Virus record (IMG/VR): IMGVR_UViG_3300025759_000236
Span: 1-38,938 of that record
Source of the DNA: a virus
DNA: 38,938 nucleotides
Strand: one strand, 5' to 3'
Part shown: in pieces, positions 1-38,938 of the stretch
How positions within the stretch are numbered: position 1 is the first letter of the stretch
Layout: each line of letters opens with the position of its first letter
Notes under the pieces: generated by a model
Told to the model about the DNA's origin: nothing
The model's input: the letters and a program-made list of their open reading frames with translations, nothing else
The model's database searches: none
Made by a program: the position numbers and the translations under genes

Positions 1-1806
1 TTGATTTTCTTGACTTGAGTTTTTAGCAAAGATTCCAAACTCGCTTTCCATATAGCTAGCTCCATCTATGTCTAACCAAGCATTACGGTAATCATCTGTT
101 ATATAGTGAATCTTTTTTCCACTACGAAAAGCATGTTTAGACATATCAAGAAGCCCTTGCATCTCTTTTTGTTCGAACTTTTCATACTTTCTAAAAATCT
201 CTTCAGTAATAGCAGTAGACTGAGCTATTGCATTTTTAGTAGTACCAGCTCCATCTGATGCCATTATTTGCCCCTTTCGTTGTCTAGATACTCCTAGCAA
301 CTCTTCCCACTCTTGTTTGGTAGCTTCTAATAATTGTATTTGTGCAGCAATGTATTGTCCTAAGGACATATCTAATACTTGATACTGATTAAAAGAAACA
401 CGCTCGTTGTTTTTACCTTCTGCAGTAGAATCAATAAATGCAAAGCCTAGCGCATCTGCATAATACATGAACTTTTCTTCATCCCATCCATGTCTTTTAG
501 GGATTGTATTCATTTCAATAAGAGCTATTTTATCTTTATTCTTAGCAATAGTTAGCTCTAATCTGTAATGAAATACGTTATACAATACTTGGTAAGGAAC
601 TCCCATAGATACAACACTGACATTATCAGTATGTCTATTAGAGTAAGCTCTACCATTATAAGGTAATTTACACTTAGATATATTGTTTAAAGCATTGCGT
701 TGTCCTTCTAAAGGATTGATTCCCACATAGATATCTCCATCTATTTCATATCCTTCCCACACTTCATTTACCCAATACCACTCGGTTCTTTCACCTTCTT
801 CTTTATTTGTTTTATAGCTGTCATCTACAAGATTCATTTGCTCTACTCCAAATTCATCTATGTAGTATAAGACTCCTATTTTTCTAAAGCTTTTCCACAC
901 GACATGCAGCACTTCGACGTATCTGTCGTTGTCTCCGAAGCTGTCGTCAATACGCTGCAAGAAAGGAATAGAAAAAGAACCAGAGCGGTTCCGAGTATGA
1001 TCTTCAATTTGATCAATTTGTTTGTCACTAAGTAAATCATAGAATTGATCTATTACAGCATTACTACTCATTAATTGACGACGGACTATCCAATCGCCAT
1101 CTTCAATAAACTCTAATTCAGGGCTTTTACTAAAATCTATGTCTAATGGACTAACAATTTCATATTCTATGTCATCCATACATATTCCTTTGTAGGAATA
1201 GACATAGCCACTAACAAGCCAATCAAAAAAACCTTTTTGTAGCTTGTCTTCTAAATCAAGATTATCTTTTAAATAGTTTAAGACTTGTTGTCCTACAATT
1301 GCACGACTATCTTGGTAAGTCGTTTCCATATATTCTTTTACTTGTTCTGGAGTTTGTGCTTCTTGATCAGGCTGACCTGTATTAACACCTTGTGCGTTTA
1401 ACTCGTTTATAAATTGTTTTTGTAAGTTTTCAAGTATTAAACGCTGAGTTTCCTCTTCTTGTTTACTAACAGCATCTTCATTGCTAACAGTAACCATAAA
1501 GTTATTAGGTCTTGTAGTCTTCTCTCCTAGTAAAAGATCTACGACTGGTTTAATAATATTATAGTTCCTAAGCTTAGCTGGAAAGTTTCTTTTTTGTTGA
1601 CCTTGAGAGTTATAAGGGTTTGTTACATAGTTATAATCAGACTCATTCATCTGTCCGTTATAAGCTTCATAATACTTTAATAACTCATGTTTGCCTGTTG
1701 CAGCAAAGGTTGATTCTTTTATGTAGCCCTTAACACAATCAATTCCCCATTGTTCAGTCTTTTTAGACCTAGGTATTTTTTGTTTAGGTATATGATTATG
1801 TGCCAT
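1..1806 (-). CDS. Portal protein, crAss-like type (3' end beyond window)
   Basis: Portal ring protein of the capsid vertex through which DNA is packaged and ejected. The open frame runs from an ATG at 1806 (MAHNHIPKQKIPRSKKTEQW) for 602 codons to the left edge without a stop, so the C-terminus is missing. Recognisable stretches are IIKPVVDLLLGEKTTRP near residue 90, and KGFFDWLVSGYVYSYKG followed by YEIVSPLDIDFSKSPELEF and an EDGDWIVRRQLM segment around residues 200-250; these are typical of crAss-like portals. The start overlaps the terminase stop by one base (TAATG), which implies translational coupling and places the gene last in the visible late operon. A short GC-richer patch lies near 890-1010. 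The identification rests on remembered family motifs and on the position next to the terminase. Confidence 0.88.
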   Translation of the reverse strand, partial: MAHNHIPKQKIPRSKKTEQWGIDCVKGYIKESTFAATGKHELLKYYEAYNGQMNESDYNYVTNPYNSQGQQKRNFPAKLRNYNIIKPVVDLLLGEKTTRPNNFMVTVSNEDAVSKQEEETQRLILENLQKQFINELNAQGVNTGQPDQEAQTPEQVKEYMETTYQDSRAIVGQQVLNYLKDNLDLEDKLQKGFFDWLVSGYVYSYKGICMDDIEYEIVSPLDIDFSKSPELEFIEDGDWIVRRQLMSSNAVIDQFYDLLSDKQIDQIEDHTRNRSGSFSIPFLQRIDDSFGDNDRYVEVLHVVWKSFRKIGVLYYIDEFGVEQMNLVDDSYKTNKEEGERTEWYWVNEVWEGYEIDGDIYVGINPLEGQRNALNNISKCKLPYNGRAYSNRHTDNVSVVSMGVPYQVLYNVFHYRLELTIAKNKDKIALIEMNTIPKRHGWDEEKFMYYADALGFAFIDSTAEGKNNERVSFNQYQVLDMSLGQYIAAQIQLLEATKQEWEELLGVSRQRKGQIMASDGAGTTKNAIAQSTAITEEIFRKYEKFEQKEMQGLLDMSKHAFRSGKKIHYITDDYRNAWLDIDGASYMESEFGIFAKNSSQENQ

Positions 1807-3833
1807 TATACAAATAATTCACGTGTAAAAAATCCAGAATCTTCTGTTTCTTTGTCTTCAGTAACTGGCTTATCAAACATGTCCATCATAAAAAACATGC
1901 CAATAAGTAACGCAGATACACGGTCAAAGTTCCCATCATCATTCCATTTTATAAGTTCATCAATTAAAGCTAAGTCGTAAATATTATGAAGATTTAGTTT
2001 CCATTCGTTGTCTTCATTTTTACTACGTTTTTCTCTTAACCAGTCCCTTAAATATAAGACAGCCTGAGCTTTACGCTGCCTACTTCCCATAGAAAGTCCA
2101 TAGTTTCTTCCTAAACTCCTTGCCTTAAACCCATTTGATCTATCAAATAATTCAACTTCTTCCATAAGTCTATGCAATGATTTAGTACGTTTTGCATAAG
2201 GTATTATCTCACCTCGGTCGTTTTCAAAACCGATTTTAGCGTTATAATACTCACTTAATAAAAATAAGTTGTGATTATATGTATCTTGAGTGTCGGGGCG
2301 CCCTACATAGCTAGCAACGATCATATCGTCTGGTTTGCTAAAACTATTAGTACGTTTAAATACATACGCTGAACCTAACGAGTTGCCTGTACTAGTATCA
2401 TGAGCATAAGGGTCATGAGCAATAAAGTATAGATTGTTTGGCACTCGTCCGTTTTCATCTTTGTAAGGGCTTTGATAAACAACTACACATCCTGTAATAT
2501 CATCTCCTTTTTGATGAGGAAACTTTGTTACAGGTCTAGCTTTTTCAGAAGGCCTAAACTTTATACCTAAAGATGACTCTACCAAAAAGCCTGCAGTACC
2601 TATACTGTCTAGACGTTTAGATCTTATTAAGTTGCCCCTGTGTTCTACAAGAGCGGCAGTTGGGAACACATTGTTGCTAGTTTGTAAAAAAGCTTCACGA
2701 GGCTTCCAGGGATATTCCGTAATATGTTTATCGTAAACTCGAGCATCTTTAGATTCAGTTTTTATTCGTTCTCTTTCATTTTCTTCATGAAACATAGCTT
2801 TATCTACAAGACTATTACCGTCTTTATCCATAAAGCCTACTTTGTTTCTATATGATGGAAAAAACCAACCACAATCGGTTCCATCACCTCCATCATCCCA
2901 TATGTTATTTACAGGCATTAAATTATATGGAGTAGGATTGTAAAACATAGACTCAAAGTCTATAGTACCTCCTTCCATATCACCACCTGTACCAAAAATT
3001 ATCATTTGACCTGTTGTGATACCACCGTCTTCCACAGTTGGTCTCGTCGCCATAAAGGTATTTTTGAGGTTGGAGAATGCACCCGCCTCTTCAAAGATGA
3101 CCAAGGTTGCATCCTTACCACGGGCCGCGTCGGGATTGTCTTTGAACGTAATCGCCTCGACCTCACTCTTATAACCTTTTTCAACACCCTGTCCATTTAT
3201 ATATTCCAAATAAGACGCTTTCTTATGGTTTTGTTTGTCTACAACACTTCTTCTTTTTGACCACCCTGTATGCTCATTTAAAAAATCCATATTAGCAGCA
3301 GCCATAGTCATAATACCTTTAGGATAAAGGTATTTTTTGTCAAATGCGCACAAGAGTGTGTAACTGTTTTTTACAGTATTATAAGTATTTGTTGTAATAG
3401 CAGCATTTTTGTAAGAAAATCCTTTACGTCTAGCTTTAGAAACAATTAAATGGTGTCCTCCGTCTAACCATCTATCTTCAATATTTGTAGATAATTCTAG
3501 TTTTTTTAGTTTAATTGGATCAATACCATTGCGACTTATATCCATTAACCAGAAATATTCATAGTCGCCATCCCAGAAATGAGGAAATGCTACACTTTTA
3601 GTAGCAGTCGTGCCTTTTAAAACTTCTGTAAGTTTTATTTGACAATAGTTTAAATAAAAATAATGGTGTCCTGTAATAGTAGTATCTCCTACTGTATACC
3701 CGTTTTTGCACCTATCAAGTTCTTGAGTCCAGTAGTTATAAAACTCTTGACTTCCTGCTGGAGCATCTATGTAACAACCCTTTTCCAAAAAGTGTTTGGC
3801 CGGTTCTCTAAAATACTCCGTGTTTACTAGCAT
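1806..3833 (-). CDS. terL: Terminase large subunit (ATPase and nuclease)
   Basis: Motor and nuclease that packages DNA into the prohead through the portal. The 675-aa length is normal for a crAss-like TerL. An ATPase P-loop variant VSKARRKGFSYK sits at about residues 131-142, a Walker B with catalytic acid (DATLVIFEEAG) at 241-251, and a C-terminal RNase-H-like nuclease segment starts with FIAHDPYAHD (first Asp about 474). The ATG overlaps the stop of the preceding gene (TGATG) and its own stop overlaps the portal start (TAATG). A stretch around 3021-3180, covering Walker B, is about 50% GC by hand count while neighbouring lines are near 25-35%; this codon shift is discussed as a finding. No small terminase subunit is recognisable, although the adjacent 190-aa gene is a positional candidate. 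Confidence 0.93.
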   Translation of the reverse strand: MLVNTEYFREPAKHFLEKGCYIDAPAGSQEFYNYWTQELDRCKNGYTVGDTTITGHHYFYLNYCQIKLTEVLKGTTATKSVAFPHFWDGDYEYFWLMDISRNGIDPIKLKKLELSTNIEDRWLDGGHHLIVSKARRKGFSYKNAAITTNTYNTVKNSYTLLCAFDKKYLYPKGIMTMAAANMDFLNEHTGWSKRRSVVDKQNHKKASYLEYINGQGVEKGYKSEVEAITFKDNPDAARGKDATLVIFEEAGAFSNLKNTFMATRPTVEDGGITTGQMIIFGTGGDMEGGTIDFESMFYNPTPYNLMPVNNIWDDGGDGTDCGWFFPSYRNKVGFMDKDGNSLVDKAMFHEENERERIKTESKDARVYDKHITEYPWKPREAFLQTSNNVFPTAALVEHRGNLIRSKRLDSIGTAGFLVESSLGIKFRPSEKARPVTKFPHQKGDDITGCVVVYQSPYKDENGRVPNNLYFIAHDPYAHDTSTGNSLGSAYVFKRTNSFSKPDDMIVASYVGRPDTQDTYNHNLFLLSEYYNAKIGFENDRGEIIPYAKRTKSLHRLMEEVELFDRSNGFKARSLGRNYGLSMGSRQRKAQAVLYLRDWLREKRSKNEDNEWKLNLHNIYDLALIDELIKWNDDGNFDRVSALLIGMFFMMDMFDKPVTEDKETEDSGFFTRELFV

Positions 3834-4405
3834 CAGTCTTCAAACATTCCTTTAATACCACCGCCTCTAATCTTGCTTTCTCCTCCTTGTTCTTTTTTTA
3901 CCCGATCTTCTAGATTAGAAATAATGTCTGCCATTTTTGGCAAACGTTCTGCTATCTCTAATAGTTTAGTTACACTTTTTACCGCTTCAGAAACAGTATC
4001 TTTTTCTTCATTTTCATTATCTACAAGCAATACTTCTATTTTATGTGTTAATGCTTGTATTGCTTTTTCAGCACTTGTTAAAGCTTGTTTAGTTGTACTT
4101 AACGTTTTTACGGTAGGTGTTGTTCTTAATTCCTTATATTTTTCTATAGCTAAAGTCATACGGGGAGTATGTTTAAATTCTGGTGGTAAGCTTAAATCTT
4201 TTACTACTCTTAAATGTCTTTCTTTTTCATCATATAACTGATAGGGAGATTTGTAATCATACATATGATATATGTATGCTAACCAAACTATAACATTCTT
4301 TTTATCTCTTGCTTTGTCCTCTGCAATTAGATCTCTAAATTCTTTTATTAACCTTAATTCTGGATCTACAATTACTGTAAATCCTTCTGTTTTAAATAGA
4401 CTCAT
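3833..4405 (-). CDS. Hypothetical protein upstream of terminase, coiled-coil C-terminal half
   Basis: 190 aa, not recognised by sequence. The N-terminal half (residues 1-90) contains an aromatic segment (VIVWLAYIYHMYDYKSPY) and looks globular. From about residue 100 to 175 it is rich in Ala, Lys, Glu and Leu with heptad spacing, suggesting a coiled coil. It ends in a glycine-rich tail (GGESKIRGGGIKGMFED). It lies between the IHF-like gene (14-bp overlap) and terL (TGATG overlap), so it is co-translated with packaging genes. Small terminase subunits are often short coiled-coil oligomers encoded just upstream of terL, so a TerS-like role is possible by position. There is no motif proof, and a head-assembly factor is equally possible. 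Confidence 0.75.
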   Translation of the reverse strand: MSLFKTEGFTVIVDPELRLIKEFRDLIAEDKARDKKNVIVWLAYIYHMYDYKSPYQLYDEKERHLRVVKDLSLPPEFKHTPRMTLAIEKYKELRTTPTVKTLSTTKQALTSAEKAIQALTHKIEVLLVDNENEEKDTVSEAVKSVTKLLEIAERLPKMADIISNLEDRVKKEQGGESKIRGGGIKGMFED

Positions 4406-4640
4406 CTTTATTTTTTCTATTTTTAGCTAATGCTAAATTTAACTTTTGTAGTCTATATGGATTTACTTTAAATCTTCCGAAATAGGGCATTCTTACACTA
4501 TTGAATAAACCTTTTTCAATTGTGTATTTTATAAATTGAAACTGACTTTCAACAACTGATTCTATTTCAGAACAGCTGCCGCCAAGTTCTTTTTGAACTT
4601 CTTTTATTAGTTCTAATTTTAATTTATTCTTAGCCAACAC
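4392..4640 (-). CDS. IHF/HU-like DNA-bending protein
   Basis: 82 aa, the size of an HU/IHF subunit. An N-terminal helical part is followed by a segment resembling the HU core pattern (SVRMPYFGRFKVNPYRL, residues 48-64, with the FG-x-F turn), then a basic tail. HU-family proteins bend DNA; IHF-like genes near the packaging and capsid genes are a known feature of crAss-like phages, where they may help genome condensation or packaging. The frame has no ATG. The start is taken as GTG at 4640 (the next codon is TTG), because an in-frame stop lies a few codons upstream. It overlaps the preceding tiny membrane peptide by 11 bases and the following gene by 14. The family assignment comes from pattern and context, not from an alignment. 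Confidence 0.72.
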   Translation of the reverse strand: MLAKNKLKLELIKEVQKELGGSCSEIESVVESQFQFIKYTIEKGLFNSVRMPYFGRFKVNPYRLQKLNLALAKNRKNKDESI

Positions 4641-4695
4641 AAATAGATGCCATACAGATTAATATTACTACCGTGAGAATAGGATTTTTTTTCAT
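4630..4695 (-). CDS. Tiny membrane peptide, 21 aa
   Basis: An ATG at 4695 opens a 21-codon frame, MKKNPILTVVILICMASICV plus a final Gly, ending with TAA at 4630-4632. It has the form of a short signal anchor: two lysines followed by about 15 hydrophobic residues. The ATG overlaps the TGA of the preceding gene as ATGA, and the end overlaps the start of the IHF-like gene, so it fits the coupled operon exactly. This spacing is the main reason to believe in it; without the frame there would be an unusual gap of about 50 bases. The function is unknown; a small membrane effector is possible. It may instead be chance, since it is very short. Confidence 0.4.
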   Translation of the reverse strand: MKKNPILTVVILICMASICVG

Positions 4696-4982
4696 GAAAA
4701 CGATTCTATAAATTCAGGTAGATAGCCCGTTATATTAAAAGTTAAAGGAGGATCCGGCTCTATTATTGGCCATAACGGATCATCATCTCCCCCATTATTG
4801 TCATCATCATTATTATCGTCGTCATCTGAATACCACATAAGTATTTTTATTTCAGATTCTGTAAAACTTATTTCATGGTGCGGTAAAAGAATATCATCTT
4901 TTACAAATCTTTTAAATTGTTCATTTAAATAATATAAAGACAAGTCTAGTTCTTCTGGAAATTTAAATGTCACTTCTATCAT
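4692..4982 (-). CDS. Acidic hypothetical protein with Asp/Asn run
   Basis: 96 aa, not recognised. It starts MIEVTFKFPEELDLSLYYLN. The middle (about residues 52-68) is a low-complexity run of Asp, Asn and Gly, followed by a Pro-rich stretch ending PLTFNITGYLPEFIESFS. The acidic run could bind divalent cations or be a flexible linker; this is inference from composition. It overlaps the upstream winged-helix gene by 20 bases and its TGA overlaps the ATG of the tiny membrane peptide (ATGA). Its placement in the late operon suggests a role in virion assembly or a small structural protein. Confidence 0.7.
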   Translation of the reverse strand: MIEVTFKFPEELDLSLYYLNEQFKRFVKDDILLPHHEISFTESEIKILMWYSDDDDNNDDDNNGGDDDPLWPIIEPDPPLTFNITGYLPEFIESFS

Positions 4983-5325
4983 TTGAATTAGATAAAATAA
5001 ACTCTATTGATGATACATTATCAGGTGGAGAAACAATACTATTATATCTATATAGCCCTACTTGGTCTATGTAAATACATCCTTTATCTTTTAATGATTT
5101 TATGTAATTGTTTAACACAGCTACATTTTTCATTTTAAGAGTTTCTGCTATAATTTTTCTAGACTTTTTTGAAGCACAAATATTGCTATCGTATTCTAAA
5201 AAAGCTGCAAGTACTTTTATTTCTGTAATAGTCAGTTTCAACAAACCATTTAACAATAATAAATAGTCTTCAAAGTATTCCCTAGGATTACTCCGCAAGA
5301 CTACGTTGGCTTTCACCTTGCTCAT
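4963..5325 (-). CDS. Winged-helix-like small protein (possible DNA-binding regulator)
   Basis: 120 aa. Residues 30-90 have the rhythm of a winged helix-turn-helix: LTITEIKVLAAFLEYDS, then SKKSRKIIAETLKMKNVAV and LNNYIKSLKDKGCIYIDQ, i.e. helix, helix, recognition helix and beta-wing. Related small proteins are common in late operons of crAss-like phages. It starts at the ATG at 5325, overlapping the upstream gene by 38 bases and the downstream acidic gene by 20. If it binds DNA it could be a late regulator or a packaging-associated factor. The fold is inferred by eye and could be wrong; the reading frame itself is well supported by overlaps and codon use. Confidence 0.72.
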   Translation of the reverse strand: MSKVKANVVLRSNPREYFEDYLLLLNGLLKLTITEIKVLAAFLEYDSNICASKKSRKIIAETLKMKNVAVLNNYIKSLKDKGCIYIDQVGLYRYNSIVSPPDNVSSIEFILSNSNDRSDI

Positions 5326-5593
5326 ACTTTTTAACGTTGTCTATTTTACGACTTAATCTTTTACTAAGCTGTTGTCTAATAATTTTTAAAAGCAAAATTA
5401 TTACTTGATTTTCGCTACTAAAACTTTTTTTATTAAGTTGGTAAAAACGATCAATCATCATTTCTATCACCTCCTCGTTCGTCGTACCAGGTACGTATTT
5501 ACCTTCTACTTTTTCAGTAAATTTTAATTCCTGGTGCTCTTCACTTTTAAAATTAAAAAGCTTGTATGCGATTCCGGGTTTTGTGGATTGCAT
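5288..5593 (-). CDS. Conserved-looking hypothetical protein, 101 aa
   Basis: The frame begins with MQSTKPGIAYKLFNFKSEEH and has two probable helical segments, one of them VIILLLKIIRQQLSKRLSRK with a basic end. I chose the ATG at 5593 rather than the upstream ATG at 5635. The extra 14 codons would run through an inverted repeat (5605-5623) and an A-rich leader, and the protein after 5593 looks like a normal N-terminus. It overlaps the winged-helix gene by 38 bases. The function is not recognised. Its place between the basic protein and the packaging genes suggests a minor structural or assembly role. Confidence 0.72.
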   Translation of the reverse strand: MQSTKPGIAYKLFNFKSEEHQELKFTEKVEGKYVPGTTNEEVIEMMIDRFYQLNKKSFSSENQVIILLLKIIRQQLSKRLSRKIDNVKKYEQGESQRSLAE

Positions 5594-5604
5594 ATTATTT
5601 TTTT

Positions 5605-5623
5605 TGTTACTGTTAACGTAACA
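5605..5623. promoter_or_regulatory. Inverted repeat ahead of the 101-aa late gene
   Basis: TGTTAC, seven bases, then GTAACA: a 6-bp perfect inverted repeat 12 bases upstream of the ATG at 5593. The half-site TGTTAC also occurs in the divergent region (6181-6186). It could be an operator or a weak hairpin; nothing in the sequence decides between these. Confidence 0.35.
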
Positions 5624-5646
5624 TATGAATCGCACATATACAACTA

Positions 5647-5700
5647 GACGCTCATAGCGTCGAAGAAAATTTTTGACATATAGGTATTTTTATTATACCT
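5647..5700. promoter_or_regulatory. Two small inverted repeats between late genes
   Basis: GACGC-TCATA-GCGTC lies at 5647-5661. AGGTAT, seven bases, then ATACCT lies at 5682-5700; the second includes the stop codon of the 52-aa gene on the minus strand. This is the only gap of about 100 bases in the late operon, so a partial terminator, a processing site or an internal promoter is plausible. No T-run typical of a strong terminator follows. Confidence 0.35.
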
Positions 5701-5851
5701 GCAATTCTCTTATAGGCCCATCATCTGTTTCATATGATATACTTAAAAGATTGCCGTTGGCATCTTGCGCAAACGTTATTGTGTACAGTTCACAGTGAAA
5801 CATGGAGTAAACTTCATTGTCAAACCCCATGAACTCGGTGTACATATCCAT
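5693..5851 (-). CDS. Small hypothetical protein, 52 aa
   Basis: The ATG at 5851 overlaps the TAA of the basic protein (TAATG), the same coupling used elsewhere in this operon. The 52-residue frame (MDMYTEFMGFDNEVYSMFHC at the start, SYETDDGPIRELQV at the end) ends with TAA at 5693-5695. It has balanced composition with an alternating pattern (CELYTITFAQDANGNLLSIS) suggesting a small beta-sheet, and an acidic tendency. The function is unknown. The coupling, strand and sensible amino-acid content make it more credible than the competing frame on the same stretch. Confidence 0.6.
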   Translation of the reverse strand: MDMYTEFMGFDNEVYSMFHCELYTITFAQDANGNLLSISYETDDGPIRELQV

Positions 5852-6159
5852 TATTTGCGTGTTGTGCCAGTTCGTTTTGATCTAGGCGAGCGATTTTTTC
5901 TCTGTCCATTACGAGCTCTATTTTTGGACTGAGATTCCATTTTGCGACAACCTTTTTTGCCATGGCTGGCATCTTTACGATCTCCGTTTCCGTAAGTTCC
6001 CGCTTTACGATTACATCTATTTGCCTCAACTCTCTTTTTTACAGCAGATTTTTTTTTTTGTTTTTTTGAATCGTAAGCTTTCTTTTTTGCAATGGCTGAT
6101 TTAGACATGCCTCTCTTTTTATAAGAAGGATGTTTACCAGCGAGTCGATTGCGAGCCAT
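5851..6159 (-). CDS. Small highly basic phage protein, 102 aa
   Basis: The start at 6159 gives MARNRLAGKHPSYKKRGMSK, followed by KSAIAKKKAYDSKKQKKK, RKAGTYGNGDRKDASH and a Lys/Arg/Gly-rich tail ending GTTRK. The pattern GMSKSAIAKKKAYD ... NRKAGTYGNGD ... NRARNG recurs in my memory of many marine phages as a small basic protein without an assigned function. Its charge suggests binding to DNA or RNA or packing into the capsid; that is inference. It is the first gene of the minus-strand operon, directly downstream of the divergent control region. The frame stays open upstream, but the ATG at 6159 matches the usual N-terminus of such proteins. Confidence 0.8.
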   Translation of the reverse strand: MARNRLAGKHPSYKKRGMSKSAIAKKKAYDSKKQKKKSAVKKRVEANRCNRKAGTYGNGDRKDASHGKKGCRKMESQSKNRARNGQRKNRSPRSKRTGTTRK

Positions 6160-6165
6160 TACTAA

Positions 6166-6189
6166 AATGTAATAGATATATGTTACATT
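6166..6189. promoter_or_regulatory. Inverted repeat in the divergent late/early control region
   Basis: AATGTAA, ten bases, then TTACATT: a perfect 7-bp inverted repeat in the 46-bp gap between the divergent genes starting at 6159 (minus) and 6206 (plus). A symmetric site at a switch between two transcription units is a classic operator position. The stretch is AT-rich and must hold the promoters of both units. No clear Bacteroidota -7/-33 pair is certain. Confidence 0.45.
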
Positions 6190-6205
6190 AACAATAGCCG
6201 GTGGT

Positions 6206-6421
6206 ATGTATAGTCGCAAAGCTCAGCAACAAATTTTAGATCGTCTAGGTAAGCTAGAAGACAAGTACCATGTACAAGAAAATCAAGTAAAAAATTTACT
6301 TGAGCTATTTAAAGAATACCATACTGAATTAGATCGCCGTCGTGATCAGTACGCTGCACTTTTACGCAAAAGCGGAATGGTGGGTGTGTTTATTCTTGGG
6401 ATGGGCGTTCCTTTTATATAA
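6206..6421 (+). CDS. Small coiled-coil protein with hydrophobic C-terminus
   Basis: 71 aa, first gene on the plus strand of the divergent pair. Residues 1-55 (MYSRKAQQQILDRLGKLEDK onward) are strongly helical with heptad leucines. Residues 57-71 (GMVGVFILGMGVPFI) form one short hydrophobic segment, so it may be tail-anchored in the membrane. Candidates are a small holin- or spanin-like protein or an early membrane effector; nothing identifies it. The ATG at 6206 follows a GTGGT leader without a clear Shine-Dalgarno. Confidence 0.62.
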   Translation: MYSRKAQQQILDRLGKLEDKYHVQENQVKNLLELFKEYHTELDRRRDQYAALLRKSGMVGVFILGMGVPFI

Positions 6422-6678
6422 AGCCCCCTTTCTTTATTTCGACGAAATAGACCCCCCGGTGGTAAATACCCGTGAAAACTGTTATTTAATTTCGACGAAC
6501 AAAGTATAATTTATTCTGGGGTAGCGAGTTTGTTGACCACTTTCGGTGTTACCCCCCGGCAACTGCGTTGCCTTAAGGTACCCCCGTCTAAAGTGATTAC
6601 ATTACTGATACATAGCGGTAGCGTGGGCTGAAAGCCTTACGCGGTGTAGGGCTGCTTAAACGCTCCGCACTCTTTGCC
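6422..6678 (+). other. Gene-free, GC-rich, hairpin-dense leader region
   Basis: No convincing gene. The element ATTTCGACGAA occurs twice (6436-6446, inside a perfect palindrome at 6435-6449, and again at 6489-6499). Further hairpins include GGCAAC-TGC-GTTGCC near 6557-6571 and GCGTgGGCT-GAA-AGCCttACGC near 6629-6650. The weaker motif copy CGTGAAAACTG lies at 6471-6481. The region marks the jump from AT-rich to GC-rich composition and could hold early promoters, a structured leader or a small RNA. Confidence 0.45.
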
Positions 6679-6924
6679 ATGGCAGATAATGCCTATGTAC
6701 GGGTCCCTGCACCCGTTTCGCTCACTGATTGTTTCATTCAGTGCATGTCGGATGGGTCAGCGTACCTCGTTGACCGTGCATCTAACGAACGCATCTGTCG
6801 CGCCTACGGGTTCGACGAAGCGGGCGAAGGATGGCGAAGCCTTGTCACCTTCTGGACGAAGGATGGCGAGGAGGGCTTTTGGGCCACGTTTGACACCCGT
6901 ACGGTGACTCGGACGTTGGACTAA
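6679..6924 (+). CDS. Small early protein, copy A of a duplicated family (81 aa)
   Basis: 81 aa starting MADNAYVRVPAPVSLTDCFI. It is clearly paralogous to the gene at 8251-8493. Shared segments include SDGSAYL, ERICRAY / ERICKAY, EGWRS / ENWRS, FWTKDGEEGFW / FFAKTGEDGFW and a final VTRTLD / VTKTLD. The pattern of short beta-strands with Trp/Phe suggests a compact beta protein. The function is unknown; small duplicated genes early in a phage genome often encode host-takeover proteins. It is GC-rich (over 50% in places) compared with the rest of the phage. The stop is followed within 10 bases by a strong hairpin. Confidence 0.72.
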   Translation: MADNAYVRVPAPVSLTDCFIQCMSDGSAYLVDRASNERICRAYGFDEAGEGWRSLVTFWTKDGEEGFWATFDTRTVTRTLD

Positions 6925-6932
6925 TTGTCCAG

Positions 6933-6990
6933 CCTATCAGGATGGTCCTGGTAGGTGTTAACCAGGGAGGGGGGCTTCGGCCCTCCTCTC
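6933..6990 (+). terminator. Tandem RNA hairpins (triloop and TTCG tetraloop)
   Basis: The first hairpin is CCTATCAGGA-TGG-TCCTGGTAGG at 6933-6955, a 10-bp stem with one G-U pair and a three-base loop. The second at 6965-6990 has an 11-bp G-rich stem closed by a TTCG tetraloop, itself framed by GTGTT/AACAC. No T-run follows, so they may stabilise the 3' end of the message or stall RNA polymerase rather than act as a classical terminator. Confidence 0.55.
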
Positions 6991-7007
6991 TAAACACTGT
7001 TGTCATT

Positions 7008-7406
7008 ATGACACGTAAACAAATGACCGAGCTTGTTGAAGCTCATAATGCCATGCTTGAGCGCGTAAAGCGCTACGGTATGTACTGGAACACTATAGCT
7101 AGCGTTGACATCCGTCAGCGCACTTGGTCTGTAACCAATGCGTTCCGCTTGATTACCGAGGCTCTCAAAGAGTCTCGTCTTATCATGGAATATATCCGTG
7201 AGATGCCTGTAACAGGGCTGACTCAGTACCAGTTGGACACCATCTTCCTTAAGATGCGTGGTGTTCACGGTAACCTAGATATGGCTTGGCTGTACATATC
7301 TACTGATTGTACTCAGGGTTGCTCTGTCTTTGACGAGTCTTGGGATTCACAGTACGAGGAGCCACGTGACATTGATGCACGTGACACTCACTTGTACGAA
7401 GGCTAA
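7008..7406 (+). CDS. Hypothetical early protein, 132 aa, helical
   Basis: Start chosen at the ATG at 7008 (MTRKQMTELVEAHNAMLERV), because the upstream part of the frame runs through the hairpin at 6965-6990 and is not protein-like. The body is mostly helical (RLITEALKESRLIMEYIREM, YQLDTIFLKMRGVHGNLDMA) with an acidic C-terminus. No family is recognised. It lies in the GC-rich early cassette, with a hairpin four bases after its stop. Confidence 0.65.
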   Translation: MTRKQMTELVEAHNAMLERVKRYGMYWNTIASVDIRQRTWSVTNAFRLITEALKESRLIMEYIREMPVTGLTQYQLDTIFLKMRGVHGNLDMAWLYISTDCTQGCSVFDESWDSQYEEPRDIDARDTHLYEG

Positions 7407-7410
7407 GAAA

Positions 7411-7427
7411 TTCAGGAAGGTCCTGAA
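7411..7427 (+). terminator. 7-bp hairpin with AGG triloop after a stop codon
   Basis: TTCAGGA-AGG-TCCTGAA is a perfect stem four bases after the TAA of the 132-aa gene. Together with 6933-6955 and 8090-8104 it forms a set of triloop hairpins sharing GGTCC across the loop and 3' arm. It is likely an mRNA 3'-end or processing element. Confidence 0.5.
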
Positions 7428-7450
7428 GCCATAACCTAAATCCTCATGCC

Positions 7451-7630
7451 ATGAGTAAGAAGCTTACTGCTCGTAAGGTCATCATCGACCTGAACGAGCT
7501 GAAGTACCAGGACGGTGCAGGATGGGAACGCATTGCTCTTCTCGAGCTGCCTCCCGTTCCTGAGACACTGGAAGATGCCGAGCGTGAAGTGCGTTCCCTG
7601 AACATCCAGGGTCGCGTCTTCTGCGGCTAA
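7451..7630 (+). CDS. Small early protein, 59 aa
   Basis: ATG at 7451 (the upstream ATGCC is out of frame) opens MSKKLTARKVIIDLNELKYQ, ending with NIQGRVFCG and TAA at 7628-7630. It has a beta-like N-terminal half, an LLELPPVPETLEDAEREVRS linker and helix, and balanced composition. It shares the GC-rich codon use of its neighbours. It reads as a normal small soluble protein, with no recognised family. Confidence 0.6.
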   Translation: MSKKLTARKVIIDLNELKYQDGAGWERIALLELPPVPETLEDAEREVRSLNIQGRVFCG

Positions 7631-7695
7631 CACTATCATCTGCGCACGGGAATCATCCACGATGGACGCGATTCCCACTTTTTCACCCCATCATT

Positions 7696-7809
7696 ATGTC
7701 CTACATACACATGGAATACGCACACTTGCTCGACGTACAGTCGGGCGTCATCCTCTCTGCCATCATCGTGTTCGGCAGCTTTCTTCTGGAATACATCCAG
7801 AAGTCCTAA
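7696..7809 (+). CDS. Tiny membrane protein, 37 aa
   Basis: MSYIHMEYAHLLDVQSGVIL begins the frame; SGVILSAIIVFGSFLLEYI (residues 16-34) is a clear single transmembrane segment with QKS at the C-terminus. The stop is TAA at 7807-7809. It lies 65 bases after the 59-aa gene and 18 bases before the next. Short single-span proteins in early phage cassettes often act on the host membrane or are holin-like; the role here is unknown. Confidence 0.5.
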   Translation: MSYIHMEYAHLLDVQSGVILSAIIVFGSFLLEYIQKS

Positions 7810-7827
7810 CCCTTAAACCCTGGAAAC

Positions 7828-8052
7828 ATGCCTACTAACATGTCCTACCGACTTTCTCAAACTCCTGGGAAAGATGTTCTGAGAACACCAACCCTGCGTG
7901 ACCTGTCGACTGTTGACACAGGTCCTTGTTGGAAAACAGATTACGCGAACGCACGTTCGAAGTTTATTAACTTCGCGCAGGTGCGAGTTAATCTGAACTA
8001 CCATCAGTGGAAAAAGTCACTGAAATCCTCGCATGCTTACGGACTTGACTAA
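7828..8052 (+). CDS. Hypothetical early protein, 74 aa
   Basis: MPTNMSYRLSQTPGKDVLRT starts the frame; a second ATG at codon 5 could also serve. The rest is polar with a positively charged C-terminal half (NLNYHQWKKSLKSSHAYGLD). No family is recognised. The frame is preferred over the antisense one because strand and spacing agree with the cassette, and hairpins follow its stop. Confidence 0.5.
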   Translation: MPTNMSYRLSQTPGKDVLRTPTLRDLSTVDTGPCWKTDYANARSKFINFAQVRVNLNYHQWKKSLKSSHAYGLD

Positions 8053-8089
8053 GCAGTGCGAAAAGCGTATGAACCGCAGCCATACGGTC

Positions 8090-8151
8090 CTGGACATGGT
8101 CCAGCTTAACTGAAGTGTAACCCCTGCCATACCTACACCGTGGCGGGGGTT
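8090..8151 (+). terminator. Two hairpins after the 74-aa gene
   Basis: CTGGAC-ATG-GTCCAG lies at 8090-8104. An 11-bp stem, AACCCCTGCCA / TGGCGGGGGTT, lies at 8119-8129 / 8141-8151 with an 11-base loop. The second is strong enough to end transcription but is not followed by a T-run. Confidence 0.5.
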
Positions 8152-8169
8152 ATTCCCGGGCCAGGCTAT

Positions 8170-8234
8170 GCAACAACGATGCAATGACTATTGCACTATC
8201 ATTGCCTTGCAATGACTGACTAAAAGTGAAAACA
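8170..8234 (+). promoter_or_regulatory. Upstream block with AAAAGTGAAAACA motif (copy 1)
   Basis: The block begins GCAACAACGA (8170-8179), contains repeats of GCAATGAC, and ends with AAAAGTGAAAACA (8222-8234), 16 bases before the ATG of the duplicated gene copy B. A related block is at 8601-8672. The motif recurs ahead of other plus-strand genes, so I read it as a phage promoter or activator site. Confidence 0.55.
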
Positions 8235-8250
8235 GCCACGAGAAGTAGCC

Positions 8251-8493
8251 ATGAGTGAATCTATTTCCCCCATCCAGGCGCCAGTTGAGCTCAGCTCCTG
8301 CGTAATCGTCACCCTTAGCGATGGCTCTGCCTACCTCACAAAACGTGACGGTGGCGAGCGCATCTGCAAAGCGTACTCGTTCGAAGACGCAGACGAAAAC
8401 TGGCGATCCAAAACTACGTTCTTTGCCAAAACTGGCGAAGACGGGTTCTGGTGCGCTTACGATAGCCGAAAGGTTACGAAAACGCTTGACTAA
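8251..8493 (+). CDS. Small early protein, copy B of a duplicated family (80 aa)
   Basis: 80 aa, starting MSESISPIQAPVELSSCVIV. It is paralogous along its full length to the protein at 6679-6924, and both end in a VT-T/K-TLD tail. The two genes are 1.3 kb apart and separated by unrelated small genes, so the duplication is old or has been broken up by insertions. The ATG at 8251 follows the AAAAGTGAAAACA motif by 16 bases, giving a short leader. The stop is followed by the long hairpins at 8504-8590. The function is unknown. Confidence 0.72.
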   Translation: MSESISPIQAPVELSSCVIVTLSDGSAYLTKRDGGERICKAYSFEDADENWRSKTTFFAKTGEDGFWCAYDSRKVTKTLD

Positions 8494-8503
8494 AGCGTTA
8501 CTA

Positions 8504-8590
8504 CTACAGTTACTAGCTTGGCTTCGGCCTTGCTAGTGCTGTAGCAAAGTGTTGCAGTGCTTAAACGTAAGCATTGCAATACTTTTTTTT
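8504..8590 (+). terminator. Long TTCG hairpin followed by an intrinsic terminator
   Basis: The first hairpin spans 8504-8544: CTACAG/CTGTAG at its base, ACTAGC/GCTAGT in the middle and GGC-TTCG-GCC at its tip. The second pairs 8547-8562 with 8569-8584 over 16 positions including G-U pairs and runs straight into eight Ts (8583-8590), a textbook rho-independent terminator. Confidence 0.75.
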
Positions 8591-8600
8591 CACTATCACT

Positions 8601-8672
8601 GCAACAACGACGGTGTACACTGTCATCGCAACGCACAGTCCTTGCTGCAATAACGTACGATAAGTGAAAGCA
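8601..8672 (+). promoter_or_regulatory. Upstream block with ATAAGTGAAAGCA motif (copy 2)
   Basis: It starts with the same GCAACAACGA (8601-8610) as the block at 8170 and ends in ATAAGTGAAAGCA (8660-8672) followed by GCACAGAGAG, matching AGCCACGAGAAG of copy 1. It lies right after a strong terminator, as expected for a new promoter. The gene that follows begins about 108 bases downstream. Confidence 0.5.
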
Positions 8673-8779
8673 GCACAGAGAGTTAGCGAGTGCAAGTAGC
8701 AGTTGCTATGCACGGAATTTCCTTACTTTTTCATATCTATACTAAACTCAGTATTTATAGATATATAACTTTTTCTGCC

Positions 8780-9133
8780 ATGTCTCAACCTATCGACAAA
8801 CAAATCGTTCCAGGAGCATTTACCTACAGAGCAAAACAATACCGTGATGTACGAGACTTTATGCAGCGTAACGCTCCAGAGTCTGGCGTACTTACAAATA
8901 TGTTGCTTGTACGTAGCTTTTCTCAACACTGCGAACATTTTCCTGTCTATGACAAATCTATGCTGGCTGTCTATACTGTGCCTAGCGAACGTGATAACCA
9001 CACTTGGCTTACAATCTACCATGACACTATGGGTATGATTGCACAAACGGAACTCTGCCGTACGTTGCCTTATTTCTTGGCTACCTTCAAAAAGCATAAC
9101 ATTCTTATTAACCCTAAACCCAGTCCTTACTGA
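8780..9133 (+). CDS. Hypothetical protein, 117 aa
   Basis: Start taken at the ATG at 8780 (MSQPIDKQIVPGAFTYRAKQ), after an AT-rich leader. A longer frame from 8690 would begin in non-coding-looking sequence. The protein has a helix-rich middle (YRDVRDFMQRNAPESGVLTN), a beta-like part (LAVYTVPSERDNHTWLTIYH) and a C-terminal KKHNILINPKPSPY. No family is recognised. It is followed two bases later by a membrane-protein gene. Confidence 0.62.
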   Translation: MSQPIDKQIVPGAFTYRAKQYRDVRDFMQRNAPESGVLTNMLLVRSFSQHCEHFPVYDKSMLAVYTVPSERDNHTWLTIYHDTMGMIAQTELCRTLPYFLATFKKHNILINPKPSPY

Positions 9134-9134
9134 T

Positions 9135-9335
9135 ATGATGCGTTCTCTTTTCTTCTTCTGTTGTTTTTGTGCTATTTCATTGTACTCTGCATTTCTTGCA
9201 GGTGCAGTGTTTTTCCAGGCACACGATATTTTCATCACTTACAATGTTGCTATTAGCAATTTCATTGTATTTATTGCTGGTCTTACTAGCATAACGTGCC
9301 TTGGCGCATGTTATGTTGGTCTGACTGACGAGTAA
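9135..9335 (+). CDS. Small two-span membrane protein, 66 aa
   Basis: MMRSLFFFCCFCAISLYSAF opens a frame with two hydrophobic segments, residues 5-24 and about 38-58 (SNFIVFIAGLTSITCLGACYV), joined by a short polar loop (QAHDIFITYN), ending GLTDE. Two spans with a tight loop are typical of small holins, and also of unknown early membrane proteins. A holin is expected somewhere, because the phage amidase has no signal peptide, but the distance to it (6 kb) makes the link weak. It begins two bases after the stop of the 117-aa gene. Confidence 0.6.
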   Translation: MMRSLFFFCCFCAISLYSAFLAGAVFFQAHDIFITYNVAISNFIVFIAGLTSITCLGACYVGLTDE

Positions 9336-9337
9336 GT

Positions 9338-9422
9338 CATCCGGGGTGGATGTTAGGTCAGCTATGTGGGTACAGTATTATTCTGTACCTGCATAGTCTG
9401 TCCTTATCGAAAAGTGAAAACA
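9338..9422 (+). promoter_or_regulatory. Hairpins followed by AAAAGTGAAAACA motif
   Basis: Directly after the stop is CATCC-GGGGT-GGATG (9338-9352). Next is a long hairpin CTATG..GGTACAG-TATTATT-CTGTACC..CATAG (9362-9396), then CTGTCCTTATCG and AAAAGTGAAAACA (9410-9422). The order hairpin, TGTCYTTATC, motif is repeated before 12297 and in part before 13703. Confidence 0.55.
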
Positions 9423-9460
9423 ATATCGATAAATAGTAGTTATTTCTAAAATTTTTTGCC

Positions 9461-9757
9461 ATGATTATCATCCGTACCCTTTCTCAACTCAAGTCTTTTG
9501 CCAAGCGTACTCATTATGACACTGTAACTGTTTACAAAGGCAGTGGTCGTAATAAAACCCGTACATTGGTTATGGTTTTTGATTCTTACGAATACGACAA
9601 TAATGGTTGTAATTGTTACGAACCAAATGTTATCGGCATGAAAACAACCAGGATTATTTATAATCCTAAGCGTGCTGGTACATCTTACAGAGCATTTGAT
9701 GAGGCTCGACATATTGTTGACCCACGTCGATATCCTCTATTGGAGTTACCGTTCTAA
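9461..9757 (+). CDS. Hypothetical protein, 98 aa
   Basis: MIIIRTLSQLKSFAKRTHYD begins a basic, beta-rich small protein (VTVYKGSGRNKTRTLVMVFD, then SYEYDNNGCNCYEPNVIGMK). A C-x-C pair sits in the middle and LEPRRYP-like residues near the end. No family is recognised. The ATG at 9461 lies 38 bases after the promoter-like motif. Composition returns here to the AT-rich phage average. Confidence 0.65.
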   Translation: MIIIRTLSQLKSFAKRTHYDTVTVYKGSGRNKTRTLVMVFDSYEYDNNGCNCYEPNVIGMKTTRIIYNPKRAGTSYRAFDEARHIVDPRRYPLLELPF

Positions 9758-9782
9758 ATTGGCCTGGTATTGCAAGCTCATG

Positions 9783-9880
9783 TTATCTATGCCTAGATAA
9801 TGTGGGACTACTACGGCCTCAATCCTGAGCAAGATTATAAACTGCGTAGTAATATGGGAGGAGCTGGGCATGGCTCCTCC
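9783..9880 (+). terminator. Three-hairpin intergenic element ending in a terminator-like stem
   Basis: TTATCTA-TGCC-TAGATAA lies at 9783-9800. TACTACG...CGTAGTA (9809-9815 / 9845-9851) is next. An 8-bp stem GGAGGAGC / GCTCCTCC at 9857-9880 follows, then a T-rich tract. The first loop (ATGCC) is complementary to the third loop (GGCAT), so a loop-loop contact is possible. Together they fill the 161-base gap before the gene at 9919. Confidence 0.55.
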
Positions 9881-9918
9881 TGTATTATGTTTTATATTTG
9901 TCAGACAAATAACAGAAT

Positions 9919-10230
9919 ATGGTAGTATATCAGTACATCAGAAACAATACAATATTTGTAACGCCGTCTTTCGAACTTGCACATCATCGTAACCAACAAG
10001 GCAATGTTTTAGCAGAGGTAATTACAAATGCAAGCACACCCGATTATTATTATGAGGAGTCTTGCAAAGAATGTCATGTACCTCAAAGATATCATGTAGG
10101 TGGCAAGATTACACCTTGCGGATGCCCTGCATCACCTATACTTATCGCTGAAACATGGCAGCAAGAACAATTTTATTGGCATATGAAATCAATACATAAA
10201 AGAATTTACACACCAGATGAAACTAATTAA
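9919..10230 (+). CDS. Small Cys-rich protein, possible zinc ribbon (103 aa)
   Basis: MVVYQYIRNNTIFVTPSFEL starts the protein. Residues 48-70 contain SCKECHVPQRYHV and TPCGCP, i.e. two CxxC/CxC pairs (plus His) spaced like a zinc ribbon. The rest has a Trp/Phe-rich helix (AETWQQEQFYWHMKSIHKRI). A nucleic-acid or protein-binding zinc module is a reasonable guess. It overlaps the next gene by 14 bases. Confidence 0.65.
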   Translation: MVVYQYIRNNTIFVTPSFELAHHRNQQGNVLAEVITNASTPDYYYEESCKECHVPQRYHVGGKITPCGCPASPILIAETWQQEQFYWHMKSIHKRIYTPDETN

Positions 10231-10561
10231 AGCAAAGAAATTAAGAAAGATGACATACCAAGACTTGTCTTGGGGTGTACATCCAAAGATGAGCGGTATG
10301 CAAGCTCAAATAGAACTCCCTAACGGATTTATTGTTAACGTTGTTTACCTTGATAACGATCAGCTCAAGTCACCAGGCTTTGAATGTTCGCATACACACA
10401 AGGATCCAGTGGTTCAACATTACATAGAGCTGGAAGACAATCCAGAATATGTACCTCAAAAAGGTATGTCAATAGAAGGTGTCGATGAGTACATACAAAG
10501 TGTACAAAAGTTGCCACGTCCTATTGTAATGAAAACTCAGATCAAACCTTCTTCTTTGTAA
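10217..10561 (+). CDS. Hypothetical protein, 114 aa
   Basis: MKLIKAKKLRKMTYQDLSWG begins a protein with a beta-rich core (MQAQIELPNGFIVNVVYLDN) and an acidic middle (YIELEDNPEYVPQKGMSIEG), then a helix. No family is recognised. It is translationally linked to the zinc-ribbon-like gene (14-base overlap). The tRNA-Leu gene begins 15 bases after its stop. Confidence 0.65.
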   Translation: MKLIKAKKLRKMTYQDLSWGVHPKMSGMQAQIELPNGFIVNVVYLDNDQLKSPGFECSHTHKDPVVQHYIELEDNPEYVPQKGMSIEGVDEYIQSVQKLPRPIVMKTQIKPSSL

Positions 10562-10576
10562 AGTTGTAGGTTTGCA

Positions 10577-10662
10577 GCCACTGTGATGGAATAGGTAGAC
10601 ATGACAGACTTAAACTCTGTTGGGCAGTATTGCCCGTACCGGTTCGAGTCCGGTCAGTGGTA
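10577..10662 (+). tRNA. tRNA-Leu (anticodon TAA)
   Basis: Acceptor stem GCCACTG / CAGTGGT with a G-U first pair; anticodon stem ACAGA / TCTGT enclosing loop CTTAAAC; the long variable arm typical of Leu (GGGC...GCCC); T arm ACCGG-TTCGAGT-CCGGT; discriminator A. No CCA is encoded. It reads TTA, a very common Leu codon in this AT-rich genome. Confidence 0.93.
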
Positions 10663-10687
10663 CATATAAATACACAGATAAAAAAAT

Positions 10688-10960
10688 ATGGAAGGAAAAC
10701 AATTTGAAACTATTTCAGGCATTGTATTCAATCTTCAAGAACACCATGGTCTTGACGCTAGATTTGAACTGTATGAAGAGATTAGAGATGGTCTTAAAAA
10801 ACCTACAAGTTGTAGACGGATTGGTGATATAATGAAGATTGAAGAAACTGAAGTTGTCGGTATCGAAAAAATTCATATTATTACCAAAGTAACTACGATT
10901 GATTATAAAATATATAACTTGTCTCATCGTATGAAATCCAAAGAAGAACAAAATGGCTAA
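10688..10960 (+). CDS. Hypothetical protein, 90 aa
   Basis: MEGKQFETISGIVFNLQEHH starts a small charged protein with a helical first half (GLDARFELYEEIRDGLKKPT) and a beta-like second half (VVGIEKIHIITKVTTIDYKI). No family is recognised. It overlaps the following 43-aa gene by eight bases (ATGGCTAA) and sits between tRNA genes, a common place for small accessory phage genes. Confidence 0.62.
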   Translation: MEGKQFETISGIVFNLQEHHGLDARFELYEEIRDGLKKPTSCRRIGDIMKIEETEVVGIEKIHIITKVTTIDYKIYNLSHRMKSKEEQNG

Positions 10961-11084
10961 AAATATTTCTAACTACCAAGAAAAGAATTTTACCAAAAAC
11001 CCTGGTATACATGCTACATCTAAAACTTCTAATAACAAGAGCTCTAAGCTCTACAAAAAGAAGTATAGAGGACAAGGTAGATAA
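10953..11084 (+). CDS. Small basic protein, 43 aa
   Basis: ATG at 10953 opens MAKNISNYQEKNFTKNPGIH, followed by ATSKTSNNKSSKLYKKKYRG and QGR, ending with TAA at 11082-11084. The C-terminal SKTSNNKSSKLYKKKYRGQG resembles small basic proteins I recall from Bacteroidota phages, always unassigned. Its charge suggests RNA or DNA binding. The 8-base overlap with the preceding gene supports real translation. Confidence 0.6.
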   Translation: MAKNISNYQEKNFTKNPGIHATSKTSNNKSSKLYKKKYRGQGR

Positions 11085-11318
11085 TATTGCTGTGGAATCA
11101 GCAGGAGGATAGGCTCTCTTGAAACATGCCTGCAGCTGTCGGTATTGGTCGTAATTCCAACAGTCAAGTTAAACACGACTGCGAGCCGCCTGATCGTACT
11201 AGAAATCAGGAAGTCGTGCAACTTAGTTGTGCGCCTAGCTACCCTTGGTCTAATATGGGAGACTCATTACATTCTGATGGCAAGAATGAGTTAGTCACGG
11301 GCTATGTTCCGTGCATAT
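11085..11318 (+). ncRNA. Gene-free structured region before the tRNA pair
   Basis: 234 bases without a credible gene. A nested stem CACGACT...AGTCGTG (11174-11180 / 11212-11218) encloses CCTGAT...ATCAGG (11189-11194 / 11205-11210). Nearby are CATTCT / AGAATG (about 11262-11282) and CACGG / CCGTG just before the tRNA. The density of stems suggests a small RNA or structured leader of the tRNA transcript; no known RNA family is recognised. Confidence 0.4.
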
Positions 11319-11392
11319 GCGCTTGTAGCTCAGTTGGTTAGAGCATCCGACTCATAATCGGCAGGTCCTTGGTTCAAGCCCAAGCAGGCGCA
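11319..11392 (+). tRNA. tRNA-Met (anticodon CAT)
   Basis: Acceptor GCGCTTG / CAGGCGC, D arm GCTC-AGTTGGTTA-GAGC, anticodon stem CCGA / TCGG with loop CTCATAA, T arm CTTGG-TTCAAGC-CCAAG, discriminator A, no CCA. The GACTCATAATC anticodon arm resembles elongator Met; a lysidine-modified Ile2 tRNA also has CAT and cannot be excluded by eye. Confidence 0.9.
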
Positions 11393-11460
11393 CGCCAGTT
11401 GCCTACGTGTCAGAAAGAGGGGCAACATTCATCGGGAGCTGACACTCCACGGATGATTTA
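11393..11460 (+). ncRNA. Structured spacer between tRNA-Met and tRNA-Arg
   Basis: The 68-base spacer holds several stems that cannot all form together: GTTGCC / GGCAAC, GTGTCAG / CTGACAC, and CATCGGGAG / CTCCACGGATG. It may guide processing of the tRNA precursor. No gene is seen. Confidence 0.35.
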
Positions 11461-11534
11461 ACTCCCTTAGCTCAACCGGATAGAGCAACAGCCTTCTAAG
11501 CTGTAGGTTATAGGTTCAAGTCCTATAGGGAGTA
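11461..11534 (+). tRNA. tRNA-Arg (anticodon TCT)
   Basis: Acceptor ACTCCCT / AGGGAGT, D arm GCTC..GAGC, anticodon stem ACAGC / GCTGT with loop CTTCTAA, T arm ATAGG-TTCAAGT-CCTAT, discriminator A, no CCA. It reads AGA, which is frequent in the AT-rich phage genes. Confidence 0.93.
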
Positions 11535-11569
11535 CAAATTTAGATAATTAGTAAACAAAAACAGATACA

Positions 11570-11773
11570 ATGAGAAACAAATTAATTCTTACAGCACTGA
11601 CTGTGCTTTGTACCAGTTGTTACGGTCCTGCTCGAATGATAAATCACAGGTCACCTGACAATTGGCGTCGCGCACCAAAAGGATTTAAATGCGATGCTTA
11701 CTCTAATCTTAATCACAATGGCACAGACACCAACAGTAATGTACACCACATCACGTGGCACACAATCCATTGA
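11570..11773 (+). CDS. Small putative lipoprotein, 67 aa
   Basis: MRNKLILTALTVLCTSCYGP is a short signal peptide with a lipobox-like LCTSC, so Cys17 could be the lipidated residue. The mature part is polar (NHRSPDNWRRAPKGFKCDAY). Its last 18 codons overlap the next gene in another frame and are His/Thr-rich, so the true end may be constrained by that gene. Exported small lipoproteins of phages are often superinfection-exclusion or spanin-like factors; nothing here decides. Confidence 0.5.
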   Translation: MRNKLILTALTVLCTSCYGPARMINHRSPDNWRRAPKGFKCDAYSNLNHNGTDTNSNVHHITWHTIH

Positions 11774-12167
11774 TTCAATGGACATTGGCTACGTGTACAA
11801 TGCAAGCAAGTACATCGTTCGTCAACATGGCAAAAAAGACTTGCAAGATACAATACAAGCTGCAGAAGAAGGCACAGCAAGGCTGATCCTTAAGTGGCTT
11901 GTACTCTTACACAAAGAGGAGTACGAAAACTCTTATGAACATCGTTGTGCATTATGGAATTCCCTACCAGAGCAATTCCAATACGATGGTAATCATGCTC
12001 ATCCTGACGGTGACGATAGAGATGTTCTCTTCGACGACGACTATGTGTATGAAGTTAACGAAGACAGGGTAACTGTAGAAAAGTTATTGCAACAGTGCAG
12101 TGACTTTGTTCATTTATATCGTTACCCTGAGGTTCCTCTACGGCGGAAACGTTCGCACTTTATATGA
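11718..12167 (+). CDS. Hypothetical acidic protein, up to 149 aa
   Basis: From the ATG at 11718 it starts MAQTPTVMYTTSRGTQSIDS. A later ATG at 11778 (MDIGYVYNASKYIVRQHGKK) would remove the 56-base overlap with the lipoprotein gene and give 129 aa; I keep the longer form because the extra residues look like protein. The central part is helical (QDTIQAAEEGTARLILKWLV), followed by an acidic stretch (HPDGDDRDVLFDDDYVYEVN). No family is recognised. Its TGA lies inside the first stem of the structured element at 12164. Confidence 0.58.
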   Translation: MAQTPTVMYTTSRGTQSIDSMDIGYVYNASKYIVRQHGKKDLQDTIQAAEEGTARLILKWLVLLHKEEYENSYEHRCALWNSLPEQFQYDGNHAHPDGDDRDVLFDDDYVYEVNEDRVTVEKLLQQCSDFVHLYRYPEVPLRRKRSHFI

Positions 12168-12269
12168 AACATTGGCTGAAACGTCAGCATTAAGACGAAC
12201 AAAAACTAAACATGGTTAGATGTTTCATCATTAGGTTAAATTTGGTTTAGGCAGTTTTTTAGTTCTGCC
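12164..12269 (+). ncRNA. Structured intergenic element A with potential pseudoknot
   Basis: ATGAAACAT (12164-12172) pairs perfectly with ATGTTTCAT (12220-12228) and encloses GCTGA-AACG-TCAGC and CTAA/TTAG stems. Next is GGCAG-N10-CTGCC (12250-12269). The last seven loop bases, TTTAGTT (12258-12264), are complementary to AACTAAA (12204-12210), which overlaps the CTAA/TTAG stem. The element at 13598 has the same kind of loop pairing with different bases. Confidence 0.5.
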
Positions 12270-12280
12270 TGTCTTTATCT

Positions 12281-12293
12281 AAAAGTGAAAACA
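12281..12293 (+). promoter_or_regulatory. AAAAGTGAAAACA motif, copy 4
   Basis: Exact AAAAGTGAAAACA preceded by TGTCTTTATCT and the GGCAG/CTGCC hairpin. It ends only three bases before the ATG at 12297, so if it is a core promoter the message is almost leaderless; alternatively the motif also serves as an A-rich initiation signal. Confidence 0.55.
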
Positions 12294-12296
12294 ATA

Positions 12297-12767
12297 ATGA
12301 AAATTAGTAACACAATTATTAAATACATGTATACATATCAAGAATATCTAATACTAATGGGATCTATTGCAGGTTTAGCTATAGTTGCATTAGTTGTAAG
12401 AAATAGAAGCAAAAAAAAACAAGAAAAAACACAACAATGGAATGATTTAAATCAAATGTTTACAGATTTATATAATGCAAATGATTCTTTAAAACAAGAC
12501 TTGCATTATTCTGCTGCTAAAGTAAAAGTTATGTCTTCTATACAAGACACTTTAAAACTTAGTGCAGAAACTATGTACGAAGTAAATACTAATCTGATGG
12601 AAACATTAGAAAAAACAGTTCGTGCTTGTGATGCTTTACAGCAAGAAATACTTTACTTAAAAGGAGAGCTAAAGAATGTAGAGAAAAGCCCAGAAGATGA
12701 TTTAGATGATTGGTATCAGATACAAACTGCAGATCCTAATCAAATAAATCTTTTCGAAAATGAGTAA
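12297..12767 (+). CDS. Membrane-anchored coiled-coil protein, 156 aa
   Basis: Start set at the ATG at 12297 (MKISNTIIKYMYTYQEYLIL); the upstream GTG belongs to the promoter-like motif. One transmembrane helix (about residues 18-36, LILMGSIAGLAIVALVV) is followed by a basic stop (RNRSKKKQEK) and a long coiled coil (residues 45-130), ending acidic (SPEDDLDDWYQI). The topology resembles small anchored scaffold or Rz-like proteins, but the anchor-first layout with a cytosolic coil is also seen in membrane adaptors of phage infection. Its stop overlaps the next start by eight bases. Confidence 0.68.
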   Translation: MKISNTIIKYMYTYQEYLILMGSIAGLAIVALVVRNRSKKKQEKTQQWNDLNQMFTDLYNANDSLKQDLHYSAAKVKVMSSIQDTLKLSAETMYEVNTNLMETLEKTVRACDALQQEILYLKGELKNVEKSPEDDLDDWYQIQTADPNQINLFENE

Positions 12768-13053
12768 AAAAGTTACATATACTCCTGCTAGTTCAATTGA
12801 CCCAGATGAACTAGCAATGATGTGGGTAAATTATTTGTTGCAAGAATTGCGTTTAGCATTTCTTACAAATAAATATGAAATAGAATTAAAACAACCGTTC
12901 AATGTTAAGTATCTAAAATACAAGTGGGTTGATGCACTAGCACAAGCCAACCGTATTTGTGAACGAGAAGAACAATATGAACATTGTGCTGAGATTCTTC
13001 AAATGCAATCAAAACTAAGTACAAATAATAAAATTAACCTAAGTAAAGGGTGA
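12760..13053 (+). CDS. Hypothetical protein, 97 aa, helical
   Basis: MSKKVTYTPASSIDPDELAM begins a mostly helical protein (MWVNYLLQELRLAFLTNKYE; ANRICEREEQYEHCAEILQM). No family is recognised. It overlaps the preceding membrane-anchored coiled-coil gene by eight bases, so the two products may work together. A 54-base gap follows with an A-rich leader for the next gene. Confidence 0.62.
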   Translation: MSKKVTYTPASSIDPDELAMMWVNYLLQELRLAFLTNKYEIELKQPFNVKYLKYKWVDALAQANRICEREEQYEHCAEILQMQSKLSTNNKINLSKG

Positions 13054-13107
13054 TGAGGCTGTCTGCCTATAATAGACAAAATAGAAACAATTAAATTTTT
13101 AGAAACA

Positions 13108-13590
13108 ATGTCAAGTAACAAAGAATACTTTTGTCAGATTACCGAGCGTAGCGATAACAAAACGGATCGCAGCGGTAATACGTACGCAACAATTAGAATC
13201 CAAGCTGTTCCTGCAGTAACTCGCTTCAACCCTCTTACAAGTAAAGACGAGGTGTGTGCTGGCGCTGCTCGTACCTTTACTGTTAATTCATGGTTAAGCG
13301 GTGTGGACAGTCCTTGGAATCACATTTTTCATAGCGCTGTTGGTTCCGCTGTTATCGGTACTCCTGTGAAGATTGACGTAGAACCCTACGAAATCGATGA
13401 CATGGAGTACACCACTGCTACTGTGTTTGTTCCCGACACAGAAGATTCTGTTACGTGGAATCGTAGCTTTGATAACATTTTGCGGTGGGACAACTTTACC
13501 TTGGCTGGTTCTATGATTCTGCCCATTGACGTGGTAGAAGAGACTGCCGAGCCTATCACCGACAAGTCGAAAACAAAGCTCGACGTTTAA
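13108..13590 (+). CDS. Beta-rich hypothetical protein, 160 aa
   Basis: MSSNKEYFCQITERSDNKTD starts a protein with many short strands (YATIRIQAVPAV, RTFTVNSWLSGVD, TPVKIDVEPYEID, EYTTATVFVPDTED), suggesting a beta-barrel or OB-like fold. It has a GC content somewhat above its neighbours and a polar C-terminal tail (EPITDKSKTKLDV). A role in nucleic-acid binding is possible from the fold guess only. The structured element at 13598 begins just after its stop. Confidence 0.62.
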   Translation: MSSNKEYFCQITERSDNKTDRSGNTYATIRIQAVPAVTRFNPLTSKDEVCAGAARTFTVNSWLSGVDSPWNHIFHSAVGSAVIGTPVKIDVEPYEIDDMEYTTATVFVPDTEDSVTWNRSFDNILRWDNFTLAGSMILPIDVVEETAEPITDKSKTKLDV

Positions 13591-13597
13591 TAACGTA

Positions 13598-13688
13598 AGA
13601 TAAGGTCATTAAAAAATCTACGAATAGTTAATCCTTTATAACTATCTCCCTTTACTTCGGCAGTTTGTAGATTCTGCCGACCTTATCT
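13598..13688 (+). ncRNA. Structured intergenic element B with pseudoknot/switch potential
   Basis: P1 is a 10-bp stem, AGATAAGGTC (13598-13607) with GACCTTATCT (13679-13688). P2 pairs AATCTAC (13615-13621) with GTAGATT (13667-13673). P3 pairs ATAGTTA (13624-13630) with TAACTAT (13639-13645). CGGCAG-N10-CTGCCG (13658-13679) has the P2 3' strand as the end of its loop, so P2 and this hairpin form either a pseudoknot or a switch. TTATCTAAA follows, as in the promoter-like sites. Confidence 0.55.
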
Positions 13689-13702
13689 AAATTCATTTAG
13701 CT

Positions 13703-14380
13703 ATGCCTAATCACACTGAAACAAAAGTGCGTATACAAGGCGCACCCCATGTTATCGATGCAATGTATGGCAAGCTCAAATCTCTTGTAGGAGACAATGG
13801 GCTAAACAACAACATCGGTTTCCTTGAACAATTTATTGGCGACCCTTCTCGTAATTTAGGTGAAACTGAAAGAAACCTAAAAAGTGAAGATGGTATGCCT
13901 AATTGGTATGCACAGCGATTAAACCATTGGGGTACTAAGTGGGATGTATACCATGTACAAGATGTACAAGTAGATTTTCTGCCCCAGCATGCAGGCTTTG
14001 AAGAGTCACGTGTGCTTACTTGCTTATGGGATACTGCTTGGTCACCGTGTATACCTGCAATGAAAACGCTTAGTCGTAAATTCAATGTAGATGTTACACT
14101 TGACTACATTGATGAAGGTTTATTCTTTGTTGGTCGTACCATCATTATTAATGGTGAGATTAATCTAGAACAAGATTATGACGGCAAAGATGTATACCGT
14201 GGTATGTATGAACTGTTTGGTCGCGAACACTACCTCGATTGGCTCGAAGGAATTAAAGAGTTTGTTGACGACGATTTCAAAGATGAGATACATGGTGATG
14301 CTAAAAACTATGTATCTAAAGAAGACTTCAAGAAAGTAACACACATACTTGGTATGGATAAAGTTACTGAAGAAGGTTAA
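13703..14380 (+). CDS. Api92-like / DUF1281-type protein, 225 aa
   Basis: The protein begins MPNHTETKVRIQGAPHVIDA and contains NWYAQRLNHWGTKWDVY (about residues 66-82) and CLWDTAWSPCIPAMKTLSRK (about 107-126), then VDVTLDYIDEGLFFVGR. This N-H-x-x-N/K-V-R-I start, WGTKW block and TAWSPP-like block are the signature of the ferredoxin-like Api92/DUF1281 family, common on plasmids and phages and without a known activity. The C-terminal 60 residues are acidic and helical. The gene is set off by the structured element upstream and a hairpin downstream, so it may be a separate transcript. Confidence 0.78.
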   Translation: MPNHTETKVRIQGAPHVIDAMYGKLKSLVGDNGLNNNIGFLEQFIGDPSRNLGETERNLKSEDGMPNWYAQRLNHWGTKWDVYHVQDVQVDFLPQHAGFEESRVLTCLWDTAWSPCIPAMKTLSRKFNVDVTLDYIDEGLFFVGRTIIINGEINLEQDYDGKDVYRGMYELFGREHYLDWLEGIKEFVDDDFKDEIHGDAKNYVSKEDFKKVTHILGMDKVTEEG

Positions 14381-14412
14381 TAAAAATATATCTCATGGCA
14401 GAGACCAGAACG

Positions 14413-14442
14413 GGGGGAGGGTAGGACAAGATGCTCTCCCCC
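14413..14442 (+). terminator. GGGGGAG/CTCCCCC hairpin
   Basis: A 7-bp GC-only stem with a 16-base loop, 32 bases after the stop of the Api92-like gene and 29 bases before the next ATG. A short A-rich leader follows rather than a T-run. It is a likely terminator or processing hairpin. Confidence 0.5.
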
Positions 14443-14471
14443 TTAGTATGGAACACTAAAAAAAAATTAAT

Positions 14472-14891
14472 ATGCCAATTACAAACCATTACAACAATAT
14501 TCACCTGTCACAGGCAGCTGGATTAAAATTTAGAGATGCAGTTTCTAAACAACTGCTTAAAGGTTCTAATGTATCTGATGCAGTTGCTGCAATACGTGTA
14601 GAACAGAACTTAACTATGTATACATCAAGGACTCTTAAGACTTGGTATTACGAGATTACACAGAAAGAAGGAGCTTTGGTTAAGTGGGATCGTAAAGCCA
14701 TGAAATGGTTTAAAATAGAACCTACGAAACAAAGAAAGAACAGTGAAATTGCATCAGACAAAGTGATTTCAGTTATTCCTTCAGTTGATAAAGTAGTTAA
14801 AGCAACTACTAAAGAAAACTCAAACGAGTTAAAGTATCTCGACATAAAAGTCGAGACTGTTGAGATTAGGATTCAGTTTAATGTAGACTAA
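14472..14891 (+). CDS. Hypothetical basic protein, 139 aa
   Basis: MPITNHYNNIHLSQAAGLKF begins the protein. Residues 20-65 (DAVSKQLLKGSNVSDAVAAI, then RTLKTWYYEITQKEGALVKW) are helical and could form a helix-turn-helix-like unit, since 'NVSDAVAAIRVEQNLTMYTSRTLKTWYYEI' style spacing is common in small DNA-binding folds; this is weak. The C-terminal 20 residues are beta-like (LDIKVETVEIRIQFNVD). No family is assigned. A terminator follows. Confidence 0.6.
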   Translation: MPITNHYNNIHLSQAAGLKFRDAVSKQLLKGSNVSDAVAAIRVEQNLTMYTSRTLKTWYYEITQKEGALVKWDRKAMKWFKIEPTKQRKNSEIASDKVISVIPSVDKVVKATTKENSNELKYLDIKVETVEIRIQFNVD

Positions 14892-14908
14892 TCGCTCATG
14901 TTGTGTCG

Positions 14909-14962
14909 GGAAGGCAACCATCTTAATGATGTGTTGTCTTCCTTTCACAGAGATTTTTTTTT
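14909..14962 (+). terminator. Hairpin and T-run terminator
   Basis: GGAAG-G-CAAC...GTTG-T-CTTCC (14909-14942) is followed 11 bases later by nine Ts (14954-14962). It separates the 139-aa gene from the lysis/envelope cluster. Confidence 0.6.
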
Positions 14963-14992
14963 AGCGTTGACTTCAACAGTTACATTAGCACT

Positions 14993-15085
14993 ATGTTAAA
15001 ATACTTTCGCAAATCAGATTTAATTTATCTTGCAATGACTGCTTATTTTGCTGTTGCAACCATAATTGTATCATGTATCGTATAA
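14993..15085 (+). CDS. Tiny membrane peptide, 30 aa
   Basis: MLKYFRKSDLIYLAMTAYFA is followed by VATIIVSCIV and TAA at 15083-15085. A basic N-terminus and one hydrophobic segment (residues 10-30) make a signal-anchor or pinholin-like peptide. The end overlaps the start of the secreted 99-aa gene by 13 bases, and the amidase lies just downstream, so a holin-type role is attractive by position. It is too short for certainty. Confidence 0.48.
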   Translation: MLKYFRKSDLIYLAMTAYFAVATIIVSCIV

Positions 15086-15372
15086 CGTTATTTATTTTTG
15101 TGTGCCTACTTACGCCTACTGCGTGTACAGGCCCTACTTTTCAATGTGACGTGTACACATGGGGATTTTACGAAGGAGAAACTACCTATCTTACTTGGAA
15201 ACAATGTGATTTTAAAGCATGTGACGAAGTTGCTACATGTGTACTTAACCATATGGAATCGGAAATAATTACGTACGGTAGTTATCCGTACGAATTTGAT
15301 AGCCTTGTATTTAATAAAGACTGCTGGACAAACGAGTGCCCTGATGCACTTTACACTTACGTATATAACTAA
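15073..15372 (+). CDS. Secreted Cys-rich small protein or lipoprotein, 99 aa
   Basis: MYRITLFIFVCLLTPTACTG is a signal peptide with a possible lipobox around Cys18. The mature part has several cysteines (CDVYTW, QCDFKACDEVATC, DCWTNEC) that could form disulphides in the periplasm, and it is acidic and aromatic. It starts inside the end of the tiny membrane peptide and its stop overlaps the amidase start by one base (TAATG). This layout suggests an envelope protein that acts with the lysis genes, possibly a spanin-like or exclusion factor. Confidence 0.65.
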   Translation: MYRITLFIFVCLLTPTACTGPTFQCDVYTWGFYEGETTYLTWKQCDFKACDEVATCVLNHMESEIITYGSYPYEFDSLVFNKDCWTNECPDALYTYVYN

Positions 15373-15839
15373 TGGCAAAACGAGAATTAAGCACTATTGA
15401 TACTATTTTTATACACTGTTCTGCAACGCCAGAAACAAAGAATGTTACAGTAGAAGAAATAGACAAATGGCACAAAGCAAGAGGCTGGTCTGGTATTGGA
15501 TATCATTTTTACATTGATCTGTTTGGCAAAATACATTTAGGACGATCTTTAGATCGTGTTGGAGCACACGTAAAAGGTCATAATGTAAGTAGCATTGGTA
15601 TATGTTACGCAGGCGGTGTTGATGAAAACAATAGCCCCAAAGACACTTTAAACAAGAAACAGTACACTGCTATAAAAAATCTTATTATGGCATTAGGTAC
15701 TGTATTACAGACGCCTTTAAAACTTAAAGGCCATAACGAAACAAGTACTAAAGCATGTCCTTCATTCGACGTACAAGAAAAATTCAGGAAAGAGCAATTA
15801 TTATTGGATTTGCTCTATTTACATCCGGGTGCTATTTAA
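15372..15839 (+). CDS. N-acetylmuramoyl-L-alanine amidase (T7-lysozyme type endolysin)
   Basis: Cuts the amide bond between N-acetylmuramic acid and L-Ala in peptidoglycan at the end of infection. The 155-aa protein is one Amidase_2 domain like T7 lysozyme (151 aa). Zn ligands are His15 (IFIHCSAT), His121 (LKGHNETSTKACP) and Cys129, with Tyr44 (GIGYHFYI) and Lys127 at the positions of the T7 catalytic Tyr and Lys. There is no signal peptide, so a holin or other release is needed. T7 lysozyme also inhibits T7 RNA polymerase; whether this one has a second partner is unknown. The last 85 bases overlap the start of a lipoprotein gene. Confidence 0.93.
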   Translation: MAKRELSTIDTIFIHCSATPETKNVTVEEIDKWHKARGWSGIGYHFYIDLFGKIHLGRSLDRVGAHVKGHNVSSIGICYAGGVDENNSPKDTLNKKQYTAIKNLIMALGTVLQTPLKLKGHNETSTKACPSFDVQEKFRKEQLLLDLLYLHPGAI

Positions 15840-16168
15840 CTAGCAAACCATTATGTCCTGCTTATGTAGACAATTACATAAAGTATGGTACATATGATAT
15901 GAATGATCCAATGACTTGCAGTACCTGGTACGAAGATCCGTACGGGTATATGTGGTCTACAGATAGTAAAAGCATGGCTTTAATGAAATGGACAGAAATT
16001 TCTGGACGTCCAATGGAGTTTGAAGCTGATACTAACTTTAGATACAGCGTTACTGCGTCAGATGGATATACATATTACTTTTGGGGTTGGGCAATGTCAG
16101 AAAATTACTGGCATTACTACATATCTGTTTACAAACCAAAAGAAGATATGTCAATCATTGACTTATGA
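15755..16168 (+). CDS. Lipoprotein starting inside the amidase gene, 137 aa
   Basis: MSFIRRTRKIQERAIIIGFA followed by LFTSGC is a basic n-region, hydrophobic core and good lipobox, with Cys26 as the lipidated residue. The mature part is aromatic and beta-rich (YGYMWSTDSKSMALMKWTEI; TYYFWGWAMSENYWHYYISV). The first 85 bases are read in another frame of the endolysin. Overlapping lipoprotein genes next to an endolysin recall Rz/Rz1 spanins, but this protein is longer and no inner-membrane partner with coiled coil lies beside it. Its stop overlaps the polymerase start by four bases (ATGA). Confidence 0.7.
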   Translation: MSFIRRTRKIQERAIIIGFALFTSGCYLTSKPLCPAYVDNYIKYGTYDMNDPMTCSTWYEDPYGYMWSTDSKSMALMKWTEISGRPMEFEADTNFRYSVTASDGYTYYFWGWAMSENYWHYYISVYKPKEDMSIIDL

Positions 16169-18054
16169 TATATTTTATATCTAATAATCAAACGATTAAG
16201 TCTCCTGAAATAACACAAATATCTGAAAATAAAGCTTATGACTTTATTGGAGATGTTAGATACTTACAGGTAGACTGTGAAACAACAGGGCTCAACCATA
16301 TTGACAATTCTTTATTGTTAATACAAATAGGCACTATTGATGAACAATATGTTTTTGACGTACGCAATGGAGTTCCTGATGTTGTAAAACATATTTTAGA
16401 AGACAAGCGTATCAAGCTATTACACAACGTTTGCTTTGACTACAAGTTTTTAAAACATGCAGACATTGTATTAAATAACGTGTGGGATACTTTAGTTATT
16501 GAGAAACTACTGCACAACGGGCAATCTACGCCTGGTGGTTTTTACAAGCTCAACCAATTAATTGAAAGATACGTAGGCATCAACGTAGATAAAACAGCTC
16601 AAACTAGTTTTATCAATCAAGATCGAGATTTTACAATAAAGCAGATTAAATATGCTGCAGACGATGTAAAATATTTAGAATCAATAAGAGAAAAACAGAT
16701 AGAACATTTAAAACAATCGAACTTGATGCAGTGTGCTAAGCTAGAAAATGCTGCATGTCTAGCATTCGGTGACATTGAATATGAAGGTATGCTAGTAGAT
16801 AAAAATGCTTGGTTAAACCTAGCCAACAAAGCATCTGCAAAAGCTATAGAGGCTAAAAATGAGATGAACAACCTTTTACTAAATGATTTATTATTTAAAG
16901 ATTTTGTTCCAAAGACATATCAAACAGATATGTTTACTACTGACGAAAATGCATTGCTATCAAGTATTGAAATCAACTGGACTAGTCCAAAACAAGTCTT
17001 GCCAATACTACAATCGATCATACCCAATATTGAGAGCTGTGACACCAAGCAGCTTGCTTTGGCTCACAGTAATGACCATAAGTTAATTAAGTATTATATT
17101 GCGTATAGAGAAAATTCAAAACTCGCAAGTGCTTTCGGTCAAGAGTGGTTAGATAAATATGTAGGAAGTGATGGGAAAGTACACACTAGATTTCAACAAA
17201 TATTACGAACGGGCCGAGTATCAAGCTCTAGCCCTAACATGCAACAAATACCAGCTAACAATGAATATAGAAACTGTTTCATCTGTCCAGAAGGATGGTC
17301 GTACATTTCTTCAGACTTCTCGTCTCAAGAACTCTGTATTATTGCGTTTGGCTCGCAGGATCCTGTTTGGCTTGAGTCCCTCGAAAGAGGAGAAGACTTA
17401 CACTCCGTCTGTGCGGATCTCGTCTACGGTGATGTGTGGCGAACAGCTGCAAGATCGGACTGTGAGTACTTTAAAACCAAAGAAAAGTGCTCGTGCCCGG
17501 AACACAAAAAGCTCCGAACGGCAGTCAAAAGCATAAACTTTGGTCTTGCCTACGGCATGGGTCCAAACAAACTTGCCAATCAGTTACAAATATCTATTGA
17601 TGAAGCAACAGAGCTTATCAATAAGTATTTTAAAGTATTTCCTTCTATTAAAAACTATCTTGACACCAATGCAAAAGATGGTAAAAAGAAAGGACATATA
17701 AGAACTATGTCTCCTTATCAACGTATTAGATATTTTCCAGAATGGAAAGGATCTGCTACAGATAAAGTTGATATGGGTAAAATAGATAGAATGTCACGCA
17801 ACACGCCAATTCAAGGCACTGCAGGTGATATGACTAAAGAAGCTATGGTACGATGTCGCCAAGAATTCAAAAACAAAAGTGACATACGATTGGTAATGGT
17901 AGTTCATGATCAGCTTGACTTTATTGTTAAAGATCATACTATTGATTACTACAAAAAAAGAATTACACATCATATGGAAGCTGCTGGTAAATCCATTATA
18001 ACTAACGGATTATTAAAAGCAGATACAACAACAGCTAAAGCTTGGGAAAAATGA
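16165..18054 (+). CDS. polA: DNA polymerase I-like (family A) with 3'-5' exonuclease
   Basis: Replicative family-A polymerase, 629 aa. Exonuclease motifs: ExoI VDCETTGL (Asp37, Glu39), ExoII LLHNVCFDYKFL (Asp92), ExoIII YAADD (Tyr163, Asp167). Polymerase: TGRVSSSSPNMQQIP, motif A SSDFSSQEL (Asp384), motif B / O-helix RTAVKSINFGLAYG (Arg451, Lys455), motif C VVHDQLDF (His581, Asp582). All catalytic residues are present. No 5'-3' exonuclease domain, as usual in phages. Bases 17281-17580, across motifs A and B, are about 48% GC by hand count, against about 25% in the next line. It is coupled to the lipoprotein gene upstream and the small gene downstream (ATGA overlaps). Confidence 0.96.
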   Translation: MIYFISNNQTIKSPEITQISENKAYDFIGDVRYLQVDCETTGLNHIDNSLLLIQIGTIDEQYVFDVRNGVPDVVKHILEDKRIKLLHNVCFDYKFLKHADIVLNNVWDTLVIEKLLHNGQSTPGGFYKLNQLIERYVGINVDKTAQTSFINQDRDFTIKQIKYAADDVKYLESIREKQIEHLKQSNLMQCAKLENAACLAFGDIEYEGMLVDKNAWLNLANKASAKAIEAKNEMNNLLLNDLLFKDFVPKTYQTDMFTTDENALLSSIEINWTSPKQVLPILQSIIPNIESCDTKQLALAHSNDHKLIKYYIAYRENSKLASAFGQEWLDKYVGSDGKVHTRFQQILRTGRVSSSSPNMQQIPANNEYRNCFICPEGWSYISSDFSSQELCIIAFGSQDPVWLESLERGEDLHSVCADLVYGDVWRTAARSDCEYFKTKEKCSCPEHKKLRTAVKSINFGLAYGMGPNKLANQLQISIDEATELINKYFKVFPSIKNYLDTNAKDGKKKGHIRTMSPYQRIRYFPEWKGSATDKVDMGKIDRMSRNTPIQGTAGDMTKEAMVRCRQEFKNKSDIRLVMVVHDQLDFIVKDHTIDYYKKRITHHMEAAGKSIITNGLLKADTTTAKAWEK

Positions 18055-18290
18055 GTCTTTCGATTAACAATGATAAATATCTGCAACCAGAAGAACCCGA
18101 TACCCAAACCTATGAAATAGGTTATTCGATTCATGTAACATTTGAATATGTTACAACTATTGAAGCTACGTCGGAAGATCATGCAAGAGATTTGTTTAAA
18201 GAACAACAAAAACATATTACAGAAAAAGCAGTAATTCATGGAGATAGAACCGATTGTGAGCTAGACATAGACTATGTTATAGAAAGATAA
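18051..18290 (+). CDS. Small hypothetical protein coupled to polymerase, 79 aa
   Basis: The ATG at 18051 overlaps the polymerase TGA (ATGA); starting further upstream would mean using the polymerase's own codons. MSLSINNDKYLQPEEPDTQT is followed by a beta strand (IHVTFEYVTTIEATSEDHAR) and helix, and it ends ELDIDYVIER. The pattern fits a small alpha/beta fold, but no family is recognised. Coupling suggests a replication accessory factor. Confidence 0.68.
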   Translation: MSLSINNDKYLQPEEPDTQTYEIGYSIHVTFEYVTTIEATSEDHARDLFKEQQKHITEKAVIHGDRTDCELDIDYVIER

Positions 18291-18320
18291 TTCTGACCTA
18301 CATATGGATTAATTTGATAA

Positions 18321-18360
18321 TAGGGTGGTATGCATTACATTAATGGTGCATACTACCCTA
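18321..18360 (+). terminator. 14-bp stem hairpin between replication genes and giant-protein operon
   Basis: TAGGGTGGTATGCA (18321-18334) pairs with TGCATACTACCCTA (18347-18360) over all 14 positions with one G-U, around a 12-base loop. It ends 11 bases before the ATG of the first giant gene, so it forms its 5' leader and may both end the replication transcript and control translation of the giant gene. Confidence 0.6.
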
Positions 18361-18371
18361 TATCTATAATA

Positions 18372-21300
18372 ATGAAGTATATATCTTTATTGTGTGTTGC
18401 ACTTTTAATTAGTGCTTCTAGTAACCCAATCTCCGCACAAATACAACCTACTGGTTGTCCTACATATTCTTATTGGAATGGACAACCTGTAAATGATGGT
18501 TCTCAAATAACAGCAGTAACAGGAGTTGGACCTTATTCTTGTTGTACTGCATACGCACCGGAAGGCACTTATTTATATTTTGATGGATCAGAATATATAA
18601 ATAATGAATTGCCAGATGACCCTAACTGTTTGTTGGGAACAGCTGCAGGTCAAGATTCTTCTTGGAATGATTCTTATGGTCTAAAAGGTAGAGGTACTAT
18701 TGTAAATCCAACAAATATATTTTTAGATATGAAAGTCTTTGAAACAAGATTTTCAACTACACTAGGATTTTTACAAGATTTTGAAGAACCTGAATTTGTA
18801 TTTGGTGGTGGTAAATTTAGGTTTCATAGTTTTTACATAGATAATGGAACAACTGTTAGGGTCACTAACAATACTCAGATTGAAATAAAAGGACAACTTA
18901 AAATAAATTCAGGTCAGCTTATTATTGAACCTGGTAGTAGTGTAAAACTATTAGCTAATTCTAATGAAACAGCTGCAACACATTTATACAATGGAGGCTC
19001 GATAGAAGGAGAAATAACAAAACAAATATTTTACAAGAGAAAGTCTACTACAGATGTAAATACAACAACAGGCGAGGAGATTTATTCAAGATTTAATTTT
19101 AATCCAGGCTTGTATAATGTAGATATGGACCAAGTAGCTCGGTCTTTTCAAAATGCTTTAGATATTGAGTATGTAGACGGATCTACTGATAAGCCTACTG
19201 TACAAATAGGAGCCTGGGTTAACGACACTATATATGAAGATTATTCATTCTTTGCAGACCAAAAATATTTAAGTCCTTCAAGTTCTTTAGAACTACCTGA
19301 TTTTGAATATCCTGTATCGTTAGGATCTAATACTTACAATACGTTTGAAGACACTGCATACAACAATTCAGGTATAAATTGGTACAGATTTACTCCAAAT
19401 GAGGGAGCAGCTGTATTACCGTTGTACACTAATACGGATAATACTCAAGATGACTTTTTCAATGATCCTCAATTTTTAGGATACAGCAGCAGTGGGTTAG
19501 TATCTGATTTTTCAAATATATCAAAAACAAATCCAAGCTTTATGGGGCCATGGATTGTGTCTGTATACAATGCAAATCCAAATATTACTGAGTTTGTAAT
19601 AGAAGTAGTTGGTAATCAAGTTACCTCTGCACAAAGCGTTTTTAATATAAAGAATATCGCTAGTAGCACTATACCTACAACTTTAAGTGTATCTGATGCT
19701 CCTTTAACTTTTACATATCAAGTATCTACTGGAGAATATCCTCCTTTTTTACCACTGGCACCTCTAGACTACACTTTACTAGTTACACCAGCAGATACAT
19801 CAGATCAAGGAGTTATTACACCTGCAGATACTATACCATTTGGAGGTCTCTATACTCAAGATTACGGTGTAAAAAATTATTCAGCTGGTTGGTATAGATA
19901 TGTACCAATGACGGGTTTAAATTTTTACCCAAACACTACAGGTAATTATATGTTAACTGAAAGGTTGGGATTAGCATATCATTATGCTGCTCCCTACTCA
20001 GAGCATGCTTTTTACGATACTAGGTTGTTGGTACCCGAAATGAAAGAAAGAGAATATAGCTTTCACACCTTCTCTTCAAATGGATCAACAATCAATGCAA
20101 CAATTGCAGATCATTCTTCATCTGCAAGACTTCCAATAATTGCTAATTTTTTAGCAATTGAAGATCCAGTTACAGATGTAGCTCCAGCTACAGATGTACT
20201 TGTAGATATATATAACATTCCAGATATACCAGTATATACCGGTATAGGTGATACAATACATCCATATGATTCATGGGCTTTAAATCTTAACAACCCTATG
20301 AATTATTTTCAGTATTTAGGACAAGACATTTTTATGTCGACTGGATTTACTCAAGTAGATAAAACATGGTTAGATGGAGGACCTGCTAGTAATCAATGGA
20401 CAGCTCCAATAGTAAATGATTATGCAGGAAGCAATCCTATTAACACTTACGATTTAAGTGAAGTACAAAAAATAGACGATAAAATAAGTCAATTGTCTTT
20501 TAAAAATGGACGAGAGCCTAATTACGATATAGAATACAACGTGATTAAAGATGCTGCGTATTGGGAAGAACAAAACAAATTCTCGTTGCTAACGTTACAC
20601 GGAGTAACATCTGCAAATGATACTATAAGACTTAGTGCAATTCCTGTAGCATGGGGCGAACAGTATGGAATGAATTATTATGTAGGAGATAGCGCAAATA
20701 TAAATAGTGACTTGTTTTTATACGGTGTTGATAGATTTGAAACAAGTATAGGTGTTGATCCAGGATTTCACTTTATAAATAAAAGTCCTAAAGCTGTAAA
20801 TAGAATGGCAGGTGCTCATTCTAGAGATTATGCTATAGCTCTTGACACTTTATATTTAATCTTCAACAGTGAAATGTATGAAGCACCAGTTGGCGAGGAA
20901 TTTGTTTCTTTTTATATAGACAATCCAATAACGCAAGATCCATTTTTTGATGGACAATTTGCTTGGCACTATACTTTTCAAAATCCCGCATGGCCTAATT
21001 TTGTTTTAAATAATAGCGTACAAACATTAAATACTATAAACTATACAGAAGCTGTACCTACTTCTGGAAATCCAGAACAATTTAAAGGAGATATAGTCAC
21101 ATTTACTAGTAATCCTATAGCTGGAGATTTTAACGGAGATGGTCAAGTTACTACAAGTGATTTATTAGTTTTATTAGGCTATTTTGGTGGCGAGGATCAA
21201 GGTAATTTAGGAATTTTTGGCGGAGATTTTAATGGAGATGGCTCAATAACTACTTCTGACTTACTTTCATTTTTAAGCTTTTTTGGACAAACACTAGAAG

Positions 21301-21755
21301 ATTGGGTAGGATTAAGTGGAGAATCTCCTGTATCTATTAACGAAAGAAGAATTAAACATCTTTTAGCAGATAGAAACAATGACCATTATCCTTACGATGT
21401 TTCGTTATATCCAGGTTGGGATTCTCAGCAATTAGCTTGGTATTCCGGCTTAAATAAAGCCAACGTTACTGTGTTCGTAACAGACAACTATGGTTGGGTT
21501 GTATATAAAAATAATTTAGGTGAAATACCTACAGGAATTAGGTTGCAAAATAAATTTCCAAGCACACAAGAAATTTTAGACAGTGGAATTGGAACAGGAC
21601 TTACTGCATATCCAGAAGGATATAACATAAGATTGTTATTCCCTCGACAAACTGTACCTGGATTTACTGATCCTATTGATGTAATTTGTTTAGGATGCAA
21701 AGATCCTGATACTCCTATAAACCTTCAAGTAAATCCAGTATTTACTGTTAATTGA
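18372..21755 (+). CDS. Giant secreted dockerin-domain protein 1 (1127 aa)
   Basis: Start at the ATG at 18372, giving a classic signal peptide MKYISLLCVALLISASSNPI with predicted cleavage after SA before Gln23; upstream codons lie in a hairpin. Residues about 130-210 are beta-helix-like (FRFHSFYIDNGTTVRVTNNT, then LKINSGQLIIEPGSSVKLLA). A YNVDMDQVARSFQNALDIEY segment matches one in the two following proteins. Two dockerin-type EF-hands lie at about 919-935 (DFNGDGQVTTSDLL) and 952-968 (DFNGDGSITTSDLL), each followed by an L-x-x-FG helix. About 150 further residues end DTPINLQVNPVFTVN. It is exported by Sec; the function is unknown. Host secreted proteins of Flavobacteria use similar modules, so capture from a host is likely. 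Confidence 0.88.
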   Translation: MKYISLLCVALLISASSNPISAQIQPTGCPTYSYWNGQPVNDGSQITAVTGVGPYSCCTAYAPEGTYLYFDGSEYINNELPDDPNCLLGTAAGQDSSWNDSYGLKGRGTIVNPTNIFLDMKVFETRFSTTLGFLQDFEEPEFVFGGGKFRFHSFYIDNGTTVRVTNNTQIEIKGQLKINSGQLIIEPGSSVKLLANSNETAATHLYNGGSIEGEITKQIFYKRKSTTDVNTTTGEEIYSRFNFNPGLYNVDMDQVARSFQNALDIEYVDGSTDKPTVQIGAWVNDTIYEDYSFFADQKYLSPSSSLELPDFEYPVSLGSNTYNTFEDTAYNNSGINWYRFTPNEGAAVLPLYTNTDNTQDDFFNDPQFLGYSSSGLVSDFSNISKTNPSFMGPWIVSVYNANPNITEFVIEVVGNQVTSAQSVFNIKNIASSTIPTTLSVSDAPLTFTYQVSTGEYPPFLPLAPLDYTLLVTPADTSDQGVITPADTIPFGGLYTQDYGVKNYSAGWYRYVPMTGLNFYPNTTGNYMLTERLGLAYHYAAPYSEHAFYDTRLLVPEMKEREYSFHTFSSNGSTINATIADHSSSARLPIIANFLAIEDPVTDVAPATDVLVDIYNIPDIPVYTGIGDTIHPYDSWALNLNNPMNYFQYLGQDIFMSTGFTQVDKTWLDGGPASNQWTAPIVNDYAGSNPINTYDLSEVQKIDDKISQLSFKNGREPNYDIEYNVIKDAAYWEEQNKFSLLTLHGVTSANDTIRLSAIPVAWGEQYGMNYYVGDSANINSDLFLYGVDRFETSIGVDPGFHFINKSPKAVNRMAGAHSRDYAIALDTLYLIFNSEMYEAPVGEEFVSFYIDNPITQDPFFDGQFAWHYTFQNPAWPNFVLNNSVQTLNTINYTEAVPTSGNPEQFKGDIVTFTSNPIAGDFNGDGQVTTSDLLVLLGYFGGEDQGNLGIFGGDFNGDGSITTSDLLSFLSFFGQTLEDWVGLSGESPVSINERRIKHLLADRNNDHYPYDVSLYPGWDSQQLAWYSGLNKANVTVFVTDNYGWVVYKNNLGEIPTGIRLQNKFPSTQEILDSGIGTGLTAYPEGYNIRLLFPRQTVPGFTDPIDVICLGCKDPDTPINLQVNPVFTVN

Positions 21756-21756
21756 T

Positions 21757-24700
21757 ATGAAGTATTTATTATTTATACTAGGAATAATAATTCCTGCTGT
21801 TAGTTTTTCTCAATATCCATTTGATGTTTACCTAAGTAGTGTTCAATCAAATTATACAAGTGTACTTAATTTAAATACTATTCAAGACCAAATATATGTC
21901 AGTGGTAACAATGGATTATTAAATTTAACAGGAGAAGATGAAGTAGACTATTACCCGCATTATACTAGTGAAATAGCGCCATATATAAATAATTGGACAT
22001 CGTTTTCAGATGCTCCTTACGCTTGGTATGCTAATACAGTTCAGCAACCTAATCTATATTTAGCATTAGGAGGAGCTGAAGCAGGATCTTCTTTAATTGA
22101 TATACAAGCTATTAACGGGTCAAATCAACTTGGAGGATTATATTGTGGCCTAGTACAAAGCAATGGTCTTAAACGCCGCTATGTAGATATTTACAATGAA
22201 GACACTCTATTTATAAAAAATCTTTTAGTTCCAAAAGAAGGAATTCTAAGACATCACGGTCCTGCACCCGTAGTTATTACAGAACAATTTATAAATTACG
22301 GAACAGTTTATTCTGACGCAGATAACATTTTATGTCAAGCTAATAAAGAAGAAGCAAAAATATCTACATTCGACAACCGAGGAACGTTTATAGGAAGAAT
22401 GAAATATGAAACGCTTGTAAATTATAGGCGTGAACAAATTGGCATAGTTGATTTATTTGATTGGTACCAACCTCTTAATCTACAAGACAGTGTTCAAATA
22501 GCTATACCTTATTTGAATACAGAAAGTGCAGACTATTTACAAAACTTAATGGACAATAATCAATTGTCTGAAATAGCACAGTTTATAGATTCTTTGTATC
22601 AAATTAATTACACATATCCTTGGAACTACTACATTGGACAAAGCTATACTGGATTTCCTTTAAAAGGAACTAGATTCTCAAGAGAAGCAGGTGACTTTAG
22701 AGTAAAACATATGTGGAAAGATTGGAGAGAAATAAAAAAACCATTTATTTTTACCGAAGATACTTATGAAGGTCTTACAATCGATGAAGTAGTAGGCAAT
22801 GGTGAGTTAGCTGTTTGGATAACTGCTACTGGTTATAGTAATACTAACCAACAAGATACTTTAATATATATTGGAGATGAGTTAACAGCTATTTTTGAAA
22901 CTTATGAATGGGTAGATGACTCATTAACATTCATTAATGATACAGTACCTGTTACTGATTTAGAATTTCTTATTAATATCACTGCTTACGAAAATCCTGT
23001 ATTAGAAGGGCTCAACTATTCTTGGATAACTTTTGATGAAGATGAGTTGTCTGTAAGCTATGGTGATAAAGGGACGGCTTCTAGTTTAGTTTGGTCAGAC
23101 TGGAGAGTAGAAACTCCTACTAAAAACAGATTGTACGAAAAAGAAGGCCACTATTTTCTTGCAGATAGTGGATACGGGAGTACTGAAATTTTTGAAAATT
23201 TTGGAGTATCTGGAATACCTATTGTACCTACAGTAGGAGAAGATCCAAACTCACTTTATTTATTACAGGCAGGTTTTCCTGAAAGTTATCCTTACCATGG
23301 TTATGATGCACCATATCTGTCATCGTTTAGTGATGACGACTACCCATATTATAATGGGACATTTGTTCCAGGTTGGGACGCTAGTACTCCAGTTCCTTTT
23401 CCTTTAGGTGTTTTTATGACTCTTTTAGGAAGCCAAAATACTGAAACAGTACTTCAATACAGGGGAACACCTTGGATGAATTCAGATGAAGCGTATATAG
23501 AATACCCTTATCATCCTTCATTACCTGGTCAAAATGATTTAATACCAAATTTAAAACCACCTAGCTGGCTTGGACAAGACAATAATTTTGAAGCTAAAAT
23601 ACATTTGCCTCCAAAAACAAACGTACAGTATGTTTATTCTCCTAGCGGAAGTCTTTTTGAATCTAGTAGTTGGGCTAATTGTTACGACGCTAGTGCAGAT
23701 AATTTTAACTACGATAGTTTACAGATTATAGCATTTTGTGAAACAGAGTTATCAGCATATAGCACTCTTAGTCCTGATAATTTTTATATAAACGCTGAGA
23801 ATAACACCGTTATTGATGAAGAGTATTTAGATTTTTTATTAGCAAATACTGCAGTGGCTGCACTTAGGGAAAATAATTTTTACCATGTAAGTTCACCTGT
23901 ATTAGGATATTTAGATTTAGATCGAGTTGCAGAAAGATTTTTTGAAGAAAATGAAGATGCTCAATATCTAGACTTTCACTGGTATAATAGTCAAGGATTT
24001 CCTGTAGCAGATCCTTCTCAATATTTATTAGCAATAGATCCATTTATAGGATCAAAGAAGTTTTTTAGAAAAAAGTATTACAAGCTTGGAGATGAAGTTA
24101 TGACAAGCGAGCTTGATTTTTGGCTTAGTCTTTTATACTTAGAATTTCAAGCTAGTAACGGTGCAGGATTTAGTGACTTAGCTTTAAATATTGTTAGTTC
24201 TTTAGAAGACGGGGAAGTAACATTTGCAGATGGTCCAATTATAAATTGGTTATACAATGGACAATTTAACCCAGCACAATATGTTGAGTTAAGTCAGTAT
24301 GTTCCGCCTGGAGTAGGATTTTGGATAGGCAATAATATAGGACAAGAAACTACAATTAGTATAAGACCAGAGGATGGTATTTATGATTACAATTGGAGTG
24401 ACTCAACTAATCAAATATTTGCAGGAACTGTAGGACCTGTAGAAACATTAGGTAGACAAGGTGCAAGCAATCTTCCTGAATTTCCTAATTCCAATATACT
24501 TGAGAATCACAATGTGATTTTAGCTTATGCCTGGCAGAATGATTCTACTTACTTTCCATTTCCTGCAATAATGCACCAGTTTGCTGATAATGCAAAAATT
24601 GGAACACACAACCCAGAAGATCAAGGCGTACAATTTCCAATAGTACCCTACGCATATACAGACTCTAGTAACTTTGTTGCTTCTAGATATTTTAAAGAAG

Positions 24701-27024
24701 ACGTTCCACATAACTCTTCTCCTACACATATGCACATTGTAGCTCCTCCTATTAATGGAGCTTGGGTATTTTCTCCTATAAGCTTTCAAAGTCCTGATAA
24801 TATTGTTTCCAATAGTCAAGCAATCTCTAATTTGAGCAAGCCTTTAAGATTAGGAATACAACTTTATGATGAAACTGGAGAATATAATATTCAATATTTA
24901 GACTACATGGACACTATGTATGTCAGATTTGAAGATTATAATTTTCCTATTGAAGCAAAAACATATTGGACAACTTTACAATGCGATTTTAATGGAGATG
25001 GGCTAGTTAGTATTAATGATTTAACAGATGTTTTAGGAGCTTTTGGTGTATGCGAACCTGCTACAAACTTCAATGCTACGTTTGATGCAAATGAAGACGG
25101 GTGCGTTGGTGTTGCAGATTTAATACTAGCAATGACAGAGCTAGGACATAATATAGGCGTAGAAGTAGGAGAGTTTGAAGGTATATCAGGTTTAGTTTCT
25201 GTAGGTGGCAGATTAACTGGAACTTTACGTACAGAGTTTGAATCATTTATTGAAAATGAATTACCTTCTTATTTGGATGCTGGATTTAAATACGATCCAG
25301 CTACTTTGACTCTTAAGTATTTTGGAGAAGAAATTATAGTATATGACTCTGAGTTAAAAGTAATTGCTTCAGGATATAACCAAGTACAACTTCCTAATGT
25401 AGATGAATTTTATCTTGTTGCTGCAGAGTCTGCAGTATGTAAGATAAACACTAATGCAACTTTAGTAGTACCTGCTTCTGATCCTGGAAACTATACTTAC
25501 AATGCAGTTGTATATACTCCTGAAGAAGGTTCAAGCATTGTTAACTTTTGGGACAATTCTTTAAAACTTGCAAGTGTTGCAGAATGGACAGAACTATACA
25601 CTGATTTTGACCAGTATAGCGGGAACTTAAATCCACTACCTAATATCAGTCCATATATAAACCAGCTTTATTACGGTTGGAACTCCAATAAACAAACAGG
25701 AGACTTGTACTCTCCAAGCAATGCTATTACTGCTGGATTAGTTGATGTATTTAGTGCAGGACAACCTGAAAGCGATATATTCAATTTTAATAAAGGAGTA
25801 TACGCAGACCCTAAGTGGAAATCAGCAAGTGAAGGCTATGAAGATGAAATAGGTATTGGATCTACCAACATATTTACTCCTAAAAATATTTTATTTGGAT
25901 TTGCATCTAAAAGAAATAAAGAGAATTTACACTCTGATCAGATACACAACTCTTCAGAAACTTTAAAAATATCTAACATAAACGGGGCATCTACAGCATT
26001 TGGCCCCTATTCTGTAGTAACAACAGAGTTAGACCCATCTGCGTCTGTCTGGGGATCCGAAGACATTAAAGAATACTATGACGCTCCATTTGAAAATGCA
26101 GTGCTCTCAATGGTAGATATGATGACCTTGAGAGATTATTTCAGATTTAAATTAAAAGGAAACTCACCCAAGTTTGGTGCAAAGAATCCAAGAGATACTG
26201 GAAATTGGCCAGCACAAAGTTTTGGAAATCCTTATAACATCAATACTGTAATTGGAGAGCAGCAGCAAATACCAGAAAAACAGTGGGCACCCAATACATG
26301 CAACACATATCAAGATTGGACTGACAACATTGTTACTCCTTTCTTTGCAGCTTTTATGGGTCAACCTGTTTCAATTACTATTGAAGGGGCTCCTCCCATA
26401 TTTACAGGAGAAGAATTAAATAATGATGCTAACCATTATCAATGGTTTCAAAACTCTACTTTGTTTGAAGCGCTTGGAACATACGGACCTCTTGTCTATG
26501 ACTTTGATTGGAATGGAGTATGGGAACAAAAAGATTTAGATATCTGGAATTCTATTACAAGCGTATGGAGTCAATTAGGTGACGATGCAGGAAGAAGTTA
26601 CTACGCCCCTGCAAACTACTATAGAGCAGGTACTGACGCGCTTAACACTATTGTTAATGTTTTACCTGAATACTCAAACAAAAAAGACTCTTACATTCCA
26701 GCAAAAAACTTTACTCAATATTTTAATATTAGCAATGGAGAAGCTACTATTGATACAAGAATTGCTAACTGGGCTAACTGCCTAAACGGTAATGAATATA
26801 TAGAAGGAAATCAAAGTGTAGGACCAGAAGTTCAAGCAAGTCAATTCACATATACAACCGACTTGCCGTTATTAGAACCGGCTACACTATCATTAGCCAT
26901 GAGTTCCTCAGCTCCTAGAAATACAGCAAACGCTATTGAAATAACTGATTACCATAGCATACCTGGAGGATATCTAGTAGTTCCTTCCAGTACTTTCTTT
27001 CCTGTTTCTCTTATTAGAAATTAA
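21757..27024 (+). CDS. Giant secreted dockerin-domain protein 2 (1755 aa)
   Basis: It begins one base after the previous stop. The signal peptide MKYLLFILGIIIPAVSFSQY is cut probably before Gln19. An N-terminal beta-helix-like region (DTLFIKNLLVPKEGIL, PAPVVITEQFINYGTV, about 145-220) matches the third protein. Later come LGYLDLDRVAERFFEENEDA (about 715) and VPPGVGFWIG (about 850). Dockerin EF-hands start at about 1077 (DFNGDGLVSINDL) and 1110 (DANEDGCVGVADL). A third EF-hand-like loop, DFDWNGVWEQKDLDIW, starts at 1582. The C-terminal 500 residues (INQLYYGWNS, MVDMMTLRDYFRFKLKG, QWAPNTC) are closely shared with protein 3. Low-GC, host-like composition. Probably surface-attached or released; function unknown. 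Confidence 0.9.
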   Translation: MKYLLFILGIIIPAVSFSQYPFDVYLSSVQSNYTSVLNLNTIQDQIYVSGNNGLLNLTGEDEVDYYPHYTSEIAPYINNWTSFSDAPYAWYANTVQQPNLYLALGGAEAGSSLIDIQAINGSNQLGGLYCGLVQSNGLKRRYVDIYNEDTLFIKNLLVPKEGILRHHGPAPVVITEQFINYGTVYSDADNILCQANKEEAKISTFDNRGTFIGRMKYETLVNYRREQIGIVDLFDWYQPLNLQDSVQIAIPYLNTESADYLQNLMDNNQLSEIAQFIDSLYQINYTYPWNYYIGQSYTGFPLKGTRFSREAGDFRVKHMWKDWREIKKPFIFTEDTYEGLTIDEVVGNGELAVWITATGYSNTNQQDTLIYIGDELTAIFETYEWVDDSLTFINDTVPVTDLEFLINITAYENPVLEGLNYSWITFDEDELSVSYGDKGTASSLVWSDWRVETPTKNRLYEKEGHYFLADSGYGSTEIFENFGVSGIPIVPTVGEDPNSLYLLQAGFPESYPYHGYDAPYLSSFSDDDYPYYNGTFVPGWDASTPVPFPLGVFMTLLGSQNTETVLQYRGTPWMNSDEAYIEYPYHPSLPGQNDLIPNLKPPSWLGQDNNFEAKIHLPPKTNVQYVYSPSGSLFESSSWANCYDASADNFNYDSLQIIAFCETELSAYSTLSPDNFYINAENNTVIDEEYLDFLLANTAVAALRENNFYHVSSPVLGYLDLDRVAERFFEENEDAQYLDFHWYNSQGFPVADPSQYLLAIDPFIGSKKFFRKKYYKLGDEVMTSELDFWLSLLYLEFQASNGAGFSDLALNIVSSLEDGEVTFADGPIINWLYNGQFNPAQYVELSQYVPPGVGFWIGNNIGQETTISIRPEDGIYDYNWSDSTNQIFAGTVGPVETLGRQGASNLPEFPNSNILENHNVILAYAWQNDSTYFPFPAIMHQFADNAKIGTHNPEDQGVQFPIVPYAYTDSSNFVASRYFKEDVPHNSSPTHMHIVAPPINGAWVFSPISFQSPDNIVSNSQAISNLSKPLRLGIQLYDETGEYNIQYLDYMDTMYVRFEDYNFPIEAKTYWTTLQCDFNGDGLVSINDLTDVLGAFGVCEPATNFNATFDANEDGCVGVADLILAMTELGHNIGVEVGEFEGISGLVSVGGRLTGTLRTEFESFIENELPSYLDAGFKYDPATLTLKYFGEEIIVYDSELKVIASGYNQVQLPNVDEFYLVAAESAVCKINTNATLVVPASDPGNYTYNAVVYTPEEGSSIVNFWDNSLKLASVAEWTELYTDFDQYSGNLNPLPNISPYINQLYYGWNSNKQTGDLYSPSNAITAGLVDVFSAGQPESDIFNFNKGVYADPKWKSASEGYEDEIGIGSTNIFTPKNILFGFASKRNKENLHSDQIHNSSETLKISNINGASTAFGPYSVVTTELDPSASVWGSEDIKEYYDAPFENAVLSMVDMMTLRDYFRFKLKGNSPKFGAKNPRDTGNWPAQSFGNPYNINTVIGEQQQIPEKQWAPNTCNTYQDWTDNIVTPFFAAFMGQPVSITIEGAPPIFTGEELNNDANHYQWFQNSTLFEALGTYGPLVYDFDWNGVWEQKDLDIWNSITSVWSQLGDDAGRSYYAPANYYRAGTDALNTIVNVLPEYSNKKDSYIPAKNFTQYFNISNGEATIDTRIANWANCLNGNEYIEGNQSVGPEVQASQFTYTTDLPLLEPATLSLAMSSSAPRNTANAIEITDYHSIPGGYLVVPSSTFFPVSLIRN

Positions 27025-27029
27025 TACCT

Positions 27030-30000
27030 ATGGTTAAAAAAATATTACTCTTTTTAGTTTCGTGGTTATCATATATAACAATATACGGTCAGAGTCCTGT
27101 TGCGTGTTTTGATGAAGATGACAACTTACAAAGAGAACCTAGTCTTTGTCTTTTAGTTTCAGGTTCTCAAATTGATCTTTTTATTAATAATAATTTTTCT
27201 GTACATACTCCTGATGCTTTAATTCAAAACTCTCCTATAGCAGATTTAGAAACTGGAGAAAAGATTTATACCAATGAATATAATTATGATGGAACTGCAG
27301 CTCCTATAAATTTTTATCCAAACCAAAGAGCTTTAAAACTAGCTGCAGGCGGGTTAAATCCAGGAGACGTTGTTATGACAACTTCTTTAGGATCTGCTCC
27401 TCTAGGAGAACCTTTTTATTTAAAAGAGTTAAGAGTTGGTGTTTACAGAAATGATTTTTACCATCGTCATTTAGAGTTAAACAACTACGATACAGTTTAT
27501 ATAGAAAAGCTTACTATACCTTTTAATGCAGAATTCGTTCACAATGGACCAGCTCCTTTAATAATAACTAAGGAATTACACAACTATGGAAAGTTTACTA
27601 CGGTAAATGATAACTTAGTTATGGAATTTAATATAAACGAAGGAAAAAGAAGCGTTTTAGAGAACAAAGGAACTTTTGTAGGCAGATTAGAATATGAAAA
27701 TGTTAGAGGCGCCGCTTACGTTCCTGTTGTTTACGGAGCATTATTTAATACCGCAACTGCTCCTACATTAAATGATTCCATTGCTATATTTTTAGAATGG
27801 GCACCTCCTGAGTATATTGATGCATATGAAGAATTTCAACAAAGTGGCTTATACGACAGCATACCTGATTTAATAGCTAACTTTACTAATGAAGTATATA
27901 CTCTTAATTTTAATAACGGTTTTGCAAAAAAAGGAGTACCGTTAAAAGGAGTTAGACTTGGTCCTTTCGAAGGAGATTACTCAGTAAAAAAATTGAGAAG
28001 GCTTCCAGGCAACGACAATGCATGGGGTAAAGAATACTTTGCAACAGGAGAAGATGTTAATATTTTATTTTCAGCAATTGAAAATGGTGATGCAGCTATA
28101 GTTTTAACTTCTAATAATATAGACGCTCCAACAGGAGATGACACTTTAGTTGTTACATCTGACGGTCTTATCGCTAATGTAACTGAGTATCTATTAGTAA
28201 TAGATGGTAATACTGTAGTATTCTATGACTCTGTTTTTTATGATAACGCATCATTAATAGTAAACTGGAATTATTATTACTCGGATTTCCCGTCAGTAGA
28301 TGAATACGCAAACAATAATAATATTGCTGTAGGAGATTGGGTAAACACATTAGACTTGTTTCCTAATACATATGGAAGGCAAGTATTAGGTCAGTATTTT
28401 GGCTCTTTTAAACAAAATGTAGTTTTATTCGATTTAAAAAGTAGTTTAGATGAAGGAAGAAAAGGTTGGGAACATCCTGATCACTTTATTTATGCAGACA
28501 CTTCTGGTATAGAATCTTTTTTTGAAAATATTTATAATGTTAGTTTAGATTCATTAGACTATGATCGGTCAGTAACAGAAGAAGATTTAATACTTTATGA
28601 AAATGAATTAAACGCAGGTTTAATTGAAAATAACATATTTTACGATGCGTTATTAGAATCTAATACAATATTACCCTATCCAGATATTAGCAAGTATAAT
28701 GGAAGTTATAATTATTTAAACGCATGGGGATATAAATGGCCTGATGTAGATTATGATACTCCATTTCCATATCCTGGAAGCTACTGGACTAATGCTATGT
28801 GGTATGACTATAAAAGCCCTAAAATAGAATCATATAAAGGATTTTTATGGAATAATTCTGACGAGTCTTATCAAGAAAATCTTTACCACCCTCCTAATTT
28901 ATTAAATAGTCAGCCATTAATACCTAATATACAACCTGATGAATATTGGGATAATGCTTATCATTTTCCTTTGTCCATTGGGGAATCCAGCACTTACGTG
29001 TATGATTTAGATGGAAATCTATTTACAGAAGATTCTTATACTAATTGTATTAACATAAATGAAGATTTAAGTTACGGAGATGACGAAGTTTTTGCATGTT
29101 TAAACGATCCAAGCACCAATTCTAATGGCTCCGTTGCAACTCCTGTTATTTTTGATTATAATGTAGGAATAGAAAGTCTAGACTTTTCATCTGAATACAT
29201 TGATTCTGTATATGCAGACGTTGTTTTTAATCTTTTTATTAAAGATCAACAATTCAATAAAGTAAGTGATGTTTTAAACACAACTTTAGGTTATTTAGAT
29301 TTAAATGAAGTAGCTTTTAAATTTTTTGAAGAAAATCCAAACACTTCATTTTTTCAAGTTTCAACTTGGTCTGCAGCTTGGCGGGGAAGATCTGTTTTAG
29401 ATCCAAACATTGTTAATCCTTATGCTGGTAAGAACGACAATCCTCATATAATAAGAAAATATTACAATTGGAATTATGGTTCAAATTCAACTAATAATTC
29501 GTCTTATGTAATAACTGAAGAACAAACTTATTGGCTTACTATATTATATACTATATATACAGCAACTAATGGCGCTGGAATGAGTGACCAAGCTATTGAA
29601 CTAGCAGTAGCATTTCAAGACGGAATTATCGCTCCTAGCGACGGAGCACCTTTTTGGTATATGGTAACAGGAGACTTTGGATGGAATACACGAATGTCAC
29701 TAGGAAGATATGTTCCTCCAGGAGAATCTTTTTATGTATATACAGATAAATCTAATACTGGATACGTTACGATTGATAGCGATATGTCTAGTTACACCTA
29801 TGATTTAAGTGAATTAGATTCAAACGAGATTTTTTCAAATGAAGTAGGACCTTGGGAGTACACTACATATGGATATGACTATCAAGGATCTCCTCAAAGA
29901 ACATCTGAAGAATTAACAGATGAGTTAGAAACTAATAATACATCTGATTTTAGTTTGTTGTTAGATGTAGCAAGTAACTTAATTTCATGGGCTTATAAAA

Positions 30001-32534
30001 ATGATACAATCTACTATCCTTTTTTAACTTTAAACCATAGTTTTGAAGATGGTCAGCAATTTGGCGCAAACAATGTTGAAGAGCCTGCTGTCACTACAAC
30101 AGCTCTTCCTTTTGTATTTTCAGATCCTTTACAGTTTTACCCAACTAATAAAATGTTAGAAGATGGTCCTCATAACCAGGACCCTTCTATAATTTATTTT
30201 CCAAGGCCTAACATTGGCGGAAAATGGGGTTTAGAGCAAATTACCAAACAGACGTTAAATTCTAGGTATTTTGATCCAGAGGTTACTACATATAATGATC
30301 CGTTCTTTAATAACGCAGAAGTTCCAGTAACTTATACAAATCCTAACAGTGTTAGAATGGCTATTCAAATGTTTGATAGCACTGGAGTAGAGCCTATAAT
30401 TTATTTAAATCCTGGCCAACAATTTATATTAGAAGATGATGAAAGTAGTGCATGGCCAAAACATGCTTACTTATATCATACATCATTAAAAGGAGATGTT
30501 GACGGAAATGGAGTAGTAGGATCATCAGATTTATCATCAGTTCTTTCTGCGTTAGGAGATTGCGCTGAAGATTATGAAAACGGAGAATTGCCCGTAAACC
30601 TAGATTTAAACGATGACGGATGTATTACAACTCAAGATTTGCTTACTGTAATATCTTTTTATGGAAGAAACATTGGACAATCTAATGGTCAATTCATAGG
30701 AGATCCAATTTCTATAATATGGGATGCAGAAGAAGAACAAGAAGTTGACGATATATTTGAAGAAGAAGAGCCGTATGTTGATGACTTTGTTCAAGATCCA
30801 GGAAGAACATCATTAAAATTATTTGGAAATGATATAATTATTATTGACAATAATTTAAATATTGTTGCTCAAGGAAAGAACAGCGTTAACATTCCTGCAT
30901 TAGATCCTGCAAAAAATTATTTAGTAATATCAGATATTACAGTTGGTAAGTTAAATCAGTCTTTATTAACAGGAGTACCAGCTGCATATGATCCAGGTAC
31001 TATTAATTATAATTCTAATAACTATACTGCTGCTACTGGATCTGGAACTATAGAAGTTTATCAAAGCATGAGCGGAGCAACAGTTCAAGATTGGATAAAT
31101 CTTTATACAAATTATGATTACAGCGTTGCCAACAACAATAGTATAGAAAATGTCAGTCCACGTATCAATCAATTGTATTACGGATTTAATTCATTAAATA
31201 CTACTGGAGATCTTTATTCACCAGTTAATGCTAAAGTTCAAGGATTGATTGACATGTTTGGTGCAGGTACTCCTGAAGAGAGTATAAATGATTTTTCAGG
31301 AGGTGTATACAATGATCCCAGCTGGTCTGCAGCCACAGCATATGAAAATGTTAGTGGCTATGTAAACAAAAGCATATTCCCACCTAAAAATATACCTTTA
31401 GCTTATGTGTCTAAACAAGTTGATACTTATTTGCACAAACAACCTGTAACAATAAATGCTCATTTAGAATTAGCATCCCCTGTACCAGGAGGTGTAGCTC
31501 AAACTTTTGGAAAGTATTCTGAGTTGAGCTCTACTGTTGACCCTAGTGTAACAGTGTGGGGAGAAGACTTTAAAGAATTTCATGATGCTCCTTTACACCA
31601 AGGTGTTGCTGCTATGGTTGACATGATGAGTGTAAGAGAATACTTTAAACTCAAGCTTCATGGAGTGTCACCTAAATTCGGAGTAAACAATGTTCCGGAT
31701 ACAAGAACAAGGTTTACAGAAACTCATGGAACAAGTGTAAATTATAGTGCAGTAAATGTGTTGGAAACGCAACAAGCACCCGCAAAAGGATGGGCTCCAA
31801 ATATTTGTACAAATTATGCAGAATGGACAACAAACATTGTAGCTCCATTTATTGCAGCTAATATGAATCAGCCTGTCACTGTTTTAAACGATGCATCTCC
31901 CCCAACTCAAACCGGTATACAGTTAAATACAGATGCAGATCATTACCAATGGTTTGAGAATTCTGTTATGAATATTGCACTTAATACCTATGGTCCTTTA
32001 GTGTATGATTTTGATTGGAACGGAGTTTGGAATCAAACAGACTTAGATATATGGAACGGAATAACCTCATATTGGTCTGGATTAGGAGATGATCAACTCG
32101 TTGGAAAATATGTACCTGCCTGTTATTACAGAGCAGGAACAGATGCTTTAAATAGCATTGTAAACACTTTGCCTTATGTTGAAAGTAGAAAAACTAAATA
32201 TGAAACCAGTAAAAGATTTAAGTCTTATTTTGACAAGGATACTGCTCCTTATATAAATCATGACATCGCTAATTGGAGTGAATGTTTAGATGGTTATTCT
32301 TATGTTGTAGGAAATCAAGTTCAAGGATCTTTTGCAAGTTCTGGTAGATTTGCTGGAATAAAAGATTTACCTATATTTGACAACAACGGAGAGATATTAT
32401 CTACTCTGTTAACTCAAGCCGCTCCTACAAATTTAGTTGGAGCTCGAGAAATTACAGATTTTGGATCTATACCTGCAGGTTATTTGGTGCATCCATCTGA
32501 CAATTACTTCCCAGTATCTAATACATGGCAATAA
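27030..32534 (+). CDS. Giant secreted dockerin-domain protein 3 (1834 aa)
   Basis: Third gene of the operon, five bases after the second. The signal peptide MVKKILLFLVSWLSYITIYG is cut probably before Gln21. It is a paralogue of protein 2 over most of its length: DTVYIEKLTIPFNAEF and GPAPLIITKELHNYGKF near 155-190, LGYLDLNEVAFKFFEENPNT near 755, VPPGESFYVY near 895, dockerin EF-hands at 1156 (DVDGNGVVGSSDL) and 1192 (DLNDDGCITTQDL), the EF-like loop DFDWNGVWNQTDLDIW at 1660, and the shared C-terminus ending EITDFGSIPAGYLVHPSDNY plus a few residues. The acidic linker after the dockerin (EEEQEVDDIFEEEEPY) is unique to it. No obvious type IX sorting domain is seen at the C-terminus. A promoter-like motif for the helicase gene follows. 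Confidence 0.9.
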   Translation: MVKKILLFLVSWLSYITIYGQSPVACFDEDDNLQREPSLCLLVSGSQIDLFINNNFSVHTPDALIQNSPIADLETGEKIYTNEYNYDGTAAPINFYPNQRALKLAAGGLNPGDVVMTTSLGSAPLGEPFYLKELRVGVYRNDFYHRHLELNNYDTVYIEKLTIPFNAEFVHNGPAPLIITKELHNYGKFTTVNDNLVMEFNINEGKRSVLENKGTFVGRLEYENVRGAAYVPVVYGALFNTATAPTLNDSIAIFLEWAPPEYIDAYEEFQQSGLYDSIPDLIANFTNEVYTLNFNNGFAKKGVPLKGVRLGPFEGDYSVKKLRRLPGNDNAWGKEYFATGEDVNILFSAIENGDAAIVLTSNNIDAPTGDDTLVVTSDGLIANVTEYLLVIDGNTVVFYDSVFYDNASLIVNWNYYYSDFPSVDEYANNNNIAVGDWVNTLDLFPNTYGRQVLGQYFGSFKQNVVLFDLKSSLDEGRKGWEHPDHFIYADTSGIESFFENIYNVSLDSLDYDRSVTEEDLILYENELNAGLIENNIFYDALLESNTILPYPDISKYNGSYNYLNAWGYKWPDVDYDTPFPYPGSYWTNAMWYDYKSPKIESYKGFLWNNSDESYQENLYHPPNLLNSQPLIPNIQPDEYWDNAYHFPLSIGESSTYVYDLDGNLFTEDSYTNCININEDLSYGDDEVFACLNDPSTNSNGSVATPVIFDYNVGIESLDFSSEYIDSVYADVVFNLFIKDQQFNKVSDVLNTTLGYLDLNEVAFKFFEENPNTSFFQVSTWSAAWRGRSVLDPNIVNPYAGKNDNPHIIRKYYNWNYGSNSTNNSSYVITEEQTYWLTILYTIYTATNGAGMSDQAIELAVAFQDGIIAPSDGAPFWYMVTGDFGWNTRMSLGRYVPPGESFYVYTDKSNTGYVTIDSDMSSYTYDLSELDSNEIFSNEVGPWEYTTYGYDYQGSPQRTSEELTDELETNNTSDFSLLLDVASNLISWAYKNDTIYYPFLTLNHSFEDGQQFGANNVEEPAVTTTALPFVFSDPLQFYPTNKMLEDGPHNQDPSIIYFPRPNIGGKWGLEQITKQTLNSRYFDPEVTTYNDPFFNNAEVPVTYTNPNSVRMAIQMFDSTGVEPIIYLNPGQQFILEDDESSAWPKHAYLYHTSLKGDVDGNGVVGSSDLSSVLSALGDCAEDYENGELPVNLDLNDDGCITTQDLLTVISFYGRNIGQSNGQFIGDPISIIWDAEEEQEVDDIFEEEEPYVDDFVQDPGRTSLKLFGNDIIIIDNNLNIVAQGKNSVNIPALDPAKNYLVISDITVGKLNQSLLTGVPAAYDPGTINYNSNNYTAATGSGTIEVYQSMSGATVQDWINLYTNYDYSVANNNSIENVSPRINQLYYGFNSLNTTGDLYSPVNAKVQGLIDMFGAGTPEESINDFSGGVYNDPSWSAATAYENVSGYVNKSIFPPKNIPLAYVSKQVDTYLHKQPVTINAHLELASPVPGGVAQTFGKYSELSSTVDPSVTVWGEDFKEFHDAPLHQGVAAMVDMMSVREYFKLKLHGVSPKFGVNNVPDTRTRFTETHGTSVNYSAVNVLETQQAPAKGWAPNICTNYAEWTTNIVAPFIAANMNQPVTVLNDASPPTQTGIQLNTDADHYQWFENSVMNIALNTYGPLVYDFDWNGVWNQTDLDIWNGITSYWSGLGDDQLVGKYVPACYYRAGTDALNSIVNTLPYVESRKTKYETSKRFKSYFDKDTAPYINHDIANWSECLDGYSYVVGNQVQGSFASSGRFAGIKDLPIFDNNGEILSTLLTQAAPTNLVGAREITDFGSIPAGYLVHPSDNYFPVSNTWQ

Positions 32535-32547
32535 TCTGTCTTGGTCT

Positions 32548-32560
32548 GAAAGTAAAAACA
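32548..32560 (+). promoter_or_regulatory. GAAAGTAAAAACA motif, copy 5
   Basis: A variant of AAAAGTGAAAACA preceded by CTGTCTTGGTCT, the same upstream half as in the copies at 9410 and 12281. It lies 24 bases before the helicase ATG and just after the giant operon, where a new promoter for the replication genes is needed. Confidence 0.5.
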
Positions 32561-32583
32561 GTAAAGGAAATTAAATGATATAA

Positions 32584-33828
32584 ATGACATTAGATAGCAA
32601 ACGGCTTGCGCGACAAAAAAGCATATTACGCAAGTGGGTAGCTAAGGACTGCAGAGGTACGTTAGAAGCTTGTACAGGTTTCGGTAAAACGTACACTGCG
32701 GTCCTTGCTATTCAAAAAACAAATGAACAACATCCAGAAAAAACTATTCTTGTAGTAGTTCCTACTAAACACTTAAAAACTCAATGGACAGCTGAAATAG
32801 AGAAAAACAATTTAATTAATACAGATGTAGTTGTAATTAATTCAGGTGTTAAAAGAAAAAGACAATGTGATTTTCTAATATTAGATGAGATACATAACTA
32901 TGGTAGCACTGTATTCAGTAAGATATTTGAAGTTGTAACTTTCGATTGGATTCTTGGGCTTACTGCTACTCTTCAGCGTAAAGATGGGCGTGATTTTATG
33001 ATACGTGACATTGCGCCTGTGGTGGATAGCGTGACGTTAACAGAAGCATTGAAGGAAGGATATGTATCAGATTTCAAGACATATAATGTTCCTCTTATAA
33101 TGAGTGACAAGTATCGATTTGAGTATCGCAAGATGAACGATGACTTCAACTATTACTTTAGTAAGTTTGGTCATGACTTTAATACTGCAATGCATTGTTT
33201 GCAAAGCGAGTACGCGTGCGAGAACATAGCTCGAAAGTATCTTGTAAACAAAGAGCAGGTTAAAATTTGGGCAGTACAATTCAATAGAAATCTTGCAGCT
33301 AGAAAGAAGTTTTTGTATACTTACCCTCCTAAGATTGATGCTGCAAAGCAAATAATAGATGCGCTAGACTTAAAGACAATTACTTTTAGCGAGAGTATAG
33401 ATTTTGCAAACGAGCTTACTAGAAGAACATCGCCTTGGTCTACCAGCTACAATAGCAAGATGGCCAAGTATCAACGTAAGATAGCTCTAGAGAATTTTGA
33501 AGATGACAAGTCAGACGTTCGTGTGATTAACACGGCTAAGGCATTAGATGAAGGCTTTGATGTACCTGGCGTAGAATTAGCAATCATATGCAGTGGTACA
33601 GCAAGCGAGAGACAGAATATACAGAGGACAGGTAGAGCTATTAGATTCCAAGAAGGAAAGACAGGATACATTGTAAACTTGTACGTCAAGGATACACAAG
33701 ATGAAAAGTGGCTTAAGTCACGACAGAAAAATTCCGTTAACACCATCGCTTTGAAAAGCGTCGATGACCTGTTATATCAAATAGCGGGAATAGGTGCTTC
33801 AGAGGCGACAATCGACCTCTTTCAATGA
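32584..33828 (+). CDS. SF2 DNA helicase (UvsW/DEAD-like)
   Basis: ATP-driven helicase for replication or recombination. Motif I is TGFGKT (about residues 31-36), Ia VVPTKHLKTQW, II DEIH (101-104), III GLTATLQRKDGRD (TAT at 127-129), V NTAKALDEGFDVPGVE, and VI SERQNIQRTGRAIRF (about 335-348). It is 414 aa, compact, with both RecA-like lobes and no extra domains. The order of genes (helicase, 188-aa gene, DnaB-type helicase) is typical of replication modules. Bases 32941-33060, just after motif III, are GC-richer (about 46% by hand count). The stop overlaps the next start by four bases. Confidence 0.93.
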   Translation: MTLDSKRLARQKSILRKWVAKDCRGTLEACTGFGKTYTAVLAIQKTNEQHPEKTILVVVPTKHLKTQWTAEIEKNNLINTDVVVINSGVKRKRQCDFLILDEIHNYGSTVFSKIFEVVTFDWILGLTATLQRKDGRDFMIRDIAPVVDSVTLTEALKEGYVSDFKTYNVPLIMSDKYRFEYRKMNDDFNYYFSKFGHDFNTAMHCLQSEYACENIARKYLVNKEQVKIWAVQFNRNLAARKKFLYTYPPKIDAAKQIIDALDLKTITFSESIDFANELTRRTSPWSTSYNSKMAKYQRKIALENFEDDKSDVRVINTAKALDEGFDVPGVELAIICSGTASERQNIQRTGRAIRFQEGKTGYIVNLYVKDTQDEKWLKSRQKNSVNTIALKSVDDLLYQIAGIGASEATIDLFQ

Positions 33829-34391
33829 TACCTATGGACTTAGAAAAATGGGTCACCTTTATACATAAAGTAAAGTTGACTCCCGGCCAGTATGCATTTC
33901 TGGCTATAATGCATGAGAAGAACTACAAGTTAATCTACATGCTTAAGGAAATTAGTAAGAACGTACTTACTAAAGATGAACTACATGACCTTATAGATCG
34001 TGATTATTTGTACAATTGGAATGATACTGGAGCTTATAAGCTAGATCAATTTGAATTAACAGATAAGTGCAGGCATATGTTTGATACAAATTGTGCTTGG
34101 GTTCTTGCTGAGCAGTTTATAGAAGCTTATCCTAAATGGATAAATATAAACGGCAAGCAAGTACCTGCACGAAGTTGTGATTTAGATGCATTAGAGAAAG
34201 AATACTATGCTCGCATAGTAAAAAGAGGAATGCACGAAAAAGTAATGGAACAGCTTAATTGGGCTGTAAAAAATAGGAAGATATCTATGGGTATTGAAAA
34301 ATGGTTCAGCTCAAGACAATGGGAGGCACTAGAGGAGATGAGACAAGCTACAACCGTTATTGATTTACCTGCAGATCGTGAACTTAGATAG
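33825..34391 (+). CDS. Hypothetical replication-module protein, 188 aa
   Basis: Overlaps the SF2 helicase gene by four bases (ATGA) and the DnaB-type helicase gene by 14. MIPMDLEKWVTFIHKVKLTP is followed by a helical region that resembles a winged-helix domain (LKEISKNVLTKDELHDLIDR, then LDQFELTDKCRHMF, about residues 40-88), a Trp/Ala-rich middle and a charged C-terminus. A gene squeezed between two helicases is often a helicase loader or primosome adaptor; this is inference from context. Confidence 0.65.
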   Translation: MIPMDLEKWVTFIHKVKLTPGQYAFLAIMHEKNYKLIYMLKEISKNVLTKDELHDLIDRDYLYNWNDTGAYKLDQFELTDKCRHMFDTNCAWVLAEQFIEAYPKWININGKQVPARSCDLDALEKEYYARIVKRGMHEKVMEQLNWAVKNRKISMGIEKWFSSRQWEALEEMRQATTVIDLPADRELR

Positions 34392-35340
34392 TCTTCCAAT
34401 ACGCCATGTCGCTGCATCTATTGATGAAGCCGACAAGCAGATTCATTCTTCTATGACAGGAGATAGAGTTATGCTGAAAACACAGTGGGACTTACTCAAC
34501 CGCTACTTGCTAGGCGGATTTGAGTTTGGCCAAACATATATGCTTTGTGGCGCATCAGGTCACGGTAAAAGCTATATGCTAAATAATATATTGCAAGACT
34601 TTATTAACCCACGTATCCAAAAGCACTCGTGCAAAGTGTTGCATTTTTGTTTTGAAATGAGTGCAAGCACAGAAATATTACGCAGGTTAAGCACCGCTAC
34701 AAAAATAGGATACAGAGATATATTAAGTGCAGATAGACCTTTGAGCCAAGCGCAATACCAGCAGATTAAACAACAACTTACATATGTAGAAAAAGAACCT
34801 ATCTACTTTTGTGAAACACCTGGTACACGCATAGATATATACAACACAATCAAGAAAATGAAAGAACGATTTCCTAATGACAACTTGGTTGTAACACTTG
34901 ACCATGTACTTTTAGTACAACCTTTGCCAGGAGAGAATGAAGTACAAACTTTAGCAGAGTTAGCTAAAATGTTTATTCAAGTTCGAAAAGAATTTGGAAC
35001 ATTAAACATATTGTTGTGCCAGTTAAACGATAAGATAGAAAGCGCAATTAGAAGAGATCCGGGAGCACAGAGTTTACACTTCCCAACAAAAACAGACATT
35101 CATGGTTCTAAACAGTTGTATCACGCAACTGATGTATGTTTAGTTGTGCACCAACCAGCACTTCTAGGTTTAGAAGTTTATGGCAAACATCATGTCCCTA
35201 CTATTACGGAATCAGGTAAGAATTTAGTAGCTTTACATATCCTTAAAAACCGACACGGTACACAAGGATACGTTAGACTAATTTCGCATTTAGACGAAGG
35301 TAGAATAATAGAATGGGCAGACTCACGAATACTTAAATAA
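34378..35340 (+). CDS. DnaB-type replicative helicase (RecA-fold ATPase)
   Basis: Replicative helicase core of about 320 aa, lacking the N-terminal primase-binding domain of bacterial DnaB. Walker A is GASGHGKS (about residues 58-65). HFCFEMSASTEILRRLS corresponds to the motif after strand 2, VVTLDHVLLVQP is the Walker B region, and ILLCQLNDKIESAIRR is the sensor segment. No ATG precedes the conserved part. I prefer the GTG at 34378 (MNLDSLPIRH); a TTG at 34360 is another option, and a later ATG would delete residues. The gene overlaps the 188-aa gene by 14 bases and ends directly before the next ATG. Confidence 0.88.
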   Translation: MNLDSLPIRHVAASIDEADKQIHSSMTGDRVMLKTQWDLLNRYLLGGFEFGQTYMLCGASGHGKSYMLNNILQDFINPRIQKHSCKVLHFCFEMSASTEILRRLSTATKIGYRDILSADRPLSQAQYQQIKQQLTYVEKEPIYFCETPGTRIDIYNTIKKMKERFPNDNLVVTLDHVLLVQPLPGENEVQTLAELAKMFIQVRKEFGTLNILLCQLNDKIESAIRRDPGAQSLHFPTKTDIHGSKQLYHATDVCLVVHQPALLGLEVYGKHHVPTITESGKNLVALHILKNRHGTQGYVRLISHLDEGRIIEWADSRILK

Positions 35341-36012
35341 ATGGAATTACCTACTAGTAAAAGCCCCGCTACAAAGCAAGATCCGGGGTTTCTTTTAATT
35401 TACGGCGCACCTAAAGCCGGTAAAACAAGCACGATTGCAAAACTCAATGACTGTTTAATTATAGACACAGAAAAAGGCACAGAGTATGTAGATGCAATGA
35501 AGGTTCATGTGAATACTTTGGCAGATTACACAGAACTTAGTCAGGCTTTATCGAAAAGTAAAAACAGCTATAGATATATAGCGTTAGATACAATCGATAA
35601 CTTAGCAGGCTGGATAGAACAATATGTATGCAAACAAAATGGTGTAGCAACTATTGGAGATATGGAATACGGTAAGGGTTTTGCGTTAGTTCGCGAAGCC
35701 GTGATGAAAGCTGTAATGAAGTTGAAGGAGTTTGCAACAGAAGGAATTATAATAGTAGGTCACACTAAAAGAAGTACTATTATAGATGAAGACCACAGCA
35801 AGGTTATAGATATTAATGAGTTAAACTTGACAGGTAAGTTGAAGAACGAACTTATGAGTGCTGCAGACGCAATTGGATTTGTATTCCGAGAAGATGGAGA
35901 TTTAAAGATTTCTTTCAAAACAGGTAGCGATAACACGCAGACGGGTAGTAGATGTCCTCACTTGGCTAACCAGGTATTAGACTTTGAATGGAATAATATA
36001 TTTATTGATTAA
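35341..36012 (+). CDS. Sak4-like RecA-fold ATPase (recombination)
   Basis: 223 aa. Walker A is GAPKAGKT (residues 22-29), then IIDTEKGTEYVD (40-51) and Walker B YRYIALDTID (78-87), followed by IIIVGHTKRSTIID. This is the AAA_24/Sak4 pattern: a small RecA-core ATPase that many phages use for single-strand annealing or strand exchange with their own SSB. Here the next gene is a candidate SSB, the usual partner. The start immediately follows the DnaB-type stop without a gap, so the genes are co-translated. Confidence 0.88.
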   Translation: MELPTSKSPATKQDPGFLLIYGAPKAGKTSTIAKLNDCLIIDTEKGTEYVDAMKVHVNTLADYTELSQALSKSKNSYRYIALDTIDNLAGWIEQYVCKQNGVATIGDMEYGKGFALVREAVMKAVMKLKEFATEGIIIVGHTKRSTIIDEDHSKVIDINELNLTGKLKNELMSAADAIGFVFREDGDLKISFKTGSDNTQTGSRCPHLANQVLDFEWNNIFID

Positions 36013-36014
36013 AC

Positions 36015-36647
36015 ATGTTTGAAATAGACAATACACCTCTGAAAAGAGGATACACGCCAATGCCTGCGGGCACAAATGAAAATGTTATATTAACTCGTGT
36101 AGCATATGAACCATTTAAGAATGATGGTACAGGAGATAATGTATTAAAGTTTGAGTTTCAAGACGATCAAGGTCGTCAGTTTACTCATAACGAATGGGAA
36201 ATAGTTCCTGATCGAGTAAAACAAAATGCGAAAGCATGGGGTCAGGATTATAGAGAGTTGTTAGAAGCAACTATGAGAGATACAACAGAGCGCATAAAGC
36301 ACATAATGAGCTGTTATATGCCGCTTAAAGAGATTAACGTTAAAGGAAGTAACTGGACAGAATTTGCTCAAGCTGTTATTGACAACTTAGGTGACAAATT
36401 CAATGATGTACCTGTTAGAATTAAGCTAATCCTTAACAACAAAGATTATACACGTTTTCCCCGAAGGGCTATAAACGATTTTATTCAGCCTATGAGCCAA
36501 CCCAATTCTATATCGTATCATCCAAAATACGATAGAATAGAACCTAAAGCTGCTGCTGGATCTTCTGATTTAGACAGTATGTTCGGAGATGAACCTGCGG
36601 AGTCAGTAGTACAATCTCGCGAAGAGGATGAAGGACTCGTTTTTTAA
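36015..36647 (+). CDS. Putative single-stranded DNA-binding protein
   Basis: 210 aa, beginning MFEIDNTPLKRGYTPMPAGT. Residues 15-150 have beta-rich segments (NVILTRVAYEPFKND, VLKFEFQDDQGRQFTHNEW, VPVRIKLILNNKDYTRF) compatible with an OB fold. The tail is acidic and ends SREEDEGLVF, with SSDLDSMFGDEP before it; acidic C-termini recruit partners in SSBs. It lies two bases after Sak4, the classic partner gene. Domain identity is inferred from tail, strand pattern and neighbour, not from a known motif. Three hairpins follow its stop. Confidence 0.65.
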   Translation: MFEIDNTPLKRGYTPMPAGTNENVILTRVAYEPFKNDGTGDNVLKFEFQDDQGRQFTHNEWEIVPDRVKQNAKAWGQDYRELLEATMRDTTERIKHIMSCYMPLKEINVKGSNWTEFAQAVIDNLGDKFNDVPVRIKLILNNKDYTRFPRRAINDFIQPMSQPNSISYHPKYDRIEPKAAAGSSDLDSMFGDEPAESVVQSREEDEGLVF

Positions 36648-36652
36648 ATTCG

Positions 36653-36730
36653 TTACACCAAAAGTGTAATGGAGTTTCGCAAATGTGAAACCTTAGGTAG
36701 GGGGGGTCCTTCGGGGCCCCCTTTACTTTT
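36653..36730 (+). terminator. Three hairpins ending in a TTCG terminator
   Basis: TTACAC-N6-GTGTAA lies at 36653-36670. GTTTCGC-AAAT-GTGAAAC lies at 36675-36692. A G/C stem closed by TTCG at about 36703-36722 is followed by TTTACTTTT. The last is a convincing intrinsic terminator between the SSB-like gene and the primase gene. Confidence 0.7.
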
Positions 36731-36742
36731 AACACATACTTT

Positions 36743-37720
36743 ATGTACGAAATACGACCTCAACAAAATAAAGAATGGGTATTAGAGCGTATACCGCAAG
36801 AACAAATAATGGAGTATTATCTTCATGTTCCTATACAGGTAAAACAAAAGTTTAAATCCCCGTTACGCGAAGACAACAATCCATCCTGTGCCTTCTTTTA
36901 TAGTAAGGGTGGTAAACTCTACTTCCGCGATTTTAGTAAATCAGAAAGTTTAGATTGTTTTGATATAGCCAGCATGGTGCTGGGTACAGACTTTCGTGGA
37001 ACTTTGCGGCAAATCATACAAGACTTCAACCTTAATGGTGTTACGCAGTTTAAGCCTAAAAGCTACGATCACTTAATTGAAGCTAAAGATTTAGCACGTA
37101 CTGAATCTTCTCATATTGAAGTTGTTCCTTTAACCCGCAACGATTTGTGGCATATGGATTCAGCTGGTATTCAGTTTTGGGACAAGATTGGTATTACACC
37201 TGCTACTCTACGATTATACAAAGTGTTACAGTTAGACCTTGCTCGTTGCAATCGTAAAACTGTATATTCTTATGATCCTGAAAATCCAGGCTTTGCTTAT
37301 TACTTTGGTGGTAACTTGTTCAAGCTATACTTTCCTTACTCCACTGGCATCCGATTCTTGCAAAACACCAATTGTTTGCAAGGGTTACAGCAGCTTCCAG
37401 AAACAGGACCTTTACTTGTAGTAACTAAAAGCATGAAAGATGTCATGTTGTTTTACGAATATGGTATTCCTGCAGTTGCACCTCAAAGCGAAAGTTTCTG
37501 TTTTAATGACCGGTGTGTATTAGATTGGCAAAAGCGGTTTAAGCGTATAGTCATTGTATATGATTACGATTATACCGGTGTAAAATTTGCCAATAAATGG
37601 CGCAAGAAATATGGTTGGGATTATGCTTTCGTTGAAGGAGCTAAAGATTTATCTGATTTGTATCTTGCGTCTCCATACCACGCTGAACAATGGGTAAACA
37701 AGATTCAACAAGAGAAATAA
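36743..37720 (+). CDS. DnaG-type primase with Toprim domain
   Basis: 325 aa. The N-terminal part, KFKSPLREDNNPSCAFFYSK (residues 36-55) then GKLYFRDFSKSESLDCFDIA (57-76), matches the zinc-finger-like region of phage primases, without an obvious four-Cys zinc site. The Toprim region has LLVVTKSMKDVMLFYEYG (224-241), IVYDYDYTG (Asp274, Asp276) and KDLSDLY (301-307). In the first Toprim motif the usual Glu is replaced by Lys (VTKSMKD); this variant also occurs in related phage primases as far as I recall. It makes RNA primers at the fork with the DnaB-type helicase. It overlaps the resolvase gene by 31 bases. Confidence 0.88.
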   Translation: MYEIRPQQNKEWVLERIPQEQIMEYYLHVPIQVKQKFKSPLREDNNPSCAFFYSKGGKLYFRDFSKSESLDCFDIASMVLGTDFRGTLRQIIQDFNLNGVTQFKPKSYDHLIEAKDLARTESSHIEVVPLTRNDLWHMDSAGIQFWDKIGITPATLRLYKVLQLDLARCNRKTVYSYDPENPGFAYYFGGNLFKLYFPYSTGIRFLQNTNCLQGLQQLPETGPLLVVTKSMKDVMLFYEYGIPAVAPQSESFCFNDRCVLDWQKRFKRIVIVYDYDYTGVKFANKWRKKYGWDYAFVEGAKDLSDLYLASPYHAEQWVNKIQQEK

Positions 37721-38355
37721 TTATTCCTCAATATTTAACTCACGTCCAACTTACACAAGGTAGACGTCCTAAGTATTATACAAAAGGAAGTCACATTCCT
37801 AAAAAGTACCAAAGCTATAAAGAATATGACGCTAAGGGTAGGTTATTAGGGCTTGACAAAAAGCCTATAATAGCCAATCCTGCTAGCGTTAATAAACCTA
37901 GAATCAAGAAAATAAACGGACAAGAACTCTATAGTGGTAATATGCCTCCTCATCTTAGAAGTAAGATAGTCGGAGTAATGAAAGATCACTTTTTAGAGCA
38001 TTTACGCAAATGTAACCCATTAGTTGATTTTCCTATAGCTATAACGGCAGAGTTATACACAATTCCGGGTGCCATGAACTGGGACCTTGATAATCAATGG
38101 ATCTACCACAAATGCTTTCAAGATGCATTGGTAGAAGCAAGAATAATACCTGATGACAACATTTTCTACATCACTCAAGCTCCAGCCTTTTCCTATACCC
38201 CAGTGGAGAGGTTGGAAGACCGCAAACTCATATATAGAATTAGTAAAGATGACAGGCAAGTCCTCCGAGAACACCCAAACTACAAAGCGCACTTTAGCTC
38301 AAAACAGATTCTATTGGAAGATAGTAGTGCCAATCGTTTGCTCGACATTGACTGA
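37690..38355 (+). CDS. RusA-like Holliday junction resolvase
   Basis: 221 aa, starting MGKQDSTREIIIPQYLTHVQ. The core is WDLDNQWIYHKCFQDALVEA with IIPDDN after it: Asp132, Asp134, Asn135, Lys141, Asp145, Asp155/156. This is the RusA pattern D-x-D-N-x5-K-x3-D-A-L...D-D. RusA-family nucleases cut four-way junctions, and in phages they resolve branched DNA before packaging. The N-terminal 70 residues are an extra basic extension. The last 107 bases are also read by the next gene in another frame, so the C-terminal tail after about residue 187 is shaped by that overlap. Confidence 0.85.
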   Translation: MGKQDSTREIIIPQYLTHVQLTQGRRPKYYTKGSHIPKKYQSYKEYDAKGRLLGLDKKPIIANPASVNKPRIKKINGQELYSGNMPPHLRSKIVGVMKDHFLEHLRKCNPLVDFPIAITAELYTIPGAMNWDLDNQWIYHKCFQDALVEARIIPDDNIFYITQAPAFSYTPVERLEDRKLIYRISKDDRQVLREHPNYKAHFSSKQILLEDSSANRLLDID

Positions 38356-38617
38356 CCACGGTTGGGACCGTAGCACTATCATCGACGGTGCACTCCCAGC
38401 CCCGCTTACGTATACAGACACACATAATTGGCTTAAAGCAAACTTCGCTTTAGGTGATAAGATTCAAGAAGACGGAATAGTATTGGGCATGCGTATCATG
38501 TCTACTACAGAGATGTCTAAAGAAAGATTTGCTAGATATATAGAGACCATTAGACAATGGGCTGCAGAATACATGAATACAGATATACCCGATCCTCAAT
38601 TACAATATGAATTATGA
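38249..38617 (+). CDS. NinB-like recombination protein, 122 aa
   Basis: Start at the ATG at 38249 (MTGKSSENTQTTKRTLAQNR). KRTLAQNRFYWKIVVPIVCS is the typical opening helix of NinB-family (Orf/NinB) phage recombination proteins. The length of 122 aa is a little short for the family. The conserved motif lies inside the 107-base overlap with the RusA-like gene, which supports this frame there. It is involved, by family, in recombination and ssDNA/SSB handling. It is coupled to the rIIA-like gene through ATGA. Confidence 0.75.
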   Translation: MTGKSSENTQTTKRTLAQNRFYWKIVVPIVCSTLTDHGWDRSTIIDGALPAPLTYTDTHNWLKANFALGDKIQEDGIVLGMRIMSTTEMSKERFARYIETIRQWAAEYMNTDIPDPQLQYEL

Positions 38618-38938
38618 AACTAAAATCAAGTAACAATCAATACCAGTCTACTGTTACTGGTAAGAAGATACAGATGGGTTTTGCAGCAGATGCTGCTAGC
38701 CATCTTGCTGAGTTGATGTCTAACTCAGTATACCAAGATAAATACGGCTCTATCGTAAGAGAAGTCGTATCTAATGCAGTAGATGCAAACGTTGAATCTA
38801 GTTCCACACGCAAAGTCGAAGTTAGTATTATTGAAAAACCTACTTTGAGCGATGGCGTAGGCTTTTTGGATGTAAAGGATTATGGTCCTGGTATCTCTAC
38901 AGAACGCATTGAGAACATTTTCACCCAATATTTTGCCT
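38614..38938 (+). CDS. rIIA-like GHKL ATPase (3' part beyond window)
   Basis: Starts with MKLKSSNNQYQSTVTGKKIQ at 38614, overlapping the previous TGA (ATGA), and stays open to the right edge (108 codons). GHKL ATP-binding motifs are visible: N-box IVREVVSNAVDAN (Glu50, Asn54, Asp57) and G1 box VKDYGPGIS (Asp89, Gly91, Gly93). This arrangement and the N-terminal MGFAADAASHLAELMSNSVY segment fit phage rIIA-like proteins. In T4, rIIA affects lysis timing and exclusion by lambda Rex; the role here is not known. Confidence 0.85.
   Translation, partial: MKLKSSNNQYQSTVTGKKIQMGFAADAASHLAELMSNSVYQDKYGSIVREVVSNAVDANVESSSTRKVEVSIIEKPTLSDGVGFLDVKDYGPGISTERIENIFTQYFA

Follow-up and report, generated by a model that had tools for sequence, protein, structure and literature searches.

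A pseudoknotted RNA element repeated at two gene borders of a distant crAss-like phage relative

Introduction

The crAss-like phages are among the most abundant viral groups of the gut and, to our knowledge, few small structured RNAs have been described from them. We analyzed a 38.9-kb viral fragment (IMG/VR record IMGVR_UViG_3300025759_000236, hereafter the window) in which two intergenic gaps, each holding a hairpin whose loop can pair with a strand upstream, raised the question of whether they encode one structured RNA, and what such an RNA might do between genes. The element is short, covaries strongly, has two copies per genome, each at a fixed gene border, and is easily tested; a literature search for such an element retrieved nothing.

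Genomic context and relatives

The family A DNA polymerase encoded in the window shares about 28% identity with its counterpart in gut crAss-like phages, and we therefore regard the phage as a distant crAss-like relative. Element A lies between ORF 11694-12167 and ORF 12297-12767 and element B fills the gap between ORF 13108-13590 and ORF 13703-14380, with all genes on the + strand. The product of the gene downstream of A combines a TM segment with a coiled coil, and its homologue in contig L004 weakly resembles Rz-like spanins; the gene downstream of B has a DUF1281_C match and is DUF1281-like. For the gene before B, a family search gave no match and the structure model (pLDDT 42) was too poor for naming the product.

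We located the homologous gaps in three contigs with the same gene order, L003, L004 and L005, whose polymerases are 76, 71 and 68% identical to that of the window. Element A was present in L003 and L004, and element B in all three, for a total of seven syntenic elements from four contigs (A and B in three phages, B alone in L005, where an A-type element was sought and not found). Two more distant contigs, L007 and L016 (polymerase 57-59%), were without the element. L016 carries a 13-bp terminator-like hairpin (1598-1628) downstream of its homologue of ORF 13108-13590, close to the position of B in the window clade, and inspection by eye of L007 showed a long G+C-rich hairpin followed by T7 downstream of the same gene, which the terminator scan did not report.

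Other features of the window were recorded in passing. Another conserved structure (CATGGCAGAGAC..GAACGGGGGGAG-loop-CTCCCCCTTAGTA) lies at 14393-14450, in the gap between ORF 13703-14380 and ORF 14472; L003 has it at the equivalent site, L005 has a more diverged version there, and the gap is absent in L004. Small ORFs at 6679-6924 and 8251-8493 resemble paralogues (..YLVDRASNERICRAYGF.. and ..YLTKRDGGERICKAYSF..), which suggests a local duplication. Three giant ORFs (1141, 1755 and 1834 aa) span 18330-32534; the first has a dockerin type I match, and none of the three has a PHROG match.

A shared fold for A and B

Elements A and B are two copies of a single structured RNA element with one fold (Table 1), an assignment of which we are nearly certain from structure and conservation. 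The initial annotation had described two RNAs of matching geometry, which was correct and understated the case, as they form one family: it had missed the outer helix P1 in A and the A-rich strand that both share. Since A also has P1, both follow one strand order, P1 - A-rich linker - PK strand - variable loop - S2 - UUU - PK' - S2' - P1', in which P1 encloses the A-rich strand (ACAAA), the 5' strand of PK (the pseudoknot helix), a loop that varies from 10 to 43 nt, and S2, a hairpin of 5 bp. PK forms between its 5' strand and the last bases of the S2 loop, with no gap to the S2 stem; the PK strands are 47 nt apart in A and 45 nt apart in B, and the S2 stem strands are 12250-12254/12265-12269 and 13659-13663/13674-13678, respectively. 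The two GGCAG-N10-CTGCC hairpins originally noticed are the sole exact matches to this pattern in the window, and the seven-base pairings proposed with them are both present.

Table 1. Positions of the elements and of the adjacent repeated motif in the window
Element	Feature	Sequence	Positions	Strand	Remarks
A	P0 hairpin	GCTGA-AACG-TCAGC	12173-12186 (approximate)	+	directly upstream of P1
A	P1 5' strand	AAGAC	12192-12196	+	pairs with 12271-12275
A	A-rich linker, P1 to PK	GAACAAA	12197-12203	+	6-9 nt and A-rich in 7/7 elements
A	PK 5' strand	AACTAAA	12204-12210	+	pairs with 12258-12264 (TTTAGTT); covariation
A	S2 hairpin	GGCAG-TTT-TTTAGTT-CTGCC	12250-12269	+	final 7 bases of the loop form the PK 3' strand; covariation
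A	P1 3' strand	GTCTT	12271-12275	+	pairs with AAGAC
	Promoter-like motif	AAAGTGAAAACA	12282-12293	+	directly after A, before the downstream gene
B	P1 5' strand	AGATAAGGTC	13598-13607	+	pairs with 13679-13688
B	A-rich linker	ATTAAAA	13608-13614	+	
B	PK 5' strand	AATCTAC	13615-13621	+	pairs with 13667-13673 (GTAGATT); covariation
B	S2 hairpin	GGCAG-TTT-GTAGATT-CTGCC	13659-13678	+	covariation
B	P1 3' strand	GACCTTATCT	13679-13688	+	flush with S2

Across the seven elements, PK has 5-7 bp and S2 always 5 bp, the loop between S2 and PK is 3-7 nt long and always begins with UU, the PK'-S2' gap is 0 nt and the S2'-P1' gap 0-3 nt. A-type elements carry in addition the hairpin P0, whose AACG loop is invariant while its stem covaries (GGCTAA-AACG-TTAGCC in L003 and AAGGTTGA-AACG-TCAATCTT in L004). 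The TTATCTAAA tail reported as common to both elements does occur at 12275-12283 and 13683-13691; in B it is mostly the 3' strand of P1, and it is not kept in the relatives.

As the fold had originally been left as either a pseudoknot or a two-state switch, we also considered whether the PK 5' strand alternates between the S2 loop and another partner. In the minimum free energy fold of A in the window, AAACUAAA pairs with UUUGGUUU just upstream of S2, which excludes PK, and a potential competing strand, UUUGGUU, is conserved in all three A elements. This strand does not covary, however, the alternative in L003-A has 5 pairs and is not the minimum free energy fold, and the four B elements are without an equivalent. 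The CTAA/TTAG stem once proposed to compete in A is likewise not conserved in the relatives. The pseudoknot is conserved by its pairing, a switch is unnecessary for B, and we consider a switch improbable overall.

Statistical support for the fold

To quantify pairing, we aligned a gapless core of 38 columns, cut by hand around the structure, from the seven elements. The 15 pairs in the three helices were paired in all 105 cells (105/105), always as Watson-Crick pairs. Each of the helices P1, PK and S2 covaries, P1 at every one of its 5 aligned pairs; two-sided changes were present at 11 of the 15 pairs, and the covariation score was 0.84, compared with 0.24 in shuffles. None of 500 shuffles attained the observed value for pairing, for two-sided changes or for covariation, and pairing fell to 32-48% when the partner strand was slid. 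The proposal that pairing is kept while the bases differ, made from A and B, is thereby borne out across seven elements, and the pairings are retained in the relatives.

Because the cut of the alignment was guided by the structure, we ran two independent controls. First, the seven whole gaps were shuffled with dinucleotide composition preserved, and the observed score was reached in 1, 0, 2, 0, 1, 6 and 0 of 3000 shuffles each (1/3000 for A and 0/3000 for B in the window gaps). Second, we scanned the window, the three relatives and the more distant contigs (about 380 kb; 763,046 bases on both strands) with a dedicated structure scanner, used in place of a covariance model because such models cannot hold pseudoknots. 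With filters set after the first elements had been seen, the scan returned 7 matches, exactly the seven syntenic elements, against a mean of 0.15 in twenty shuffled sets. Looser filters yielded 60-odd matches, compared with about 51 in shuffles, which makes the A-rich and UU features important for specificity. Nested folding-energy z-scores were strong for B of the window and of L005 and average for several other elements, a weak form of support; average values are expected, as the folding program cannot form the knot.

The core covariation, the whole-gap shuffles and the structure scan rule out chance. As all core pairs are Watson-Crick, the complementary strand can pair too, which would also suit a feature of the DNA itself without any RNA. 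On the reverse complement, a linker of 3 nt would have to span the wide shallow groove, and A-form geometry therefore argues for an RNA of the coding strand, the only one it appears to fit. We give hardly any credence to chance or a DNA-level feature.

Distribution beyond the close relatives

We compared the DNA of the region with 50,697 phage records, without a match; a protein search with the gene before B matched only three IMG/VR contigs and nothing in the phage collection. In sequence-pattern searches of viral contigs and genome contigs, those matches beyond L003 and L004 that we examined were due to chance and did not have the structure, and alignment of the polymerase to genome contigs found nothing. 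The structure scan of other viral loci (about 3.5 Mb, both strands counted) returned 3 matches, the same number as in shuffled sequence.

No Rfam family matched the elements, either at the gathering threshold or with E-values up to 5, and this includes every family of self-cleaving RNA. HDV-like theta ribozymes are found among phage pseudoknots next to tRNAs (PMC10879173), and element A of L004 follows a tRNA-Met. The strand order here is nonetheless unlike that of HDV-like ribozymes, and there is hardly any invariant unpaired sequence that could make an active site. A self-cleaving ribozyme or a trans-acting small RNA is thus a very improbable identity for the element.

Placement at gene borders and possible roles

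We then compared the position of the elements with respect to the neighboring genes. Taking the window, L003, L004 and L005 in that order, element B begins 7, 7, 6 and 8 nt past the upstream stop codon, and the next start codon lies 14, 24, 12 and 10 nt beyond its end. Element A ends 21-64 nt before the next start codon; its distance to the upstream gene varies, and different genes precede it. In the window, A is followed by the motif AAAGTGAAAACA, which we call promoter-like as a repeated sequence only. Its exact copies are at 8223, 9411 and 12282, and the motif also follows A of L003. In the window, the repeat around AAAGTGAAAACA was observed at 8223, 8661, 9411 and 12282 and also at 32549 and 35555, often continued by CGAGAAATAG, and it occurs twice in L003. 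The copy at 8661 is preceded by a terminator-like hairpin (8546-8585), and the one at 9411 by a strong hairpin (9366-9396).

As B lies 6-8 nt past the upstream stop codon in four phages and A just before a promoter-like motif, we tentatively favor a role as a border between cistrons, acting on the 3' end of the upstream mRNA. The element would be transcribed with the + strand genes, and the knot would form just outside the ribosome terminating on the upstream gene, a position that would keep it folded; there it would protect or define the 3' end of the upstream mRNA, replacing a hairpin or a terminator. We counted in support of this role the near-constant distance of B to the stop codon, set against its more variable distance to the next start, the hairpins downstream of the same gene in L016 and L007, and the other motif copies located behind hairpins. 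Against it, we counted the inconstant spacing of A to the upstream gene and the proximity of B to the next start, which fits a leader equally.

In that alternative, the knot belongs to the 5' UTR of the downstream gene, and a protein or small ligand that stabilizes it alters translation. The distances to the next start, the permuted H-type geometry with an ACAAA strand, which recalls compact riboswitches such as preQ1-I, and the possible competing partner UUUGGUU of the A-type PK strand would all suit a leader, and we regard this account as nearly as good as the 3'-end role, if somewhat doubtful. It is the spacing to the stop that is fixed in B, however, and not the spacing to the start; the two downstream genes are unrelated; the promoter-like motif separates A from its gene in the window and in L003; and the few invariant unpaired bases beyond the A-rich strand and UU are meagre for a ligand pocket.

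A signal for pausing or termination by the phage or host RNA polymerase would also suit the location at gene borders ahead of promoter-like motifs, and the L016 hairpin sits at the same place. Intrinsic terminators and 3' stabilizing hairpins resemble the elements in location, behind a stop codon or ahead of the following promoter-like motif. Here, though, a knot takes the place of the hairpin, and no T run follows S2 or P1 in six of the seven elements; the exception is L004-B (GGGGG-loop-CCCCCTTTT), which alone has CCCCCTTTT. A terminator scan of the window reported neither A nor B, and intrinsic termination seems too simple a task for conserving a pseudoknot. We consider such a signal unlikely.

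Readthrough of the upstream stop codon stimulated by B was considered as well, being suggested by the spacing of 6-8 nt as in murine leukaemia virus, and was rejected because a second in-frame stop occurs within 6 codons in all four phages.

Returning to the cistron border, it is possible, and we put this forward with more reserve than the 3'-end role, that the elements define a new family of cis-acting RNAs in crAss-like phages. Its members would be H-type pseudoknots, circularly permuted and closed by P1, that lie at a fixed distance past a stop codon and, in place of a terminator, uncouple the fates of neighboring cistrons (by protection or processing of the 3' end, or by gating the next gene). 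If 3'-end protection or definition is the true role, the element would show how such phages partition expression without ordinary terminators.

Comparison with known RNAs

We compared the element with the pseudoknots that it most resembles. The T4 gene 32 mRNA pseudoknot is also a phage mRNA knot at a gene border. It lies in the 5' leader of the gene for a ssDNA-binding protein and is bound by that protein; here, we identified no ssDNA-binding protein, and the genes that follow A and B are a membrane/coiled-coil gene and a DUF1281-like gene, respectively. The HDV-like theta ribozymes of gut phages are likewise pseudoknotted phage RNAs, sometimes beside a tRNA, but they form a nested double pseudoknot (P1-P2-P3-P1'-P4-P2'), unlike the order P1-PK-S2-PK'-S2'-P1' found here, and no HDV-like or theta ribozyme family of Rfam matched the elements.

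The closest likeness is to H-type knots with an A-rich loop 3, such as the luteovirus frameshift signals and the preQ1-I riboswitch, which also have a 5-bp stem, a knot helix of 5-7 bp made from the hairpin loop, a short loop across the deep groove and an A-rich strand of 6-9 nt beside the hairpin stem. In A-form RNA, a few nucleotides are enough to bridge a deep groove 5-7 bp long, and a strand of 6-9 nt can follow the shallow groove of a 5-bp stem. P1, S2 and PK would form one linear stack, in which UU(U/A) would bridge the deep groove of PK and the shallow groove of S2 would accommodate the A-rich linker. The elements differ from these knots in that the A-rich and knot strands are 5' of the hairpin with the variable loop between, in the extra closing helix P1, and in lacking both a frameshift context and a free loop base to which preQ1 could bind. 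In preQ1-I, the A-rich tail is 3' of the hairpin and the ligand loop cytosine lies between the knot strand and the 3' strand of the hairpin; here the A-rich strand is 5' of the hairpin, with 0 nt between the knot strand and the S2 3' strand in 7/7 elements, and neither preQ1-I (RF00522) nor the other preQ1 families matched in Rfam (gathering threshold or E up to 5).

Judged from its base pairing, the element has the proportions of a compact H-type pseudoknot that is circularly permuted, with its termini in P1. The hairpin loop pairs with an outside strand in seven covarying elements, and the loop lengths are compatible with the stacking proposed above. The ordinary H-type connection from the hairpin to the A-rich strand would here run through P1, whose strands would form the 5' and 3' ends of the element, with the variable loop joining the usual termini. 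A permuted knot closed by an outer helix would extend a classic RNA fold by a naturally occurring, circularly permuted form, and we place the elements as a new family within a known kind, that of small structured phage RNAs with an H-type knot, here in permuted chain order.

Follow-up and report, generated by a model that had tools for sequence, protein, structure and literature searches.

Giant dockerin proteins with predicted Sec signal peptides, encoded between the polymerase and helicase genes in a small clade of crAss-like phages

RESULTS

Three giant genes lie in the replication block

The window, the whole stretch of DNA analyzed here (positions 1 to 38,938 of IMG/VR record IMGVR_UViG_3300025759_000236; 38,938 bases), is given as a linear record and is a genome fragment. 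Judged by its genes, the phage belongs to Crassvirales: it has the terminase, portal, major head protein, replication gene set, and opposed gene blocks, and its closest terminase matches are from Flavobacterium psychrophilum phages (38%) and gut crAss-like phages. Three adjacent open genes (P1, P2, and P3) are separated by gaps of 1 and 5 bases, as the first-pass annotation of this DNA had described, and PHROG matches on both flanks confirm their placement between the DNA polymerase and SF2 helicase genes, within the replication block. Open frames of such lengths are far beyond chance.

15073-16168, plus strand: lysis cassette with an Amidase_2 endolysin gene between two lipoprotein-like genes; overlaps the polymerase start
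16165-18054, plus strand: DNA polymerase, left flank (PHROG E 1e-100; 76% and 68% identity to two relatives)
18042-18290, plus strand: small gene (82 aa) between polymerase and P1
18372-21755, plus strand: P1, putatively exported dockerin protein, 1127 aa
21757-27024, plus strand: P2, putatively exported dockerin protein, 1755 aa, paralogue of P3
27030-32534, plus strand: P3, putatively exported dockerin protein, 1834 aa
32584-33828, plus strand: SF2 helicase, right flank (PHROG E 5e-47; 82% and 72% identity to two relatives)

To the right of P3, PHROG matches identify the SF2 helicase, a DnaB-like helicase, Sak4, and primase; the portal and terminase are encoded on the strand opposite the giants. 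We place the P1 start at 18372, as before, and not at 18330, the start in the mechanical ORF list, because 18330 falls within a conserved hairpin and the signal peptide that begins at the 18372 ATG is kept in relatives; the longer start is probably not used. P2 and P3 (36% identity overall, 50% across the C-terminal 466 residues) are paralogues, and a pair of giants in the relative G001 is 45% identical; the two pairs look like separate duplications or homogenized copies.

An amidase-lipoprotein cassette (Amidase_2 E 2e-13; PHROG category lysis) sits just upstream of the polymerase on the same strand. The replication-strand block is thus not purely early, and the earlier argument from strand that the giants are made before virion genes is not established.

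Elsewhere in the window, positions 6300-9400 have a GC content of 0.44 to 0.50, versus ∼0.35 in the remainder, and few convincing ORFs; this stretch belongs to the phage, since two small ORFs in it (6942-7406 and 8251-8493) have homologues in G001 (55 to 61%). Three tRNA genes, Leu(taa), Met(cat), and Arg(tct), lie at 10577-11535 (plus strand), and a 225-aa protein with an Api92-like/DUF1281_C ferredoxin-like domain is encoded at 13703-14380 (plus strand).

The giants occupy the same locus in close relatives

Scanning IMG/VR with the window helicase yielded 80 loci. In the three closest (helicase identity of 82, 72, and 67%), giant homologues lie directly before the helicase. The first-pass annotation had proposed a search of crAss-like genomes for homologues at this position, and they are present in two and partly in a third: G001 (75.6 kb) has three giants (1057, 1164, and 1130 aa), G002 (85.5 kb) has two (1136 and 1847 aa), and G003, a small fragment, retains one giant C terminus beside the helicase. 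G002 carries a 123-bp terminal direct repeat and is apparently a complete genome, circular or circularly permuted; its P1 homologue spans the contig ends.

A chimeric contig, in which assembly would have joined a bacterial operon to phage DNA at the giant junctions, had been raised as a concern. The giants do have a lower GC3 than core genes of the window (0.17 to 0.20 versus 0.25 to 0.34), but G001 and the terminally repeated G002 share the junctions and G003 has the helicase side, and this synteny in independent contigs makes the chance of an artifact negligible.

Giants were absent from the 50 other loci in which both polymerase and helicase are visible; there, the interval spans 282 to 2508 nt and holds small genes only, lacking comparable signal peptides. 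In giant-less loci, a small gene similar in look (judged by eye) to the 82-aa gene precedes the helicase. A P2/P3 profile found no match in 17 sister records, while a similar profile does match G001 to G003. One of the sister records is Fpv20 (NC_031912), a Crassvirales phage of Flavobacterium psychrophilum, which resembles the window in its terminase (38%), its major head protein, and its polymerase-helicase-Sak4-primase order. After the Fpv20 polymerase come helicase, DnaB, and primase, ordered as in the window; it differs in that the helicase directly adjoins the polymerase, and its whole genome has neither a P2/P3-profile match nor a dockerin. No GenBank phage was matched by tblastn with P1 and P3, and searches for further clade members through the giants, the hairpin motif, and the polymerase returned the same contigs only. 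Scans of bacterial genome contigs, which are shallow for distant kin, revealed no bacterial relatives. In these surveys, giants at this locus are restricted to a small crAss-like clade.

All giants carry predicted Q-rule signal peptides

18372-18437, plus strand: P1 signal peptide, Q-rule, MKYISLLCVALLISASSNPISA followed by Q
21757-21810, plus strand: P2 signal peptide, Q-rule, MKYLLFILGIIIPAVSFS followed by Q
27030-27089, plus strand: P3 signal peptide, Q-rule, MVKKILLFLVSWLSYITIYG followed by Q

The earlier report of a Sec signal peptide on each giant of the window held up (3/3) and extends to all eight giants across three genomes, as predicted by a simple rule rather than by SignalP. In every one of the eight, a charged n-region and a hydrophobic core are followed by small residues and, at the predicted +1 position, a glutamine. 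Glutamine at +1 defines the Q-rule, a Bacteroidetes-specific feature of Sec/SPI substrates (PMC5837995), and the giants keep this signal despite 22 to 33% identity between genomes. The eight Q-rule signals point to Sec export from a Bacteroidota host; the nearest terminases likewise suggest that the host is a member of the Bacteroidota.

Within the three giant-bearing genomes, no other ORF of at least 250 aa has a Q-rule signal peptide, and in 153 loci around these genes (1.78 Mb) none of at least 300 aa does besides the giants. Otherwise, convincing export signals fall on small ORFs of these genomes, including the lipoprotein-like genes beside the amidase, and there are a few weak signal-peptide calls on short ORFs. 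No fiber-like protein of the structural block has a signal peptide.

Pfam (PF18962) and NCBIfam (TIGR04183) models found no type IX secretion system (T9SS) C-terminal sorting domain in the giants; the same models do match a G015 protein. The giants are therefore not filed as T9SS cargo. The post-dockerin stretch EIIVYDSELKVIASGYNQVQLPNVDEFYLV looked like such a domain by eye and received no score with either set of models. A soluble giant lacking a recognized T9SS tail may stay periplasmic until lysis.

Dockerin pairs and C-terminal modules

18693-19028, plus strand: P1 beta-strand-rich N-terminal region, residues 108 to 219, compatible with a beta-solenoid (low confidence)
21120-21266, plus strand: P1 dockerin pair, EF loops DFNGDGQVTTSD and DFNGDGSITTSD
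24985-25122, plus strand: P2 dockerin pair, below the Pfam cutoff, both EF loops intact
25624-27021, plus strand: P2 C-terminal module, common with P3 (50%), third EF loop DFDWNGVWEQKD at 26500-26535
30489-30653, plus strand: P3 dockerin pair
31083-32531, plus strand: P3 C-terminal module, third EF loop DFDWNGVWNQTD at 32007-32042

Paired dockerin EF-hands, previously noted in all three window giants, were found again, and both EF loops are present in 8/8 giants. Dockerin_1 (PF00404) scores above the Pfam cutoff in P1, P3, the three G001 proteins (whole-record search), and G002 P2, and below it in window P2 and in the C-terminal piece of G002 P1. P2 and P3 each have a third dockerin-like EF loop near the C terminus; it is part of a 500-residue module that is common to P2, P3, and a G002 protein and absent from the G001 homologues.

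The giants share the paired EF-hand module with cellulosomal type I dockerins (PDB 2y3n chain B; profile E 1e-8 to 3e-9). Unlike these, they have no attached cellulosomal enzyme, and the cohesin model PF00963 had no match at E ≤ 10 in four phage records. Domain profile searches recognized no enzyme, carbohydrate-binding, or adhesin family in the giants, and they match no PHROG tail family. The beta-helix-like N terminus that had been proposed for each giant is plausible but weakly supported: a predicted beta ladder spans P1 residues ∼110 to 220 (pLDDT 40 to 64). Whole predictions from four-row alignments reached a pLDDT of 31 (P1) and 28 (P3 C-terminal half); since they failed, no fold supports adhesion.

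A conserved hairpin precedes P1

18320-18361, plus strand: conserved 5'-leader hairpin, arms 18320-18334 and 18347-18361, loop with TTACATTAA

The hairpin ends 10 nt before the P1 start. Each of its 12 stem pairs is preserved in all three genomes, in three cases through changes on both sides; slid controls are 31 to 63% paired. The covariation evidence, drawn from three sequences, is small but clean. Its predicted MFE is −28.4 (z −5.9; −6.5 to −5.9 across genomes), and each genome of this clade has a single copy of the motif, with no other occurrence in IMG/VR. The hairpin has no T-run and so is not a typical terminator; we infer that it is a posttranscriptional control element of the operon. 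A strict flavobacterial promoter consensus was not found before P1; upstream of the hairpin lies a conserved A/T-rich ATTTG stretch.

The giants diverge like the fiber cassette

Between G001 and G002, the giants are 25 to 28% identical and the fiber-cassette proteins 26 to 46%, often over partial lengths, compared with ∼60 to 94% for most core replication, packaging, and head proteins (a few are lower, e.g., 42%). Across the clade genomes, the giants are 22 to 33% identical. They are acidic and low in Lys plus Arg, resembling the fiber cassette and unlike cytosolic proteins. Such fast divergence is expected of proteins that face an antagonist outside the cytoplasm, and it fits any host-facing role. 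G002, the complete relative, has its own tail-fiber-like and virion proteins elsewhere, the tail-fiber-like one in the structural block.

DISCUSSION

We propose, with a probability of about 0.6, that the giants are exported, non-virion proteins of the infected cell that act at surfaces; export, non-virion status, adhesion, and competition are all steps that we infer. The giants would leave the cytoplasm through the host Sec pathway, with signal peptidase I exposing an N-terminal glutamine in keeping with the host Q-rule, and their dockerin-type EF-hands would fold on meeting extracytoplasmic Ca2+. The mature proteins, presumably large, acidic, multidomain, and adhesin-like, would then bind envelope or extracellular partners in the periplasm, at the surface, or outside the cell after lysis. 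The benefit could be competition, in that surface partners become occupied or altered and hence unusable by other phages; in an alternative form, the phage's own progeny would not be lost on debris. Phage competition is, tentatively, the single most likely benefit, with adhesion or glycan binding next. A more elaborate scheme, in which the operon builds a Ca2+-dependent, hairpin-gated dockerin assembly on the envelope and turns the infected cell into a decoy or fortress against rival phages, seems doubtful.

A possible, if less favored, alternative is that the giants are host-derived accessory adhesins or glycan binders without a direct anti-phage role, through which infected cells attach to particles or to one another or gain help in using polysaccharide. 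Their signal peptide, acidic low-lysine composition, and dockerin do resemble secreted Bacteroidota proteins, a neighboring lineage has a secreted M43 protease with dockerin loops, and glycoside hydrolases are among the Cryophage cargo (PMC7468147). Against this alternative, the giants have no recognizable enzyme, carbohydrate-binding, or adhesin family, and genome-contig scans, shallow for distant kin, found no bacterial relative.

The non-virion character that the first-pass annotation favored agrees with the signal peptides, the replication-block locus, and the lack of a PHROG tail match, which together suggest it. Could the giants nonetheless be exported through Sec and then attach to particles, at lysis or later, as additional long fibers? 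Divergence and composition match those of the fiber cassette, and the structural block of G014 has an ORF with a partial dockerin match, but signal peptides are missing from these phages' fiber cassette, and the giants match no PHROG tail family and lie far from the structural block. We know of no tailed phage that assembles via Sec-exported fibers and regard such decorations as unlikely. The G014 ORF (L125:3070-4494) encodes a signal-less 475-aa protein with half a dockerin, GDINGDGEVTSADLLLLLGGFG; dockerins are therefore not exclusive to exported proteins, and such motifs occur in probable virion proteins, too.

Long receptor-binding fibers, one of the roles first suggested for the giants, are disfavored by the signal peptides, the locus, and the tail-fiber-like protein in the structural block of the complete relative. 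A tail fiber or receptor-binding protein would be expected to lie in the structural block, to have no signal peptide, and to belong to a known tail family; the giants show none of these. That they are ordinary cytoplasmic tail fibers whose hydrophobic N terminus is not a working signal peptide is very improbable: being large, beta-rich, and fast evolving is typical of fibers, but all eight N termini are signal-like with Gln at +1, even at 22 to 33% identity between genomes.

The earlier statement that no phage system of this type has been described was too strong, since phage-encoded type IX cargo has been reported (PMC7468147 and PMC6949934). Cryophage encode variable T9SS cargo proteins (Nat Commun 2020, PMC7468147), and the likeness extends to a Bacteroidetes phage, host-like exported proteins, and high variability among close relatives. 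Of the Cryophage hallmarks, the giants share the Sec signal peptide (8/8) and the strong variation and lack the T9SS tail; Cryophage cargo has T9SS type A sorting domains and enzyme or PA14 domains, whereas the giants stand apart as giant dockerin proteins without such a tail, encoded in one replication-block operon behind a leader hairpin. The crAss-BACON cluster 2 phages, which encode T9SS sorting-domain proteins (Viruses 2019, PMC6949934), are likewise Crass-related phages with secretion-tagged, host-like proteins; theirs are BACON repeats near head genes, and the published description includes no dockerin giants in the polymerase-helicase interval. No description of phage dockerin giants was found in the open-access papers searched, an absence that is weak evidence.

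The giants' ∼14 kb would amount to perhaps 15% of such a genome, devoted to host-style exported proteins, a hint that infection makes the bacterium release or display proteins of the virus's choosing. If their site of action is extracellular, this would be a lytic phage that uses the Sec export of its host to remodel what surrounds the host, and the outward display of an infected cell would become a trait that can be tested. Considered alongside the T9SS cargo of related crAss-like contigs, the giants suggest that virus-chosen protein export recurs in the crAss-like group.

Several export-tagged proteins are encoded by sister phages, at other places in their genomes. G014 encodes, at 18973-20157 (minus strand), a 395-aa Q-rule M43 metalloprotease (Pfam E 1.6e-17) with C-terminal dockerin-like EF loops. 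In G015, a 712-aa protein (L130:7960-10095, plus strand) has a T9SS type A sorting domain above both cutoffs and is adjoined by a 346-aa Q-rule protein (L130:10095-11132, plus strand) with no family assigned. G015 also encodes a 422-aa protein with a type B tail (L131:13590-14855, plus strand; CHU_C, 60.7 bits), which is found again in G016 (15752-17017), a contig from another metagenome.
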